Positions 1 to 64,000 of a stretch of DNA of 64,000 nucleotides are shown in pieces. How positions within the stretch are numbered: the stretch's first letter is position 1; each line of letters opens with the position of its first letter. Location: NCBI GenBank assembly GCA_030737835.1, contig CM060850.1, positions 12,912,249-12,976,248 on the forward strand. The letters run 5' to 3'. Source of the stretch: Acorus gramineus (lineage: Eukaryota; Streptophyta; Magnoliopsida; Acorales; Acoraceae). A program made the translations under genes and the position numbers. The notes beneath the pieces were generated by a model that had not been told where the DNA came from, made no database searches, and saw only the letters and a list, made by a program, of their open reading frames with translations.

Positions 1-122
1 TCGGGATTTATTCTATCAAAACAAATAACTTTTTTAGCTATTCTCATCTATTCTTCATTATTCTTTGTCTTATGTTCCACCCAATACGGAGGGGGTAAGG
101 GATTCTGTAACTCCATCTTCAT

Positions 123-231
123 CTACACTTTCAGCTCCTCCATTGGTGATGATGGTTCCCTCTTATGATCCAAGGCTTTACCCCATACAACACAATAGAG
201 TCCTCCAATCACCAACACCATCCCCACCAAA
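123..231 (-). pseudogene. Orphan last exon of a WAT1-related (EamA/DMT) transporter
   Basis: Read on the minus strand, this stretch follows a good splice acceptor (pyrimidine-rich, ending CAG just right of base 231) and encodes 35 residues then TAG. The product is a hydrophobic helix followed by a charged tail, with the pattern GLYCVVWGKALDHKRE. That helix plus W-G-K ending is the known C-terminus of plant WAT1-related/UMAMIT transporters of the drug/metabolite transporter superfamily. The preceding exons should lie to the right, but nothing resembling the other nine membrane helices is visible up to 3.9 kb. Either the intron is unusually long and diverged, or, more likely, this is a relic left after deletion or transposon insertion. 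Family call fairly firm, gene status uncertain. Confidence 0.5.
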
Positions 232-760
232 CTGAAGAAATACCAAAATCATTAGTTTAATTATTGAAGGATTATGAGGAGGAATAACTTGATTGGCAAT
301 TCAGTCATATTTACCATCTGCACATGTTATGATATTTTTCAAATATATATATATACACACACAATCTATGGCAATGCATGCTTTTAAAAAAATATACATA
401 CGAGGATGTGCATATTCAAAATGAATTGTAGACGCAATTTCTTACACTGCATTAGTAGCATGACGGCTACAAATTAAATGAAGATGTAAAATGGACCGAG
501 TGTATCAATGCCCCTAAGTGTTTGTTTTCAAGATGTCATGATGGGTGGTCATCAGTATACATAGTATGCTTTGTATCCCAGTTTGTAGTCAATACGCTAC
601 TTATTCAGTAAATGAAATCGCCTAACTCAATTTATTTTCACTATATTAGTATATACTATATTATTAAAAAAGTAAAAATATAACACATGCATTCAATTCA
701 TTCAATGGCAGAGCATAATATAGCCTGCATAAAAATATTTATTTCAACCCCACCAACTCC
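232..760. other. AT-rich spacer
   Basis: No coding potential or RNA gene seen. It contains a short run of alternating TA/CA near 343-362. It would be intron if the WAT1-like exon to the left belongs to an intact gene. Confidence 0.4.
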
Positions 761-789
761 TCTACCCACCCCTTAAATTTTTTTTTTTT

Positions 790-1535
790 TTTGTGATCCT
801 AACCCACCCCGACCAGCGGAGCATCCACGAGAGGTCGCTAGTGAAAGCATGGTGGACGGCGTCGCTGCCGACGGGGGAGGAGGAGGAGAAGGAGCGGAGG
901 TTGTTAAAGATGGAGGCGGCAGAGCTCTCGGGCCACCTGATCGACGATAGAGGGGGAGATGGAGAGGATGCAGCGGTAGACAGCGTCACCGCAGAAGGTG
1001 GAGAGGAGGCAGCAGTGGGCGGCGGTGACAGCAACCTCCCCCTCCCCCGTCGACGGCGACGCCATCCACCACGCCTTCGTGAGCGACCCCTCGTGGATTG
1101 ATGGTGGGTGGAGGAATGGGTGGAGGAATTTAAGCTGCACCCCAACATGTACAGGAAGAGATTGATGGTGGCGGTGGTGATGGAGGCGGGGTGCCATTTC
1201 CGAGGCGGGGAACCCCAGATTGGGTGGTGGTACCGTGCCGGGGAGATGTTTGAGAAGTTGCCGTTGGAGGAGGAGGAGGTAAAGGTGGAGGGAGGAGGAT
1301 GGGGAGAGGGGGTTCAGGTTGGGGTGCAGCTTGCAGCGTCTTAGTCTTCAGGTGTGACCGGTGGTGGTGACTGGTGAAGGAGGAGGAGGTGGCTGTGGCG
1401 GTGGTGAAGGAGGATGAGGAGGAGGTGGTGGTGGTGGTGGAGGGATTGTTTAATAACTTGGGAGTCAATATGGGGAATTATCAGTTCCCCAAAGGAAATG
1501 TTTTTGGTTGGCGGGTGGTGGTGGTGGTGGTGGTG
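790..1535. other. GC-rich, purine-skewed low-complexity island
   Basis: In strong contrast to its AT-rich surroundings, the plus strand here is dense in GGA, GGT and GGC triplets. Several overlapping open frames on both strands arise from the triplet composition alone (poly-Glu/Gly one way, poly-Ser/Pro/His the other). None shows a recognisable domain. It could be a decayed exon, since part of the plus strand (about 800-900 and 1108-1250) reads as less repetitive, GC3-rich protein, but no splice sites or homology can be claimed. A (GGT)n run lies at 1424-1440 and 1515-1540, and a (AC)n run at 1569-1584. Confidence 0.4.
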
Positions 1536-1559
1536 GTTTAGCTTCAAGGCCTCCATTTT

Positions 1560-2680
1560 GATGATCATACACACACACACACACATGTTAAATAATCAAA
1601 TGTTGATGTTTGAGGAGTTTGCTTTATATATATGGACTGAAAAGTGAAATGCAATCGATATATAGTTCGTTTGTGATGCCGTTCGGACCGGAGGATGCTG
1701 GACCATTGAAAAAATCATGGAAGGAGAGACAGAGAGAAGAAATAAAGACCCAATGTGAAGAAAAGTAGGATTGTTTTCTGTTCACAGGCTTAACTATAGA
1801 TCAGTTGAGGAGGGTTTAAAGTTCCATGTAGGATTTACTCCATATGAGTCTTCTTCATCGTTGATGTCAGAGCAAAGTCCGTCCCTCACGGAGTCTTACT
1901 CTCCGGCTGGCATTGATGGATCGATGTGAGAGGAGTTTAAACTTATTGTGACACTGTGACATGCATTTTAATGTATGAAAAATGTACTACCATCCTCAAT
2001 AGAATCTCTTATGTGCTCTTGTCAAATATACGAGTTTAACAGAAATATGACAAACAATTTGGTAACAACTCAATCCCTGCAACTAACATAATTATTGTAC
2101 TTTATCCAAATCCACAACTTGCAACCTCCAATGTATTGTTCTTTTCTTCTTCTTTTTTTGTGTAATTTTAGTCCCACTCACATGGTAATCTGACAGAGAT
2201 GTGATTGGGTCACAATGTTTATCCAAGTCAACAAAACAACTATCACCGACTGATGGTCGATTTCTTTATGCACTAGTTGCCCGTTACAGTGCCGACCTGG
2301 ATAGGTATAGTCGGCCACCACTCAATCGAACAACTCACATATATGTTCCCTCTTACTTTCAATTGACATATCTATAGGCGACCCAACTTCATATAGGTTG
2401 ACGTTAGCATTGTCGACCTAGAGAGGGAATATCACCAATCCATCAGTTTGATTAGCTCACTCGAATCAGTGTTGCTTCTAGCTTGGTATCAACGGACATA
2501 TCGTCGACTCTAACTGCTAGAGGTCGACCAGACGGGAAGCCTCAGATATATGGGTAGGTTATGTTCAACACGGGGTGGGGACGATAGGGGTGGATTTCAA
2601 TAGCGGATGAAACCAATTTTTCTTTTTTAAAATGGGGTGGGTTTCTATCTATACGGGGTGGGCATATAGTCCCCGTATAT
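1560..2680. other. Intergenic sequence without recognised genes
   Basis: No open frame, tRNA or transposon end is convincing here. The stretch 1680-1930 is less AT-rich and has the feel of transcribed leader sequence but lacks coding evidence. Confidence 0.3.
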
Positions 2681-2684
2681 TTAT

Positions 2685-3335
2685 TGTATTATCTATTGAA
2701 ACAATATTTTCAAGAACATCTATCAATCACCTGATTGTCATTCTCTTTGATCAGTGATACGGTTCGATCTGATCAAGTCCAGATCGGATCTGGGTGGATA
2801 GATCCCCGGGTTTTTCTTATGGTGGCTCTATTTGTGTTCCTCTAAATTGTAGATAAGCCCCTCATTTACCATGCCCCACACATTTTGATCTCTTAATTTA
2901 AAAGTCCCTTGTATATTAACTCTCTCTCCCACCCATTCATCTCCCTCAAAATACACCATCATCGTCCAGTTCCCCTCACGATCGATCGGTCGTCCCCTCA
3001 CCCATGTGATCCCTTGCTGGTTGTCACCGTTAATATCATTAAAAAGCTCAATTTGATCAACCACTTCAACAATACCGATGTTTGAAGCAAAAATAAATTG
3101 TATTATCTTTTATCGGTTATATGGTCTGGGTCTGATCAAGTCCAGATTGAATTTCGGTGGACACATCCTCGGGTTTCTCTTATGGTGGCTCTATTTGTGC
3201 CCCTCTAAATTATATTATCTATTGATAGTTGAAACCATTTTATAAAGAATAGTTATCAACTAGCGGTGCTTCTCTTTGGTTGGCAGTTATAGGGTCTGGA
3301 TATGACTTGGCACTAGACCTGTCAATGGGTCGAGT
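2685..3335. repeat. Diverged direct repeats related to a dispersed element
   Basis: A block at about 2685-2850 recurs at about 3098-3215 and again partly at 3212-3335. Shared pieces include CTGATCAAGTCCAGAT and TTATGGTGGCTCTATTTGTG. The second motif, in reverse orientation, also ends a repeat near 8500-8530 (AAATAGAGCCACC), so the motif belongs to a dispersed element family, probably a MITE. No transposase is present. The open frame across 2828-3064 on the minus strand is a by-product. Confidence 0.45.
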
Positions 3336-3780
3336 TCATATCGGATTAGGGTGGATCAGAACCCGTTTATTATAGGTAAATTTGCTAATCTTTTTCTCTT
3401 GTCATACCAATGCAATTTATTTTTTAAAAAACAAATATATGTTTTTCTCTAGTAGCATAAAAAAATTTAAAACTAATATTAACAAAAAAAAAAAAAAATT
3501 GTGCGTGCCTTTCTTTTTCCGTCTACGTTGCGTTTGGAAATATAATTTAAAAAACAGCTTTTACTTTTTGATATCCTTTATGTACACCTTTTGAGGGTGT
3601 AATGATGATGACTACTCTATGAAACACAGATTTTAAAGCTTAATTCATAAACAAAATCTACTAATAATGATATATTTAAGTTGACCTGTTTGATAACAGG
3701 TTTTAATTTTAATTTATAAAAAAGAGCTAAAAGTTGCTTTTTTTTTCATTGTTGCAAAACAGAGCCTTACCCAAATAATT
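3320..3780. repeat. Degenerate MITE-like spacer
   Basis: The segment 3530-3775 resembles 23400-23640 (CGTTTGGAAATA start, GTAATGATG, ACAGATTT, TTTGATAA, terminal CAAAACAGAGCC), a pattern of hAT-like MITEs with C-G-T-T-T-G-G ends. Ends and target duplications are not clear. Confidence 0.3.
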
Positions 3781-3918
3781 AAGTGGTGACTCCCAAAAAA
3801 AAATGCATAAGATATGGTACAAATCTCCGTTAGTCTCCAAATAATCAAGTCTCAGTAACCAATTTCATTCCACCCTGTTCTATGCGATCATCAAGTATAG
3901 TGTGCGCAGCTTTCATGT

Positions 3919-5193
3919 TCAATTGAGCCAAATAGGTGGAGACTCCCAGACCTGCTTTCCACCCCCAATTCGATATGGTTTCTTTGATATGATGTAGTCA
4001 CTCACACTTCTATTTTCCAAGCTGTAGACACCCATATCTAGATCCCAATGTGGATCTACTGTATTGCCGGTAAAGCAACCATGTTCAGATTCCGTGAAGT
4101 AGATACAGTTCTTCCTCAAACCATGTAAGCTATCATCATCAGCAACGATGATCGATCGGGATTCGTTCTTGCCCAAGAACAACGCCTCGTCGCCTAAGCC
4201 CTCCAATCTGACCCATTGCCGACCATGATCAGTATTGTTATCCAACCTGAACAACAAGAACTCGGCTGTGGTGTTCTTGATGCCTTCACCACCCTGTGAG
4301 AGGTTATCATGCTTCAGCTGCACTGCCAATAGAAGGTCTCCCCCACAGGACTCCACTATATAGAACTTCACATTGTCCATCTCCTGCTCTTCTTCTTGAC
4401 TTCCATCTGGGGATGTCAGAATGAAGCGCTGCTCCTCAGATATTTGCTCGTCCTTGGGTCGTCTCACTGACTGTACATCATCCCAAGTTGTTGAATCTTC
4501 ATCCTCCTCGCCAATATCAAATTCCGTGATATAGCCCAATTCGGAAACAGCGACTAACCGATCCTTGAAAAACACGGCATCCTCAAATGGACCATCGTAA
4601 TCCATGTCGAGGCAGATCCATGTTTTGTCCCCTGGCCTACAGAAACCAAGGTAACCGCAGAAAAAAATGATAACGATTATACAATCTGGCGAGGTGGGCG
4701 CCTTGGAGAGGATGACCTTCTGTATGTATCTCGGACTGCGCCTCCATTTCCTGTGTACCCCAACAGAGATATCCTCTGGACATAACTTGGGAAGCAGAGG
4801 AAGAGGGATTGAACCCCCTGAGAAGGGGTTCAATAGAGAGAGCTTCTTGGTCCCTTCTTGAAACATGACTAGCCATCCTTTTGAATAGCCACAACAGAAG
4901 CGGCGCCCAGACATCTCTGGTATGTCAAACGAATGAACACGGTCCTCGAGCGGGCTGTAGAAGTGGCGCAACCTTGTCGTCGGTGGATCGTCGTAGAGCA
5001 ACAACCAGGGGAGCCGGCTAAGTGGTGGTGTGAGAGACCTCCATGACTTGCACACTCCGCGGAAGCTCATATAGTCCCATGGTGTTGCAAGGTGACTCGC
5101 AATAAGGTCCAACATGTCTCTACATAATTCTGACCAATGTATAATGACTTTGTTCTTGTTCTTGTCGTCGTCGTCTTCAATTTTCTTCATCAT
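3919..5193 (-). CDS. F-box/DUF295 protein (copy 1)
   Basis: A single coding exon of 424 residues. Residues about 19-53 form a degenerate F-box (SELCRDMLDLIASHLATPWD, then RGVCKSWRSL), expected to bind SKP1 in an SCF ubiquitin ligase. The rest is the DUF295 beta-propeller-like region, ending in the block FTGNTVDPHWDLDMGVYSLE and the C-terminal ESPPIWLN. Substrate unknown. The first of two tandem ATGs is taken as start; the paralogue at 39848-41134 begins the same way (MMKKI). The gene has a 5'UTR intron (5211-5680) and a TATA box. An acidic loop (GEEDEDSTTW) interrupts the DUF295 part. The family is expanded and fast-evolving in plants; some members are organelle-targeted, but no transit peptide is evident here. 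Confidence 0.9.
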   Translation of the reverse strand: MMKKIEDDDDKNKNKVIIHWSELCRDMLDLIASHLATPWDYMSFRGVCKSWRSLTPPLSRLPWLLLYDDPPTTRLRHFYSPLEDRVHSFDIPEMSGRRFCCGYSKGWLVMFQEGTKKLSLLNPFSGGSIPLPLLPKLCPEDISVGVHRKWRRSPRYIQKVILSKAPTSPDCIIVIIFFCGYLGFCRPGDKTWICLDMDYDGPFEDAVFFKDRLVAVSELGYITEFDIGEEDEDSTTWDDVQSVRRPKDEQISEEQRFILTSPDGSQEEEQEMDNVKFYIVESCGGDLLLAVQLKHDNLSQGGEGIKNTTAEFLLFRLDNNTDHGRQWVRLEGLGDEALFLGKNESRSIIVADDDSLHGLRKNCIYFTESEHGCFTGNTVDPHWDLDMGVYSLENRSVSDYIISKKPYRIGGGKQVWESPPIWLN

Positions 5194-5210
5194 CTTTTTG
5201 TTATTTCAAT

Positions 5211-5680
5211 CTGTTGCAGCATTAACTATATTGGTTAGTTCTCTAATTCATGAACTATATTAAGAGACAAAGCATTAATGATTTCCCCAGTAATGGATCT
5301 TCTAAGAAAGTTATTAACATGAATACATAGTCAATGAACCCATCAAACCAAAAAAATTAAAAATCCACCTAGTTGGATTAAAATTAATCGCTCAAATCAT
5401 GGATCTGATCTAGACTAATAAAGCTACAATGTATGAACTCTTGAATCTAACCAAAACAATATGTATCTAATCAAATACAGTAATACACACATCTAAGATA
5501 TTACATCTCATATGTCTACCTATGAAAGATCAATACACGATTTAATAATTACTTAATGTGTACTCAAGTTTATGCACAAAGTAGATTTTGTTAATAAACT
5601 ATTATGCTCCAAATATTAAGAAGGATAAAATAGCAAGAAGAACCGCAAGCATAAAAATAAAAAAGATGAGATTTAATTAC
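5211..5680 (-). other. 5'UTR intron of F-box/DUF295 gene 1
   Basis: On the minus strand the leader exon ends ATGGCTTCTG, followed by a GTAATT donor at 5680-5679, and the acceptor CTGCAACAG ends at 5211. Joined, the leader ATG reads M-A-S-D then TGA, in frame with the main ATG 27 nt further on, so the spliced leader carries a tiny upstream ORF. The paralogue at 41 kb has an intron in the equivalent place, which supports the model. Confidence 0.6.
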
Positions 5681-5762
5681 CAGAAGCCATTTTTGTCTAG
5701 ACTCTAACCCTAACCCTCTTTTTCTCCTTTGAAACTATTTTGTGTTGCACACCCCAACCCCA

Positions 5763-5772
5763 TTATATATAG
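5763..5772 (-). promoter_or_regulatory. TATA box of F-box gene 1
   Basis: Minus strand reads CTATATATAATG, placing the transcription start about 30 bases further (near 5735) and a leader exon of some 55 bases before the intron donor. The second F-box gene has a TATA box at the corresponding distance from its own donor. Confidence 0.6.
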
Positions 5773-5779
5773 ACACAGA

Positions 5780-6900
5780 GAGGATGATTTTTTAGGACTT
5801 ATGTGGGCCATGCTAAATAATACGAATTTCTTGCAAACTATGGATATTAACAAACTAATTTGACCAATCAACAGATGTTAACAAATTCAGTTAGAAATAT
5901 AAAACTAGTATTCACTTCAATCCCATGTGATACCAACTAAAACAACCTCATGTATATCTAAACCCCCTTAAATCCCAAAAAACTCTCTTTTTAGTTCAAT
6001 AAAATAAAATAATTTGAACTAGTATTTTATAATAGAAGTTGGTTATTTTTTCATTAAATTTACTTAAATCGTTATTGGTTATATGTCAAAATTACAAAAT
6101 ATATGATATATTTGTACTACTATTATATAATAGAAGATAACTGAATTTTCAGGAGATTATATTTTAACTTTTAAAAATATTGTAACATTCAAATTAAATT
6201 TGGGCGGTATTATTTAACTTTAGAAACAAAAGATTAACATTTAAATATTTTTTTTATGTTTCTTATCACAAAATATTAAAAATTTTGCAAATTTTTTTCT
6301 TTATTTTTTACACAACTATTTTTTTAAAAATAATCACAATAGAATAAGAAAATAAATAAATAAATAATACATTAAATAATACATAATTTCAAAAATAGAA
6401 AATCAAATATAAAAATGAAACAGAAAAAAGAACATTAATTAAATAAATATGAATTAAAATATATGACCTTGTATGATTTTTTTATATATCAAATAAAAAT
6501 AAAATATTCGTAAAATAAGGAAAATGAAACGAGCAATGTTAAGCTTTTAAAAATAATATAACTGATTTAGAAATAAACAATAAAATACTGACTAAAAACA
6601 CAATAAAACTAAAAAAATGAAATGAAAAATATATAAAATATGAAAATAACTTATTTTTTATAAATGAAATAATATATATAACGAACTCAATAAAATGATT
6701 TTAATAAACAAAACAAAAGAACAGATAGAGAAAATACGAAATGAATAAAATTTTAAAAATAAAATAAAATAATTTAAAAAAAAAACCAATAAAATAAGAT
6801 CACAGTGTGACTTGATTTAGCCTACCTATCCCATCAAAATCGGCTAATCATAACTTAATATACTGTATTTGATTTACATAAATTATTTTTACTTAATAGA
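5780..6900. other. Very AT-rich spacer
   Basis: No gene seen. Long runs of A and T, and AAATAA-type repeats near 6350-6370. Confidence 0.5.
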
Positions 6901-6984
6901 TTTTTATGTTTTAAGTATTATAACAAATCTTGAGAACAAATAAGGATGGAATATGGAAGAATTGCGAGAGGAAAACAAAAACAA

Positions 6985-7160
6985 CAGCGAGGAGAACCGA
7001 AAGGAAATATTAAAGGAACATAAAGAAGATGATATTTACCTAATGCAATATTTCTCCAAACCCTTTTTTTTTTGTGGCTTGAAACTATTTTATTTGATTT
7101 TGTGTTCTGCACCCTTACCCCTCTTTATATATTCTTTGTAACTTGGGCATCTTAACTAAT
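6985..7160 (-). pseudogene. Promoter/leader relic of the F-box/DUF295 family
   Basis: The minus strand resembles the TATA box, leader exon and 5'UTR-intron donor of the two intact F-box genes: TATATAAAGAGGGG near 7121-7132, a pyrimidine-poor leader, and a GGTAAATATC donor near 7035-7042. The same arrangement occurs at 43.68-43.8 kb. No F-box coding sequence follows on the minus strand (the left side runs into AT-rich spacer), so the gene body has been lost. Confidence 0.45.
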
Positions 7161-7482
7161 TAACCGACTTGATTCACCAAAAATAATTAGTTGTCCGTTT
7201 AATGTGCAATAGCTCAAACTATACAATTTACGATTACCAATATATACATGACAACGACATATTGTATCTGCTAATGAACAACAGAAAGAACATAAAAATC
7301 TTAAGCAATGCGTGATATTAAGAAAAATCTGTTCAGCTCCACGTACAACATTGTGCGCAACTCACACATATTTTTCTTTTTAAAAAAAAATTATACACTA
7401 CATTATTAAGAATATTTTGTTGTTATACGAATAGAAGTATATATTAAAATACACTAATTTATTTTTGAAAAAATTAATTAAA

Positions 7483-8155
7483 GGTCTATGAGGACACATC
7501 TGTAATAACAGGTCCTTTGATTTTTTCTTGTTTTCTTTAGGTCCCTAAGTTAGCGGTGGTATTTTGTTTAGATCATTTCATCCAACTTCTATCAATTCTT
7601 TTTTTTTTCTCCCTCTTTTACCCCCAAGTGAACATAAATTGCCTCTATATCTGCCCTAACCTCTTTCTCCCCTAAACTACTGAACAAGATGTGAGACCAC
7701 CTTCGCCAGCCCTCCATTGCGCCAATCTCGACCCCAACGCCGATTGCTCTCCTCGACCTCTCTCGACCATGTCCCACGAGCCGTCTCCCGGTTCTGTGTT
7801 ATATTGTGTACATTGTTATTCCTAATATGTACACTGTTATACCTGTTACAGGTTGTGTGTGTTACACTACGTACACTATTACGCATATTATGTACACTGT
7901 TATACCTCTTACAAATATCAAATTTTGTGTTACACTATGTACACTGTTATGCTCAATGTGTACATTGTTATACCTGTTATGCCCAGTGTGTTACACCGCG
8001 TACACTGTTACGCTCATTTTATATACTGTTATATCTGTAACATGTTAGGCTCACGGACAGGGTCGCGAGAGGGGGTTGGGCTTGCAGGCCCATGAGAGAG
8101 GGGTTAGGCTCACGGACGGAGGTCGCAAGAGAGGGTTGGGCTCACGGGGGTGCAA
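7483..8155. mobile_element. Long-TIR DNA element, copy 1 (right end missing)
   Basis: The left end (7483-7720) is an inverted match of the right end of copy 2 (14150-14425), including GGTCCCTAAGTTAG, the TTTTACCCCC block and the GATCTCGACCCCAACGCCGAT block; this is a terminal inverted repeat of some 250 bases, typical of Mutator-like or foldback elements. Inside is a degenerate minisatellite built on TGTACACTGTTATAC (7795-8045) and a G-rich one (8044-8150). The right TIR is absent; the sequence changes to unrelated spacer after about 8155. No transposase, so non-autonomous. Confidence 0.6.
7795..8045. repeat. TGTACACTGTTATAC minisatellite
   Basis: About nine degenerate units containing TACACTGTTA, separated by variable TACCTGTTA, TGTGTTACACTA and similar spacers. 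The same block occurs at 13634-13885 in copy 2 of the host element. Overlapping frames of about 80-107 codons in three phases follow from the repeat and are not considered genes. Confidence 0.7.
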
Positions 8156-8159
8156 GCTT

Positions 8160-8535
8160 ATATATATAAATGTGGATTTCAATTTTGCTATATGGTCGAT
8201 GTAATTTTTTTTATAATTGTTTAATTCAATTTTCACCAAAAAAATAAAAAAAATAAATATATGTTTGATTGGCTAAATATTAATTAAAAAAGTCCATTTT
8301 TGTATGTGGAGAAGTTGAATTGGTGAAGTGGAATTGGTGAGAGAGATCGAGTTTTTAGGGGAGTCATCGAAGGGTAAGAGATAGGGTTTGATGTAAGAGA
8401 TGCTACTTATTGTTTAAATATGAGGTTAATATATGAGGACCTTTTAAATTAAGTTATAAAAATGTGAGGGGCTTATTAATAAGAGGGGTTTACTTACAAT
8501 TTTGAGGGCCCAAATAGAGCCACCCCTAATGATTA
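8160..8535. repeat. Small repeat with motif shared at 2.8 and 3.2 kb
   Basis: The end GGGCCCAAATAGAGCCACCCC near 8506-8526 is the inverted counterpart of GGTGGCTCTATTTGTG at 2822 and 3183, suggesting one dispersed MITE family. No open frame of interest. Confidence 0.35.
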
Positions 8536-8872
8536 GACCCATCAAATTACAATAAACAACCTGTCATTTTCTTATTGTCAAAGAGGCCCCAAAAGTTGAG
8601 AGGAAAAAATTTCGGGGCGATTTTTTATTAATAAATGGGCCCATTTGTTTTAAAATATTTTGTGAAAAAATATCTCATTATTATAAATAAATATATCATC
8701 ATGAACTACATAAAAAAAAATAATAAAGTGAAATTTATGTATTAGTATCTATGAAATTTTTTTAAAAAATGACGAGTCAATGTGGTCATCATATTCCTCA
8801 CTTTATATCTTTAAACCATGAATTATTTATATTATTACACAATTTACATGGAGAGATCAATATTTAATTTAA

Positions 8873-9412
8873 GGGAAAAATTCATATAAACCCCTGTAAA
8901 CTGACTAAAATTCATATAACCTCTTGACTTTTATTAAAATCTATATAATCCCCTGAAAACCCCTAGTAAATCCAAATAACCCCCTGAATAAAATTTACAT
9001 TTACATATAATGAAATATTTTGTGAATATTATGTTTGGTTAACCCTGATAGAAAATACAGTATACTAAAAAAATCATATGATGTGTTAAAAATGCAGAAA
9101 AGCTTCTATAAATGACGATTTTACTCTTCCAGATAAGGTTTTATAATATATCCAGAGAGGGTAAAATCGTCATTTTCATATGATTTTTCACATTTTTAAC
9201 ACATTGTAGTGGTTTTTTAGTATATTGTGTCTTCAGTGAGGGTTAACTAAACTAAATATTCACAAAATATTAATCATCTATAAACGAAAATTTTATTTGG
9301 AGGGTTATTTGAATTTATTAGATGATTTCAGGGGATTATGGATTTTAAGGAAAGTCAGGGAGTTATATGGATTTCAATTAGATTTAAGGGGGTTGTATAG
9401 ATTTTTCCCTAC
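8873..9412. mobile_element. Foldback (hairpin) MITE, about 540 bp
   Basis: The left arm begins AGGGAAAAATTCATATAAACC and the right arm ends with its imperfect inverse (TGTATAGATTTTTCCCT). The symmetry runs almost to the middle: TAAAATCGTCATTT near 9161 pairs with AATGACGATTTTA near 9111, and TTAACACAT with ATGTGTTAA. Almost the whole unit could fold into one long hairpin. No target duplication is obvious and no ORF is present. Confidence 0.7.
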
Positions 9413-9419
9413 AAAAATA

Positions 9420-10406
9420 TATGTGAACAATATTATATTTATCAAGGGATGATTTAATACCATTTTAAGAAGACTTTATTTATTGTTTGTGCATTTACAC
9501 TACCCACCACAAACACTCTATTTTGCCCATGTATACTCCAAAATAAAATATTAATTTTAGGTATTCACATGTCAACATGCATCCAAATTCCAAATAACAT
9601 GAGTTCAAATATAATATTGTCACAGTTTTCATGTGACCATGAATATTATTATTTTTTGTTTAATTATGTGTGTATATCAATAATGGTATGCAAATATTTT
9701 TAGAAGGGTATACGCTTAAATATAATATTTCTTTTTGAGAGTACACATACAAAAAAACAACAATAAATAATTCATTTTTATAATATTGAGAAAGATGGGT
9801 CTCCTACTACCCAGAAATGAATCTCAATCAGCATATATATCATTTTCAAATCAATTGAAAATATATAGGTGCTTATGCTGAAAATGGAGTGACCAAAAAA
9901 AAAAAGACTTTTTTTTTAATGTCACACACACACATACACACACACACAAAAAGTGGCTGATGTATTCCAGTCATGGAAGCACTGAAATGGAAACCAAAAA
10001 ACTCTATAAATCAAAGTGTTTGAGGAGGACAAAAGGTCTCTTTCAAAAAATCTTTTTGGGAGACTGCAATAGACATCTAATGGTATCAGGTGGAGCAGTT
10101 CAACTGGTGACATCTGAAATTCTGAAACAATCATTTTTTTTATATATTTTATGAAATAATCATTTTTGCATGTATGGTGTGAATCACAGGGTGCATGAAA
10201 ATCTGTGTGTACAGGAGACTGTGAATTGGTATAGAATTCTCTTTCTTCTTTTTTTTAAATTAAATTCAATTTGTTGGATGGTTGGAAAGACCAAGCACAA
10301 CTACCAGAATATGACATCCAAACAGAAAGTATTGAAAAAAATGCTCCCCTTATGTCAGCTGTAACACACTTTCGGGAACAATAGTTTTGGATTTTCAGTG
10401 GATTAA
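9420..10406. other. Spacer with a (CA)n microsatellite
   Basis: No gene recognised. A (CA)n tract with one interruption lies at 9923-9950. Confidence 0.4.
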
Positions 10407-10410
10407 TTAA

Positions 10411-12774
10411 GGGGCCGTTTGGTTCAGCGGAAAGCTGATTTTAAGTCCTGATTTATAAGTGCAGATTGTATAAGTTCTGATAAGTTTTAATCAGTTCAGA
10501 AGAAAAACTGTTTGGTTCAACGAAAATTATAAACACTTATTACAAAAAGTGTGTTTGGTTCAGTACTAAAGAGTAGAGCTTATGATAAGGGTGTTTTGGT
10601 CCATTTAATAAGTGCTGAATGTAATTTGATGTTTGGTTGAAAACTTTATTATTTGCTTATTTTTTCTATTTATTAAAAAAAAATACTTTGATATATGTGT
10701 ATTTAATAAATTATTAGATACTACACTTTGATTACTTGTTAGAACCTGATACAAGCTTATATACATTTTTAAAAAATAACTCAAGACATATGAGCTTTTT
10801 ATGATGTGGTAAATATGCAATCTATATTTACCATATTTGAAATATCATAGTAATCACATACCTGTCAATTTTTTTTTACAACTCTCACCTAATAACGACA
10901 AAGTGGCATTTTTTTCTCCATGTGGCATTGAAGTTTTACATGTAGTTTTTTCAAGCCTAGGTCAAGCCCTTCTACCTGGGTCACTAGGAGCACCTAGTCT
11001 ACCCCTGTCCCTAGGCCATGACTTCTCCCAAACTCTTCCATTTGGTACACGAGCTTAAAGAATCCAAAAACTCAACTAAACATCTAATTCTTTGGCTATC
11101 AGAGCATTTAATAATCCTATTATAGCATACAATATACTTAAATACTAAAGATTAGGTTTGAATCATTAAAACCCTATGAGAAATGCAAGAAATGAAGCAC
11201 TGCATTTACATGTCCATCCCCAAAACCATGGAAACAAATGCATGTGCCTTTCAAATAGAAGAACTGCAAAGACTGCAGGTGAATAACTCTTTACAAATCC
11301 CATACTTCCAAGGCATCTAATACATCACACTGTGAAGACTACTCAAACAAATATCAAACATATATTTCCATGTTCTCTTTTTATTATATGTAATTCTCCT
11401 GTTGTATACCCTGTAAACCAACTCCTAAAAAGAACTGCCTTCTCTAGAAAGACCACAAATGTTAACTAATAAACATTGCCAATGATACAGTGTCAAAGAA
11501 CAGAATCAAAATTGTAAACATGTGTGAGTATGTATATTCTGGTTAAGAGAACATAAGTAGGGCAGATCAGATCAGATCAGATTAGTTTCAACCCATTCAG
11601 AGAACTTGTGGTATAATTGAGTGGATTCATTCAAGCTACTCAATGTGTTAGAAACTATCTTGGGCTCTATTACCCAGTTACCCTATGACAAGGCCTTGTA
11701 CAAATGATTTATTAAATACAACACCATCATCATCAGAGGCTGTAGTTTGGTTACAATTATTGACAATTTTTACAATCATCTCCACCAAATCTGCACTCCT
11801 CCCTAAGTCCATTCAGAACAGATCCCTCTCCACAGAAAAACAACATCACAAGATCAACAAATTCGGACATAGGTTAAGCTATTCAATTAAAATTGTCAGA
11901 ATTTTAGGGAGATGCTCCAACACGCACAATCAATCAACACAAAACGAAAACCAATTAGAGATCTATGTCCAAATCACTAGATAATATTTATACTGAACAC
12001 TTAAGGCATATAGAAACTTCTATTTTTCTCTTTATGATAATCAAATTACATGGAAAAAGACTCCATGTATGTTACAAGAAAGCCATGAATGCAAGCATTT
12101 TATAAATGCAATAAACCAATATATAGCATAGATGTCCCCTGTTCTTAAATAGTTCTGTCAAGTTTTGTATCCTTCATTCCCTTCACACACAGGTACAAAA
12201 ACAGTTTATGAAAAAAATCAAAACAAGCCCATTTTTCTACCGAAGATCAAAATCAAAATCAAAATCACACACAGGTCGATGAAGCTCCCTACCGAAGATC
12301 AAAATCAAAATCAAAATCACACACAGGTCGATGAATCTCCCTACGATGGTCGCTGCTTGATTTTTCTACCGAAGATCCATGGCCTCCGCCTCTGTAAACC
12401 AGCGACTATGCGATTGGTGAAGGAATCTCGAAATGGAGTAGCTAGGGTTTTGAAAGGGTGAAACTGTGAAAGCCACGTTGAATGAGGAGAGAGAGAGAGA
12501 GAGATAGTGAAAAGGTGGGTTATATACCCTGTGTAATAACGGGTATAAGGCAGGGGCTCCTTCGTCTTTTCGCAAGGGTTGGATAAGGGCGGAATGCGTT
12601 CGGCGGATAATAAGTAGGGTTCAATTCACTTTTTTTTTGAGGTGAAAAAACACTAAAAACTGATTTTATAAGAGCTTATAAGTGCATCTAACCAAACAGA
12701 CTGGTAGCCAATAAGAACTGAAAATCCAGATTAAGTAAAATAAGTACTGAAAAGAAGTCGAACCAAACGGCCCC
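10411..12774. mobile_element. PIF/Harbinger-like non-autonomous element, copy 1
   Basis: Left end GGGGCCGTTTGGTTC and right end GAACCAAACGGCCCC are perfect 15-bp inverted repeats, flanked on each side by TTAA (10407-10410 and 12775-12778), consistent with the TTA-type target of PIF/Harbinger elements. The first 500 bases match the left end of the larger copy at 26822-30740, which still holds part of a Harbinger transposase; the interior then diverges. The interior has no recognisable transposase. A 52-bp direct repeat lies at 12238-12341. Confidence 0.7.
12238..12341. repeat. Two 52-bp direct repeats
   Basis: The unit beginning TACCGAAGATCAAAATC occurs at 12238 and 12290, with a partial third start (TACCGAAGATC) at 12369. 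It lies in the right part of the Harbinger-like element, where the leader of a lost transposase gene would be expected. Confidence 0.7.
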
Positions 12775-12870
12775 TTAAGTGTTGAAAGTTTCCTCAGTTT
12801 CAGACTTTCGGTGTGCATGGACTGACTGTTGACCACTGGTCATTGAAAAAACATCGTGAGAGAATTAGAC

Positions 12871-13303
12871 CCTGTCAACAAGTCGGGTCCGGGTCGGATC
12901 GACCCACTAACAGACCACCTAGGTTGAATCAGGAGAAGTAGAGAAACATCTTAAGGGCCTACAATGATTTCATTTCTTTAAATTAGAATATGGTACTGTA
13001 TTATAAATAGTTCTTCACTATTTTGAAATGTTTTATGAAGAAACATTTAAAATATGGTTTGAATTATTATGCTTTTACGTGAAATCAAAATGTTGTAAAA
13101 ATATTTCAAATGTTTAAAATTTTAAATGATTATTCATTGTTTAATTATAAATGTTGAGTCGGATCACGGGTGTTGGATTGAATCATAAATAAAAAAAATT
13201 ACATAGTATTTAAGTTGAGTCAATCTGGTCCATCGAGTTAGGATGCGGTGAACTCAAACTCAACCCGTTTTAATCCGAGTCGACCCGTGACCCATTTACA
13301 GGG
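12871..13303. mobile_element. CCTGTCAA-type (hAT-like) MITE
   Basis: Left end CCTGTCAACAAGTCGGGTC and right end GACCCGTGACCCATTTACAGGG are imperfect inverted repeats rich in GGGTCG/CGACCC. The same end type bounds the elements at 17433-17871 and 46701-47379. No coding content. Confidence 0.45.
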
Positions 13304-13426
13304 CCACAGAGAATGAGATCCCTAGGGGCTGCAAATTCTAAGTTTTTCTTTGTTGACCAACCGTGAGATGTCACTTACAAAAATGTTTTACTGTGTGCAT
13401 GTATTGTTTCTTCCTAATAAATAACT

Positions 13427-14425
13427 TCCATCAATACTATTTTTTTTCTCTCTCTTTTACCCCCAAGTGAACATAAATTGCCTCTATATCTGCCCTAACC
13501 TCTTTCTCCCCTAAACTACTGAACAAGATGTGAGACCACCTTCACCAGCCCTCCATTGCGCCGATCTCGAGTCCAACGCCGATTGCTCTCCTCGACCTCT
13601 CTCGACCATGTCCCACGAGCCGTCTCCCGGTTCTGTGTTATATTGTGTACACTGTTATTTCTAATATATATACTGTTATACCTGTTACAGGTTGTGTGTG
13701 TTACACTACGTACACTATTACGCATATTATGTACACTGTTATACCTCTTACAAATATCAGATTTTGTATTACACTATGTACACTGTTATGCTCAATGTGT
13801 ACATTGTTATACCTGTTATGCCCAGTGTGTTACACCGCGTACACTGTTACGCTCATTTTATATACTGTTATACCTGTAACATGTTAGGCTCACGGACATG
13901 GTCGCGAGAGGGGGTTGGGCTTGCAGGCCCATGAGAGAGGGGTTAGGCTCACGGACGGAGGTCGCAAGAGAGGGTTGGGCTCACGGATGGGCTTGCGAGA
14001 GGGGGTAAGGCTCATCGACGGGTCACGAGAGGGGGGTTAGGCTCGCGGACGGGAGTCGCAAGAGGGAACGAAGTCACGAGAAGGTGGTTGGGCTCGCGGA
14101 TGGGACGCGGGAGACGATCAGGGGACGCGATCGGCGTTGGGGTTGAGATCAGCGCAATGAAGGGGCTGATGGAGGTGGTTTCACAACTTGTTGAGTTATT
14201 TAGGAGAGAAAGGGAGAGATTGAAGGAGATAGAAAGGCAAATGATGTTTACTTAGGGGTAAAAGAGGGAAATAAAAAATAGAATGGATAAAAGTTGGATA
14301 GAAATTGGATGGAAGGACCTAAACAAAATACCACCACTAACTTAGGGACCTAAAGAAAACAAAAAAAAGTCAAGAGACCTATTGTTATTACAGAGGTGTC
14401 CCCAAGGACCTCTAATTAATTTCTC
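13427..14425. mobile_element. Long-TIR DNA element, copy 2
   Basis: Matches copy 1 from its TTTTACCCCC block through both minisatellites almost base for base (13440-13985 against 7600-8150) and continues to a full right end: GAGATCAGCGCAATGAAGG, TTTCACAACTTGTTGAG, GGGGTAAAAGAGGG and GGTGTCCCCAAGGACCTC. That right end is the inverted match of copy 1's left end. The outermost part of its own left TIR is missing. Its right end is the source of the repeated segment in the tandem array that follows. Confidence 0.65.
13886..14110. repeat. G-rich minisatellite
   Basis: About six diverged units of roughly 35-40 bases, each with a GGCTC(A/G)CGGACGG core and a GTCGCGAGAGGGGG tail. Clustered G-runs on the plus strand. 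Two units remain in copy 1 at 8044-8150. Confidence 0.6.
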
Positions 14426-17268
14426 CTTTATTTTTTTATAAAAATAAAATACAATTTTCTACCCCCATATAATATGATAGAGCTCATACATTACAATGAA
14501 GTATATAATGTACTATCATAACATATAAGGTTACAAATATAATTGCAATATGGATATGTAATGTATTTAACTATCTAATATCAATTATATTTATAATTAA
14601 GTTTTAACAAAAAAAATTAGAATCTAAAATCAACATCTGATGTTGAAAAAACAGTTTTGAAAATAATTGCGTGAAAATTATTTTTGAAGTAGAATTAGTT
14701 GGACAACTTGTTAAATGAAATGAATTTAATCAACCTATGGTATATTTATATTTATCTGTGTTTTATATTCATGAATAAAAGAATAAAGAAAATAAAAAGA
14801 AAAGACCAAATGTCAAGAATGGTTTCACAACTTGTTGAATTATTTGGGAAAGAAAGGGAGAGGTTGAAGGAGATAGAGAGTCAAATGATGTTTATTTAGG
14901 GGTAAAAGAGGAAGAAAAAAAAAGGATGGAAGTTGAATGGAAATTGGATGGAAGAACCAAAACAAAATACTATCACTAACTTAGGCACCTCTACTTAATT
15001 TCTCTTTTATTTTTTTATAAAAATAAAATACAATTTTCTACCCCCATATAATATGATAGAGCTCATACATTACAATGAAGTATATAATGTACTATCATAA
15101 CATATAAGGTTACAAATATAATTGCAATATGGATATGTAATGTATTTAACGATCTAATATCAATTATATTTATAATTAAGTTTTAACAAAAAAAATTAGA
15201 ATCTAAAATCAACATCTGATGTTGAAAAAACAGTTTTGAAAATAATTGCGTGAAAATTATTTTTGAAGTAGAATTAGTTGGACAACTTGTTAAATGAAAT
15301 GAATTTAATCAACCTATGGTATATTTATATTTATCTGTGTTTTATATTCATGAATAAAAGAATAAAGAAAATAAAAAGAAAAGACCAAATGTCAAGAATG
15401 GTTTCACAACTTGTTGAATTATTTGGGAAAGAAAGGGAGAGGTTGAAGGAGATAGAAAGGCAAATGATGTTTATTTAGGGGTAAAAGAGGGAGATAAAAA
15501 ATAGAATAGATGAAAGTTTGATAGAAATTGGATAGAAAGACCTAAACAAAATATCACTATTAATTTAGAGATTTAAAAAAAATAAAAAAAAATCAAAAGA
15601 CCTATTGTTATTACAGAGGTGTCCCCAGACACCTCTACTTAATTTCTCTTTTATTTTTTTATAAAAATAAAATACAATTTTCTACCCCCATATAATATGA
15701 TAGAGCCCATACATTACAATGAAGTATATAATGTACTATCATAACGTATGAGGTTACAAATATAATTGTAATATGGATATGTAATGTATTTAACGATCTA
15801 ATATCAATTATATTTATAATTAAGTTTTAACAAAAAAAATTAGAATCTAAAATCAACATCTGATGTTTAAAAAACAGTTTTGAAAATAATTGCGTGAAAA
15901 TTATTTTTGAAGTAGAATTAGTTGGACAACTTGTTAAATGAAATGAATTTAATCAACCTATGGTATATTTATATTTATCTGTGTTTTATATTCATGAATA
16001 AAAGAATAAAGAAAATAAAAAGAAAAGACCAAATGTCAAGAATGGTTTCACAACTTGTTGAATTATTTGGGAAAGAAAGGGAGAGGTTGAAGGAGATAGA
16101 GAGTCAAATGATGTTTATTTAGGGGTAAAAGAGGGAGAAAAAAAAAGGATGGAAGTTGGATGAAAATTGAATGGAAGGACCAAAATAAAATACTATCACT
16201 AACTTAGGCACCTCTACTTAATTTCTCTTTTATTTTTTTATAAAAATAAAATACAATTTTCTACTCCCATATAATATGATAGAGCCCATACATTACAATG
16301 AAGTATATAATATACTATCATAACGTATGAGGTTACAAATATAATTGCAATATGGATATGTAATGTATTTAACGATCTAATATCAATTATATTTATAATT
16401 AAGTTTTAACAAAAAAAATTAGAATCTAAAATCAACATCTGATGTTGAAAAAACAGTTTTGAAAATAATTGCGTGAAAATTATTTTTGAAGTAGAATTAG
16501 TTGGACAACTTGTTAAATGAAATGAATTTAATCAACCTATGGTATATTTATATTTATCTGTGTTTTATATTCATGAATAAAAGAATAAAGAAAATAAAAA
16601 GAAAAGACCAAATGTCAAGAATGGTTTCACAACTTGTTGAGTTATTTAGGAGAGAAAGGGAGAGATTGAAGGAGATAGAAAGGCAAATGATGTTTACTTA
16701 AGGGTAAAAAAGGGAGAGAAAAAATAGAATACATGGAAGTTGGATGGAAATTGGATGGAAGGACCTAAACAAAATACCACCACTAACTTAGGGATCTAAA
16801 GAAAACAAAAAAAAGTCAAGAGACCTATTATTATTACAGAGGTGTCCCCAATGACCTCTAATTAATTTCTCCTTTATTTTTTTATAAAAATAAAATACAA
16901 TTTTCTACCCCCATATAATATGATAGAGCCCATACATTATAATGAAGTATATAATGTATTATCATAACGTATGAGGTTACAAATATAATTGCAATATGGA
17001 TATGTAATGTATTTAACGATCTAATATCAATTATATTTATAATTAAGTTTTAACAAAAAAAATTAGAATCTAAAATCAACATCTGATGTTTAAAAAACAG
17101 TTTTGAAAATAATTGCGTGAAAATTATTTTTGAAGTAGAATTAGTTGGACAACTTGTTAAATGAAATGAATTTAATCAACCTATGGTATATTTATATTTA
17201 TCTGTGTTTTATATTCATGAATAAAAGAACAAAGAAAATAAAAAGAAAAGACCAAATGTCAAGAATGG
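14179..17268. repeat. Five-unit tandem array: transposon end + tRNA-Leu 3' flank
   Basis: Units run 14179-14822 (644 bp), 14823-15401 (579), 15402-16045 (644), 16046-16624 (579) and 16625-17268 (644). Each starts with the right-end segment of the long-TIR element (TTTCACAACTTGTTGA...) and continues through about 400 bases of AT-rich sequence to TGTCAAGAATGG, which is the last 12 nt of the tRNA-Leu gene. Four units stop there and join TTTCACAAC of the next unit; the fifth continues into the intact tRNA. The 579-bp units lack 65 bases of the transposon end. The joint shares TGG with both parents. Open frames of 66 codons starting TTG in each unit are accidental. Confidence 0.9.
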
Positions 17269-17337
17269 GATTTGAACCCATGCCCTTTCGGACCAGTACC
17301 TGAAACTGGCGCCTTAGACCAACTCGGCCATCTTGAC
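17257..17337 (-). tRNA. tRNA-Leu(CAG): tRNA-Leu (anticodon CAG)
   Basis: Minus strand folds as a class II tRNA of 81 nt. The 7-bp acceptor stem GTCAAGA/TCTTGAC is perfect and followed by discriminator A. The anticodon stem-loop CCAGT-TTCAGGT-ACTGG gives CAG, reading CUG leucine codons. A long variable arm (TCCGAAAGGGC) and T-arm ATGGG-TTCAAAT-CCCAT follow. The internal A box (TGGCCGAGTTGG) and B box (GGTTCAAATCC) are present. T-runs for polymerase III termination lie just past the 3' end (plus-strand AAAA at 17241-17249). This 3' flank is the part amplified in the array to the left, so four truncated 12-nt tRNA ends sit upstream in the plus orientation. Confidence 0.95.
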
Positions 17338-17432
17338 TTCCTTTAATATTTGGTTATTATATATATTACTTATCTACATTAAAATAATAAGGTCAATCAA
17401 ATATCTTAATATCCATACTTATTGATTAGACT

Positions 17433-17871
17433 AAGCCTGTCAATCGGACAAATACAGATATTAATTTTTCAGATTCGGATCCCTTTATATACGAATCGAA
17501 TACATATATTTTTTGAGTAACTGACATGTTTAAATATTAACATTAATTTGAATAATTAAGTGATATTTTAGAAAGATGAAAATTAAAATTGAATTTCAAG
17601 GCATATTCTATTTTTCAATTATTATACAGTGAAAATTTAATAGTAATATAATATATTATCATTATAATTAAACATATAAGATAATAATATGGATAATATA
17701 TAATACAAATATATATATTTTTATAATATATGTCGCATACAGCTATTTTCGGATCGAAGACACTGATATCTATATTCACACTGGATTTTCGAATATCAAA
17801 AATTTCTGATTTTTCAAATACGAATTCAGATCAGATTCATTTTTTTTTTTTTTTGAATAATTGACAGGCTT
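17433..17871. mobile_element. AAGCCTGTCAAT-type MITE
   Basis: Exact 12-bp terminal inverted repeats, AAGCCTGTCAAT at the left and ATTGACAGGCTT at the right, bound 439 bases of AT-rich sequence with no ORF. Inner inverted similarity (ATACGAATC... near 17498 against GATTTTTCAAATACGAAT near 17809) suggests a hAT-like MITE. No clear target duplication. It lies 95 bases from the tRNA 5' end. Confidence 0.55.
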
Positions 17872-17879
17872 ATATCAAA

Positions 17880-18590
17880 TACCTCATATTTATATTAAGG
17901 GCGCTGTTACACCTAGATCTATTTCCAGTCCGAATTCTAACCCTATATGAGTCGATAGATTTCTATCGACGCATATGCTCATGTTAACAAGACATGTTTT
18001 TACATTTTCTATAAATGCATCCATGCAATTCATTGGAGTATATGCCTCATTTTTTATAAAATCATGTACCTCATTAGATGAGGTATACTATTTTTAAAAA
18101 ATTCAAAACACATGTAAACTGAAAATGCGATTGAATGTAAAATTGTCCTTACATTAATTCCTAAATCCTCCAGAGGTGAATATGAATTCTGCAAAGATTG
18201 AAGATTTTTGTTTTTGACAATTACAATGTACACAATCCTACAAATTATGAAACAATAGGCCAAGGAACCACCCAAAATAGATAATGGACCATAGGCCCAC
18301 AGCCCACTAAATCCATTGATGAGACTGAACATTTTTATCACCAATATGATATGTCTAAAAAAAATTATAGGTACATAAATTGATAACGCGTTATATCGAA
18401 ATGTATAGGTATACAGACACGGTTATAAAACAGACTGAATGTATAAACTCGAGTGATATGTTATGAAAACGGTCGATGTCCACCATTTCATCATCTCTAT
18501 GACTCTCACTTTTTCAATTTCCAAACTCTCCACGCTTCATTATCTTTTTGAATTATCACCACATAACAATTGAAACCCTTGATTTTCCCT
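17880..18590. other. Spacer without recognised gene
   Basis: AT-rich. The minus-strand frame at 18054-18344 shows no domain and is judged spurious. Confidence 0.35.
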
Positions 18591-18597
18591 TTTGAAG

Positions 18598-18612
18598 CTT
18601 ATAAATAGAGGG
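18598..18612 (+). promoter_or_regulatory. Possible TATA box
   Basis: CTTATAAATAGAGGG is a strong TATA match with a polypyrimidine-rich stretch following. It may serve the C2-domain gene 1.2 kb downstream through a 5'UTR intron, or a lost gene; nothing in the sequence decides this. Confidence 0.3.
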
Positions 18613-18724
18613 GGTTTGTAATATAAGTATATAACCAATCAATTGAGAATTAAATTTGTTTACATTATGTGTCTGTCTTCTTTATTTTATTGTTGCTTCT
18701 TTTTTTTTTTTTTGTGTATAATAT

Positions 18725-19000
18725 TTCGTGTCCTTTTGGAAATACTTAAAAATGGTGATTTCGCTTTTAATTGAACAGAAAGTTAAAAAGTGTTGTCAGT
18801 TAAACTGACTTAATTAAAAAGTTACTTTGAGCTTTTAGTGTAAAAATATTAATTTTTAAAAAACAAAAAAAAATCATCTTTCCAGGAATTAAGTCTACGT
18901 AAGCAACCTTATTCAAAATTTTATTTTTCATACGTGTTTCCAAACGTACCAGAATATTTACAATAATAGCAAGTTTCATATTCAATTTTTTAAATAAATT
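18725..19000. repeat. MITE-like repeat related to 55148-55386
   Basis: Shares TTGACTTAATTAAAAAGTTA-type sequence, the AAGTCTAC and CAAAATTTTATTTTTCA blocks and a GTGTTT end with the element at 55.15-55.39 kb. No coding content. Confidence 0.4.
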
Positions 19001-19843
19001 TATACATAGCTTTTTTAAAACACATTTTCATAACTTTCTCAAAAACTTTTCTTTTCTTCTTTAAAATACATTATAATCTGCCATCCACATTTTTTAAAAA
19101 AACTATAAAAAATTATGTTTCATTCGGCTTCTGACTAAAAACAACTTCCTCAGATCTATTATCTATAATCTCTAATCTTAAGAGCATTGTTACGCAAAAT
19201 CTATGGCCAATACTCAACTTTTTGTCTGACTAGAAGTTTTTACAGTGTGAAAAGTTGGTTTGGTTGAGAAATCTATATTGGCTTCTGATGAAAGTCTTCA
19301 GCAGACTTTTGTTTTGTTTTCTCTTGTATTTGGTCTTGTTTTGGTTTTGATGATGTGGGCTTCGTGGAGCTTGATATATGAGTCCTGTTTGCTTGGGGAA
19401 ACTTTTTGAGATTGTTTTGTATTTTGGGTTTTCAAAAGATCAAAAACAGGTTCTGTTATAGATTTTGGTGGGATTTTCAGTTTTGGGTTTTGGTTTTTAA
19501 AGGTAGGGCTAGTGCTTTTCAGGGGGTATTGCTTTGTCTTTCAATCATCTTCGTATAATCTTTTTGGATAGATTGTTTAAATTTTTAGTCCCTTATTTAG
19601 GGGGCTTCAAAATTTTGGGATTGTGTTTTTGGCTTTGATGTCTCTAATGATACTTCCAAGTCTGTCTTTTTTTCACTGTTTTTGTTTTTGCCTCATCAAA
19701 GTCTCAAATAACTGCAAAGATTTGTCATCACTATATGTTTCCAAGTTTTAAGTCTTCAAAGCAAACTCTATAAAAAAAATACTCCTATAGGATTTCCTAA
19801 AGCCTTTACTCATTGGTTTCTTGAGGATCTCTGCTTCTGAATC

Positions 19844-20838
19844 ATGGAATCCAAAAACCCAATCCAAATAATCAACAACAAGAACAGCCAAATTTCTATT
19901 CCCCCCCCCCTGCTCAGAATAGAATTGGTCCTTCAAAGACCGACGACGATCCAATCGGAGTACTCAAAGTACTCATCCACCAAGCCATGGATATCCACAA
20001 CATCTGCATCTACCAAAAACAAGATGTCTATGCTAAGTTTTCCCTGACGAGCGATCCTGAGACTGCTCTCTCGACCAAAATCATCAATGGTGGGGGTCAA
20101 AATCCTATCTTTAATGAGACCATCTCCCTTGATGTCCATTCAGTCGATGCGTCCCTCAAATGCGAGGTCTGGATGCTTAGTAGGATCAAGAACTACTTGG
20201 AAGACCAGCTTCTGGGGTTTGCATTAGTCCCACTGTCAGAGGTTCTCTTGAGTAAGAAAAATCAGTTGATCAATAAGGAATTCTCACTTTCTTCAACCAA
20301 TCTTTTCCACATTCCTGCGGGTTCTGTCCAGCTCTCAATCTCTTACATTGGGTCTTCACCAGATGTATTGGAAGTTCACACACCTACTGAAGTAGAAAAT
20401 GAAGATCTGTTAATACCATGTGAGTATGAGAAGATTGAATTCCCTGATTTGAAGATTGTAGATGAAACCAATCTTTTGGTGTCTGAATGTACTAGTATTC
20501 CTTGTTCTGGGAACATAAACATGAGCTTCAAATCTGGTGAGACTTCCCCTAAAGAGAATGATAATTTGACAAAAATTGAAAAACCATTCCTGCTGCCTGT
20601 TATGAGTATTAATTCAGAGTCAGAGCAAACAGTGGTTCAGCAGGACATAGTGGATATGTATATGAAAAGCATGGAACAGTTCACAGTATCATTAGCGAAA
20701 ATGAAGCTCCCGATCGACGTTGTGACCACTGAAGGAGTCGATGTTGAGAATTCTGCGACGGATTCGAAACAGAAGTCGAAGCTTTCGACAAAGAGCACCG
20801 GATCTAGGCCGTTTTACGGGAGTCGGGCGTTCTTCTGA
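19844..20838 (+). CDS. C2-domain protein (frame broken at a poly-C run)
   Basis: The main frame, open from upstream of 19987 to TGA at 20838, encodes a C2 domain followed by a long acidic/Ser tail that ends in SRPFYGSRAFF. The C2 part shows GVLKVLIHQAMDIHNICIY, KQDVYAKFSL, INGGGQNP and YLEDQLLGFALVPLSEVL; the tail has VVQQDIVDMYMKSMEQFTVS. This is a conserved plant family of soluble C2 proteins, presumed to bind membranes or Ca2+. The only suitable ATG (19844, MESKNP...) is in another frame, offset by one base; the two frames meet at ten Cs (19901-19910). One base gained there would give one protein of about 331 residues. Either a homopolymer error in the assembly or a real null allele. If translation starts at 19987 the first C2 strand is lost. 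Confidence 0.8.
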
Positions 20839-21740
20839 ATCGATACTATGTTACGCAGGGCATGTGTTAGCTCCCTTTTGTTTGTCAAATAGCATTACAT
20901 ATGAAGCCTTTATGTTTCTATATATGTTGTTTTTCTATGTCCTTCTGGAGTGGAACGACTCATCAGTAAATGATATTATGTGTTTCTTTAATAATTTTTT
21001 GTTCTTTATAATGTTTTTGCTTAACAAATACAATGTGTTGTGCCAGGTTTTGGGCCTACAATATAAGACCTATGTGTATAAACGTAACCAGTTTTTCTGC
21101 CTTCCATCACCAATTTATTAGTCTATTTGTGATGCCATTGGAGGAAACCAACAGATGAGGGAAGAGGAAGAACTGTCACGCATAGGTAATCCCTCAAAAT
21201 TCAATTTTTTTATTAAACAAAATCTAAGAACATTAAAAGAAAACATTGCTCTTTATTATAAGAGATAATTTTACACCATGATCATAGATCTTATGTGACC
21301 AATATGATCAATAATTCCTTCTACAGATATAAATACTCATGTTGGAAAAACTTGGGTTTTGATCATTTATTGGTTAGAATGAGTTATGGTTTCACTAATT
21401 TTTTTTTATAATGAAACCACATTGGATTGTGTGCCTCTCGTTGAGAAAATGAACGTAGTATATTTACATTCTCAAAACCATTTTCGGATGAATGAGAAAG
21501 ATTAAAAGTTCTCCCTAGATCATGGTGAAAGTGGTTGATGGTTAGGGAAGAAAAAATTATAGTTCCATATCGGTTGAAAAGGTATTGATGATTTATAAGA
21601 TGGACTCTTTGTATTCTACTGAATTGTTTTTGGTGGACTCCCTATGATGGACCTTTCCATGTAAGCACCACCGCGCGCGCGGTGCGCGCGCGCATGTACG
21701 GGTGTTTTAGAAGCGCACTCGACAATTCAAGAGTCTTTTC
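20839..21740. other. 3' flank of the C2 gene and spacer
   Basis: Likely 3'UTR for the first 200-300 bases. The stretch 21540-21660 includes ATATCGGTTGAAAAGG, a motif often seen near retroelement termini in plants, but no element could be delimited. Confidence 0.3.
21670..21698. repeat. Alternating CG tract with Z-DNA potential
   Basis: Two alternating purine-pyrimidine blocks, CCGCGCGCGCGG and TGCGCGCGCGCATGTA, in an otherwise AT-rich region. The first block with its flanks is a perfect 14-bp palindrome (21670-21683). CpG is otherwise scarce nearby. Confidence 0.7.
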
Positions 21741-21744
21741 TCCT

Positions 21745-22256
21745 CTATTTATACCACCTAATCTTTGCATTTTTAGAGCATTCAATCATAAGTATTCTAG
21801 CATACACAATGAGTTTGCTGGTTCTCTGGTTTGAAGTGTTGCTACTGGATGATGATCCGACCGTTGTATCTTGGGAGACTGTCGGAAACTGTCGCCGGAA
21901 CCTGTGAGCATCAGAGCTGGGCATCTTAAAGACATAGAGTTCAACTCTAGCCTCACTCTTTCTCTCTATCTTGTAGACTTCCCAATCCGGTAAGTTTGGT
22001 TCTTCTTCTTCTCTGTCTTGTAGACATAACAACTCCAAACTGCATTGGATTACAACTCATTCCACTCTTCCCACCCAATCAACCCAACACCATCACAAAA
22101 CACATATGAATCATTCACTGCAACCAAGACAAGAGAGTGAAGAGAGGGAGTCAACCAAGACAGCGAGTACAGTGTGTGACCAGAAGAGGGAGAGAGGGAT
22201 AGGACAGAGAAGGTGAAAATTCTACTGGGATGGTGTTCCACTATATTGTGTGACAT
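21745..22256 (-). other. Possible exon or leader of unknown gene
   Basis: On the minus strand two adjacent open frames (22050-22256 and 21745-22038) cover sequence that is less AT-rich than its surroundings and has Ser/Leu-rich, then Glu/Arg-rich translations. No family is recognised, no splice sites are convincing, and it could be transcribed non-coding leader. Confidence 0.2.
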
Positions 22257-22259
22257 ATA

Positions 22260-23080
22260 TATTGCACCCGGGGCGGGTTTAATTGGGACGAGTTTTGTTG
22301 AGTAACCCTCCTCCTCAGTCTCAAACCGTTCAGGTTTTATTCTATATACATCCCTTGAACCCGTCCCAAAATCCGAACTCGACCCGACCCAATCGGATCT
22401 AGTCGGAGAGGTGGAAGTCGGTCCCTCAAGTCATGGTCCCCACTCCCCACAACCTAGACACATGCATATTTTTATTTTTTTATATGTTAAAATATGTATT
22501 CTAATGAATTAAATAATATTATTTATACAAAAAAATATAAAAAATTTCTAACGTGGTATATACTTTATTATAATGGATATGTAATACTAACAAGATATAC
22601 ATGATTGTTTTCAAATCTGTAAAAAAAAAAAGAAAGCAGAGTTTAAAAATCCTAAGAAAACATTTGTAAGAGAAAAAAAAAATCCAACTGAAAATAAAAA
22701 TGTTAAATTCAGTCATTTTTACCAACCAAAACTCATACCACATGCATGTTTTCATTTTTTTAAATAGTAAATCAACATCATATAATGAGATATATACTTT
22801 GATAAAAAGTGTATAAAACTCCATTTCAAGTCAAATGAACTCATTTTTAAAAATGTAAGAAAATATTTAACAAGATATATATATCGTGTAACTTGATATA
22901 AGTTTTACTGATTTCTACAATACTGTATTTTGGATCGTAAAAGAATAAAATAAAAATAAAAGTGTAAGAAAGCCCAATTGAAAAATGTTATATTTGGGCC
23001 CATTGGTGGGTCCAGCAATCATGGACCTTATGCATGCATATATACTCTGAATTGAATCAGGTGGGGGAGTATATTAAAGG
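22260..23080. other. AT-rich spacer with ACCCGA-rich stretch
   Basis: Positions 22265-22400 are rich in GGGTCG/CGACCC-type words as in the CCTGTCAA-type MITEs; the remainder is AT-rich with no gene seen. Confidence 0.35.
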
Positions 23081-23260
23081 AAAAAGATACACACAGCCTT
23101 ACTGTAGTCCCAATTACAGTCTATCTCATTTTTAATTGTTTTTTAAATTATACACTCACTTTTTGAAGTGTATGTTGTTTATATAAAATGAAGTATATAC
23201 TGAGATACATAAGTGTGTTTTTTTTATAATGAAAAAATAGAATAAAAAATTGGGTCATAT

Positions 23261-23322
23261 CTTATGATAGGACTCATACACTATGATAGCGTAGTATATA
23301 CTACGCTATCATAACGTATGAG
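23261..23322. repeat. Long palindrome
   Basis: Bases 23282-23313 form a perfect 32-bp palindrome centred on GTATATAC; CTCATAC and GTATGAG extend it outward with a 2-bp mismatch on each side, about 50 bp in all. A related, imperfect version (CTCATACATTA...TACTATCATAACGTATGAGG) is present in each unit of the tRNA-flank array, for example 15060-15110, so both come from the same MITE family. Confidence 0.75.
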
Positions 23323-23399
23323 ATTGCAAAACGGGCTGCAAAAAGGAATGTGTGTATCAGCACTCGTATTTTAAATCATGAGGGCCTTTTTTAAGGCTT

Positions 23400-23760
23400 T
23401 TTGATGTAATGTGTTTGGAAATACTGATTCAAAAGCAGCTTTTAACTTTTAACTATTTTATATATGATTTTTTATGATGTAATGATGTGGGTTGTTTTTT
23501 GAAATACAGATTTCGAGACACAGTCCTTTGATAAAATTCAATATTGTTTTTCATATAAACTGAGACGTTTGATAATTCATATTTAACTTTTAACTTTTTA
23601 AAAAGCTAAATTCATCTCAAATTAGGATGCCAAACGCACCCTAAATTTTAAAGAGATTCACGGCCATGCAGAGAAGAAAGAAGGGTTTGGGCGGTGTTTA
23701 GAGAGAGAGAGAGAGTGTGTGTGTGTGTGGTAGTAGTAGTTTTTTTTTAGGTTCTTTCAC
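23400..23760. repeat. hAT-like MITE remnant and (GA)n(GT)n
   Basis: TGTGTTTGGAAATA at the left and GATGCCAAACGCACCC near 23627 look like degenerate inverted ends. A (GA)n(GT)n microsatellite follows at 23700-23728. Confidence 0.35.
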
Positions 23761-23937
23761 TAATTCTGATTTCAATCAAGTGTCTGAGTATATATATATA
23801 TATATAAACTAGAATATATTTATTTTAAAAAATAGGAAAAATTAATGAGGAGTTCCTGTAATCACTCGTTTATTATTTTTAAGTATCTAAAATTTTTTAA
23901 GTTTTTTTAAATCTTTAAAACGATAAAAAAATTATCT

Positions 23938-24395
23938 TTTTATTGTGTTACACGCATCCTCACCCCTATATATATTAGTATTGTTTAAAGTCGGTTATGC
24001 GAATATCGTGGAACCCGCGTATATTAACACAACTTAATTATCTGTTTTTATCTTTTATCTTTATTATAAACAAGAGATTAACATTCAAACTAACTTTCAG
24101 TTTACTTAAATTCAAAATTATAACTTAACAACTAATAATAAATGTTGCTTATTTTTTGGGAAATTTACATGTACACCCCTGTTAAATCAGTAGTATTCTG
24201 ATGTTATACCTTTTTAAAAAGATAATTACATGTATACTTAAGAAAAATCCATTCATTTTGCAACCATGCCCTTCCGTCGATCTTCAATATCCTGACTAAA
24301 CTAACTACAATTACCTAATTAACAATGACGTATGAATTATCCTTTTTAGCTTGACTAAATCTAACTCTAAAACTCCAAATAACTTGTTAAAAATG
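23938..24395. repeat. Dispersed duplication, copy 1 (with F-box promoter relic)
   Basis: About 450 bases match 43752-44198 closely, from TTTTATTGTGTTACACGCATCCTC to CTAACTCTAAAACTCCAAA. The left part includes TATATATTAG on the plus strand (TATA-like on the minus strand) in the same setting as the F-box promoter relics. No coding content. Confidence 0.7.
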
Positions 24396-24539
24396 TAAAA
24401 ATTCTTTTGTAAATGATAATTTTATTCAAAAATTTTACATATTTAATGCATCGTAGAAAATTTTGATATATTATGTTTTCAACAATGATTAATTAGACAT
24501 AATATTCATATAATAATGTTAATCTGTCAATAAAAATTT

Positions 24540-25060
24540 AACGCACGGAGTTACATGGTCTTTTGAAAAAGATTCAGGGTTACACGGTGTTTTGAAAAAA
24601 ACTAAACGTAGAATAATCTCTGCATCAGAGCAAATGCAGAGCTTAGTTATCCCCAAATTACGGGCTCGACGAACTCCATTCTTATAGCAGCAGTTTCCAT
24701 ACGCAAAGAACTTGCCCACGGCCAGCTTCCATAACCAACTGCTAAAATACCATTCATTATCTTAGGAGCAACTGGCAAATACCATATATGTTTCCACTTT
24801 GCATTATCCAAAGTAGGATAGTCTGGAAACAGAGAATAAATTTCTTGAGTGCGAGGAATATCCATAGTAGATTCGTCCCATTATTGCCGTCGAGCAATAC
24901 CATCCTGAGAGCATTGTGGTGGAGGGGACTCTGATATATATCAATGCAGCCCAATAAGGTGGAAATATATTATACAACACATCCACCTTCCATTCCCCAT
25001 CCAGATCAGATAGAGATTTTCTTCTTTTGTTTGGAGGAATTCCTATCTGGGTATCAATGG
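24540..25060 (-). pseudogene. LINE (non-LTR retrotransposon) fragment
   Basis: In shifting frames on the minus strand the sequence reads as the region after a plant LINE reverse transcriptase: SLSDLDGEWKVDVLYNIF, then LLDGNNGT, then a zf-RVT-like WKHIWYLPVAPKI followed by FFAYGNCCYKNGV. In intact elements this linker and zinc-ribbon-like region lies between reverse transcriptase and RNase H. At least two frameshifts and a stop separate the pieces, and the reverse transcriptase itself is absent, so this is a dead fragment. Confidence 0.6.
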
Positions 25061-25224
25061 GTATGTGTTTTCGATCTCTTGTGGGTGGTTCTTCTGTATT
25101 TTTTGAGTTTTGTGAGTTGATTTTGTGGTTTTTGTGAGAGAAACCCATGGTTGCTTGGCTATAACAGATGGTTGTGATTTATTTTGTAAAATTGGACGGT
25201 GTAGATGAGGGAGGGTATGCAAGT

Positions 25225-25440
25225 GACCATGGGTGTTCTTCAAACCTGACCCGAACTGGTTCAGGTTATCTTGGGTTCGGTTCAGATTGAACCCGATAGG
25301 ATAAAATCCCAACCCGATCCGTGGGTTACGAGCCCACGGGTTAAACCTGATAGGATAAAATCCCAACCCGACCCGAGGGTTACGAGCCCACGGATTGGGT
25401 TAGGTCAGGTTTAACCTGCCCAAGTTACACTCAATTGCAA
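25225..25440. repeat. AACCCG-rich repeat with a 54-bp tandem
   Basis: Rich in ACCCGA/TCGGGT words. The segment starting GATAGGATAAAATCCC occurs at 25295 and 25349, two near-identical 54-bp units. Confidence 0.6.
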
Positions 25441-25966
25441 CTTATCACTCCTAATACACATAATTTGATATATTAAATCTATAATCATAGTATATACTCT
25501 ACTATTTTAAATTACAGGTGTAAGTGTAGGTGTAGGTGTGTGTGTGTATAAACTTTAAAAAAAATAATTGAGAAGCGAGAGAAAAAAAAAAAAGTACGAG
25601 AAACCAAAATATATGACATTAGCACACTCGTAAATTCGTAAACAGAAGCGGAATTGTTAATCCGGAAATACATGGCATAGCACTGAATAGAAAGTCAAAC
25701 AGATTGATCAGCCGCGCCATGCATGCAATTCGCGTAACGCTGAACACTATTCGTTTTGTATGAATTTATTCAGTATATGACATATTCTTTTTTGGGTTAA
25801 AAGACATTTAAGTCCCTACAAATATGAAAAAACCCATATAAGTCTCTACTAAAATTAGGACAGACGTACGAGTCCCTGAAAACTCAAAAAAACTCAATTA
25901 TCATCCCTGAGTTAAATTTCCATCCAAACTTAACGGAATATTCTTAGAATATTCTATCAAATATAA

Positions 25967-26290
25967 TTGTGTAGACATTAAAATCCTTATAAACAGTCAT
26001 AAAGACAAATTAGTCCATGTAAAAGATAAAATTGCCTCTAAAAGACTTTTACATTAAATTGTGTACACATTGCAGTCCCTATAAATAATCATAAAAATAA
26101 ATTAGTCCCCGCAAAAGACAAAATTGCCCCTGAAAGACTTTTACATTTAATTGAATAGACATTACAGTCCTTATAAACAATCGTAAAGACAAATTGGTCC
26201 TTATAAAAGACAAAAATATCTCTGAAAGATTTTTACATTTAATTGTGTAGACATTGCAATCTTATAAACAATCATAAATACAAATAATAT
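25967..26290. repeat. 92-bp tandem repeat in the left foldback arm
   Basis: Units begin TTG(T/A)(G/A)TA(G/C)ACATT at 25967, 26059, 26151 and 26243, three and a half copies. The right arm holds about 1.7 inverted copies at 26515-26690. Confidence 0.85.
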
Positions 26291-26409
26291 GATTTTTTTT
26301 TTATCTTCTATCCTATCGCCCACACTCCACCTGAAGATCTCAATTTGGATGTAAAAAAAATATTTTAATCAGTAGAATGTATTCTTTTTACCTTTTTGTT
26401 TGTTGGAAA

Positions 26410-26525
26410 GTAAAAAAAGTAGCATGAGTTTATTAAAATTCTCTCTGCTAGGAATATAAATAAAAAAATTGTGAAAAATTTATTAAAAAAGTAGCATGAG
26501 TTTATTAAAATTCTTTTTGCAAGGA
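26410..26525. repeat. Short direct repeat at the foldback centre
   Basis: AAAAAAGTAGCATGAGTTTATTAAAATTCT occurs at about 26414 and again at about 26486. Confidence 0.75.
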
Positions 26526-27567
26526 CTAATTTGTCTTTAGATTGTTTATAGGGATTGCAATATGTACACAATTTAATGTAAAAATCTTTCAGAGGCAATT
26601 TTATCTTTTACAGGGACTAATTTGTCTTTATGACTGTTTATAAGGACTTCAATGTCTATACAATTATATGTGATGGAATATTCTGAGAATATTTTGTTAA
26701 GTTTGGATGAAAATTTAATTCAGGGGTGATAATTAGATTTCTCTGAATTTTTAGGAACTCATACGTCTGTCTCAATTTTAGTAGGAACTTATATGGATTT
26801 TTTCATGTTTGTAATGACTTAGGGGCCGTTTGGTTCAGCGGAAAGCTGATTTTAAGTCCTGATTTATAAGTGCAGATTGTATAAGTTCTGATAAGTTTTA
26901 ATCAGTTCAGAAGAAAAACTGTTTGGTTCAGCGAAAATTATAAGCACTTATTGCAAATAAGTGTGTTTGGTTCAGTACTAAAGAGTAGAGCTTATGACAA
27001 GGGTGTTTTGGTCCATTTAATAAGTGCTGAATGTAATTTGATGTTTGGTTGAAAACTTGATTATTTGCTTATTTTTTCTATTTATTAAAAAAAGATACTA
27101 TATTAAATGTCTATTTAATAAATTATTAGATACTACACTTTCATTACTTATTAGAACCTGATACAAGCTTATATAGATTTACAAAAAAATAACTCAAGAC
27201 ATATGTGCTTTTCATGATGTGGTAAATATGCAATCTATATTTACCAATTTTGAAATATCATAACAATCACATACCTGTCAAATTTTTTTTACAACTCTCA
27301 CCTAATAACAACAAAGTGGCATATCCTGTCATGCTACACATTATAAATACAAGAGAATAATATTACAACACTTTATGATTCAAAAATAAAAACCTGTAGA
27401 TCATCAAATTCCTCCAAGCACAGAAAAGGTAATACTTATGCTACATATGTTTTCATGCTACAATAGATAGCCACATGAGAATGTTACAACATTCTCAAAT
27501 AAAAAAAAAGTTTCAGATCAGTAAATATTTACATTACAGTGCTGGTTTCATAATCCAACTTCTACAG

Positions 27568-27998
27568 TCATTTGATGGCCAAGAGTACAAGCAAAAAAAA
27601 GATCACAAACACCATCAATATGATACATATGCATGAACAACATCCAAAGATGAGTATCCCTATGGGGCGTTGAACTGCGACGGCCTTCTCAACCTTCTCC
27701 TGAGCTGGCACCTGGTAAGCCTCGGGTCCGTGCGCCCGACGCACTTCATCAACCCACACAAAGCATTGTGGGTGTTCCTGATTACATGAATGACAACAAA
27801 ATAAATCACACGTTAAATGACACATATGTTTAAAAGGACATAATTAGCAATTCAAGAGGGTTTACACTGTATATGACTTACCAATCTTGCTGGGCACCTC
27901 AAAAACCATCGGCCATAGTTCTTGGAAGTCCTAGCCATCAAGAGGACCATCGGTCCTCGTCCACAGGCGCACTCAATCTCTGAATTTTCGTTCTTCAT
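27568..27998 (-). CDS. GRF-type zinc finger protein with C-terminal membrane helix
   Basis: Two exons on the minus strand: 27998-27882 (39 codons) and 27777-27568 (69 codons and TGA), joined in phase 0 across a 104-bp GT-AG intron. The 108-residue product has a GRF zinc-finger pattern: C10 and C12 (CAC), then YGRWFLRCP with C35, then HPQCFVWVDE with C44. A hydrophobic segment at about residues 78-107 (GILIFGCC...LLVLLAIK) would anchor it in a membrane, tail-anchored. GRF fingers bind single-stranded nucleic acid in known proteins; small GRF-TM genes are common in plants and often found with transposons. It lies inside the Harbinger-like element, so is probably a passenger or accessory gene. 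Open frame and splice sites are intact. Confidence 0.75.
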
Positions 27999-28094
27999 GC
28001 TATCAAAAATATTACAATATTATACAGGATTGTTACAATATTAATATTACAACAGATAAAAAAACGGGCGTGGATACAAGAAAAAAAAAATCCC

Positions 28095-28361
28095 CTAGCG
28101 CCTAGCCATTAGTAGATCGGCTATCTGATCCCGGGTTCTATTCATTTCTATCTGATCTCTCTCCGGTTGGATTGGGGCATATAGTGTTTCAGTGCTACGG
28201 TCCTCATCTGTATTCGTGTTTTCGAATTCGCGAAAGAGGGTATCAGCCTGATTTTCCCTTCGAATATAATTATGGATAGCCATTGTTGCAATGACGATCC
28301 GTACCTGGATGTCAAAAGAATAAGATGCCATCTTCTTCAGTATGGGGAATCGCGCTTTCAA
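28095..28361 (-). pseudogene. C-terminal stub of a PIF/Harbinger transposase (DDE_Tnp_4)
   Basis: Residues KARFPILKKMASYSFDIQVRIVIATMAIHNYIRREN are the conserved end of plant Harbinger/PIF nucleases, which cut and join the TIRs; HNYIRR is the family's signature helix after the third acidic residue. The frame then runs through an acidic tail to RR and TAG. Upstream of K-A-R-F the similarity stops at once and none of the catalytic Asp residues is present, so the gene lost its first three quarters, probably by internal deletion. Confidence 0.75.
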
Positions 28362-28513
28362 TTATGAGAGGATAGTATTATATATTTGAAACAATTGCAA
28401 TTTCTTGGAACCTTATGTGGCTAAAGTATTTTTTGTTAATTTATCTTTGTTAGATTTCATAATGTAATAATGATAAAATATAAATCCATCATTATAAAAA
28501 AAAACACATATTT

Positions 28514-28527
28514 GGGGGGGGGGGGGG
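28514..28527 (+). repeat. Poly-G run
   Basis: Fourteen or so consecutive G residues inside the Harbinger-like element; a likely place for length error in assembly. Confidence 0.8.
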
Positions 28528-29546
28528 TAATATTAAATCAACCAGCCACATCTACCCATAATTGTCCATGTTTACCATTAATCAAATCAGTAATGTATCA
28601 CTCATTCATAACAATGTAAACATATCCCTTCAATCAGCCACATCTAACCATAATTACAGAACCCACAAGAGAAGTGTAGAAATTGCAGTCTTCTGTATCT
28701 TTTTTTAAAACAAGAACAATGTCAGACTAATAATACATTGCTATACCCGAGATTTCTAAAGTATGGACTTCAGGTTCATAATCCAAAACCCACGACTTAT
28801 CTTAGTTGTATCATATACCAATGTCTATACAAGGTTAAATACATAAAGAAAATCCCATCTATTTAGTTGTTTATATTAATAAAGCTATTAACTCCTAACA
28901 TAAAACACATAACAAGACCAATCTATAATATGCAATCATGATTAAACAGTTCTATAAGAAATGAGGTGTGAAACTGTTTCACCTCACATGATATTCTTAG
29001 GTGTCCTTGTTTCAAGCAGGAATGGATGCTTGAAGCCCAACCATAACTCCTTTGCATCATTATAATGTCTTATTGATATCTGTAGTTTGGATTACAAAAA
29101 CAACTAAAGCTGGCCAGAGATGAACTTAAGCATATAGGAAACTACATGAACACACATCTAAACCAGCCACTTTTATAATATCATATTTTCATGGTCCGAA
29201 CCCATATGTGTGGTAATCAAGGTTGGTTGTCTATTGTTAGTCAGTATATATTTTTAGTTAATTTTTGTAAGCCAAAAAGATATCATATAAATAGAACTTT
29301 CTGTCTGCATGTTAGAGGTCATATTAAAGCATACAATATCCCTTGACATACTGGACTTTAGGTTTCATTATTACACTTTGAAGGATGAGAAATGATATGC
29401 AATTTTGAGAACAACATTTTAACAACAAAGGCATGATTTATACAGATCGAACACACACATTTGGAGACTGTATTGGACTTCCTAAAGAAGAACAACTTCT
29501 TCAAAGATAAACAACCAGTGTCATAAATTTTTTAAAGAAAAAGCTT

Positions 29547-30192
29547 AAGTTTAACCTATGAGACCTAAAAACTTAAAAAATCCTCACAAATCAGGGCATC
29601 ACCAACCAATAAAGATCATAATCTATAGACAATTCGACTTCAAAAATTAGGTATTGCACAAAAAAGCTACCAATCACCTACATTGAACCTGATCTACCCT
29701 GGATGTCAAAAAAAAAACATAATCAAGCCGATGATCCACACATATTCGTCACTACAGAAACCCTAAACAGTATAAAATCAATAGATCTGAAGCACACAAG
29801 CATGAAACGAGGAGATTTGCTCGGTTTTACCTTGATGGTTGGTTGGGGAGGAGAGCCAAAGAGACTATGTAAGTTCAACCTATGAGACCTAAAAACTTAA
29901 AAAATCCTCACAAATCAGGGCATCACCAACCAATAAAGATCATAATCTATAGACAATTCGACTTCAAAAATTAGGTATTGCACAAAAAAGCTACCAATCA
30001 CCTACATTGAACCTGATCTACCCACAATAGGTAAAAAAACATAATCAAGCCGATGATCCACACACATTCGTCACTGCAGAAACCCTAAACAGTATAAAAT
30101 CAATAGATCTGAAGCACACAAGCATGAAACGAGGAGATCTGCTCGGTTTTACCTTGATGGTTGGTTGGGGAGGAGATCCAAAGAGACTATGT
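29547..30192. repeat. 322-bp tandem duplication
   Basis: The segment starting AAGTTTAACCTATGAGACC at 29547 is repeated from 29871 (AAGTTCAACCTATGAGACC) and both copies end GAGACTATGTA. Few differences, so the duplication is recent relative to the element. The frames at 29703-29885 and 30045-30290 lie in it and show no domain. Confidence 0.9.
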
Positions 30193-30935
30193 AGCAGATT
30201 GAAGTGTCGGATGGTTCGCCGAAGACGGTGAGACGGAGATCGGTGTGTATCCGACCCAAATCGTGAGGAAGAAGCAGATCGGAGTGTCAATCAGTCGACG
30301 AACATCATGATCTTCTCGAATGAGAACGTTGAACCCGAGATTTCAGAGTTTTTTTGGGTCTCCGGCGCACCTCATCAGAACAGGCCGAACGTTGGGGTCG
30401 ATTTAGGGAAGAAAATATGTCTGTGGAGCTGCCGTTCGTGGTCTGTCTTCGTTGGCCAAAATGGAGGAGAGAGAGGACACTTCGAGTGAAAACGGGTTTA
30501 AATACCTCACGTAAATACACGATAATGTCAGGGGCATTTGCATCTTTTAACAGCTCGGGATGAACCACTGAAGGCGTTTGCCGAGTAAATAAGTTGACAT
30601 TAAGGAGTTGAATTTTTTTGGGTATAAATGACTGAATGAGGAAATGGTTCAGTGCTTATAAGTTACCTAACCAAACAAGCTGAAAGCAAAATTTCAGCTT
30701 CAAGCAGAATAAGCTCAGTTTATAAGTGCAACCAAACAGCTTAAATGTTTGTAACCCTTCTTTTTTCCTCCCTTTCAGTAACCGCTGTTCGTCCGTGGAA
30801 GCTTTTCCTTTCTTTACTGACTGAACAGTCCATATGACGTATTCGCAAAGCTACATATTAAATAAAAATATAAATATCAGATTAATTGAATTAAAAAATT
30901 AATAATAAATAAATAAATAAATAAAAACTAATTAT

Positions 30936-31252
30936 TGTTGTAAACTAAGTAAAATATAACTACATAAACAAAATACACAAGCAAATAGAGAAGTAGAGAG
31001 GGTATTTATTCTTCTTTGTTGGTTGATTGAATACAAGAGAAGCCCCTCTATTTATAGGGTGCATAGAGGAATCCCAAAGGTGGGGAGTTACAAGTCTATA
31101 GAGGTGAGGGGAGATAGTGGGGCAATAATGGGAGTGTTATGGAATAGAAGAGTGGGGAAGGTTATGGAGTTGAATGAGGGGGTTATATGGAGTTGAAGAG
31201 TGGGGGGGATTATGGGTTAGAGAAGTGGTGGTTATCCACCATATTCACAACA
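30936..31252 (-). repeat. 3' LTR of Ty1-copia element
   Basis: 317 bp, TGTTG...CAACA, matching 37163-37479 with roughly 20 differences by eye. The minus strand has a TATA box (CTATAAATAGAGGGG) as expected for the element's orientation. A polypurine tract (AAGGGGGAG on the minus strand) abuts it at 31253-31261. Confidence 0.9.
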
Positions 31253-31503
31253 CTCCCCCTTGGATGACCACCACGCTAAGAAAATTGCCTCATTAAAACC
31301 TTGCTTGGAAAACCCAATGGGAAAAAACCAAAGCGAAGGAAAAAGAGTACAATGTAACTTAATCGTATAATAGTGTATGCGTTTGACACTGCATCATTAA
31401 AATCTTGTCAGAAAAACCCAATGGGACAAAACCTAGGCGAAGGAAAAAGAGTACAGTTCGTAAAATGTCATAAAAAATTACTCCCCCTCATAAGTACAAG
31501 ATT

Positions 31504-33474
31504 TCAAGAATTTTGGTCGCAAACTCGTCGCATCCCGATTTCATACACCAGCTTCTTGAATGTTGATGTTGACAAAGCTTTAGTAAACAAATCTGCAAGA
31601 TTGTCCTTTGACTGAATTTGTTGAACATCAATTTCATGTCTCTGCTGGAGCTCATGAGTGTAAAAGAAAGAAGGAGAAATATGCTTCGTTCTATCACCCT
31701 TGATATATCCCCCATTGATTTGAGCAATGCATGCTGCATTGTTTTCATATATAGTTGTTGGAACATCTATAATGAGAGATAGTCCGCATATAGTATGAAT
31801 ATGATGAACCAAAGATCTTATCCACACGCATTCCCGGCTTGCTTCGTGGAGTGCAAGAATCTCAGAGTGGTTAGAAGACGTGGCGACCAAAGTCTGTTTC
31901 GTAGATCGCCAAGAGATTGCTGTGCCACCGCAAGTGAATACATAGCCTGTTTGTGAGCGACCCTTGTGAGGATCTGAAAGATATCCTGAATCTGCATAAC
32001 CCTTTAGTTGTGCACCATTATTGGAATCCTTTGCATAGAATAGACCCATGTCTGACGTTCCACGAATATAACGAAAAATGTGCTTCACACCATTCCAATG
32101 CCTTCGAGTTGGTGCAGAGCTAAATCTGGCCAATAAATTAACTGAAAATGCAATGTCAGGTCTAGTGCATTGGGCCAAATATAATAAGGCATCAATTGCA
32201 CTAAGATATGGTACTTCAGGACCAAGAAGATTTTCAGTATCTTCTTTTGGACGAAAAGGGTCCTTCTTTGGGTCAAGTAACCTTACTACCATTGGAGTAC
32301 TTAATGGATGACATTTGTCCATATTAAAACGCTTCAGGATTTTTTCAACATATGTTGTTTGATGAACAAGTATCCCATTTGAACTTTGCTCAATTTGCAA
32401 GCTGAGACAGTATCTTGTTTTTCCAAGATCTTTCATTTCAAACTCCTTTTTCAGATATTCGAAAGCCTTTTCGAGCTCTTCAGGAGTCCCAATTAGATTA
32501 ATATCATCAACATATACTGCAATAATGGTAAATCCGAGTTCCGTTTTCTTAATAAATACACAGGGGCATATTGGATCATTGACATATCCTTCTTTTATTA
32601 AGTACTCACTAAGACGGTTATACCATATTCGTCCAGATTGCTTTAATTCATACAAGGATCGTCTTAGCTTGATTGAGTACATGTTTCGTGGTTTTGCTTC
32701 AGGCAATTTTAGTCCTTCAGGAACTTTCATATAAATGTCGGTATCTAATTTTCCATATAAATATGCAGTAACCACATCCATTAGCTGCATGTCAAGTCCT
32801 TCTGAGACTACAAGACTAATTAAATACCGAAATGTGATTGTGTCCATCACAGGAGAATATGTCTCTTCAAAATCTATCCCAGGTCTCTGCAGGAAACCCT
32901 GTGCCACAAGACGAGCTTTGTATCTAACAATCTCGTTTCTTTCATTTCGTTTTCTCGCAAACACCCATTTACATCCTACTGGTTTAACACCTTCAGGGGT
33001 TAGGACTACTGGTCCAAATACTTGGTGTTTTGCAAGTGAATCCAATTCTGTTTGAATAGCAGCTTTCCATTGTGGCCAACAATTTTTTCGTCTACATTCA
33101 TCCACTGAACGTGGTTCTAAATCATTATCTGAAATGATTTCTGTAGCTACTGCAAATGAGAATATATCATCAACAAGCATTTGCTTTCGATCCCACAATA
33201 TTTGTGAATTTGCATAATTTATGGAAATTTCTTCATTTCCATGTACTTGTTCTTCATGCACGGGCGTCACTTCAGGGACGTCAGTCTCTTCGGGGACTTG
33301 TGTCACTTCAGGGGCTTCTTCCTCTGTAGGAGTTGTTATTGTGGGTCTTTCAAGTGTTTCATACTCTTCTAGAGAATTATTCTTCATTGTTTTTCTCCTT
33401 CGGGGAGCTGAATCTTTTGAGCCTATAGGTCTTCCACGCTTCAGGCGTGTTTTTGTTGATTCATTAGCCGGCAT
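31504..33474 (-). pseudogene. Copia reverse transcriptase and RNase H
   Basis: 656 open codons. The reverse transcriptase part has WKAAIQTELDSL, GCKWVFARKRN and the catalytic YVDD box (IIAVYVDDINLIG), which fills cDNA synthesis. RNase H follows with GYADSGYLSDPHKGRSQTGY, SNHSEILAL and LADLFTKAL, typical of Ty1-copia. This part is open throughout, but its start overlaps the integrase frame at 33441-33474 in another phase, so the polyprotein is broken there. Confidence 0.9.
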
Positions 33475-34745
33475 ATTAACATTTTTCCTATTGGAACATT
33501 AATTCGAGCTGGAGTATTAGCAGCTGGAATATGTGATTTCATCACTTTTGCTGCATCATTGAATGCATCTGGCAATTGATGCGCAATTCTTTGAAGATGG
33601 GTGATTCTTTGCACTTCAGTTTCACATTGATTAGTGCGAGGATCAAGATGAGACAAAGATGGAGTTTGCCATGTAAGTTTACGTCGTTCTTCTGGCGACG
33701 GATTTTCTCCCCCTAACGACGGGAATATTGTCTCATCAAAATGACAATCCGCAAATCGAGCGGTAAAAACATCCCCTGTCAATGGTTCAAGATATCTTAT
33801 AATAGAAGGAGAATCAAAGCCTACATAAATTCCCAATCGACGTTGAGGGCCCATTTTAGTTCGTTGTGTAGGGGCAATAGGAACTTGTACAGCACAACCA
33901 AAAATTCGAAGATGTGAAATATTTGGTTGATGACCCAGTACGAGCTGTAAAGGGGAATATTGATGATAAGCAGTTGGCCGAAGGCGAACTAATGCTGCTG
34001 CATGCAATATAGCGTGACCCCAAGCTGAAACGGGTAATTTTGTCCTCAAAAGCATAGGACGTGCAATTAGCTGAAGATGCTTAATAAATGATTCAGCTAA
34101 TCCATTTTGGGTGTGCACATGAGCAACAGGGTGTTCAACATCGATGCCATGCGACATACAATAGTCGTTAAAAGTTTTCGATGTGAATTCACCAGCTCCA
34201 TCAAAGCGTATTGACTTTATAGGATAATCCAAAAAATGAGACTGTAATCGGATTATCTGAGCAAGTAGTCTTGCAAATGCAGCATTCCGAGTGGATAATA
34301 GACAAACATGCGACCATCTAGCAGATGCGTCTATCAATACCATGAAATATTTGAATGGTCCACATGGGGGGTGGATTGGGCCACATATATCCCCTTGGAT
34401 TCTTTGCAAAAATGTTGGTGACTCAACATTGACTTTTGTAGGGGATGGTCTAACTATCAATTTTCCTTGTGAGCACGAAGTGCATTGATAGTGATTAGGT
34501 AAAAGAATCTTCTGGTTCTTTAACGAATGCCCAAATGAATTATCAATTATTCGACGCATCATTGTAGACCCTGGATGCCCGAGACGATCATGCCAAAGTG
34601 TAAAAATATTTGAATCATAGAACTTCTGGTTCGTTACAGCATATGATTCGATTGTTTTTATGGTTGTATAATACAGCCCAGATGAGAGAGAGCATGAAGT
34701 TTCTCTAATATATGCTTTTAGCCTGAAACAATTGAAGTAATACAT
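33441..34745 (-). pseudogene. Copia GAG-pre-integrase and integrase
   Basis: The pre-integrase zinc-binding region (HDRLGHPG, then CTSCSQGK) precedes the integrase core: GDICGP, IRFDGAGEFTS and QNGLAESFIK supply the D-D-E catalytic residues. F-G-C-A and the GYVGF-like IYVGFDS region end the core. The frame joins neither the protease nor the reverse transcriptase frame directly; a stop and a shift near 34720 and a shift near 33460 separate them. Confidence 0.9.
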
Positions 34746-35119
34746 AAATACTCCATATTGTTTTCACTTATAGTCTCAATATGATATCCATTAATATGAA
34801 TATCCTTAAAACTTAGCAGATTTCTTCTGGATCTTACTAAATATAATGCATCATTAATACAAAATTTTGTACCTCCTGGTAATATTATATTTGCTCTTCC
34901 AGAGCCTTCAATTAATTTTGTAGTACCAGAGATAGTATTAACATTTGCATTAATTAATGTCAACGTTGAAAAATATTTTCTATTTCGTAGGATCGTATGC
35001 GTTGTAGCGCTGTCTGCCAGACAGATGTCACCAACCATAGCCATTCTTGTAAAAAGAAAAACGAAATAAATAAGATAAATATAGAAAACATAAAATTGCA
35101 TTTTATTGAAATAAAGCAA
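34718..35119 (-). pseudogene. Copia aspartic protease region
   Basis: CLADSATTHTIL is the protease active-site box (D-S-A in place of the commoner D-S-G). The stretch before it is A/T-rich and unlike protein, ending in a pyrimidine-rich TTTTTACAAG, which resembles an intron 3' end between gag and pol. Confidence 0.8.
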
Positions 35120-35177
35120 AGTACATAAAAAAAAAGGGAAGGAAAATTACATAAAATAAATGCTAAAAAGGGAAATA

Positions 35178-36223
35178 TTAGTTGATGTGGACATTTCCAT
35201 CATCAATCATATAACCGATGTTGCCATCAGAATTAGCAAAGAAATCAGATACATTCAAATGAGTAATATCTGATGGGCCAACATGGTTTACAGGGTCAAC
35301 AAAATTTACTTCAACATTCTTTCCCTTGTCTGTGATTGATGCCTGATAAAGGTCAACTAAATGTCTTGGCGTACGACAGGTACGTGACCAGTGTCCTTTA
35401 CCACCGCATCGATAGCATGCAGTCTCATTCTTTTTTGAAGGTTTGTTCATCAAACCTTTTCCTCTGTTGTGCTGCCCTTCATTCCACTTCTGGTGGTTAA
35501 AGTTGCTATCTTTATGAACCTTGTAATTTCGATTGTCGTTTCGACCACGCCCTCGTCCTCGGCCACGTCCACGTCCACGCCCACGGGTAGACATCGTGGA
35601 TGCATTTGCTTCAGGCATTAATGCATTTGCTTCAGGCAGTGATGCAGAACCAGTTGGACGGGATGCATGATTTTTCAATAAAAGTTCGTTGTTTTGCTCG
35701 GCAACAAGGAGGCATGATATTAATGCCGAGTATTTTTCAAATCTCCGCTCTCGATATTGCTGCTGCAGGAGCACATTCGAGGCATGAAAAGTAGAATATG
35801 TTTTTTCTAACATATCCTCTTCTGTCACCTTTTCACCACACAACTTAAGTTGTGAACTAATTTTAAAAGGGCAGAATTATAATCAGCAACAGATTTGAAA
35901 TCTTGCAATCGCAAGTGCATCCAATCATACCGAGCTTTGGGGAGGATGACAGTCTTTTGGTGATCGTATCGATCTTTCAAGCTCTCCCAAAGGGTAAGAG
36001 GATCTTTCACCGTGAGGTACTCGCTTTTGAGATCCTCATGAATGTGGTGGCGAAGGAAAATCATTGCTTTTGCGCGGTCCTGCAGGGACTCTTGATTTCC
36101 TTGCTTTATTGTGTTGCCAAGGTTCATGGCATCAAGGTGAATTTCAGCATCGAGTATCCACGAGAGATAGTTGTTGCCCGAAATATCAAGTGCGGTGAAT
36201 TCGAGTTTTGTAAGATTCGACAT
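35178..36223 (-). pseudogene. Copia gag, frameshifted
   Basis: Two overlapping frames, 36223-35825 and 35843-35178. The first is the UBN2-type gag core (NYLSWILDAEIHLD, LWESLKDRYDHQ); the second continues it (YSTFHASNVLLQQQYRERRF), then an RG-repeat linker and a CCHC zinc knuckle, CYRCGGKGHWSRTC, that packages RNA. A one-base loss near 35840-35860 separates the halves. The second frame ends in a stop (VHIN) before pol. Confidence 0.9.
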
Positions 36224-36801
36224 GGTAAATATCTCTATAAGAAAAATGAAGTAATGTCACTACATGTATTGAGAATATAAATAAAAATATAAACAATAAA
36301 ACTTGAAGGTTCAGCAACAAGTATTTTTAATACCGATATATTTGAATAAACCATAATAATTTTCAAAATCATGGATTTATTGAAAAACCCATACAAAAGG
36401 GACTACCTTTATTTTTTTTAAAAATGTGCACTATTCACTAAAATATGTCTACTTTTAATAGAAAAAAAATGTATTTATAAAGACTATATATCTCAACTCA
36501 TCAAAATCTAGAAAGTGATCTACCAATAAGATTATTAAATAAAATTAAGTATACCCATCCGGTTAAGAATGCACTACAATGACATTGTGAGAACTATCTT
36601 TTCTAGTCTAGAATAAAAAAAAGGAATTTGGGCATGTATGCTATTTTGGAAATCTGAAGCCAAACATTAAGAAAGGTTGTGTCAATTTGATAAGCAAGCA
36701 GAAAGTCATTCCAAGTATTTTCTAAAAACTAGCATGTGTACAAAAGATTTGATTGTGCTAATTAATGAAATATACAGAGAATATGCAAAAAGTGGGATAC
36801 T

Positions 36802-36905
<104 letters not shown>

Positions 36906-37162
36906 ATAAGAAATGCATAAAGAAAAATGCATTCTTAAAATAAATCTATAAAAGAATATAACGACGCATGCATAAGTATATTTAATTATGTAGCATAGAG
37001 TAAGAAAATTCATTTTTCTTTATCAGAAAGAAAAATCATAAAATTGTCTATTATGTTGTATACAAAATATAAGATAAAATCATGATGATTTGAGCATCAT
37101 GAACTAACCAAAATACAAATCTCTTTAGCGAAGTAGACTAGAGCGTCGTCGTGCTGATAACG

Positions 37163-37479
37163 TGTTGTAAACTATATAAAATATAACTACATAAACAAAA
37201 TACACAAGCAAATAGAGAAGTAGAGAGAGGTATTTTCTTCTTTTGTTGGTTGATGAAATACATGAGAAACCCCTCTATTTATAGGGTGCATAGAGGAATC
37301 CCAAAGGTGGGGAGTTACAAGTCTATAGAGGTGAGGGGGAGATAGTGGGGCAATAATGAGAGTGTTATGGAATAGAAGAGTGGGGGAGGTTATGGAGATG
37401 AATGAGGAGGTTATGGAGTTGAAGAGTGGGGGAGGTTATAGGTTAGAGAAGTGGTGGTTATCCATCATATTAATAACTA
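37163..37479 (-). repeat. 5' LTR of Ty1-copia element
   Basis: Starts TGTTG; the outer end has decayed (AATAAC in place of CACAACA). TATA box on the minus strand as in the other LTR. Confidence 0.88.
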
Positions 37480-37480
37480 A

Positions 37481-38092
37481 TTATACCGTATTCGGATCCT
37501 GTTGAATATTGCCCTTCTTGTCATGGTACTGACGCAATGTAATATGACGACCTGGGGATTTTGTACCCTTGTATCTGAAAGATTTCTGGTTGGAAGAAGT
37601 TGATTTTGAGGACCAAACACCTCCATCAGCGGTACTGAAACTCAATTCGTCCATTTTGTAAAACAAGAATATCTTAAACAGCTTGTTCCCTAGGATTCAT
37701 CAAGAAATACCATCTTGGTTAACAAATAATAATAATAATTATTAATTTTATAATATAAGACACAAAATGATGAGGGGTGCAGTGGTGTCTGTGGAGGAGG
37801 TGGAAAGGGGTGGGTAGGAGGGGGGGGGGGTGTCAGGTGTGGGTGGTGGGGGTGGATATATAGAATGAGAATGAGAGGTGGTGGTTGTGGTGTCTGTGGA
37901 GGAGGAGGAGGAGGAGTTGGACTTACCTAAGAGGTATGAGGGTGAAACACCAACGACATCCTTCTGATATCTTAAGATCTTCTTCAAGATACAGCCCTCG
38001 TTCGCCTTCTTCAAGGTTTTCAAGACCAATTCTTGAAGCTGCATCATATCTCCATCTGATCCATTTCTGCCAATTATTTTCTTGAACGAATT
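37481..38092 (-). CDS. Small two-exon gene of unknown function
   Basis: On the minus strand a TATA box (TATATATAT, 38115-38123) precedes a frame that runs to a GTAAGT donor at about 37926 (...SPSYLLG). A TCCTAG acceptor near 37700 restores the phase (G split 1+2) and continues NKLFKIFLFYKMDELSFSTADG... to TAA at 37481-37483. Because the TATA box overlaps the first ATG (38116), a more likely start is the tandem ATG near 38053 (MMQLQELVLK), giving about 110 residues. The product is basic, with LKKANEGCILKKILRYQKDV and YKGTKSPGRHITLRQYHDKK. I recognise no family. A poly-Thr/Ser/Pro stretch read into the intron is not coding. The copia element begins at its stop codon. Confidence 0.4.
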
Positions 38093-38129
38093 ATCAATTT
38101 CAAGTACGTACCACATATATATAGTTGTG

Positions 38130-39840
38130 TTGTACCCCTCTAACCGTTGAATTGAGTAAACATTTTCTTGAGTTTTTTTTTTTTCATTTTTGTCCCTTTT
38201 ATGGTTTGTTTTTCATTTTTATCCCCTTTTAGATTTTTTTTTTTCAAATAAACCCCTCATCCCGGGGGAAACGCTTTTTTTTTTTTTGTTGTCAAAATTG
38301 TCAAATTTTTTTTTTAAAAAAAAAAAAAACATGATCTTATTTGGTTTATATTTTTATAATATTGTTTCTTCTTATTTAAAAATCATTATTTTAATTTTTT
38401 TAAAAAAATTTAAGGTTCTTTTATTCTTTAAATTTTTTAGGGCTTTATTAAAAATACAAAACCGTACACGTACCTTGCATGACCCTTTAATAGAGCCGCA
38501 TCTCGAGCCGGTTGAGTTCGGGTTGACCCCAACTCAAATTCAACTCAAATTTTCAGGTATTTAACCCAAATTTTAATGGCTTATAGTCCATTTAGATTAT
38601 TATATCAGAGTCTACTATAGGCGCATGTTGGGTCAAATTGTCTATAATGTTAATCCAAACCTAACCTGATCTTATTGACAACCATAATTTATCAGCCTAA
38701 ACCCAAATTTGAATCCAAACTTGGTTTTTAAAAGCCAATCCACATAAAAATCGAATTTAACTAGTCAAATTTGGATTGAAACCGACACAAGTTACAACCC
38801 TCCATCTTAAAAAAACAGACACGGCACGTTGCGGTCCATCTCGTGTCCGACATTGCAACATGATATTCGATCTGTTTTTTATATATTATATATAATATTT
38901 CATTAAATTATGTGTGTGTGTCTATATATACACATACATATATACTTTGAAAAATCCACACATTCGTATGTGTATATTGTACACACGTAAGAGGATTGAA
39001 AAATGTTAGTCGCATTAACAATCTAAAACTGGGTACACACAAGTTCTCATTTTTAAAAATAGTAAATATTATTTAATGAGATATATATATCATTTAATAA
39101 AAAATATACATTGCTCCATTTTGAATTGAATAAACCTATTTTTAACAAGTGCAAAAAAATATTTTATGTGTTTTTTTTTTTTTTTTTGGAATTCGACTGT
39201 ACCCTTTTTTTGTTTGTTAAGAATTGAAGAGGTGAGTTTGTTTAGTTAGGTTTTTGTGTGATTCAGCTTAAGAACACATCTTGGATGACAGTTAATTCTC
39301 AAGTATAAGAGATTTTCTATTGCACATAATATGTTTGTTGCAAAGTCTCGTGGGTTGCATGTGTTTCCATATATAGCAGTTAGTGTGTTTGTTGAAATGT
39401 CTAGATGACTGTTTCTTCATAAGTTTTTTGAGGGGAAAAAAGGCAACAAGAAGTGCTTCCTTTTAGGACTTTGAAAAAAATCTATATCTTACATGGCATA
39501 TATTCAATCTGGGTGGGGGAGCAGAACATGTCCTTCATCTCATCCCCATTTTTTTTTTGGCTCATTAAGTTAGACATGACCTCATTAATCCTGAAAATTA
39601 AAGATTTCATTAGTCCCTTGGTACTAGTTATATGTTATCTGGCTTGTTAGGTGAAATCTGGGGATGAGAAGTGAAGCTTAACAACTATGAAGAACAAATA
39701 GGTGCATCAGGAATCCAATTACAAGATTGTAGATTGTCAAATACAATACGTTGAAACTTGCTAATTAATGAACTTTTTTTCCTCATCATTTCAGTTCAAT
39801 ATTTTGATAATGTTAACACAATAGAAAAAAAAAAACATCT
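38130..39840. other. Spacer with poly-T/A runs and MITE-like pieces
   Basis: No gene recognised. Homopolymer runs at 38165-38335 and 39170-39190. 38460-38790 has degenerate ACCCAA/GGGTTG-rich sequence like the CCTGTCAA-type elements. The open frames here are composition artefacts. Confidence 0.35.
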
Positions 39841-39847
39841 TTCACAT

Positions 39848-41134
39848 TCAATTGAGCCACATAGGTGGAGACTCCCATACACGCCTTCCACCCCCAATCA
39901 GATATGGTTTCTTTGATATGATGTAGTCACTGACACTTCCATCTTCCAAGCTGTAGACACCCATATCTAGATCCCAATGAGGGTCTACTGTATTGCCTGT
40001 GAAGCAACCATGTTCATACTCTGTGAAGTAGATGTGGTTCTTCTTCACACCTTGTAAGCTGTCGGCATCAGAAACGACGATCAATCGTGATTCGTTCTTC
40101 CCCAAGAACAATGCCTCCTCTCCTAAGCTCTCCACCTTGACCCACTGAGAACCACCACGATAAGCAGTATTTTCAAACCTGAACAATATGAACCCGGCTG
40201 TCAAGTTCTTGATGTCTTTCCCCTTGGAGAGGTCATGCTTCAGCTGCAATGCCATCATCAGGTCTCCCCCACTGGACTCCACTATATAAAACTTCACATT
40301 GTCCATCCTCTGTTCGACGCCATCTCGCGATGTGAAGAAGTAGATTCGCGCATCGAAGCCTTCCTCGTCTTTGGGCAACACAGAAGGCACCTCATCCCAA
40401 GTCGTTTCATCCCAATCGTCGTCATCTTTTAATTCTTCAAACGCAGTAGTCATGCCCATGTCGTTCACGACGAGCAACTGGTCTTTGTAAAACAAGGCAT
40501 CCACGAATGGACCCTCAGAATTGCTAAGTAAACTCCATGTCTCTTCCCCTGGTTTATAGACGGCTATGAATCCATAACCAAATAATATAACAATTACACA
40601 ATCCGCCGAAGTGGGTGATGAATTAGAGAGGACCATCTTCTGTATGTATCTGGTGTTCCTCCTCCAATTCCTGTGTCGGCGAATAGACGTCCAACCTGAG
40701 TACGCCTTGGGGAGAGGGGGGAGAGGGACAACGGATGAACACCCAGAAGAAGAGAAGGGGTTCACCAGAGAGAGCTTCTTTGTCTCTTTGTGGAGCATGA
40801 GAAGCCATCCTTTGGAATAGCCAACAGAGAAACACCGGGACATCCCCGGTATGTCAAACGAATGAACACGGTCCTCAATCGGGATATAGAAGCGGCGCAA
40901 AGTGGTCGTTGGATCGTCGTGGAGCAACAACCAGGGGAGGTGGCCGAGTGGTGGTGTGAGGGACCTCCATGAGTGGCACACTCCACGGAAGCTAATGTAG
41001 TCCCTTGGTGTTGCAAGGTGACTCGCTAGATGCTCCACCATATCCTCACAAAGGTCTGACCAATTCACAGTGAATTTGTTGTTATTGTTATCACTGGCTT
41101 CCTCCTCTCTGTCTTCAATAATCTTCTTCATCAT
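39848..41134 (-). CDS. F-box/DUF295 protein (copy 2)
   Basis: 428 residues in one coding exon, a paralogue of the gene at 3919-5193 along its whole length. The F-box-like region is SDLCEDMVEHLASHLATPRD, then RGVCHSWRSL (about residues 24-58), expected to bind SKP1. The DUF295 part contains RVHSFDIPGM, VGYSKGWLLM, YIVESSGGDLMMALQLKHD and ends TGNTVDPHWDLDMGVYSLE...ESPPMWLN. Loops differ in length and charge between the copies, mainly the acidic segment around residues 230-255. It starts with the same MMKKI and also has a 5'UTR intron. Both copies are open, so both may work; targets are unknown. Confidence 0.9.
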   Translation of the reverse strand: MMKKIIEDREEEASDNNNNKFTVNWSDLCEDMVEHLASHLATPRDYISFRGVCHSWRSLTPPLGHLPWLLLHDDPTTTLRRFYIPIEDRVHSFDIPGMSRCFSVGYSKGWLLMLHKETKKLSLVNPFSSSGCSSVVPLPPLPKAYSGWTSIRRHRNWRRNTRYIQKMVLSNSSPTSADCVIVILFGYGFIAVYKPGEETWSLLSNSEGPFVDALFYKDQLLVVNDMGMTTAFEELKDDDDWDETTWDEVPSVLPKDEEGFDARIYFFTSRDGVEQRMDNVKFYIVESSGGDLMMALQLKHDLSKGKDIKNLTAGFILFRFENTAYRGGSQWVKVESLGEEALFLGKNESRLIVVSDADSLQGVKKNHIYFTEYEHGCFTGNTVDPHWDLDMGVYSLEDGSVSDYIISKKPYLIGGGRRVWESPPMWLN

Positions 41135-41153
41135 CTCTACTTGTTATTTGTAT

Positions 41154-41369
41154 CTGTAGATGTAGGCACACATTAGTTATATTGGTTCTCTAGTTCATTA
41201 ATTAGTTATACTTGTAACAACCAACAAACAATACTACTCCATAGTTTCATCTTTGATGGCAATACCATTATTTATTTATATTTGGCACTAGTAATGGACG
41301 ACCTTCTAAACTATCACGAATCAGCAAGCAAATATGGATGCAAGAATTAAAAAAGAAGATGAGATTTAC
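41154..41369 (-). other. 5'UTR intron of F-box/DUF295 gene 2
   Basis: Donor GGTAAATCTC (GT at 41369-41368) after a leader exon ending CAAACAAAG; acceptor CATCTACAG ending at 41154. Position equivalent to the 470-bp intron of copy 1, shorter here. No upstream ATG in the spliced leader. Confidence 0.6.
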
Positions 41370-41403
41370 CTTTGTTTGTCAAGACACTCTACCTAACCTT
41401 CTC

Positions 41404-41420
41404 CATATATATATATGGAG
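41404..41420 (-). promoter_or_regulatory. TATA box of F-box gene 2
   Basis: CTCCATATATATATATGGAG, a palindromic TATA region, about 35 bases before the expected transcription start. Confidence 0.55.
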
Positions 41421-41439
41421 AGGAAGACATGAGGGGTGG

Positions 41440-43660
41440 ACTTACACACTATACTAGAAGTTGAAGGGATGGTGAGATTACATATTTAAATGCACAAGTA
41501 GAGCACCAGATCAACGATGATGAGGGAGTGGACACACTTAAAGGGATGGCGAGGATTTCATTTTCACATGTACAATGAGGATATTTGGATAATTCTAAAT
41601 ATTAATGAGGGTGCTTGTCTTTTGGGTATATAATAAATAATTTAAATTAAACAAAAAAACTGAGTAGCCCCCAACGTGACTCCGCCCTTGTTTCTAATAG
41701 CCATTAGTATTTCCTCTAATTATCTATATAAGTCTGTTTGTTCTAAATCATGACTCATGAAATCTTAATCTAATAATAAGTTTGTTATTCCCATAATAGT
41801 AAGTTTGTTGGGACAGAAGCGGTTTCTATCAACCACTCTGCCCAATGGATCTTAAATCTCTAATGGTGGACCGTTATGTGTTCTATTTCTAATTAGCTGC
41901 TGCTACTTCCTCTAAATCTAATAATGGACCTTCTAAAACTACAAGGCATTGGTGTTTAAGGCCTAAACACTGAATCTTAATTAGCTGACTCATCATGAGC
42001 TGGTTGATCTTTTTTTTTTCTTCTAGGAGTCGCAAGTTTAATAATAATAACTTGTAAAACTATTCATAATTTAATAACTTGTGTGGACTATTTATCTTAC
42101 ATACACTTTAATGTACCACTGGCCAGATGTAGACAAAAAAATTTCGCTCAGACACACACTTTAACTCCAAAGATTAGTGCAACACACTTTAAATGGACAA
42201 TTGCAGATAGACTCCTAAATCCATCGTATTTATAAGTAGGTCCCTGACAAAATCAGCCACCTTTATCCTTTTCTGTGGTTATTTGCTGATAGTCCTCCAG
42301 GGCCGTGATATTTATTACTAGGTCCCTGACAACTCTTTTCCCGGGATATTTGTAGTTCCACCCTCAGTTTGTACCAGTTTTACTACTAGACCCCTATCTA
42401 TGTTACAAATAGATCCCTCACTCAGATTTTAAGATTTATAACAAAGTCCCTGATCTCAAAACATGACTAGCCCCGAACTTCAAATTTTTTTTAGACCATT
42501 AAGATACATATGAAATTATAAAATAAATATTTTAATATCATTTATGGCATATATAAAATAAATAAATATTTTTTTAGCAAGTCTCTATCATGGTTTCAGT
42601 TTTTATTTTCATATTTACATTTACATCAATGATTATAAAACTAACTATTTCATGAATTTTCAAAAATTCTTTTTATTTCATGGGATGCATGCATCAGTAA
42701 TTCAACATTGTATTGTATAGTTTATGTCATAAGAGAACAAAACTGTAGATACTCAGGCAAAAATAGTAGTTAACCATGAAATACATGATACGAAAAAGAA
42801 TTAATTTTTATCATATTTATTTGTTGTCAAATAACAGGACTTGCGGGTGCCCAGATAAATAGTTAATCATAAACATAATTTGAAACATGAAAACAGAGTT
42901 ATGAAAAATCTTATCAAAGCGATTATTATATTAACTAACTTGTTTGAAGGATCCGAGCTTCAGAAGAGAGGAGGAGATGAACTCTAAAACTAGAGTATCT
43001 AAGAATAAAGTTATCTATAAATTCATTAAAAAAAAAGTTGCATATAATATGCTTTTATAATGTGAGAGTTAATTTAGTACCAGGTGAGAGCTAATTCAGT
43101 GCCAGACTTACGTGTTTCTAAGGAAAATGTTTAGACTCATTCTCATATTCAATCCTAGATACATTTCACACTCTTTTTTATTTTATTTTATTTTAAATAA
43201 GACATATAACCCAATAAAATGTATATGCTCATTTATAGTATGTTTTAAAAAAAAATTCAATGATTTATATGCTTCATTATAATGAGTGCATGTGAAAAGT
43301 TTATTAGTTTATCTGTTCATTGTTGTTTTGTTTAATATTTTATTTTGAATGGTTAACAATGATCATCTGTTCCATTCATTTTTATTTATTAAAATATTTA
43401 TGTTTGTTAAATTCTTTTTCTTGGTGTTATTTGATCAAATGATTGACTCTTTTACATATAATCTTGTTGGATGACGACTTAATTTTAATACAATGTTCTT
43501 ACAATGGCTCACATTTTTTTGGTCTCGCAATGTTCCTCGTATTCTTATCAAGTTACTATTATTTTTTACATTGAGAAGTTAATATTACTTATTCATATTT
43601 GTTATTACGCGTAATGCGCGTCTCTTGACTAGTATTTACAAAACAGTCTTTGTTAATAAA
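41440..43660. other. Intergenic spacer, no gene seen
   Basis: AT-rich. 42180-42470 repeats phrases such as GGTCCCTGACAA and AGTCCCTGA, like decayed copies of the foldback-element family at 25.8 kb, but ends cannot be set. Confidence 0.4.
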
Positions 43661-43674
43661 TAATGAAAATACAA

Positions 43675-44198
43675 GAATAGATTTACCTAAAGCGATATTT
43701 CTCCAGAGTACCCCCCCAAAGCTTTTCTTTTTTTTTTTGTTGCTTCAAACTTTTTATTGTGTTACACGCATCCTCAGCCCTTTATATATTAGTATTGTTT
43801 AAAGTCGGTTATGCAAATATCTTGGAACCCGCGTATATTAACAAACCAGCCGACTTAATTATCTGTTTTTATCTTTTATCTTTATTATAAACAAGAGATT
43901 AACATTCAAACTAAATTTCAGTTTATTTAAAATTCCAAATTATAACTTAACAACTAATAAACGTTGCTTCATTTTTTGGGAAATTTACATGTATGTCCCT
44001 GTTAAATCAGTATTCTGATGTTATACCCTTTTAAAAAGATAATTAGATGTATACTTTTGAAAAATCCATTCGTTTTGCAATCATGCCCTTCTGTCGATCT
44101 AAAGTATCCCGACTGAACTAACTACAATTACCTAATTAACAATGCCCTATGAATTATCCTTTTTACACTTGACTAAACCTAACTCTAAAACTCCAAAC
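43675..44198 (-). pseudogene. F-box promoter relic within dispersed duplication, copy 2
   Basis: 43685-43790 matches the relic at 7035-7135 (donor-like TTTACCTAA, ATATTTCTCC, TGTGTT...CACGCATCCTC, CCTTTATATATT), i.e. leader exon and TATA box of the F-box/DUF295 family on the minus strand, with no coding sequence attached. From 43752 to 44198 it matches 23938-24395. Confidence 0.5.
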
Positions 44199-44436
44199 AA
44201 ACGCCCCCGGGGCGGACATACGAGTTGGCTGGGCCGGGCTTTTCCCAAATTTTGCATTTTTTTTTTTATATATTTGATGATACATATTATAATATTTGTA
44301 TTTTATATTATATAAATTACATTTTATACATAAAATATATTTTTGATAAACTAGATATCAACCTATCAAATTAACAACAAATCAAATAGTATCCTAACAA
44401 ATTGGATTTCATCCTAACAAATCAAATTGAACTCCC

Positions 44437-44672
44437 ACCTGTTTGAAAACGGGTTTAAGCAGCTTTTGAGTTTGCAGAAAAGCTGCTTTTCCCAAACCCG
44501 TTCCACAAAAAAAAAAGGGGGGGCCAAAAGCTGTATACATATTTTTGTGAAAAAATGTCCAAAACCTGAGTTTTTTAGAAACTGTAGATAGACAGCTTCT
44601 TACAAAATCAAATTTAAGCCCAACTTTTGTCTAAAATCAGTTTTACAATCGTGCAACCAAACACAGCCTTCA
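44437..44672. repeat. MITE with internal hairpin
   Basis: AAACGGGTTTAAGCAGCTTTT and AAAAGCTGCTTTTCCCAAACCCGTT (44450-44506) form a stem. Ends CCTGTTTG and CAACCAAACACAGCC are hAT-MITE-like. Confidence 0.45.
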
Positions 44673-44679
44673 AACTTAT

Positions 44680-45880
44680 TATAAATTTTAACGATTCTAA
44701 ATTTTAAAATTCAAATATTATTTTAAGAATTAATGTCAATTGAACAATAAAGAAAATTTATATCCATAAAACAACTCTTCTTATTTTTCTAACAACTCTT
44801 CCTATTTTTCTAGCAATTCTTACAAAATCAAAGTATTCAACTTTAATTACATTTTTTTTTTCACATGCATATGTCTTTTAAATATCACATTATTTAGTAT
44901 ATAAATAATTACATCAAATATAAGAAAAAAAAACTTCCATAAAAATATTTAATATAGGCTATCAAATATAAGAATAAAAAAATTTCTATATACCCACCCC
45001 TAAATGTTGTCCTGGATCCACCCCTGCGCCCCCCTCCTTTCACACCATCTCTTTCCCACGAAAACCCTAAAATCAAAACCTGATTAAAACCTAAAATCGA
45101 CCGTTGGAATTGGAACCTAAAAAAATGTCACTTGGGTTGTAAATGGAGGTCGAAGATGATAACCCATTTATAAACATCTTTTTTTTTACTGAGGGTCAAA
45201 GTTATAAAATTTTCACGCCCCAACGATAATAAGGGTATTTCAGCCTATTCAAGTCATGCTTAATGCGGTTGGTAAGAGAGAGAGAGAGAGAGAGGACGTT
45301 AGTAGAAAAGATTTGTAAAGCTACTCCAACTCCTTAACCCAGAGTGCTAACCCAAAATGCGTTGGGAGTCTTAGTGGCCTGTCATATCATTCGCAATGAT
45401 GGCACCAGTGGATACAGGGGATTCGACGTAGAGTTTGAAGTTCCATCGTCAGTCGGCGGAGAACTCAATGAGACAAACCATGACATCAGTCTCTACCTCC
45501 GTCTCAACAATACATGTGGCGATCAAACCTAAAAGGTCATGCACACATTTTTACAAAATAAAAAATGTAATATTAAAAAATATTAATTTTTATAAAAATA
45601 TATATTATTAAACAACTATATGCTTCAAATTTAAAACACATCACATAAGCATATTTTTTTCATTTTTATCAACCTAAAAAGGCTATCATTTATATGTTTA
45701 CTTAACAAACAATCAACACAAAACTTTTCAAAAACAAATAAATAAAAAAGTAAAGCCACACTCCCTCAACCTTCTCTTCAAAGCCAAGTCCCACTCCACC
45801 CATCCAACCAAAAACTCTCATCATTCACAATAACAAAACCATAAAAACACAAACACTAGGACATGCAAAAAAAAAAATAC
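44680..45880. other. Spacer upstream of the DOMON-b561 gene
   Basis: No gene recognised; (GA)n at 45273-45292. The frame at 45344-45532 has no domain. 45740-45927 is C/A-rich and probably the promoter and leader of the next gene. Confidence 0.35.
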
Positions 45881-45927
45881 TCTCAATGTATACACCACTT
45901 CATCAAAAACAAAACCACCAAAACACC

Positions 45928-48900
45928 ATGCATTTGCCCCATCTCCTCCACCTCATCCTCCTCTTCCTCCTCCTTGCGCCGCCTCGCATCGCCCTCGCAT
46001 CCTCGCATTGCACGACCGCCGCCTCGAAAACGTACCACAATTGCCTAAGCCTCCCAACCCAACAGGCCTCCCTCGCCTGGACCCTCCACGCGCGCACCGC
46101 AACCCTCGACCTCGCCTTTACTGGCTCCCTCCTTGCCCCCTCCGGGTGGGTCGGCTTCGGCGTAAACCCGGGCAACAACGCGCCCGAGATGGTCGGCGCG
46201 CGCGCGCTCATCGCCTTTGCGGACCCTTCCACGGGCGCCACCGTCGCCCTCCCCTTCGTCCTCGACGACTCGACCAAGCTCCAGAAGGCCCCGCTCCGCT
46301 CCCGCCCCCTCGACATCCCTCTCTCCGCCTCCGAAACGTCGGTCCTCGCCGATCGCGCCACCGTGTCTATCCGAGCCACCTTGAGACTCGCGCACAACCG
46401 GACCAAGATCAACCTCGTGTGGAACCGCGGGGCTTATGTGCAGGTAGTGACGTTCAAACTCATGCAGCAAATGCAACATATATTTGCTTGTTTTTGCTTG
46501 ATAAAAATCGAATGGTTCTCGTTTCATCAAATGAATGGGACAATTTAAACATAAAACAAGTTTGTTTTCTGCTTGTTGAACAACGTGTTTTATACATTTA
46601 AAATGCAGGTTTCCTTTTAGAATTCAAGTATACCATTTCATTTCGATCGTTGATTAATCACATTCTTCATAGAATCATAGATAATCCTCCACCGCTACTA
46701 GGCCTGTCAACAAGTCGGGCTCAGACCCGGATCTGACCGGATCGGACCTGATTACACGTGTAATATACCTGAGCTGGTTTGGATCCGACCCAGTGGACCC
46801 AAACATACAAACGGAAAGGGTCCGGGTCCACCTCGACCCGACTCGTTGGACTCGAGACCCACCTATTTTATTAATATATGTTTATATATTACAAGACTAT
46901 TAGTATTAGTTGACCCATAATTTTATTTCTTATTTATCAAGTTATAAATATAAGTGTTTATTGTTTACTTTGTGACACAAATAACTATGAGCTCTCCCTT
47001 TTAGTTCATTGTTATATTGTTTAGATTTTTATTTATTTTGAATGTTATATGTTAGTGTCTATGGTTTTGAATGTTGTTTAATTATTCATTAACTTCTTTT
47101 GAATTATACAAAAATATGTTCAAACATATTATCAGGATATTAGTTTAGAAAGCTCAATAATCATTAATGCTTTATTACAAATTTTTTCTAATGGAATGAT
47201 AAGACAAACAAATTCATGAGTTTATAATTCTTTATTTTTTGCAACTATCCTCCGGTCGAGTTTGACTCGAGTCGGATCCAGGTCCGGGTCCACATTTCCA
47301 AGGACCCGCGGGGTCCTGGGTTGGACCCGGTCTAGGTTCACCCTGACCTGGCCCAGACCCGACTCGTTGACAAGCTTGACTACTATCACACCCAAGTCCC
47401 AACATATATTTCTCTTGCTAATAACAGATACATATAGAAAACAATTTATTCTGCGTATTTTATGAATGTACACATATTTTACTGAACAAAACTCGTGCAA
47501 CAAATGCTACTCGTACCATAATCACAAAAATGGGAATGGATCTTCTGCTTCTGCTTGTGTTTGTTTTTGTTTGACTAAATCAAGCATATCCCATTTCATC
47601 AAATATTGGGGCTATTGATTCATTTCATATGATGAATTTTGATTCACATGATTGATTCAAACATAAAAAGCAAGCAAACAAAAAACAAAACCTTTTAAGC
47701 ATGTTTTGAAAAAATACACAGATTGGATACCTTTGATACCTATTGATTAAACATGTTCTGCTGGTTGCATAGTGTGTTCAATACATTCAAAATCCAGGTA
47801 TCTATTTATCGTCTGGTACATTTAGAATTCAAATATCCATTTAGTTTAGTTATTAATCACATTCTTCATAGCAATCCTCTATCTATGCATTGTTCATGTA
47901 TTTATCTCGTATAATTTATGAAAGTACACGGACTCACTGAACACATGCTATACTAATCTCCATCTTGAATTGTTTGTTGAACAATGCGTTTAATACAACA
48001 CATTCAGATTCTAGATATCCATTTAATCTGAATAATCTATCAGGTTAATCATAATTAAAATTTTAAAAAATAATCAAAATTGTTTCCACTACCTTCACAT
48101 CCATCATAGAATCTATTACATACATTTCTCATGCTAATAACATAATACATCAAACAAAAATCATTAAACATTTCTATATGTGATTTTCGATCATACCGAA
48201 TATCTGTTATTCTAGCTTATGGCCATCCTTAACCACAGGGCTACTCCCCGACGATCCATCCGATGGACGCCCCCGCCCTGAACAGCCGCGCAACCATCGA
48301 CATCCTCACCACCGCCTCCACCTCCGTCCCCCACACCCCCACCGCCCTCCTCCGCACCCTCCACGCCTGCCTCAACTCCGCCTCCTGGGGCCTAATGCTC
48401 CCCATCGGCGCGGCCCTCGCCCGCCACCTCAAACAGCTCTCCCCCTCCCCCGCGCCCACATGGTTCTACGCGCACGCGGGGACCCAGTTGGCCGGGTTCA
48501 CGCTCGGCACGTTCGGGTTCGGCACGGGACTCTGGCTGGGCGGGCAGTCGGTCGGGGTGGTGCACGAGGCACACCGAAAGCTCGGAGTCGCGGTGTTCTG
48601 CGTCGGGGGCCTGCAGATGATGGCGTTGATGTGTCGGCCCACCGCGACGCACAGGTTGAGGAAGTACTGGAAGTCGTACCACCACTTGGTGGGGTACGCG
48701 TGCGTTGTGATGGGGGTTGTGAATGTGTTTCAGGGGTTTGAAGTGATGGGGCTTTGGAGGTCGTATTGGAGGTTGGGGTACTGTGTTGTTTTGGCGAGTC
48801 TGGTTGGGGTGTTTGTGGCGCTGGAGGCGAATTCGTGGGTTTTGTTTTGTAGGAAGGCGAGGGAGGAGGAGATGAGGAGGGAGGGGGTGGTGGGTGGGAA

Positions 48901-48928
48901 GAAGGGGTTTGGGGATGATGAGATTTAG
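45928..48928 (+). CDS. Cytochrome b561 and DOMON domain-containing protein
   Basis: Two exons, 45928-46443 (172 codons) and 48239-48928 (229 codons and TAG), joined in phase 0 through CAG|GTAGTG and CCACAG|GGC; 401 residues. A signal peptide (MHLPHLLHLILLFLLLAPP...) leads to a DOMON domain (about 45-170: GWVGFGVNP, MVGARALIAF, NLVWNRGAYVQGYSPTIHP). A cytochrome b561 core follows (about 205-350) with the four haem histidines in LHACLNSASWG, WFYAHAGTQLAG, VHEAHRKLGV and YHHLVGYACVV. Such proteins pass electrons, usually from ascorbate, across the plasma membrane. Length is normal. Exons are very GC-rich; the 1.8-kb intron is AT-rich and carries a hAT-like MITE. The ATG at 45886 is in frame but lacks a signal peptide directly after it. 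Confidence 0.93.
46701..47379. mobile_element. CCTGTCAA-type hAT-like element in the intron
   Basis: Left end GGCCTGTCAACAAGTCGGG, right end CCCGACTCGTTGACAAGCTTGA, imperfect inverted repeats, with CTACTA on both sides (46695-46700, 47380-47385). No ORF of interest. Confidence 0.65.
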
Positions 48929-50247
48929 ACCGTTTGATTGACATCGGATGGTGGTGGTGGAGTGGGATTTTTCATTTTTGAGGTTTTCAAAGCTTTTTTG
49001 TGTGGATGTATTGCTTGGATAACTACATTTCAAAACCATTATTGTTTTATCCGATTGGGTCAACCGATTTGAACTGTTATCGCATAATAAATATATTGAT
49101 TTTTATTCTAAAATAAATAAATAAATTTATAAAAATATAAAATATTTTAAAAAATCTTTACGTAATTTATCGATCTTAATTTTAATACTTTTTAAGCTTG
49201 TATTTAAAGTCATCACATGGTTTTATTGGATAAAATATAATTTTTTTTATATTAAATTTCATGTTTTAAGAAATATTTAATCACAATTTCTATGAATAAA
49301 AAATCAGTCAATTTCATCAAACTGTAGTATGTTCAAAAAAATCGTCAGTTCAACTAGCGAGTTAATTGGGTTTTACAATTTTTGAGTCGGGTTTTAAAAC
49401 ATTGGCCAAAACAAGACACTTGGTTATTCATGGAATCCTATTATTTTTTTTCCCAGGAACCCCATTCTATTTTATTCTATGAAAGAAAAAAATTGTCTAA
49501 CACAAAAAAGAATACAATATGCTGTGAGGATGTAAGTCATTTTTTGTGAAAGCTTACTTATCATTAGGCAAGCATATACTTCAACAAAAAAAAGAAAGGG
49601 ATGGGACCGCAAAACTGAATCCAAGAATGACAGAGTAACATTTTCCAAACACAAAATGCAACACTGCTTATCAATTATAAAACAATACACATCAACTGAG
49701 TAGAGACAGAGTGATAAATAAAATATTACACATCAGGAATAACATAAGGATCATATATTGCCATGCATGCATTAATTGAGTTAGGTTTGGACATTCAAAC
49801 ACTACAGATCAAATCAATGTTCCAAGAGATTATGGATCACCCAAAACAACACAAAAGAAGCAACACTGCTCACCAATGAATAAAAGAATACACATCAACT
49901 GAGTTAACACACACAGTGACAAATAAATACATCTAGTATTACATAAGGATCATATAATGCTCCCCAAGCATTAATTCCATATGCAGGTTTACACATATAT
50001 AAACCCTACAAGAAAGCACCCATGTTTTAACAGAATTTGGATCACCCAAAACAAAACAAAGGATTATAACCCAAATCCAAGCCAAAACAAACATCTCACA
50101 CAACTTTTAGGGACTATTGCATCATCTTCATCTAGGGTCAGTTACCCCCAACTGTGACCCCACTATACAAACCAACCATGGAAAAACCTATTTACACTAC
50201 TCAGGCTGACTAGTCAACTTCCATTACCACTGCTGCCACACACATTT
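48929..50247. other. Convergent 3' flanks, with a 200-bp tandem
   Basis: The 3'UTRs of the b561 gene (plus) and the ARM-repeat gene (minus) face each other here. A diverged direct duplication of about 200 bases begins at 49661 (CAACACTGCTTATC) and 49861 (CAACACTGCTCACC); both halves contain ACATCAACTGAGT and ACATAAGGATCATAT. It probably lies in the 3'UTR or just beyond. Confidence 0.5.
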
Positions 50248-53200
50248 TTAAGCGTTTGATGGAGATGGATCTTGTCGTTGCTCACGCAGATATCCAAGAA
50301 GAGTTTCGGCCTGACAAAAATGCAAGGAATTATAGGCGTAAATTAAAATATAATCAATTTTTGTTACAATATCACTTGAGCCTCAGCTGGAAATGCACAT
50401 GTTATGCAACTCAAACAACAACAATTCATCATCCTATGTTCTGGCATCAAAATCAGAAAAGACAAGGAACTAAAATTTTCAATTATTGTTTTTCTACGAG
50501 AGGAAGAGAGGATTAATTTCCAAGTAACTTGAGCATAAGCAAAAACAAAACAATAAAAAAGTATGAGAACAACTATTGTTTCCATATGTGATTTTATCTC
50601 GAGGTGAATTAAACCTGCACCAGAAGTATCTTATAGTGCTCAGGCTACATGAATTTACTACACATTTTCAAATTACCTGGATATCAGTTATCCTTTGACA
50701 CACATATCTACATACAAATTTTATTAGAAAAAAAAAAATCTCCCTGGGCAATTGCGTACATGCCACTTGTCAACCACGAAAGATTTATCACTATTTTATA
50801 GTAAATTTCAACAACTCTCGTTTATAAAATTTGTCTGGTATAGGTCCATCTATGTTGGGCTATTATCCTGAAAAATTAGTTCATCAAATATGAAATTTAA
50901 ATATCTAGACATCACTTTTTAGATCTCCATATACAACCTAATAAGAAAGTTAAATATTTGGAAATGACTTTTTAGATTTCTATATACAACATTTAAATGT
51001 GATTGCACCATTGATTCTTCAATTGCTAACCTCTTATCATATAGAAGCACTAAGGAAACCTGATGTTCAGATGATAATGACATATCAATATATCATAAAC
51101 ATTGAACAGCATCAGACAATATTTTGAAGGGCTCAACGCATTGTGCAAATATATTAATATAGAATTGGCATTGAACAGCATCAGACAATATTTTGAAGGG
51201 CTCAACGCATTGTGCAAATATATTAATATAGAATTGGCATTCAATGATCACTCTATTCCCATTTTTGGGGTAAGGCTCATGTATGTTATCCAGGGGCATA
51301 CATAGAAACACCCTAAATATATCGGAATATAAGTACAGTGATGAGTGACTCATGCCTGAATATATATACAAACACATATACATGCATAAATTTATCAATT
51401 AGAAACTTAATGCCCAACCAAGTTTGAAGACGACTTGACCCCAACATGGCTCAAAAAATCCTTCCAAGAATGGGGATTTGAAGGATATCCGTAAACACTG
51501 CACTTTCAAATCAAAAGATAAACCCACAGAAAGTCTTTAAACAAAAGTTATCCAAAACACAAATAGGGGGAAACCCTGGGATGAAAAAATGTATGACACA
51601 GTTACCCCAGCCAAAGTCATATCCGACCACACTCTGCTTTGCCACCTGGGAACCATCTTCCTCCATCTTATAAAAAAAAATGTCTCTTTCAATCTCAATC
51701 AACATGATAAGCACCCCTCTCCGAATTTCTCTTACCCATTTGCATTCAACACAGAGATCCTCTATTGTTCTGCATTCATGTAAAGCACAACAGACATCTA
51801 CTGCTAGCTGTTGCTGTTACTTTTTCACATTCTCTCAATCGAAGATGTTTGGTGCATCACACACCACATGCACACTTAAATAATCATAGAAAATTCATCA
51901 TAAAAACCTGTCTATCACATTTCTATCCATGCCCACCATATAGACGCATTTCAGTGGAAAAAAAAAATAACAGAACATACTTCATCCAATTTTCACCACC
52001 TTAGTGGCCAAATGAGGCTACAAAAACACAACCCCATATCATGACAAGAAAATCAACATTGTGTCTCTAATGCACAGTTCGCTCACTCAACTTCTCATCA
52101 AGGAGATCTCGATTGGAAATTAATACAATCTTCCTCTACTAAGTATATAAAAAATCCAATTTCCTACCAAACAAATCTGGTATGAGGCAATTGGAACAAA
52201 GACACAAATGTGATAGTCCCTACCCAGCCTTTAGTTACTACAGGTACTCAGACTACAGAACATACAGAATTAGTGCACTATAGTACTATACACCTCAGGT
52301 CCTCAATGCAATGGTGTCTACCTATGCAAACAACGTCATCAGAGAAAAAAGAGGGTCCCTTCATAGATTCCTCAAATCTCTTCCTGGGACCATAACAACT
52401 CTACATGATTAAAATGGACCTCATTTTCCCTCCTGAAACTTCCCACTACACGGTGGTCAGAACATAAATGACCCAGCACAGAACTACAACAAACAAGTCA
52501 GATTTAAAGAATACAAAACACATGGTCCCGCAAACAGTCTCACTAAAGAACACAGCACAAAAGCACGTAAAACTAACAGTATTGTCACAGAAACATCAAA
52601 TGATTTTTCAGCATCACCACCGACACTAAGAGAGTTCATCAGAAATGCCAAGGAAAAGGGACCACTGATCAGACAGCTCACCTTATGCTTGGCCCTTGCC
52701 GATCCCGTCTGCGAGAGCGCCACCAACGGCGGTATCGCCCCCTCCCTGACCATCAAGCTCCTGTTCCTCGGGTCCCCACACAGCTGCAGCATCGCAGACA
52801 CCGCGAATTCCTTCCCCCTCCCCGAACCATCCTCGATCACCTCCACAAGGACCGGAATCCCTCCTTCCTCAACGATCCCCGTCCGTCCCTCCGGTATCCC
52901 CGCAAGACTACACAGCACTACCATCGCTTTCTCCGCCATGCCACCCCCGCCCCCCCTCCCGCCAGCTCCACCAGCGGCGCAACCGCCCCCGCCTCCACTG
53001 CCCGCTCCTTGTTCCTCCTCACACTGCAAAGCTTATACAGCGTGGTCAAAGCATCCTTCTTTCCCCTGTCCGACCCGTTTTGGAGGAGTGAAACGAGCGG
53101 CGGGACCGCCCCGCACGCCCCGATTGTCCCCCGGTTGTCCTCTATCAAAGAAAGGCTCATCAAGGCGCACGCGGCGTTCTGTTTGGACACGCTGGTCCCG

Positions 53201-53856
53201 GTCTTCAAGGCGTAGATCAACGGCTTGATCGCGCCAGCCGAGGTGATGAGGGTCTTGTTGGGCTCTTCAAGGGAGAGGTTCAAGAGGGCGGTTACTGCGT
53301 TCTCCTGCGTCGAAGGGTCGCCGCTGCGGAGCAGCGGAACGAGCGAGGGGATCGCCCCGGGGTCCGCCCCGATCGCCGCCCGGAAGTCCGACCTGTGCTT
53401 CGCGAGGAGGCGGAGCCTCGCCGCCGCGGACCGCTTGGACTCCAACGAATCCGACGCGAGCCCGTCGACGCACGCGGCGATCGCCGGACCGAGCTCGGCG
53501 AGGGACGCGACGGTGACCTCCTCGGCGGCGGAATCGGACGGTGGGAGATCACGGTGGGGGATGGGGGAGATGGAGGCGAGGCGTTGGAGCTCGCCGGAGA
53601 TGTCGCTGCCGAAGCTGGTGCCGGAGGCGTCGTCAGCGTCGAAGAAGGGGTGGTGGTGGAAGGGGGAGGGGGGAGGGGGGAGGAGGGAGAGCTGGTGGAG
53701 GGTGAAGTCGATGAAGGAGTCGGAGAGGGCTTCGGATGGGGGGCGGTCGAGGAGGGTCGATCGGACGGTCCGCATGGATCGGCCGAGGGAGCGGTGGATC
53801 TTGGACGGGGTGGAGGGGGAGCGGGTCGGTGACGGCGAATCGGCGAGGGAAACCAT
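50248..53856 (-). CDS. ARM-repeat protein (PUB4-like ARM family without U-box), frame break in G run
   Basis: Exon 1 is 53856-52682, exon 2 is 50310-50248; intron of about 2.4 kb with donor AAG|GTGAGC and acceptor TTTTGTCAG, phase 0. About 412 residues. After a Ser/Pro-rich N-terminus (GRSMRTVRSTLL, GELQRLASIS), armadillo repeats occur: SLVPLLRSGDPSTQENAVTA, IKPLIYALKTGTSVSKQNAA, VPPLVSLLQNGSDRGKKDA, IPVLVEVIEDGSGRGKEFAV, IPPLVALSQTGSARAKHK. Exon 2 adds AETLLGYLREQRQDPSPSNA, the usual end. Plant relatives are ARM proteins akin to U-box ligases but lacking the U-box. The frame shifts by one in G-rich sequence (52943-52958); without that the repeats are continuous. Probably an assembly length error. 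Confidence 0.88.
51101..51240. repeat. 69-bp tandem duplication in the ARM-gene intron
   Basis: ATTGAACAGCATCAGACAAT... starts at 51101 and 51170; the two copies are essentially identical. Confidence 0.95.
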
Positions 53857-53879
53857 GGCTTTAGAAAGAGAAAGCTAGG

Positions 53880-54150
53880 GTTTCTAGAGAGAGAGACAGA
53901 GAGTTTTTAAGAGAGAGAGGACGCCATGAGTGGGAGAAGAGATGCTTTTGATTTGTTTTTGTTCTTTTTCGCTCTTGTGGGGTTCGGTTCGGCTGTCGAA
54001 GCTTGCTTTTTGTGAAATGACGAGAATGGGCTCGATTGACGACAAGTGTCTGGGATTGGAGGGTATGGACCGTCGGATTTGAATCGTGGGGCGAGGGACC
54101 GTCGGTGTAGGACTGTGGTATGTCGGGGCACGTGTGGGTTGATTTTATCG
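53880..54150 (-). promoter_or_regulatory. Leader and promoter of the ARM-repeat gene
   Basis: GA/CT-rich leader (CTCTCTCTC on the minus strand at 53886-53920) directly before the ATG. No clear TATA box; CT-rich, TATA-less promoters are common in plants. Confidence 0.35.
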
Positions 54151-54169
54151 ACAGACTCTGATTGGTTTT

Positions 54170-56520
54170 TTGCTGTGGTGGATTTTTTTTTACAAAAAAA
54201 AATAATTAAAAATAGTTTTTGTTTTATTTTATTTGTTTTATGGAATGAAAGACCGGCTCACAATTCATCAGATCCAAAGATAAATTTACTTCGAGATTTT
54301 CTATACAATTTCAATTGAGGTCAATACTGATTTTTTTTTAAATTATTTTTTTTATTAAAATATATTATATTATATGAAATAAATATGTATTAAATATAAT
54401 AGTGTAATTTTTTTTATTTTAAACAAATAAAAAAAATTTATATCACATATTATAATATAATCCAATACACTATAATAGTGATATTATAGACTAGGTTATA
54501 AAACAAAGCGTTTGTAGGAAAATATTTTTGCAATGGTATAATCAAATAGTTCTACTATAAAAGTTTCATGCCCATAGATTTTAAAACAAATAGTATTTAA
54601 AAACTATAATTTTAAATAATTAATAAAAGGTAAACTTTTTACATAATCAGTTATGTCATTGCGCGATCGAATGCACTATGAGTATGGGTGCTCTATCAAT
54701 TAATGTTGCTTTTGAAAGTCCATACTTCTATGTCCACCAAATTAAAAATGGATTTGATGGTGTGATAGTGTTAAACAGCTATGTTATGATGATGACGTGG
54801 GGGTTTTTTTTTTAAAATGGGACCATTATTTAATAATGCAATTTTGTCAAAAATAATTAATAAAAAAATGGAACTTGATTTTCTCGAAAGTTTGGTTATA
54901 TTGGGATTAGAGTTTGACTATGATATTTGATTTAAAAATAAAAGAGATGTTGTATTTCAAAAAAAAACATTTGAATGTGAAAGGGAGGAGGACAAGAACA
55001 AGAACAAGAACAAGAGACTCTGCAAGTCTGCAACTAAAAACAACCGTTACAGTATTTTTGAGATTTTTTTACTAAAATTTAAATTATACACATTCACTAT
55101 TCATTCATGAGCATTGTTTTCATGTTTAGGCCAATACTGATCCAAGTCTAAGGGCCCGTTTAATAACACAATTTGGAGTGATTCTATTTTTAATTAAGCA
55201 GAAAGCTCAACCTTGTTATCAAATGGGTTTCAAAAAATTGACTTAATTAAAAAGTTATTTATAGTTTTTAATACAAAATGATTGTTTTTTAAAAAGTGTA
55301 GAAAATGCATTTTCTAGAAATCAAAGTCTACTTAAGTCACTTTATTTAAAATCTTATTTTTCAAATGTGTTTTTAAATTAGCCCTAAATTAATAGCAGTT
55401 ATGATTTTGTTTAATTTGTTGTCCAAACAAGTACGAAAGACGGAAAATGACAACAACCAAACCTGAAATTCTTTAATTCTCATTTATTATTGTACAACTA
55501 TTACTTTATACTGGAATAAGCTATCCGTGAATCCAATGAGATAAAAGAATAAACTTTTATAACTTAAAAAAAATCCCTTTCAATCTATCTTCACTTTTCT
55601 CTTTCAAGGAGGAATCACATAAAATCTATGCATCAGCAGTTGTTGCTCTAAATGTAGTGGGGGTGTTCCATCCTCAAAAAGAAAGTCCACTCCAAATGGG
55701 GACTCTAGTAATGGATGTTTTTGAAATTAATGATGATTGCATTAAATCTACTTTTATTTATGAAAAAGCTATTTGTGTGTGACATACAAGATAGGTTCTG
55801 ACTTCATCAGTAGTCCAAGTACACGAAATAATTTGGTACATAAATTGCGCTAGGTGTGAATGAACCCAATTAAGCGAAGATCACAATGTCACAATGATAT
55901 CCCACCGAAATTATCCCCGGCATCCAAACAACCCCGGAATTCCTTAGATTGACCTGTTTTCAAATTAATCACCACACCATTGATTAATTAATTTTCAAAA
56001 TAATCATATTTTTTAAATTTTTATCAAAATAGTTATCTGACCCAATCAAAACCTTCACGTTTCCTTTTATAAATATTCACACTTAAAAACGTTAATAGAG
56101 ATTCTGTTATAATATCCGGTTCACATAAAACACCATTGTTACTGATATTTTTACATAAAATGCTACTTGGTATTGCGTTATGATACTTGTGATTTTGTGT
56201 TATTTGAAGACATCATCTACTACCTATAGCAGAATAAAATGTTAATTAAGCCAGATTCGGATCCGGCACACAGGCTGTGCGAAACCGAATTATTTTCCTA
56301 AATACATTGGCATATTAAAGAGCGAACAAAAGTATTTTTTAACTAAATGTCATAATGCGCGTCTTCAGTCATAACATTAAAAATAAATAAAAACTCTAAC
56401 ATAAAGATTTTGATAGGATCTAGTAACTAGTTTGATAAATATTATAATAACCGTGATTATTTTAATAATTGTTTAATTAATGATGATTAATTTTTAAAAA
56501 AATCCGGTTATATCCTCAGA
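54170..56520. other. AT-rich intergenic region
   Basis: No gene seen. An (AAGAAC)n-type microsatellite lies at about 54990-55014. Holds the MITE at 55148-55386. Confidence 0.45.
55148..55386. mobile_element. AGGGCCCGTTTA-type MITE
   Basis: Left end AAGGGCCCGTTTAATAA and right end AAATTAGCCCTAAATT give imperfect inverted ends GGGC/GCCC. Interior matches 18725-19000. Confidence 0.45.
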
Positions 56521-56535
56521 CAACAAGCCACCCCC

Positions 56536-56702
56536 ACCTCAAACGGCTATAATCTCATCAAATTCGGTTCACTGATCGAACGGTCCTTATATTCTCACTA
56601 CACCACCGTCTGATGAGAAACAAACGATCACATTTGAACTATCGAAAAAGTGGGGTATTTATGTCATTTCACGCTTTTATAACATATACCTCCAACGGCT
56701 CT
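56536..56702 (+). promoter_or_regulatory. Cluster of MSA-like (MYB3R) elements upstream of the kinesin
   Basis: Three AACGG cores lie on the plus strand within 160 bases: CTCAAACGGCTA (core 56542-56546), TCGAACGGTCC (56579-56583) and TCCAACGGCTC (56694-56698). The last matches the M-phase-specific activator consensus YCYAACGGYYA at 10 of 11 positions. MYB3R proteins use this element to drive G2/M genes, including phragmoplast kinesins. A weak TATA (CTTTTATAACATA) is at 56674-56686. Confidence 0.6.
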
Positions 56703-56761
56703 CTCCACTTTTCATTTCAAATTCTCTCTCTCTCTCTCTTTCTCTCTCTGGAGACGAAATT

Positions 56762-59700
56762 ATGAAATCTAACATTCAAAACCACGAAACCCTAACTCTG
56801 TCGCCTCTCCTGAGCAGATCCACAAATCCGATGATGAATCCCGTCCGTCGGAAGTCCAGATCCGGCGGCGGACAGGAGAACGCTCCACCGTCCGATCGGA
56901 ACATCCCGACCTCCCCCACTCCTCTCCCGAAGAAATCTCCGGCTAAGTTGAAGACCTCCGCCGCTATTTCCAGATCGGACGGTCACGAGTCCAGATCTAC
57001 CGCTCCGGACCCGCCCGTGAAGGTATCTGTGGTTTGGATGTTCTGAAAAGTGTCTTCTTTGGATTTTTTTTTGGTTGAATTGGTTTTGATTTTATTTTTT
57101 TTGCTTCCTTTGTAGGTGGTGGTGAGAGTGAGACCTGTTGTTGGAGGGGAGAAGGAAGGGGACCGGATCGTGAGGAATGTTTCGGCTGATTCAGTGGCCG
57201 TTGGAGACAGAGTCTTCAAATTTGACGCTGTGTTTGACTCTAAATCCACTCAGGTCTGTTGAAGAAGCATAGCTGATTCTGAATTTGTGATATATGGTAA
57301 AAATTTGTGAATAATTTCAGACTGAGTGGAACTTTTGTTTTTCTCTTGTTTTAGGGGGATGTTTTTCAGGCGATTGGAGTTCCACTGGTGAAGGATGCGT
57401 TGGAGGGATACAATGCTTCAATTTTGACCTATGGACAGGTATTATTCAAATAGCCTGTGTGAAGATGACTTTTGGGTGAGCCCAAAATGGGGATGAAAGA
57501 AATGGGAACTAAAACTTTTGAATAAATTAAATTATTTTAAGTATTTCAGCATGGGATATTGGCATGTGATAAAATGGGAACTTTGTATATTTGGTTTGGA
57601 GTCTAGTTTTTTTTTTTAAATTACTTGGCTATTGAAATTTTGTACATTTTCAAATCTTTTTTGAATTAGCAAAGAATGTACATTTCTTTTTGATAGGAAA
57701 TAGCAAAGAATCCAATGTTTTTTGAATTTCTAACCATTTGATTCAATGGAAATCTTGGATGTTACATAGAATTTGTTTATTTAAAAAAAATTACTTGAAG
57801 GGTTTCTTGCCATTGTTGTAAGAGTATATAATATCTATGTAATAAATTGTTCTATGTTGGTCCAATAGGGAATTACAGTACTTCTAAACTTATTTGAAAA
57901 TTTGAAGTATGGTAATTTGATTTTTTTTCCTCTTTGAAGTTGTTAATGTTTACATATGCATCTATTATTGTTTTTTTATATATATATTTATTCATTCATT
58001 GTGTGTGTTATTAATTTTTTTTGACATTATTAATATCAATTTTAAAGAAAATTCATTCAACTGCCTCTATTGAATTATTGCTAGACCGGATGTGGAAAGA
58101 CCTACACGATGTGGGGTCCTCCAAGTGCCATAATTGAAGAGCATCAGAAGAGTAGCCACCAAGGAATTGTTCCTCGCGTCTTCTCAACACTGTTCACAGA
58201 GATTGAGAAAGTATGTTTCTCCTGTTTCTTACCTTGTCTGAGTTTGGTTTTTGGAACTTATTCTTACAGAATCCTACCCTTCATTCTATGGTTATTTTTT
58301 AGGCGCAAAATATATCAGAGGAGAAACAAGTGAATTATCAATGCCGTTGTTCATTTCTTGAGGTGAGTTGTGTCACATTTGTGGATGTTAATGTTTTATT
58401 CTTATGTGGCCCATATTATTACTTACTTCTGCCTTTACATTCCAGATATATAATGAACAAGTTTCAGATTTACTTGATTCTACCCAAAGGAACCTTCAGG
58501 TAGTCGCAATTGACATTATCTAGTTTGCTTTCTTTTTATGTTTCCTAGTTAATGTTCAGTAAACTGCATTTTTGGTAGTAGGTGTTTACTTACATTATCC
58601 AAATTTTTCATACCAGATAAGAGATGATGTGAAGAATGGTTTCTATGTTGAAAACCTGAATGAGGAGTATGTAACCAACTTGGAGGATGTGACTCAAATT
58701 TTAATTAAGGTAGGAAGGTATTTGGTAGCTGGAACCCCTTTCTGAGGTTTTGTAGGTATTGTTTGAATGTATATTTAGTTTATGCATTATTTGCTTTCCA
58801 TTACGTGGCATAGAGCAGCAAGACTAAAGTGTGATACCCTTTCCCCCTTTCATGCACTAACCTTGAAAAACAACATGAAACTTCTTTATGTTTGGAGCTG
58901 TTTGCAGGCTGCACAAATTGTAAATGAAAGCCTGCTTCTAGAAAAGCATTTTATATGTAGCCCTTAGAATATCAGGCATGAGATATGAGGTCTGTTGAAT
59001 TGGATTTATGGATATATAGTTAGGGATTTAGAAATTTATGATACGAGGAAGTTAAAAATTATGATACACGCACACATATACACATAGACGTATATAGGGA
59101 CACGCATAACAATGGTGTGTTTGTGTGGATATATACACATATACACATGAAATAAATCTAGCGTACAAAATGAGGCAAAGCTCTTATATAACATGTCCAA
59201 AAAAATCTGAAAGACGAATGATAAAATGTATGGAGGATGCACTTGTGATAAATAAATGGAATAATGAGAAACTAGAACTTAAATCGAAGCCATAATTAAT
59301 TTATATTTAGGATAGGATGTAAATTATAATCTGATAGGGGTTTATGAACAGGAATTGAACAAGAACTTGTGATAGTCCAGATCTCAACTTGATGAGCTCA
59401 AGCAAATGTTTGTTTGGAACGGTTTTGAGATAGATTTACAAAAACATTTACTCCTGAAATTAAGTTTTAATACAAGGGTTTACTGAGTTATAACTGCTGA
59501 CATGCCCATATTCTTTTAGGTCTCAAGGATTTCGGGGTATCCATATCCTAAAGTCTGTCTTCACAGGCAGCCTCAAGAGTGCTTGTCCTGTAACCTGAAA
59601 TTACAATTAAGAGTTTCTGGATTTGTTTTTAGAGCATGTGATGGCTGGCTGTAAAGTTTACTTGGCAACCTAAAAATTTGTAGTTTTTTTAACCTTTGTG

Positions 59701-62700
59701 TTCATTTGTATTCATCAATTAAACAGGGACTTTCAAACAGGAAGGTTGGTGCAACAAGTACAAACTTGAAAGGTTCTCGATCCCATGCCGTTTTCACTTG
59801 CATCATTGAATCCTGGAGCAAGGTATGGCAATTGAACATGAAAGTTGAACTATAGTTAAAGCCTTAAAAGGTTTTATTAATGTTTTGGAGGCAATGCCTC
59901 TTTCTTTTTTGTATCTGCATGCATGCTAGACCAACATGGTTCATAGCTCCTTCTGGGCAGTTCTGAATCAAAATGAGGGTGGTTGGACCATCTGTTGCAA
60001 TTCCATTAATTCATATTTGAGGGTAGAGTGCAGCTGCAGGACATCTGCAAATTGATCTACTTCCCAAATTATTATTTCTTGATGTGTGTGTGTGAGATTC
60101 TGTTTTCAACTATTTGTGCATTATATAACTGTTAAGGCATGTTTGGATATACTATAGTTGGATTAACAGCATGGTCTTCACCTTAATTAAATTCTGACAC
60201 CTTTTCATTTTTTAATGCAATGATTTACTGGAATTAATACTGTTATTGATGTTGTTTTCAACTATTTTTGCATTATTGTTAATGCATGTTTGGAAATCCT
60301 ATAGTTGAATTAACTGCATGGTCTTCACCTTTATTAAATTCTGATACTTTTGTTTTTGAATGCAATGATTTACTGGAATTAGTACTGTCATTAATGTTGC
60401 TCTCAAAATTCAGTTATTCATTGGATGAAAACTTGTTATTCTTGCTTCTACAGAGACATGCATTTTCCATTTCCTGAAAACTGACATTGTCCTGTTGAAG
60501 TTTCAGGGGACATCATCAGATAGCTTTAGTAGTTCAAGGACTAGCAGAATCAGCTTTGTCGATCTTGCTGGATTAGAGAGCAGTATACCTGATGGTGCTG
60601 CTATGGATTATAAAAAAGAAAGCAAAATTGTTAAATTTTCTCTTTCACAACTCGGGTATGTTCCTCAACCCGTAATGGCTAAAAAAGGAAGCAAAATTGT
60701 TAAATTTTCTCTTTCACAACTTGGGTATGTTCCTCAACCCATAATGGCATGTAATTAGTATAGTAGGTTGTTGCTAATTCCATCCAGATCATAATGGCAT
60801 GTAATTAGTATAGTAGGTTGTTGCTAATTCCATCCAGATCATAGGTGGATCTCACAAGCTTCTGTACCTGTTTACTTGAACCATGAAAATATTTCATGAT
60901 ATCTGCATATGGTTCATCATGCATAATGCTCGATCCATGTTACTTTTTTGCCAATTTGTCGTACAGTTTTTCATTTCAATGATCACAGGAACTTGATCAA
61001 TATTCTTGCAAATGTTCCACAATCTGGAAAGCCTCAAAACATACCACACAAAAACTCCAGTTTAACACATCTGTTGCGGGAATCTCTTGGTGGGAATGCA
61101 AAACTCACTATAGTTTGTGCAATATCACCGGATGCGAGGTAGGTTACTAACTCCAGTACTTGAACTTCATCATCTTCAATGTGTCAATTCCCTATGTAAT
61201 TTATTTATTTCTTGAAAAGCAGATGCAAAAGTGGTACAATGAGCACACTACGATTTGGACAAAGAGCAAGATTGCTAGAAAACAAACCAGTAATAAATGA
61301 AATTACAGAGGATGATGTTAATGATCTGACTGATCAGATCCGTCAATTAAAGGTATGCTACTATTCTCATCTAAATTAATGATATTAAATATTATTAAAA
61401 CATTGACATTAACCGTGATTTTACTGTGTGCTGTTTTGGATATAGGAGGAACTTATAAGAACAAAATCTTATGAGTGCAATTCAGCTGGTAGTGGTGAAT
61501 ATTTTAAGAGACATAATGCCCGTGCCAGTTTAAACATCCTCAGGGCTAGTCTCAACCGGTCTTTAATTTTGCCACACATAGATGAAGCAGCAGAGGATGA
61601 TGTGGATTTTGATGAAGCTGATGTTAAGGAACTATGTAATCAGCTAGGCAATCTTCAACCTTCAGTTGAAGAGGACAATGTTACAGGAAGTATCAATTGC
61701 ACTCAACACTCTCTATCTCCCTCTGGGAAAAGTTCATACCGAGATGCTGAAGATCTACTTGATGGGAATGTATGCAGCGAAGAAAGTGAACTTGAAGAAG
61801 TAAACAGCAATAACTTTGAATCAGAACTACCTAGTGATCTTGGGGTTTGTTCTGATGTTACAGCCTCTCCTGTCCCTTGTTCAAGAGGAAGCCTCTCAAT
61901 CATTCCATGCCGAAATTCTTTGCTGTTCCATGAACCAACATTGTCGGAGTCTCCCAAAATTTCCAATAGCCAAAACAAAACCCCGATCAACTTGCCTGCC
62001 CATGTGTCTGAGAGCTCGAATTCTAATCCAGAAGTCTTAAGACATTCAACTAAAAGAAGTGATCCTATCCGTTCCTCCTTGCAATCCAGCAATGTTTACT
62101 CGAGTGCAGCTGAGTCCTTGGCTGCAAGCCTCCACAGAGGCCTTCAGATCATTGATCAACATCAGCACATGTCAGCTTCCCGGAAATCATCAGTTAGCTT
62201 TTCTTTTGAGCACTTGGCATCAAGACCATGGCAAGCAGCCAAAAAGATTGACTCTGGTATGCAGACATTAGCAGATGAGGGATTATCTAGTCCAAGTATT
62301 TCATTCCTGTGTTCGACCTGCAAAAAGATGGTCCAAGATAACTCAGATTTGAAGATTTTATCTGTTGATGAAACAAAGAGTCCCAAGGCTTTGGAGAAAA
62401 GAGTGGCTGATGTATGTAAAGCAAGCTGTATTTTTTATCAAAAGTCAACTTCTATTGTAGAAATTTTTTGTTGTGCTTATTATGTAACTGATTCTTTTTC
62501 ATGGTCCAGGGTGATGAGAGTTTATCAGCAGGATCCAGTGAGGAAGCAAAGGATCTTGGAAAAGTCTGCATGGAACAGGAGGCTAAGATAAAGCATCTAA
62601 CTCATCTGGTAAGTGATCTCTGCATTTAATTATTAGGATCAATATGCCTTTTCAGTGTTTTTTTATGTTGTTTTCTGAAGCAAAATGTGCGTGCAGGTTG

Positions 62701-63568
62701 AGCAATATGAACTTGACCGTAAAAATGACTTGATTGTAGAGAAGAGCCAGGACAGCAGAATTCTCACTCTTGAGGGCTCAAAAGATCACATGCCACTAGC
62801 AGATGAAACCAAGGTTCTAATCTCCTCATGTCTAGCTTTTCTTTGGTAACAGATCATAAATTCCATCTATTATAATAATAATACTTCTAAAAATACGTGC
62901 AGCATTCGAGTGGAAGTTACCCTGAGGCCTCAGAAGGTGATTGTGTGCACACTTTTGATGTGAATGAGAAGGAAGCACTTTTAAAGGAAATCCAGAATCT
63001 GAGGACCCAATTGCAAATTAGAAATGACAACACTTTCCAATATGAGGCTGGTGAAGAGGATTTTGAGAGGGAAAGGCAGAGGTGGACTGAGATGGAGAGC
63101 CGGTGGATATGCTTGGCTGAAGAGCTGAGACTCGATCTAGAATCCAAGCGTCAGACTGCAGAGAAAACAGAGATCGAACTATCTCTGGAAAAGAAATGCT
63201 CAGCTGAGCTGGATGATGCGTTGCATAGGGCCATAATGGGACATGCTAGAATGGTTGAACACTACGCTGACTTGCAAGAGAAGCACGACATTGTGCTTCA
63301 GAGATATCGAAAGATAATGGAAGGCATATCCGAGGTGAAGAAGGCAGCTGTGAAAGCTGGAGGGAAGCGGAGCGGAGCCAAGTTCGTTGACTCGCTCGCT
63401 AAGGAGCTGTCGGCATTGAGAGTTGAGAGGGAAAGAGAGAGGAATTTTTTGAAACAGCAGAATCGAAACCTCAAAGTCCAGCTTAGGGACACTGCAGAGG
63501 CTGTGCATGCTGCAGGTGAACTTCTTGTGAGGTTGAAGGAAGCCGAAGAAGCTGCTTCAGTTGCAGAG
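56762..63568 (+). CDS. KIN12: Kinesin-12 family motor (PAKRP1/KIN-12C-D type), 3' end outside the window
   Basis: Fifteen exons, all phase-consistent: 56762-57022, 57116-57253, 57355-57438, 58085-58210, 58303-58362, 58446-58499, 58617-58709, 59727-59822, 60507-60655, 60989-61138, 61223-61352, 61446-62411, 62510-62608, 62697-62813, 62903-63568; 1,063 residues so far, against about 1,300 in the family. Plus-end microtubule motor of the phragmoplast midzone in dividing cells. Motor domain about 86-410: [10 protein letters not shown]-loop GQTGCGKT (160-167), switch I NLKGSRSH (285-292; usual form NxxSSRSH), switch II DLAGLE (323-328), [24 protein letters not shown]. Coiled coil follows in exon 15, ending [15 protein letters not shown] before a GTCAGT donor. 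Exon 9 has a second, in-frame copy of its 5' splice site 69 bases on. The segment after switch II ([20 protein letters not shown]) is diverged. Confidence 0.93.
60105..60400. repeat. About 146-bp tandem duplication in kinesin intron 8
   Basis: CATGTTTGGA...ATAGTTG(G)ATTAAC...GCATGGTCTTCACC...GATTTACTGGAATTA appears twice, ending near 60252 and 60400. Some 15-20 differences, so older than the exon 9 duplication. Confidence 0.85.
60613..60840. repeat. Two adjacent tandem duplications (69 bp and 50 bp) at the exon 9/intron 9 border
   Basis: The last 43 or so bases of exon 9 with its donor and the first intron bases (AAAGCAAAATTGTTAAATTT...CTCGGGTATGTTCCTC) recur 69 bases later (donors at 60656 and 60725). 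Directly behind, ATAATGGCATGTAATTAG... is repeated at 60741 and 60791 (50 bp). Differences are only two or three per pair. Confidence 0.95.
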
Positions 63569-64000
63569 GTCAGTTATTTCAATTAAGTAACACATTCATA
63601 TATATATATATATATATATATGCAATGATGCTTAATTTTGCATTGTTTACTATCTAGTAGTTCCAGTCTGTTTTTTAATGCATGAAGATTGACATCTCTC
63701 TTGTAGTAAGAATTAGCACTCACTCATTTCCACCCATTTAAATGATGAGACTGGAAAATGTTACACTCAAAAAATGAATTGCATACTCGAATTAATTTAA
63801 TGCATTGCCTTTTTACATATTACTCTCTCAGTTAACATACTCAAATGAATTGAATGCATACATTGAATAGAGATTTCATATATTGATATGACTAAATAAT
63901 CTGGATTTGAAGTAGGTCTTACAATTTGAATAGATTGTTTGTGTCTCTTCTGAAAGTGAGATTAGTCACAGTTCCAAATATTGCATGTAGAGTATACAAT
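63569..64000. other. Intron of the kinesin gene, running off the window
   Basis: Begins GTCAGT. A (TA)n tract is at 63599-63621. No further exon recognised before the edge. Confidence 0.6.

Follow-up and report, generated by a model that had tools for sequence, protein, structure and literature searches.

Our analysis suggests that in Acorus gramineus the DNA just downstream of tRNA genes tends toward tandem copying, with one edge of the copied segment at the end of the gene. An edge at the tRNA with extension into the 3' flank, the footprint looked for as a sign of polar arrest, was seen at 9 of 55 surveyed loci and at none of the 55 on the 5' side. An array in the window has it too, the window being the whole 64,000-nt stretch that was analysed (C4:12912249-12976248, part of a 398.6-Mb assembly with 137 contigs). 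The window holds genes and elements of plant type. We relate this polarity to the arrest of replication forks at tRNA genes and weigh it against other ways of producing such repeats.

Structure of the array

The array occupies positions 14179-17268 of the window and consists of five head-to-tail units. The first-pass annotation of this DNA had described their lengths as alternating 644-579-644-579-644 nt, and this is exact. It had also described each unit as the right end of a transposable element fused to the flank of a tRNA-Leu(CAG) gene and ending 12 nt into the tRNA, and the same composition is seen in the units here. Read in the direction of the tRNA, the order is the intact tRNA, its 3' flank, the outer part of the TIR and the final 12 nt of the tRNA, after which the series repeats. 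The features are as follows.

7458..7466, plus strand: left copy of the 9-bp target-site duplication, TTTATTTTT, which the sister locus has as well
7467..14426, no strand assigned: Mutator-like TIR element with TIRs of ~290 nt; a 5.3-kb insert enlarges the window copy
14179..14822, plus strand: unit 1, 644 nt, with TIR end, tRNA 3' flank and the final 12 nt of the tRNA
14427..14435, plus strand: right 9-bp target-site duplication, TTTATTTTT, again in every unit (15006, 15650, 16229, 16873)
14823..15401, plus strand: unit 2, 579 nt, its TIR shortened by deletions
15402..16045, plus strand: unit 3, 644 nt, with a mosaic TIR
16046..16624, plus strand: unit 4, 579 nt, with deletions identical to those of unit 2
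16625..17268, plus strand: unit 5, 644 nt, continuing into the intact tRNA
17257..17337, minus strand: intact tRNA-Leu(CAG) (ARAGORN and Rfam RF00005), its 3' end facing the array
17268..17278, minus strand: putative B box, GGTTCAAATCC, with the duplication breakpoint at its edge

The two unit lengths differ by one 60-nt and one 5-nt deletion carried by units 2 and 4. Every unit contains the last 12 nt of the tRNA together with the T-runs downstream of it, in agreement with the claim that the polymerase III terminator is present in each. Only the final unit retains the whole tRNA, as had been said, and both ARAGORN and Rfam RF00005 find this one complete tRNA in the array region.

One breakpoint of the array falls within the tRNA-Leu gene, 12 nt short of its 3' end, and the other in the Mutator-like TIR, ~640 nt farther downstream of the gene. 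All four internal joints are identical and read TGTCAAGAATGG followed by TTTCACAACTTGTT; the parent sequences are GGAGGTGG followed by TTTCACAAC in the element and TGTCAAGAATGG followed by GATTTGAACC in the tRNA. The 3 nt TGG are common to the joint and to both parents, as had been noticed, and constitute the microhomology. Four identical joints sharing TGG are what is expected from the plain tandem duplication of one segment, and judged by these joints the array is such a duplication, with its ends inside the tRNA and the TIR. The head-to-tail copies and short shared bases (TGG in the array, CATT in the duplication at the sister locus) are those of microhomology-mediated tandem duplication, and the TGG joints support the earlier proposal of such a duplication followed by exchange in the register of a dimer.

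The exact 17-nt joint occurs four times in the 398.6-Mb assembly, and all four occurrences are within the window array. The same joint at unrelated loci had been named as the sign of a mobile unit; the assembly-wide search finds it only here, and we reject the array unit as a mobile element with a joint of its own. An assembly artefact is also unlikely, because TIR divergence between units reaches 12%. A tRNA primer-binding-site origin of the array was rejected on the grounds that the bases adjoining the tRNA end are not TGG.

At the window and sister loci alike, the element is bordered on each side by the perfect 9-bp target-site duplication TTTATTTTT, consistent with a Mutator-like element, and the TIRs are long and 80% identical to each other. 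The TIR is dispersed, with at least 40 matches beyond the two sister loci among the candidates scored (40 of 380). The 5.3-kb insert of the window copy is bordered by a 564-nt direct repeat, the copies of which are closer to each other than to the sister locus, so the insert probably arrived after the window and sister loci split; two 110-aa frames inside it gave no match in a Pfam scan. The duplication edge is ~250 nt inside the end of the element, away from its terminus. A flank shared with an element copy on C10 was considered and rejected, the match there covering the element and an AT-rich insertion site, and ARAGORN found no tRNA near that copy in 20 kb. Further tandem duplications are present elsewhere within the 64-kb window.

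The sister locus and the history of the units

A segmental duplication ~113 kb away, from C4:13034089 onward, provides a sister locus. It is 94-98% identical to the window in the main blocks outside the array, with 1.1-4.1% substitutions in three aligned segments, and here too the element adjoins the tRNA, its right TIR being present once. The sister locus also has a tandem duplication of its own of ~105 nt (period 104) with a partner that is not the transposon. The joint there is TGTCAAGAATG fused to AAATGAATTT, with 4 nt shared (AATG; CATT). The junctions at the window and sister loci thus have different partners and the same tRNA position to within 1 nt. The first-pass annotation had presented the array as a singular event linked to the transposon, which is not supported, given this second fusion at the same position without a transposon partner and the recurrence, at other tRNA genes, of 3'-flank duplications anchored at or near the tRNA 3' end.

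The sister-locus duplication may, from what the two sequences share, be the remnant left by deletion in an array ancestral to both loci, and not a second event. Column 631 has C beside the tRNA in both loci and T in the other copies. Together with TIR sites 93 and 123, polarised by 20 other copies of the family, it sets unit 1 and the sister copy against unit 5, which suggests that the array is older than the segmental duplication and that the sister locus has since lost units. Conflicting TIR sites 209 and 231 pair unit 5 with the sister copy.

The units diverge from one another by 3-12% over the TIR and by 0.3-2.0% over the flank; for the TIR, the distance from unit 1 is 11-12% in units 2, 3 and 4. 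The sharing of TIR variants by the outer units, pointed out earlier, is real: GAGTTATTTAGGAGAGA is common to the first and last units, and the sister locus has a version with one difference. The order of events that had been thought readable from these variants is not supported. When compared with 20 other TIR copies, the outer units have the family majority state at two of three variable positions (columns 17 and 28) and a derived state at the third (column 24); at columns 42 and 57 it is units 2 and 4 that agree with the family, the outer units being derived. Given this mixed polarity, the variants alone give no order of events. A tree built on TIR columns 1-168 without the mosaic unit 3 unites units 1 and 5 with the sister copy to the exclusion of units 2 and 4 (UFBoot 93) and, within that clade, places unit 1 closer to the sister copy than to unit 5 (UFBoot 96); support for this pairing drops to 77 in the whole-TIR tree including unit 3. 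The inner TIRs would be either older or gene-converted by another family copy, with the conversion stopping where homology ends; no near-identical donor was found among the scored TIR copies (40 of 380 candidates).

Survey of tRNA loci

The survey covered 55 single tRNA loci of one genome, picked regardless of repeats and excluding the window and sister loci, which were ascertained. These are 28 single loci from 63 Rfam tRNA matches, of which the 35 clustered ones were left out, 11 tRNA-Leu loci (12 taken from 40 matches, L089 being without an ARAGORN tRNA and not counted) and 16 tRNA-Ala loci (16 taken and counted from 29 matches, the pair L113 being used in the cluster comparison only). On each side, ~1.5 kb of flank was covered at the 28 loci, 0.7 kb at the 11 tRNA-Leu loci and 0.5 kb at the 16 tRNA-Ala loci, and in the two latter sets long units would escape notice. 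The loci L042, L073, L079, L080 and L084 are probably of organelle origin; these five had no event and were kept in the denominator of 55.

A locus was counted as positive when a direct repeat had its inner edge at -45 to +50 nt of the tRNA 3' end, a zone set after the data had been seen, and its second copy farther into the 3' flank. The strict settings used low-complexity masking, an E-value of at most 1e-6, identity of at least 78% and a period of at least 70. Random pseudo-centres were drawn from the window and a C10 region, ~79 kb; they overlap and come from little sequence, so Fisher p-values against them are optimistic, and the 5' mirror is the cleaner control.

Under the strict settings, 3'-anchored repeats were found at 9 of the 55 loci as compared with 0 of 55 in the 5' mirror and 16 of 1500 random pseudo-centres (Fisher 5.9e-8 against the random points, which is optimistic; 0.004 in a sign test of 9:0). 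Loose settings gave 11 of 55 on the 3' side, 0 of 55 on the 5' side, 9 of 600 pseudo-centres and 10 of 393 centres displaced within tRNA loci. For directly adjacent copies, again with loose settings, the counts were 6/55, 0/55, 6/600 and 1/393. The six loci with adjacent copies are L035 (Lys), L049 and L051 (both Ile), L076 (Arg), L083 (Asn) and L092 (Leu). The remaining five of the 11 loose positives (L043, L082, L085, L098 and L111) are without adjacent copies and may be other kinds of repeat, and both L076 and L111 are weak positives. By batch, the strict positives are 6 of the first 28 loci and 3 of the later 27 (Fisher 0.004 against the same random points); the latter, among Leu and Ala loci, begin 13-32 nt behind the tRNA.

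The innermost strict 3' edges, one for each locus having any, are at -40, -28, -17, 0, 13, 17, 29, 31, 32 and 913 nt from the tRNA 3' end, and those on the 5' side are at 770, 1319 and 1358 nt. An edge clearly inside the tRNA was seen in only 3 of the 55 loci (L049, L051 and L083). Individual cases include a tRNA-Ile gene at C3:27840948 with a 660-nt unit that starts from tRNA position 34 and has copies 96% identical, a second tRNA-Ile gene at C6:21376806 with a 558-nt unit from tRNA position 57, and a tRNA-Lys gene at C32:3154689 with a 285-nt unit from the tRNA end, within the terminator. At C2:22534823 five truncated tRNA ends stand in tandem behind an intact tRNA-Asn gene. The 3' excess of the survey and this truncated row make the tRNA, and not the transposon, look like the cause of the window array. 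The TIR of the array was not seen at the other surveyed tRNA loci. Additionally, the 3' flanks of nine strict or near-strict loci and the two sister loci are unrelated beyond ~30 nt past the tRNA, the sister pair excepted; the 5' flank of L085 matches the window and sister loci at 69%. Exact 3'-end searches with tRNA-Glu (12 sites) and tRNA-Lys (7 sites) gave no close pairs, about one pair being expected over the 19 sites at a rate of 3/55, and a typed tRNA-Pro pattern gave no match.

Readable joints have 0-4 nt of microhomology, with 0 nt at L051 and L092, and L035 has an imperfect 10-nt match. The edges at L035, L043 and L098 are at or beside T-runs. Complete tRNA genes in clusters were compared in six groups. 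In five of these the first copy becomes alignable 1-37 nt ahead of the gene; in the Ile cluster it does so at -3 against one copy and at -268 against another. The Cys and Ala-pair groups, two of the six, are not clean tandem arrays, and the Asn/Asp cluster on C1 was left out of this comparison.

Discussion

We see about an even chance that the array in the window is a tRNA-anchored tandem duplication, in which a fork was arrested head-on at the Pol III complex, switched back and recopied the flank. A fork approaching the tRNA gene from its 3' side would be arrested head-on by the gene bound by Pol III/TFIIIC. The nascent end, or the end of a broken fork, would then quit the template, rejoin it ~80-660 nt behind with little microhomology and copy the 3' flank a second time as far as the barrier. 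The product would be an intact tRNA followed by copies of the 3' flank that start with a truncated tRNA end. Unequal exchange would later alter the copy number, here yielding 644+579 dimers, and the transposon would be a passenger that chanced to sit in the flank.

The main clue is the 3' polarity, which together with the precedents from yeast favours arrest and switching back. An edge inside the tRNA leaves the gene intact either way, so we infer no evident selective reason for the 3' bias. In budding yeast, tRNA genes are described as arresting forks that oppose transcription; the same source terms the tRNA barriers of fission yeast non-polar, which counts against polar arrest (PMC5368702, in part). 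A tRNA gene in fission yeast increases template switching by restarted forks, but stalling at tRNA genes is said to affect recombination usually only alongside other replication faults, which also counts against our reading (passages of PMC6358216). A yeast duplication with its microhomology within a tRNA has also been described (a passage of PMC2518615). The broader proposal is that plant tRNA genes are generators of polar tandem duplications, with head-on arrested forks recopying the 3' flank, so that an edge inside the gene would give arrays of truncated ends and an edge just upstream would give new complete tRNA genes, and thus clusters. We advance this more tentatively, at somewhat less than even chances.

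In the main rival to fork arrest, the DNA would be opened close to the 3' end of the tRNA and within its 3' flank, either by two opposed nicks or by a staggered break, and then filled in and joined, the tRNA end being merely breakable. Fill-in at breaks does yield small tandem duplications according to the relevant passages of PMC8355091, and the small microhomology at the joints (TGG in the window and CATT in its sister, with none shared at L051 or L092) agrees with it. However, the polarity (9:0 strict, 11:0 loose) is left unexplained unless the breaks are themselves polar, and the longer units, of 285-660 nt, demand widely spaced nicks; on balance we regard this explanation as unlikely. We think it more improbable still that the array is, as had been proposed earlier, an ordinary microhomology duplication between TIR and tRNA at a single locus, with no general role of tRNA genes and with the survey excess due to chance or to the setting of the zone. 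The TGG at the joint, the other tandem duplications in the window and the fact that the zone was set afterwards all speak for such an accident. Yet the excess stands over the controls with an empty 5' mirror and persists in the later batch alone (3/27, with the Fisher value of 0.004 given above), and the sister locus reuses the same tRNA position. The least probable of these readings, to which we give very little weight, has a paused or read-through Pol III transcript on the template priming synthesis into the 3' flank, the edges being RNA 3' ends and terminators. The observed polarity and the T-runs at the edges of L035, L043 and L098 suit it, but it fits less well because most cluster edges (five of six) precede the gene by 1-37 nt, a stretch in which hardly any transcription would be expected.

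Fork arrest with recopying, as favoured here, can be compared with several known systems. The replication duplications induced by microhomology or microsatellites at yeast tRNA genes resemble the array in the microhomology joint, in the breakpoint inside a tRNA and in the stalling by Pol III that is invoked. As described in the passages of PMC2518615, they are experimental and of a 115-kb class, whereas the units in Acorus gramineus are ~80-660 nt, fixed in a plant genome and on the 3' side only. The TIR-derived tandem arrays Tetris TIR-220 and Xmix/Xstir likewise have a TIR within the repeated unit, to which the unit in the window adds host DNA flanking a tRNA gene together with the 3' end of that gene (PMC9659126). 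Tandem tRNA pseudogene copies are also known from the trnF arrays, but these are plastid and involve one gene (PMC3786074), and the repeats in Acorus gramineus are nuclear and involve several isotypes. Mutator-like elements (MULEs) share the long TIRs and the 9-bp target-site duplication; unlike in these, the element in the window is on our reading a passenger and the duplication edge is ~250 nt inside its end.

We found no description of polar, tRNA-anchored duplication of the 3' flank in a nuclear genome in the titles and abstract openings of the open-licence literature. Experiments in yeast have shown that forks are arrested at tRNA genes, and as far as the literature searched goes its role in shaping plant genomes is apparently undescribed. 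The footprint can be counted in any assembled genome and would provide a fossil record of the conflict between transcription and replication. If our broader proposal is true, genome sequence alone would record where forks met tRNA genes head-on. Clusters of tRNA genes and small arrays resembling satellites could also originate through tRNA-anchored duplication.

Probable insertion within the Mutator-like element

The window locus and its sister locus, which carries the same Mutator-like element and the same tRNA-Leu, are the two copies of a segmental duplication. The features concerned are as follows (window coordinates unless marked C4).

1181-45197 and C4:13034089-13055267: segmental duplication, same orientation, about 113 kb between copies
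3922-5205, minus strand: reading frame with KIB1-4 beta-propeller domain
7584-8147 and 13423-13986: 564-nt direct repeat within the Mutator-like element, copies 97% alike
8860-9420: palindromic foldback-like element, 76% self-complementary, within the 5.3-kb insert
39851-41143, minus strand: reading frame with KIB1-4 beta-propeller domain

The 564-nt repeat bounds, on both sides, a 5.3-kb insert lying inside the Mutator-like element in the window, and this repeat-flanked insert is absent at the sister locus. It therefore probably arose by insertion after the two loci separated, with a target duplication of unusual length. The window copy of the duplication is also broken up by about 15 kb (23099-37984) containing a Copia-type retrotransposon, as assigned by its Pfam domains, and the region at 39851-41143 matches the sister copy of the 3922-5205 region at 74%.

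Tandem units and other tRNA loci

Elsewhere in the genome, locus L083 (C2:22533300-22536400) has an intact tRNA-Asn gene with a tandem row of five truncated tRNA-Asn 3' ends behind it, and a B-box-like stretch is retained in every one of them. Locus L068 (C7:13838500-13844000) is a tRNA-Cys cluster, where a core of about 140 nt, which starts at -20 and runs to roughly 45-55 nt beyond the tRNA-Cys gene, is present again at both outer array ends.

In the TIR part of the third of the five tandem units in the window (15402-16045), 18 of the 21 changes from the family majority are C>T or G>A, the pattern to be expected of methylated DNA.
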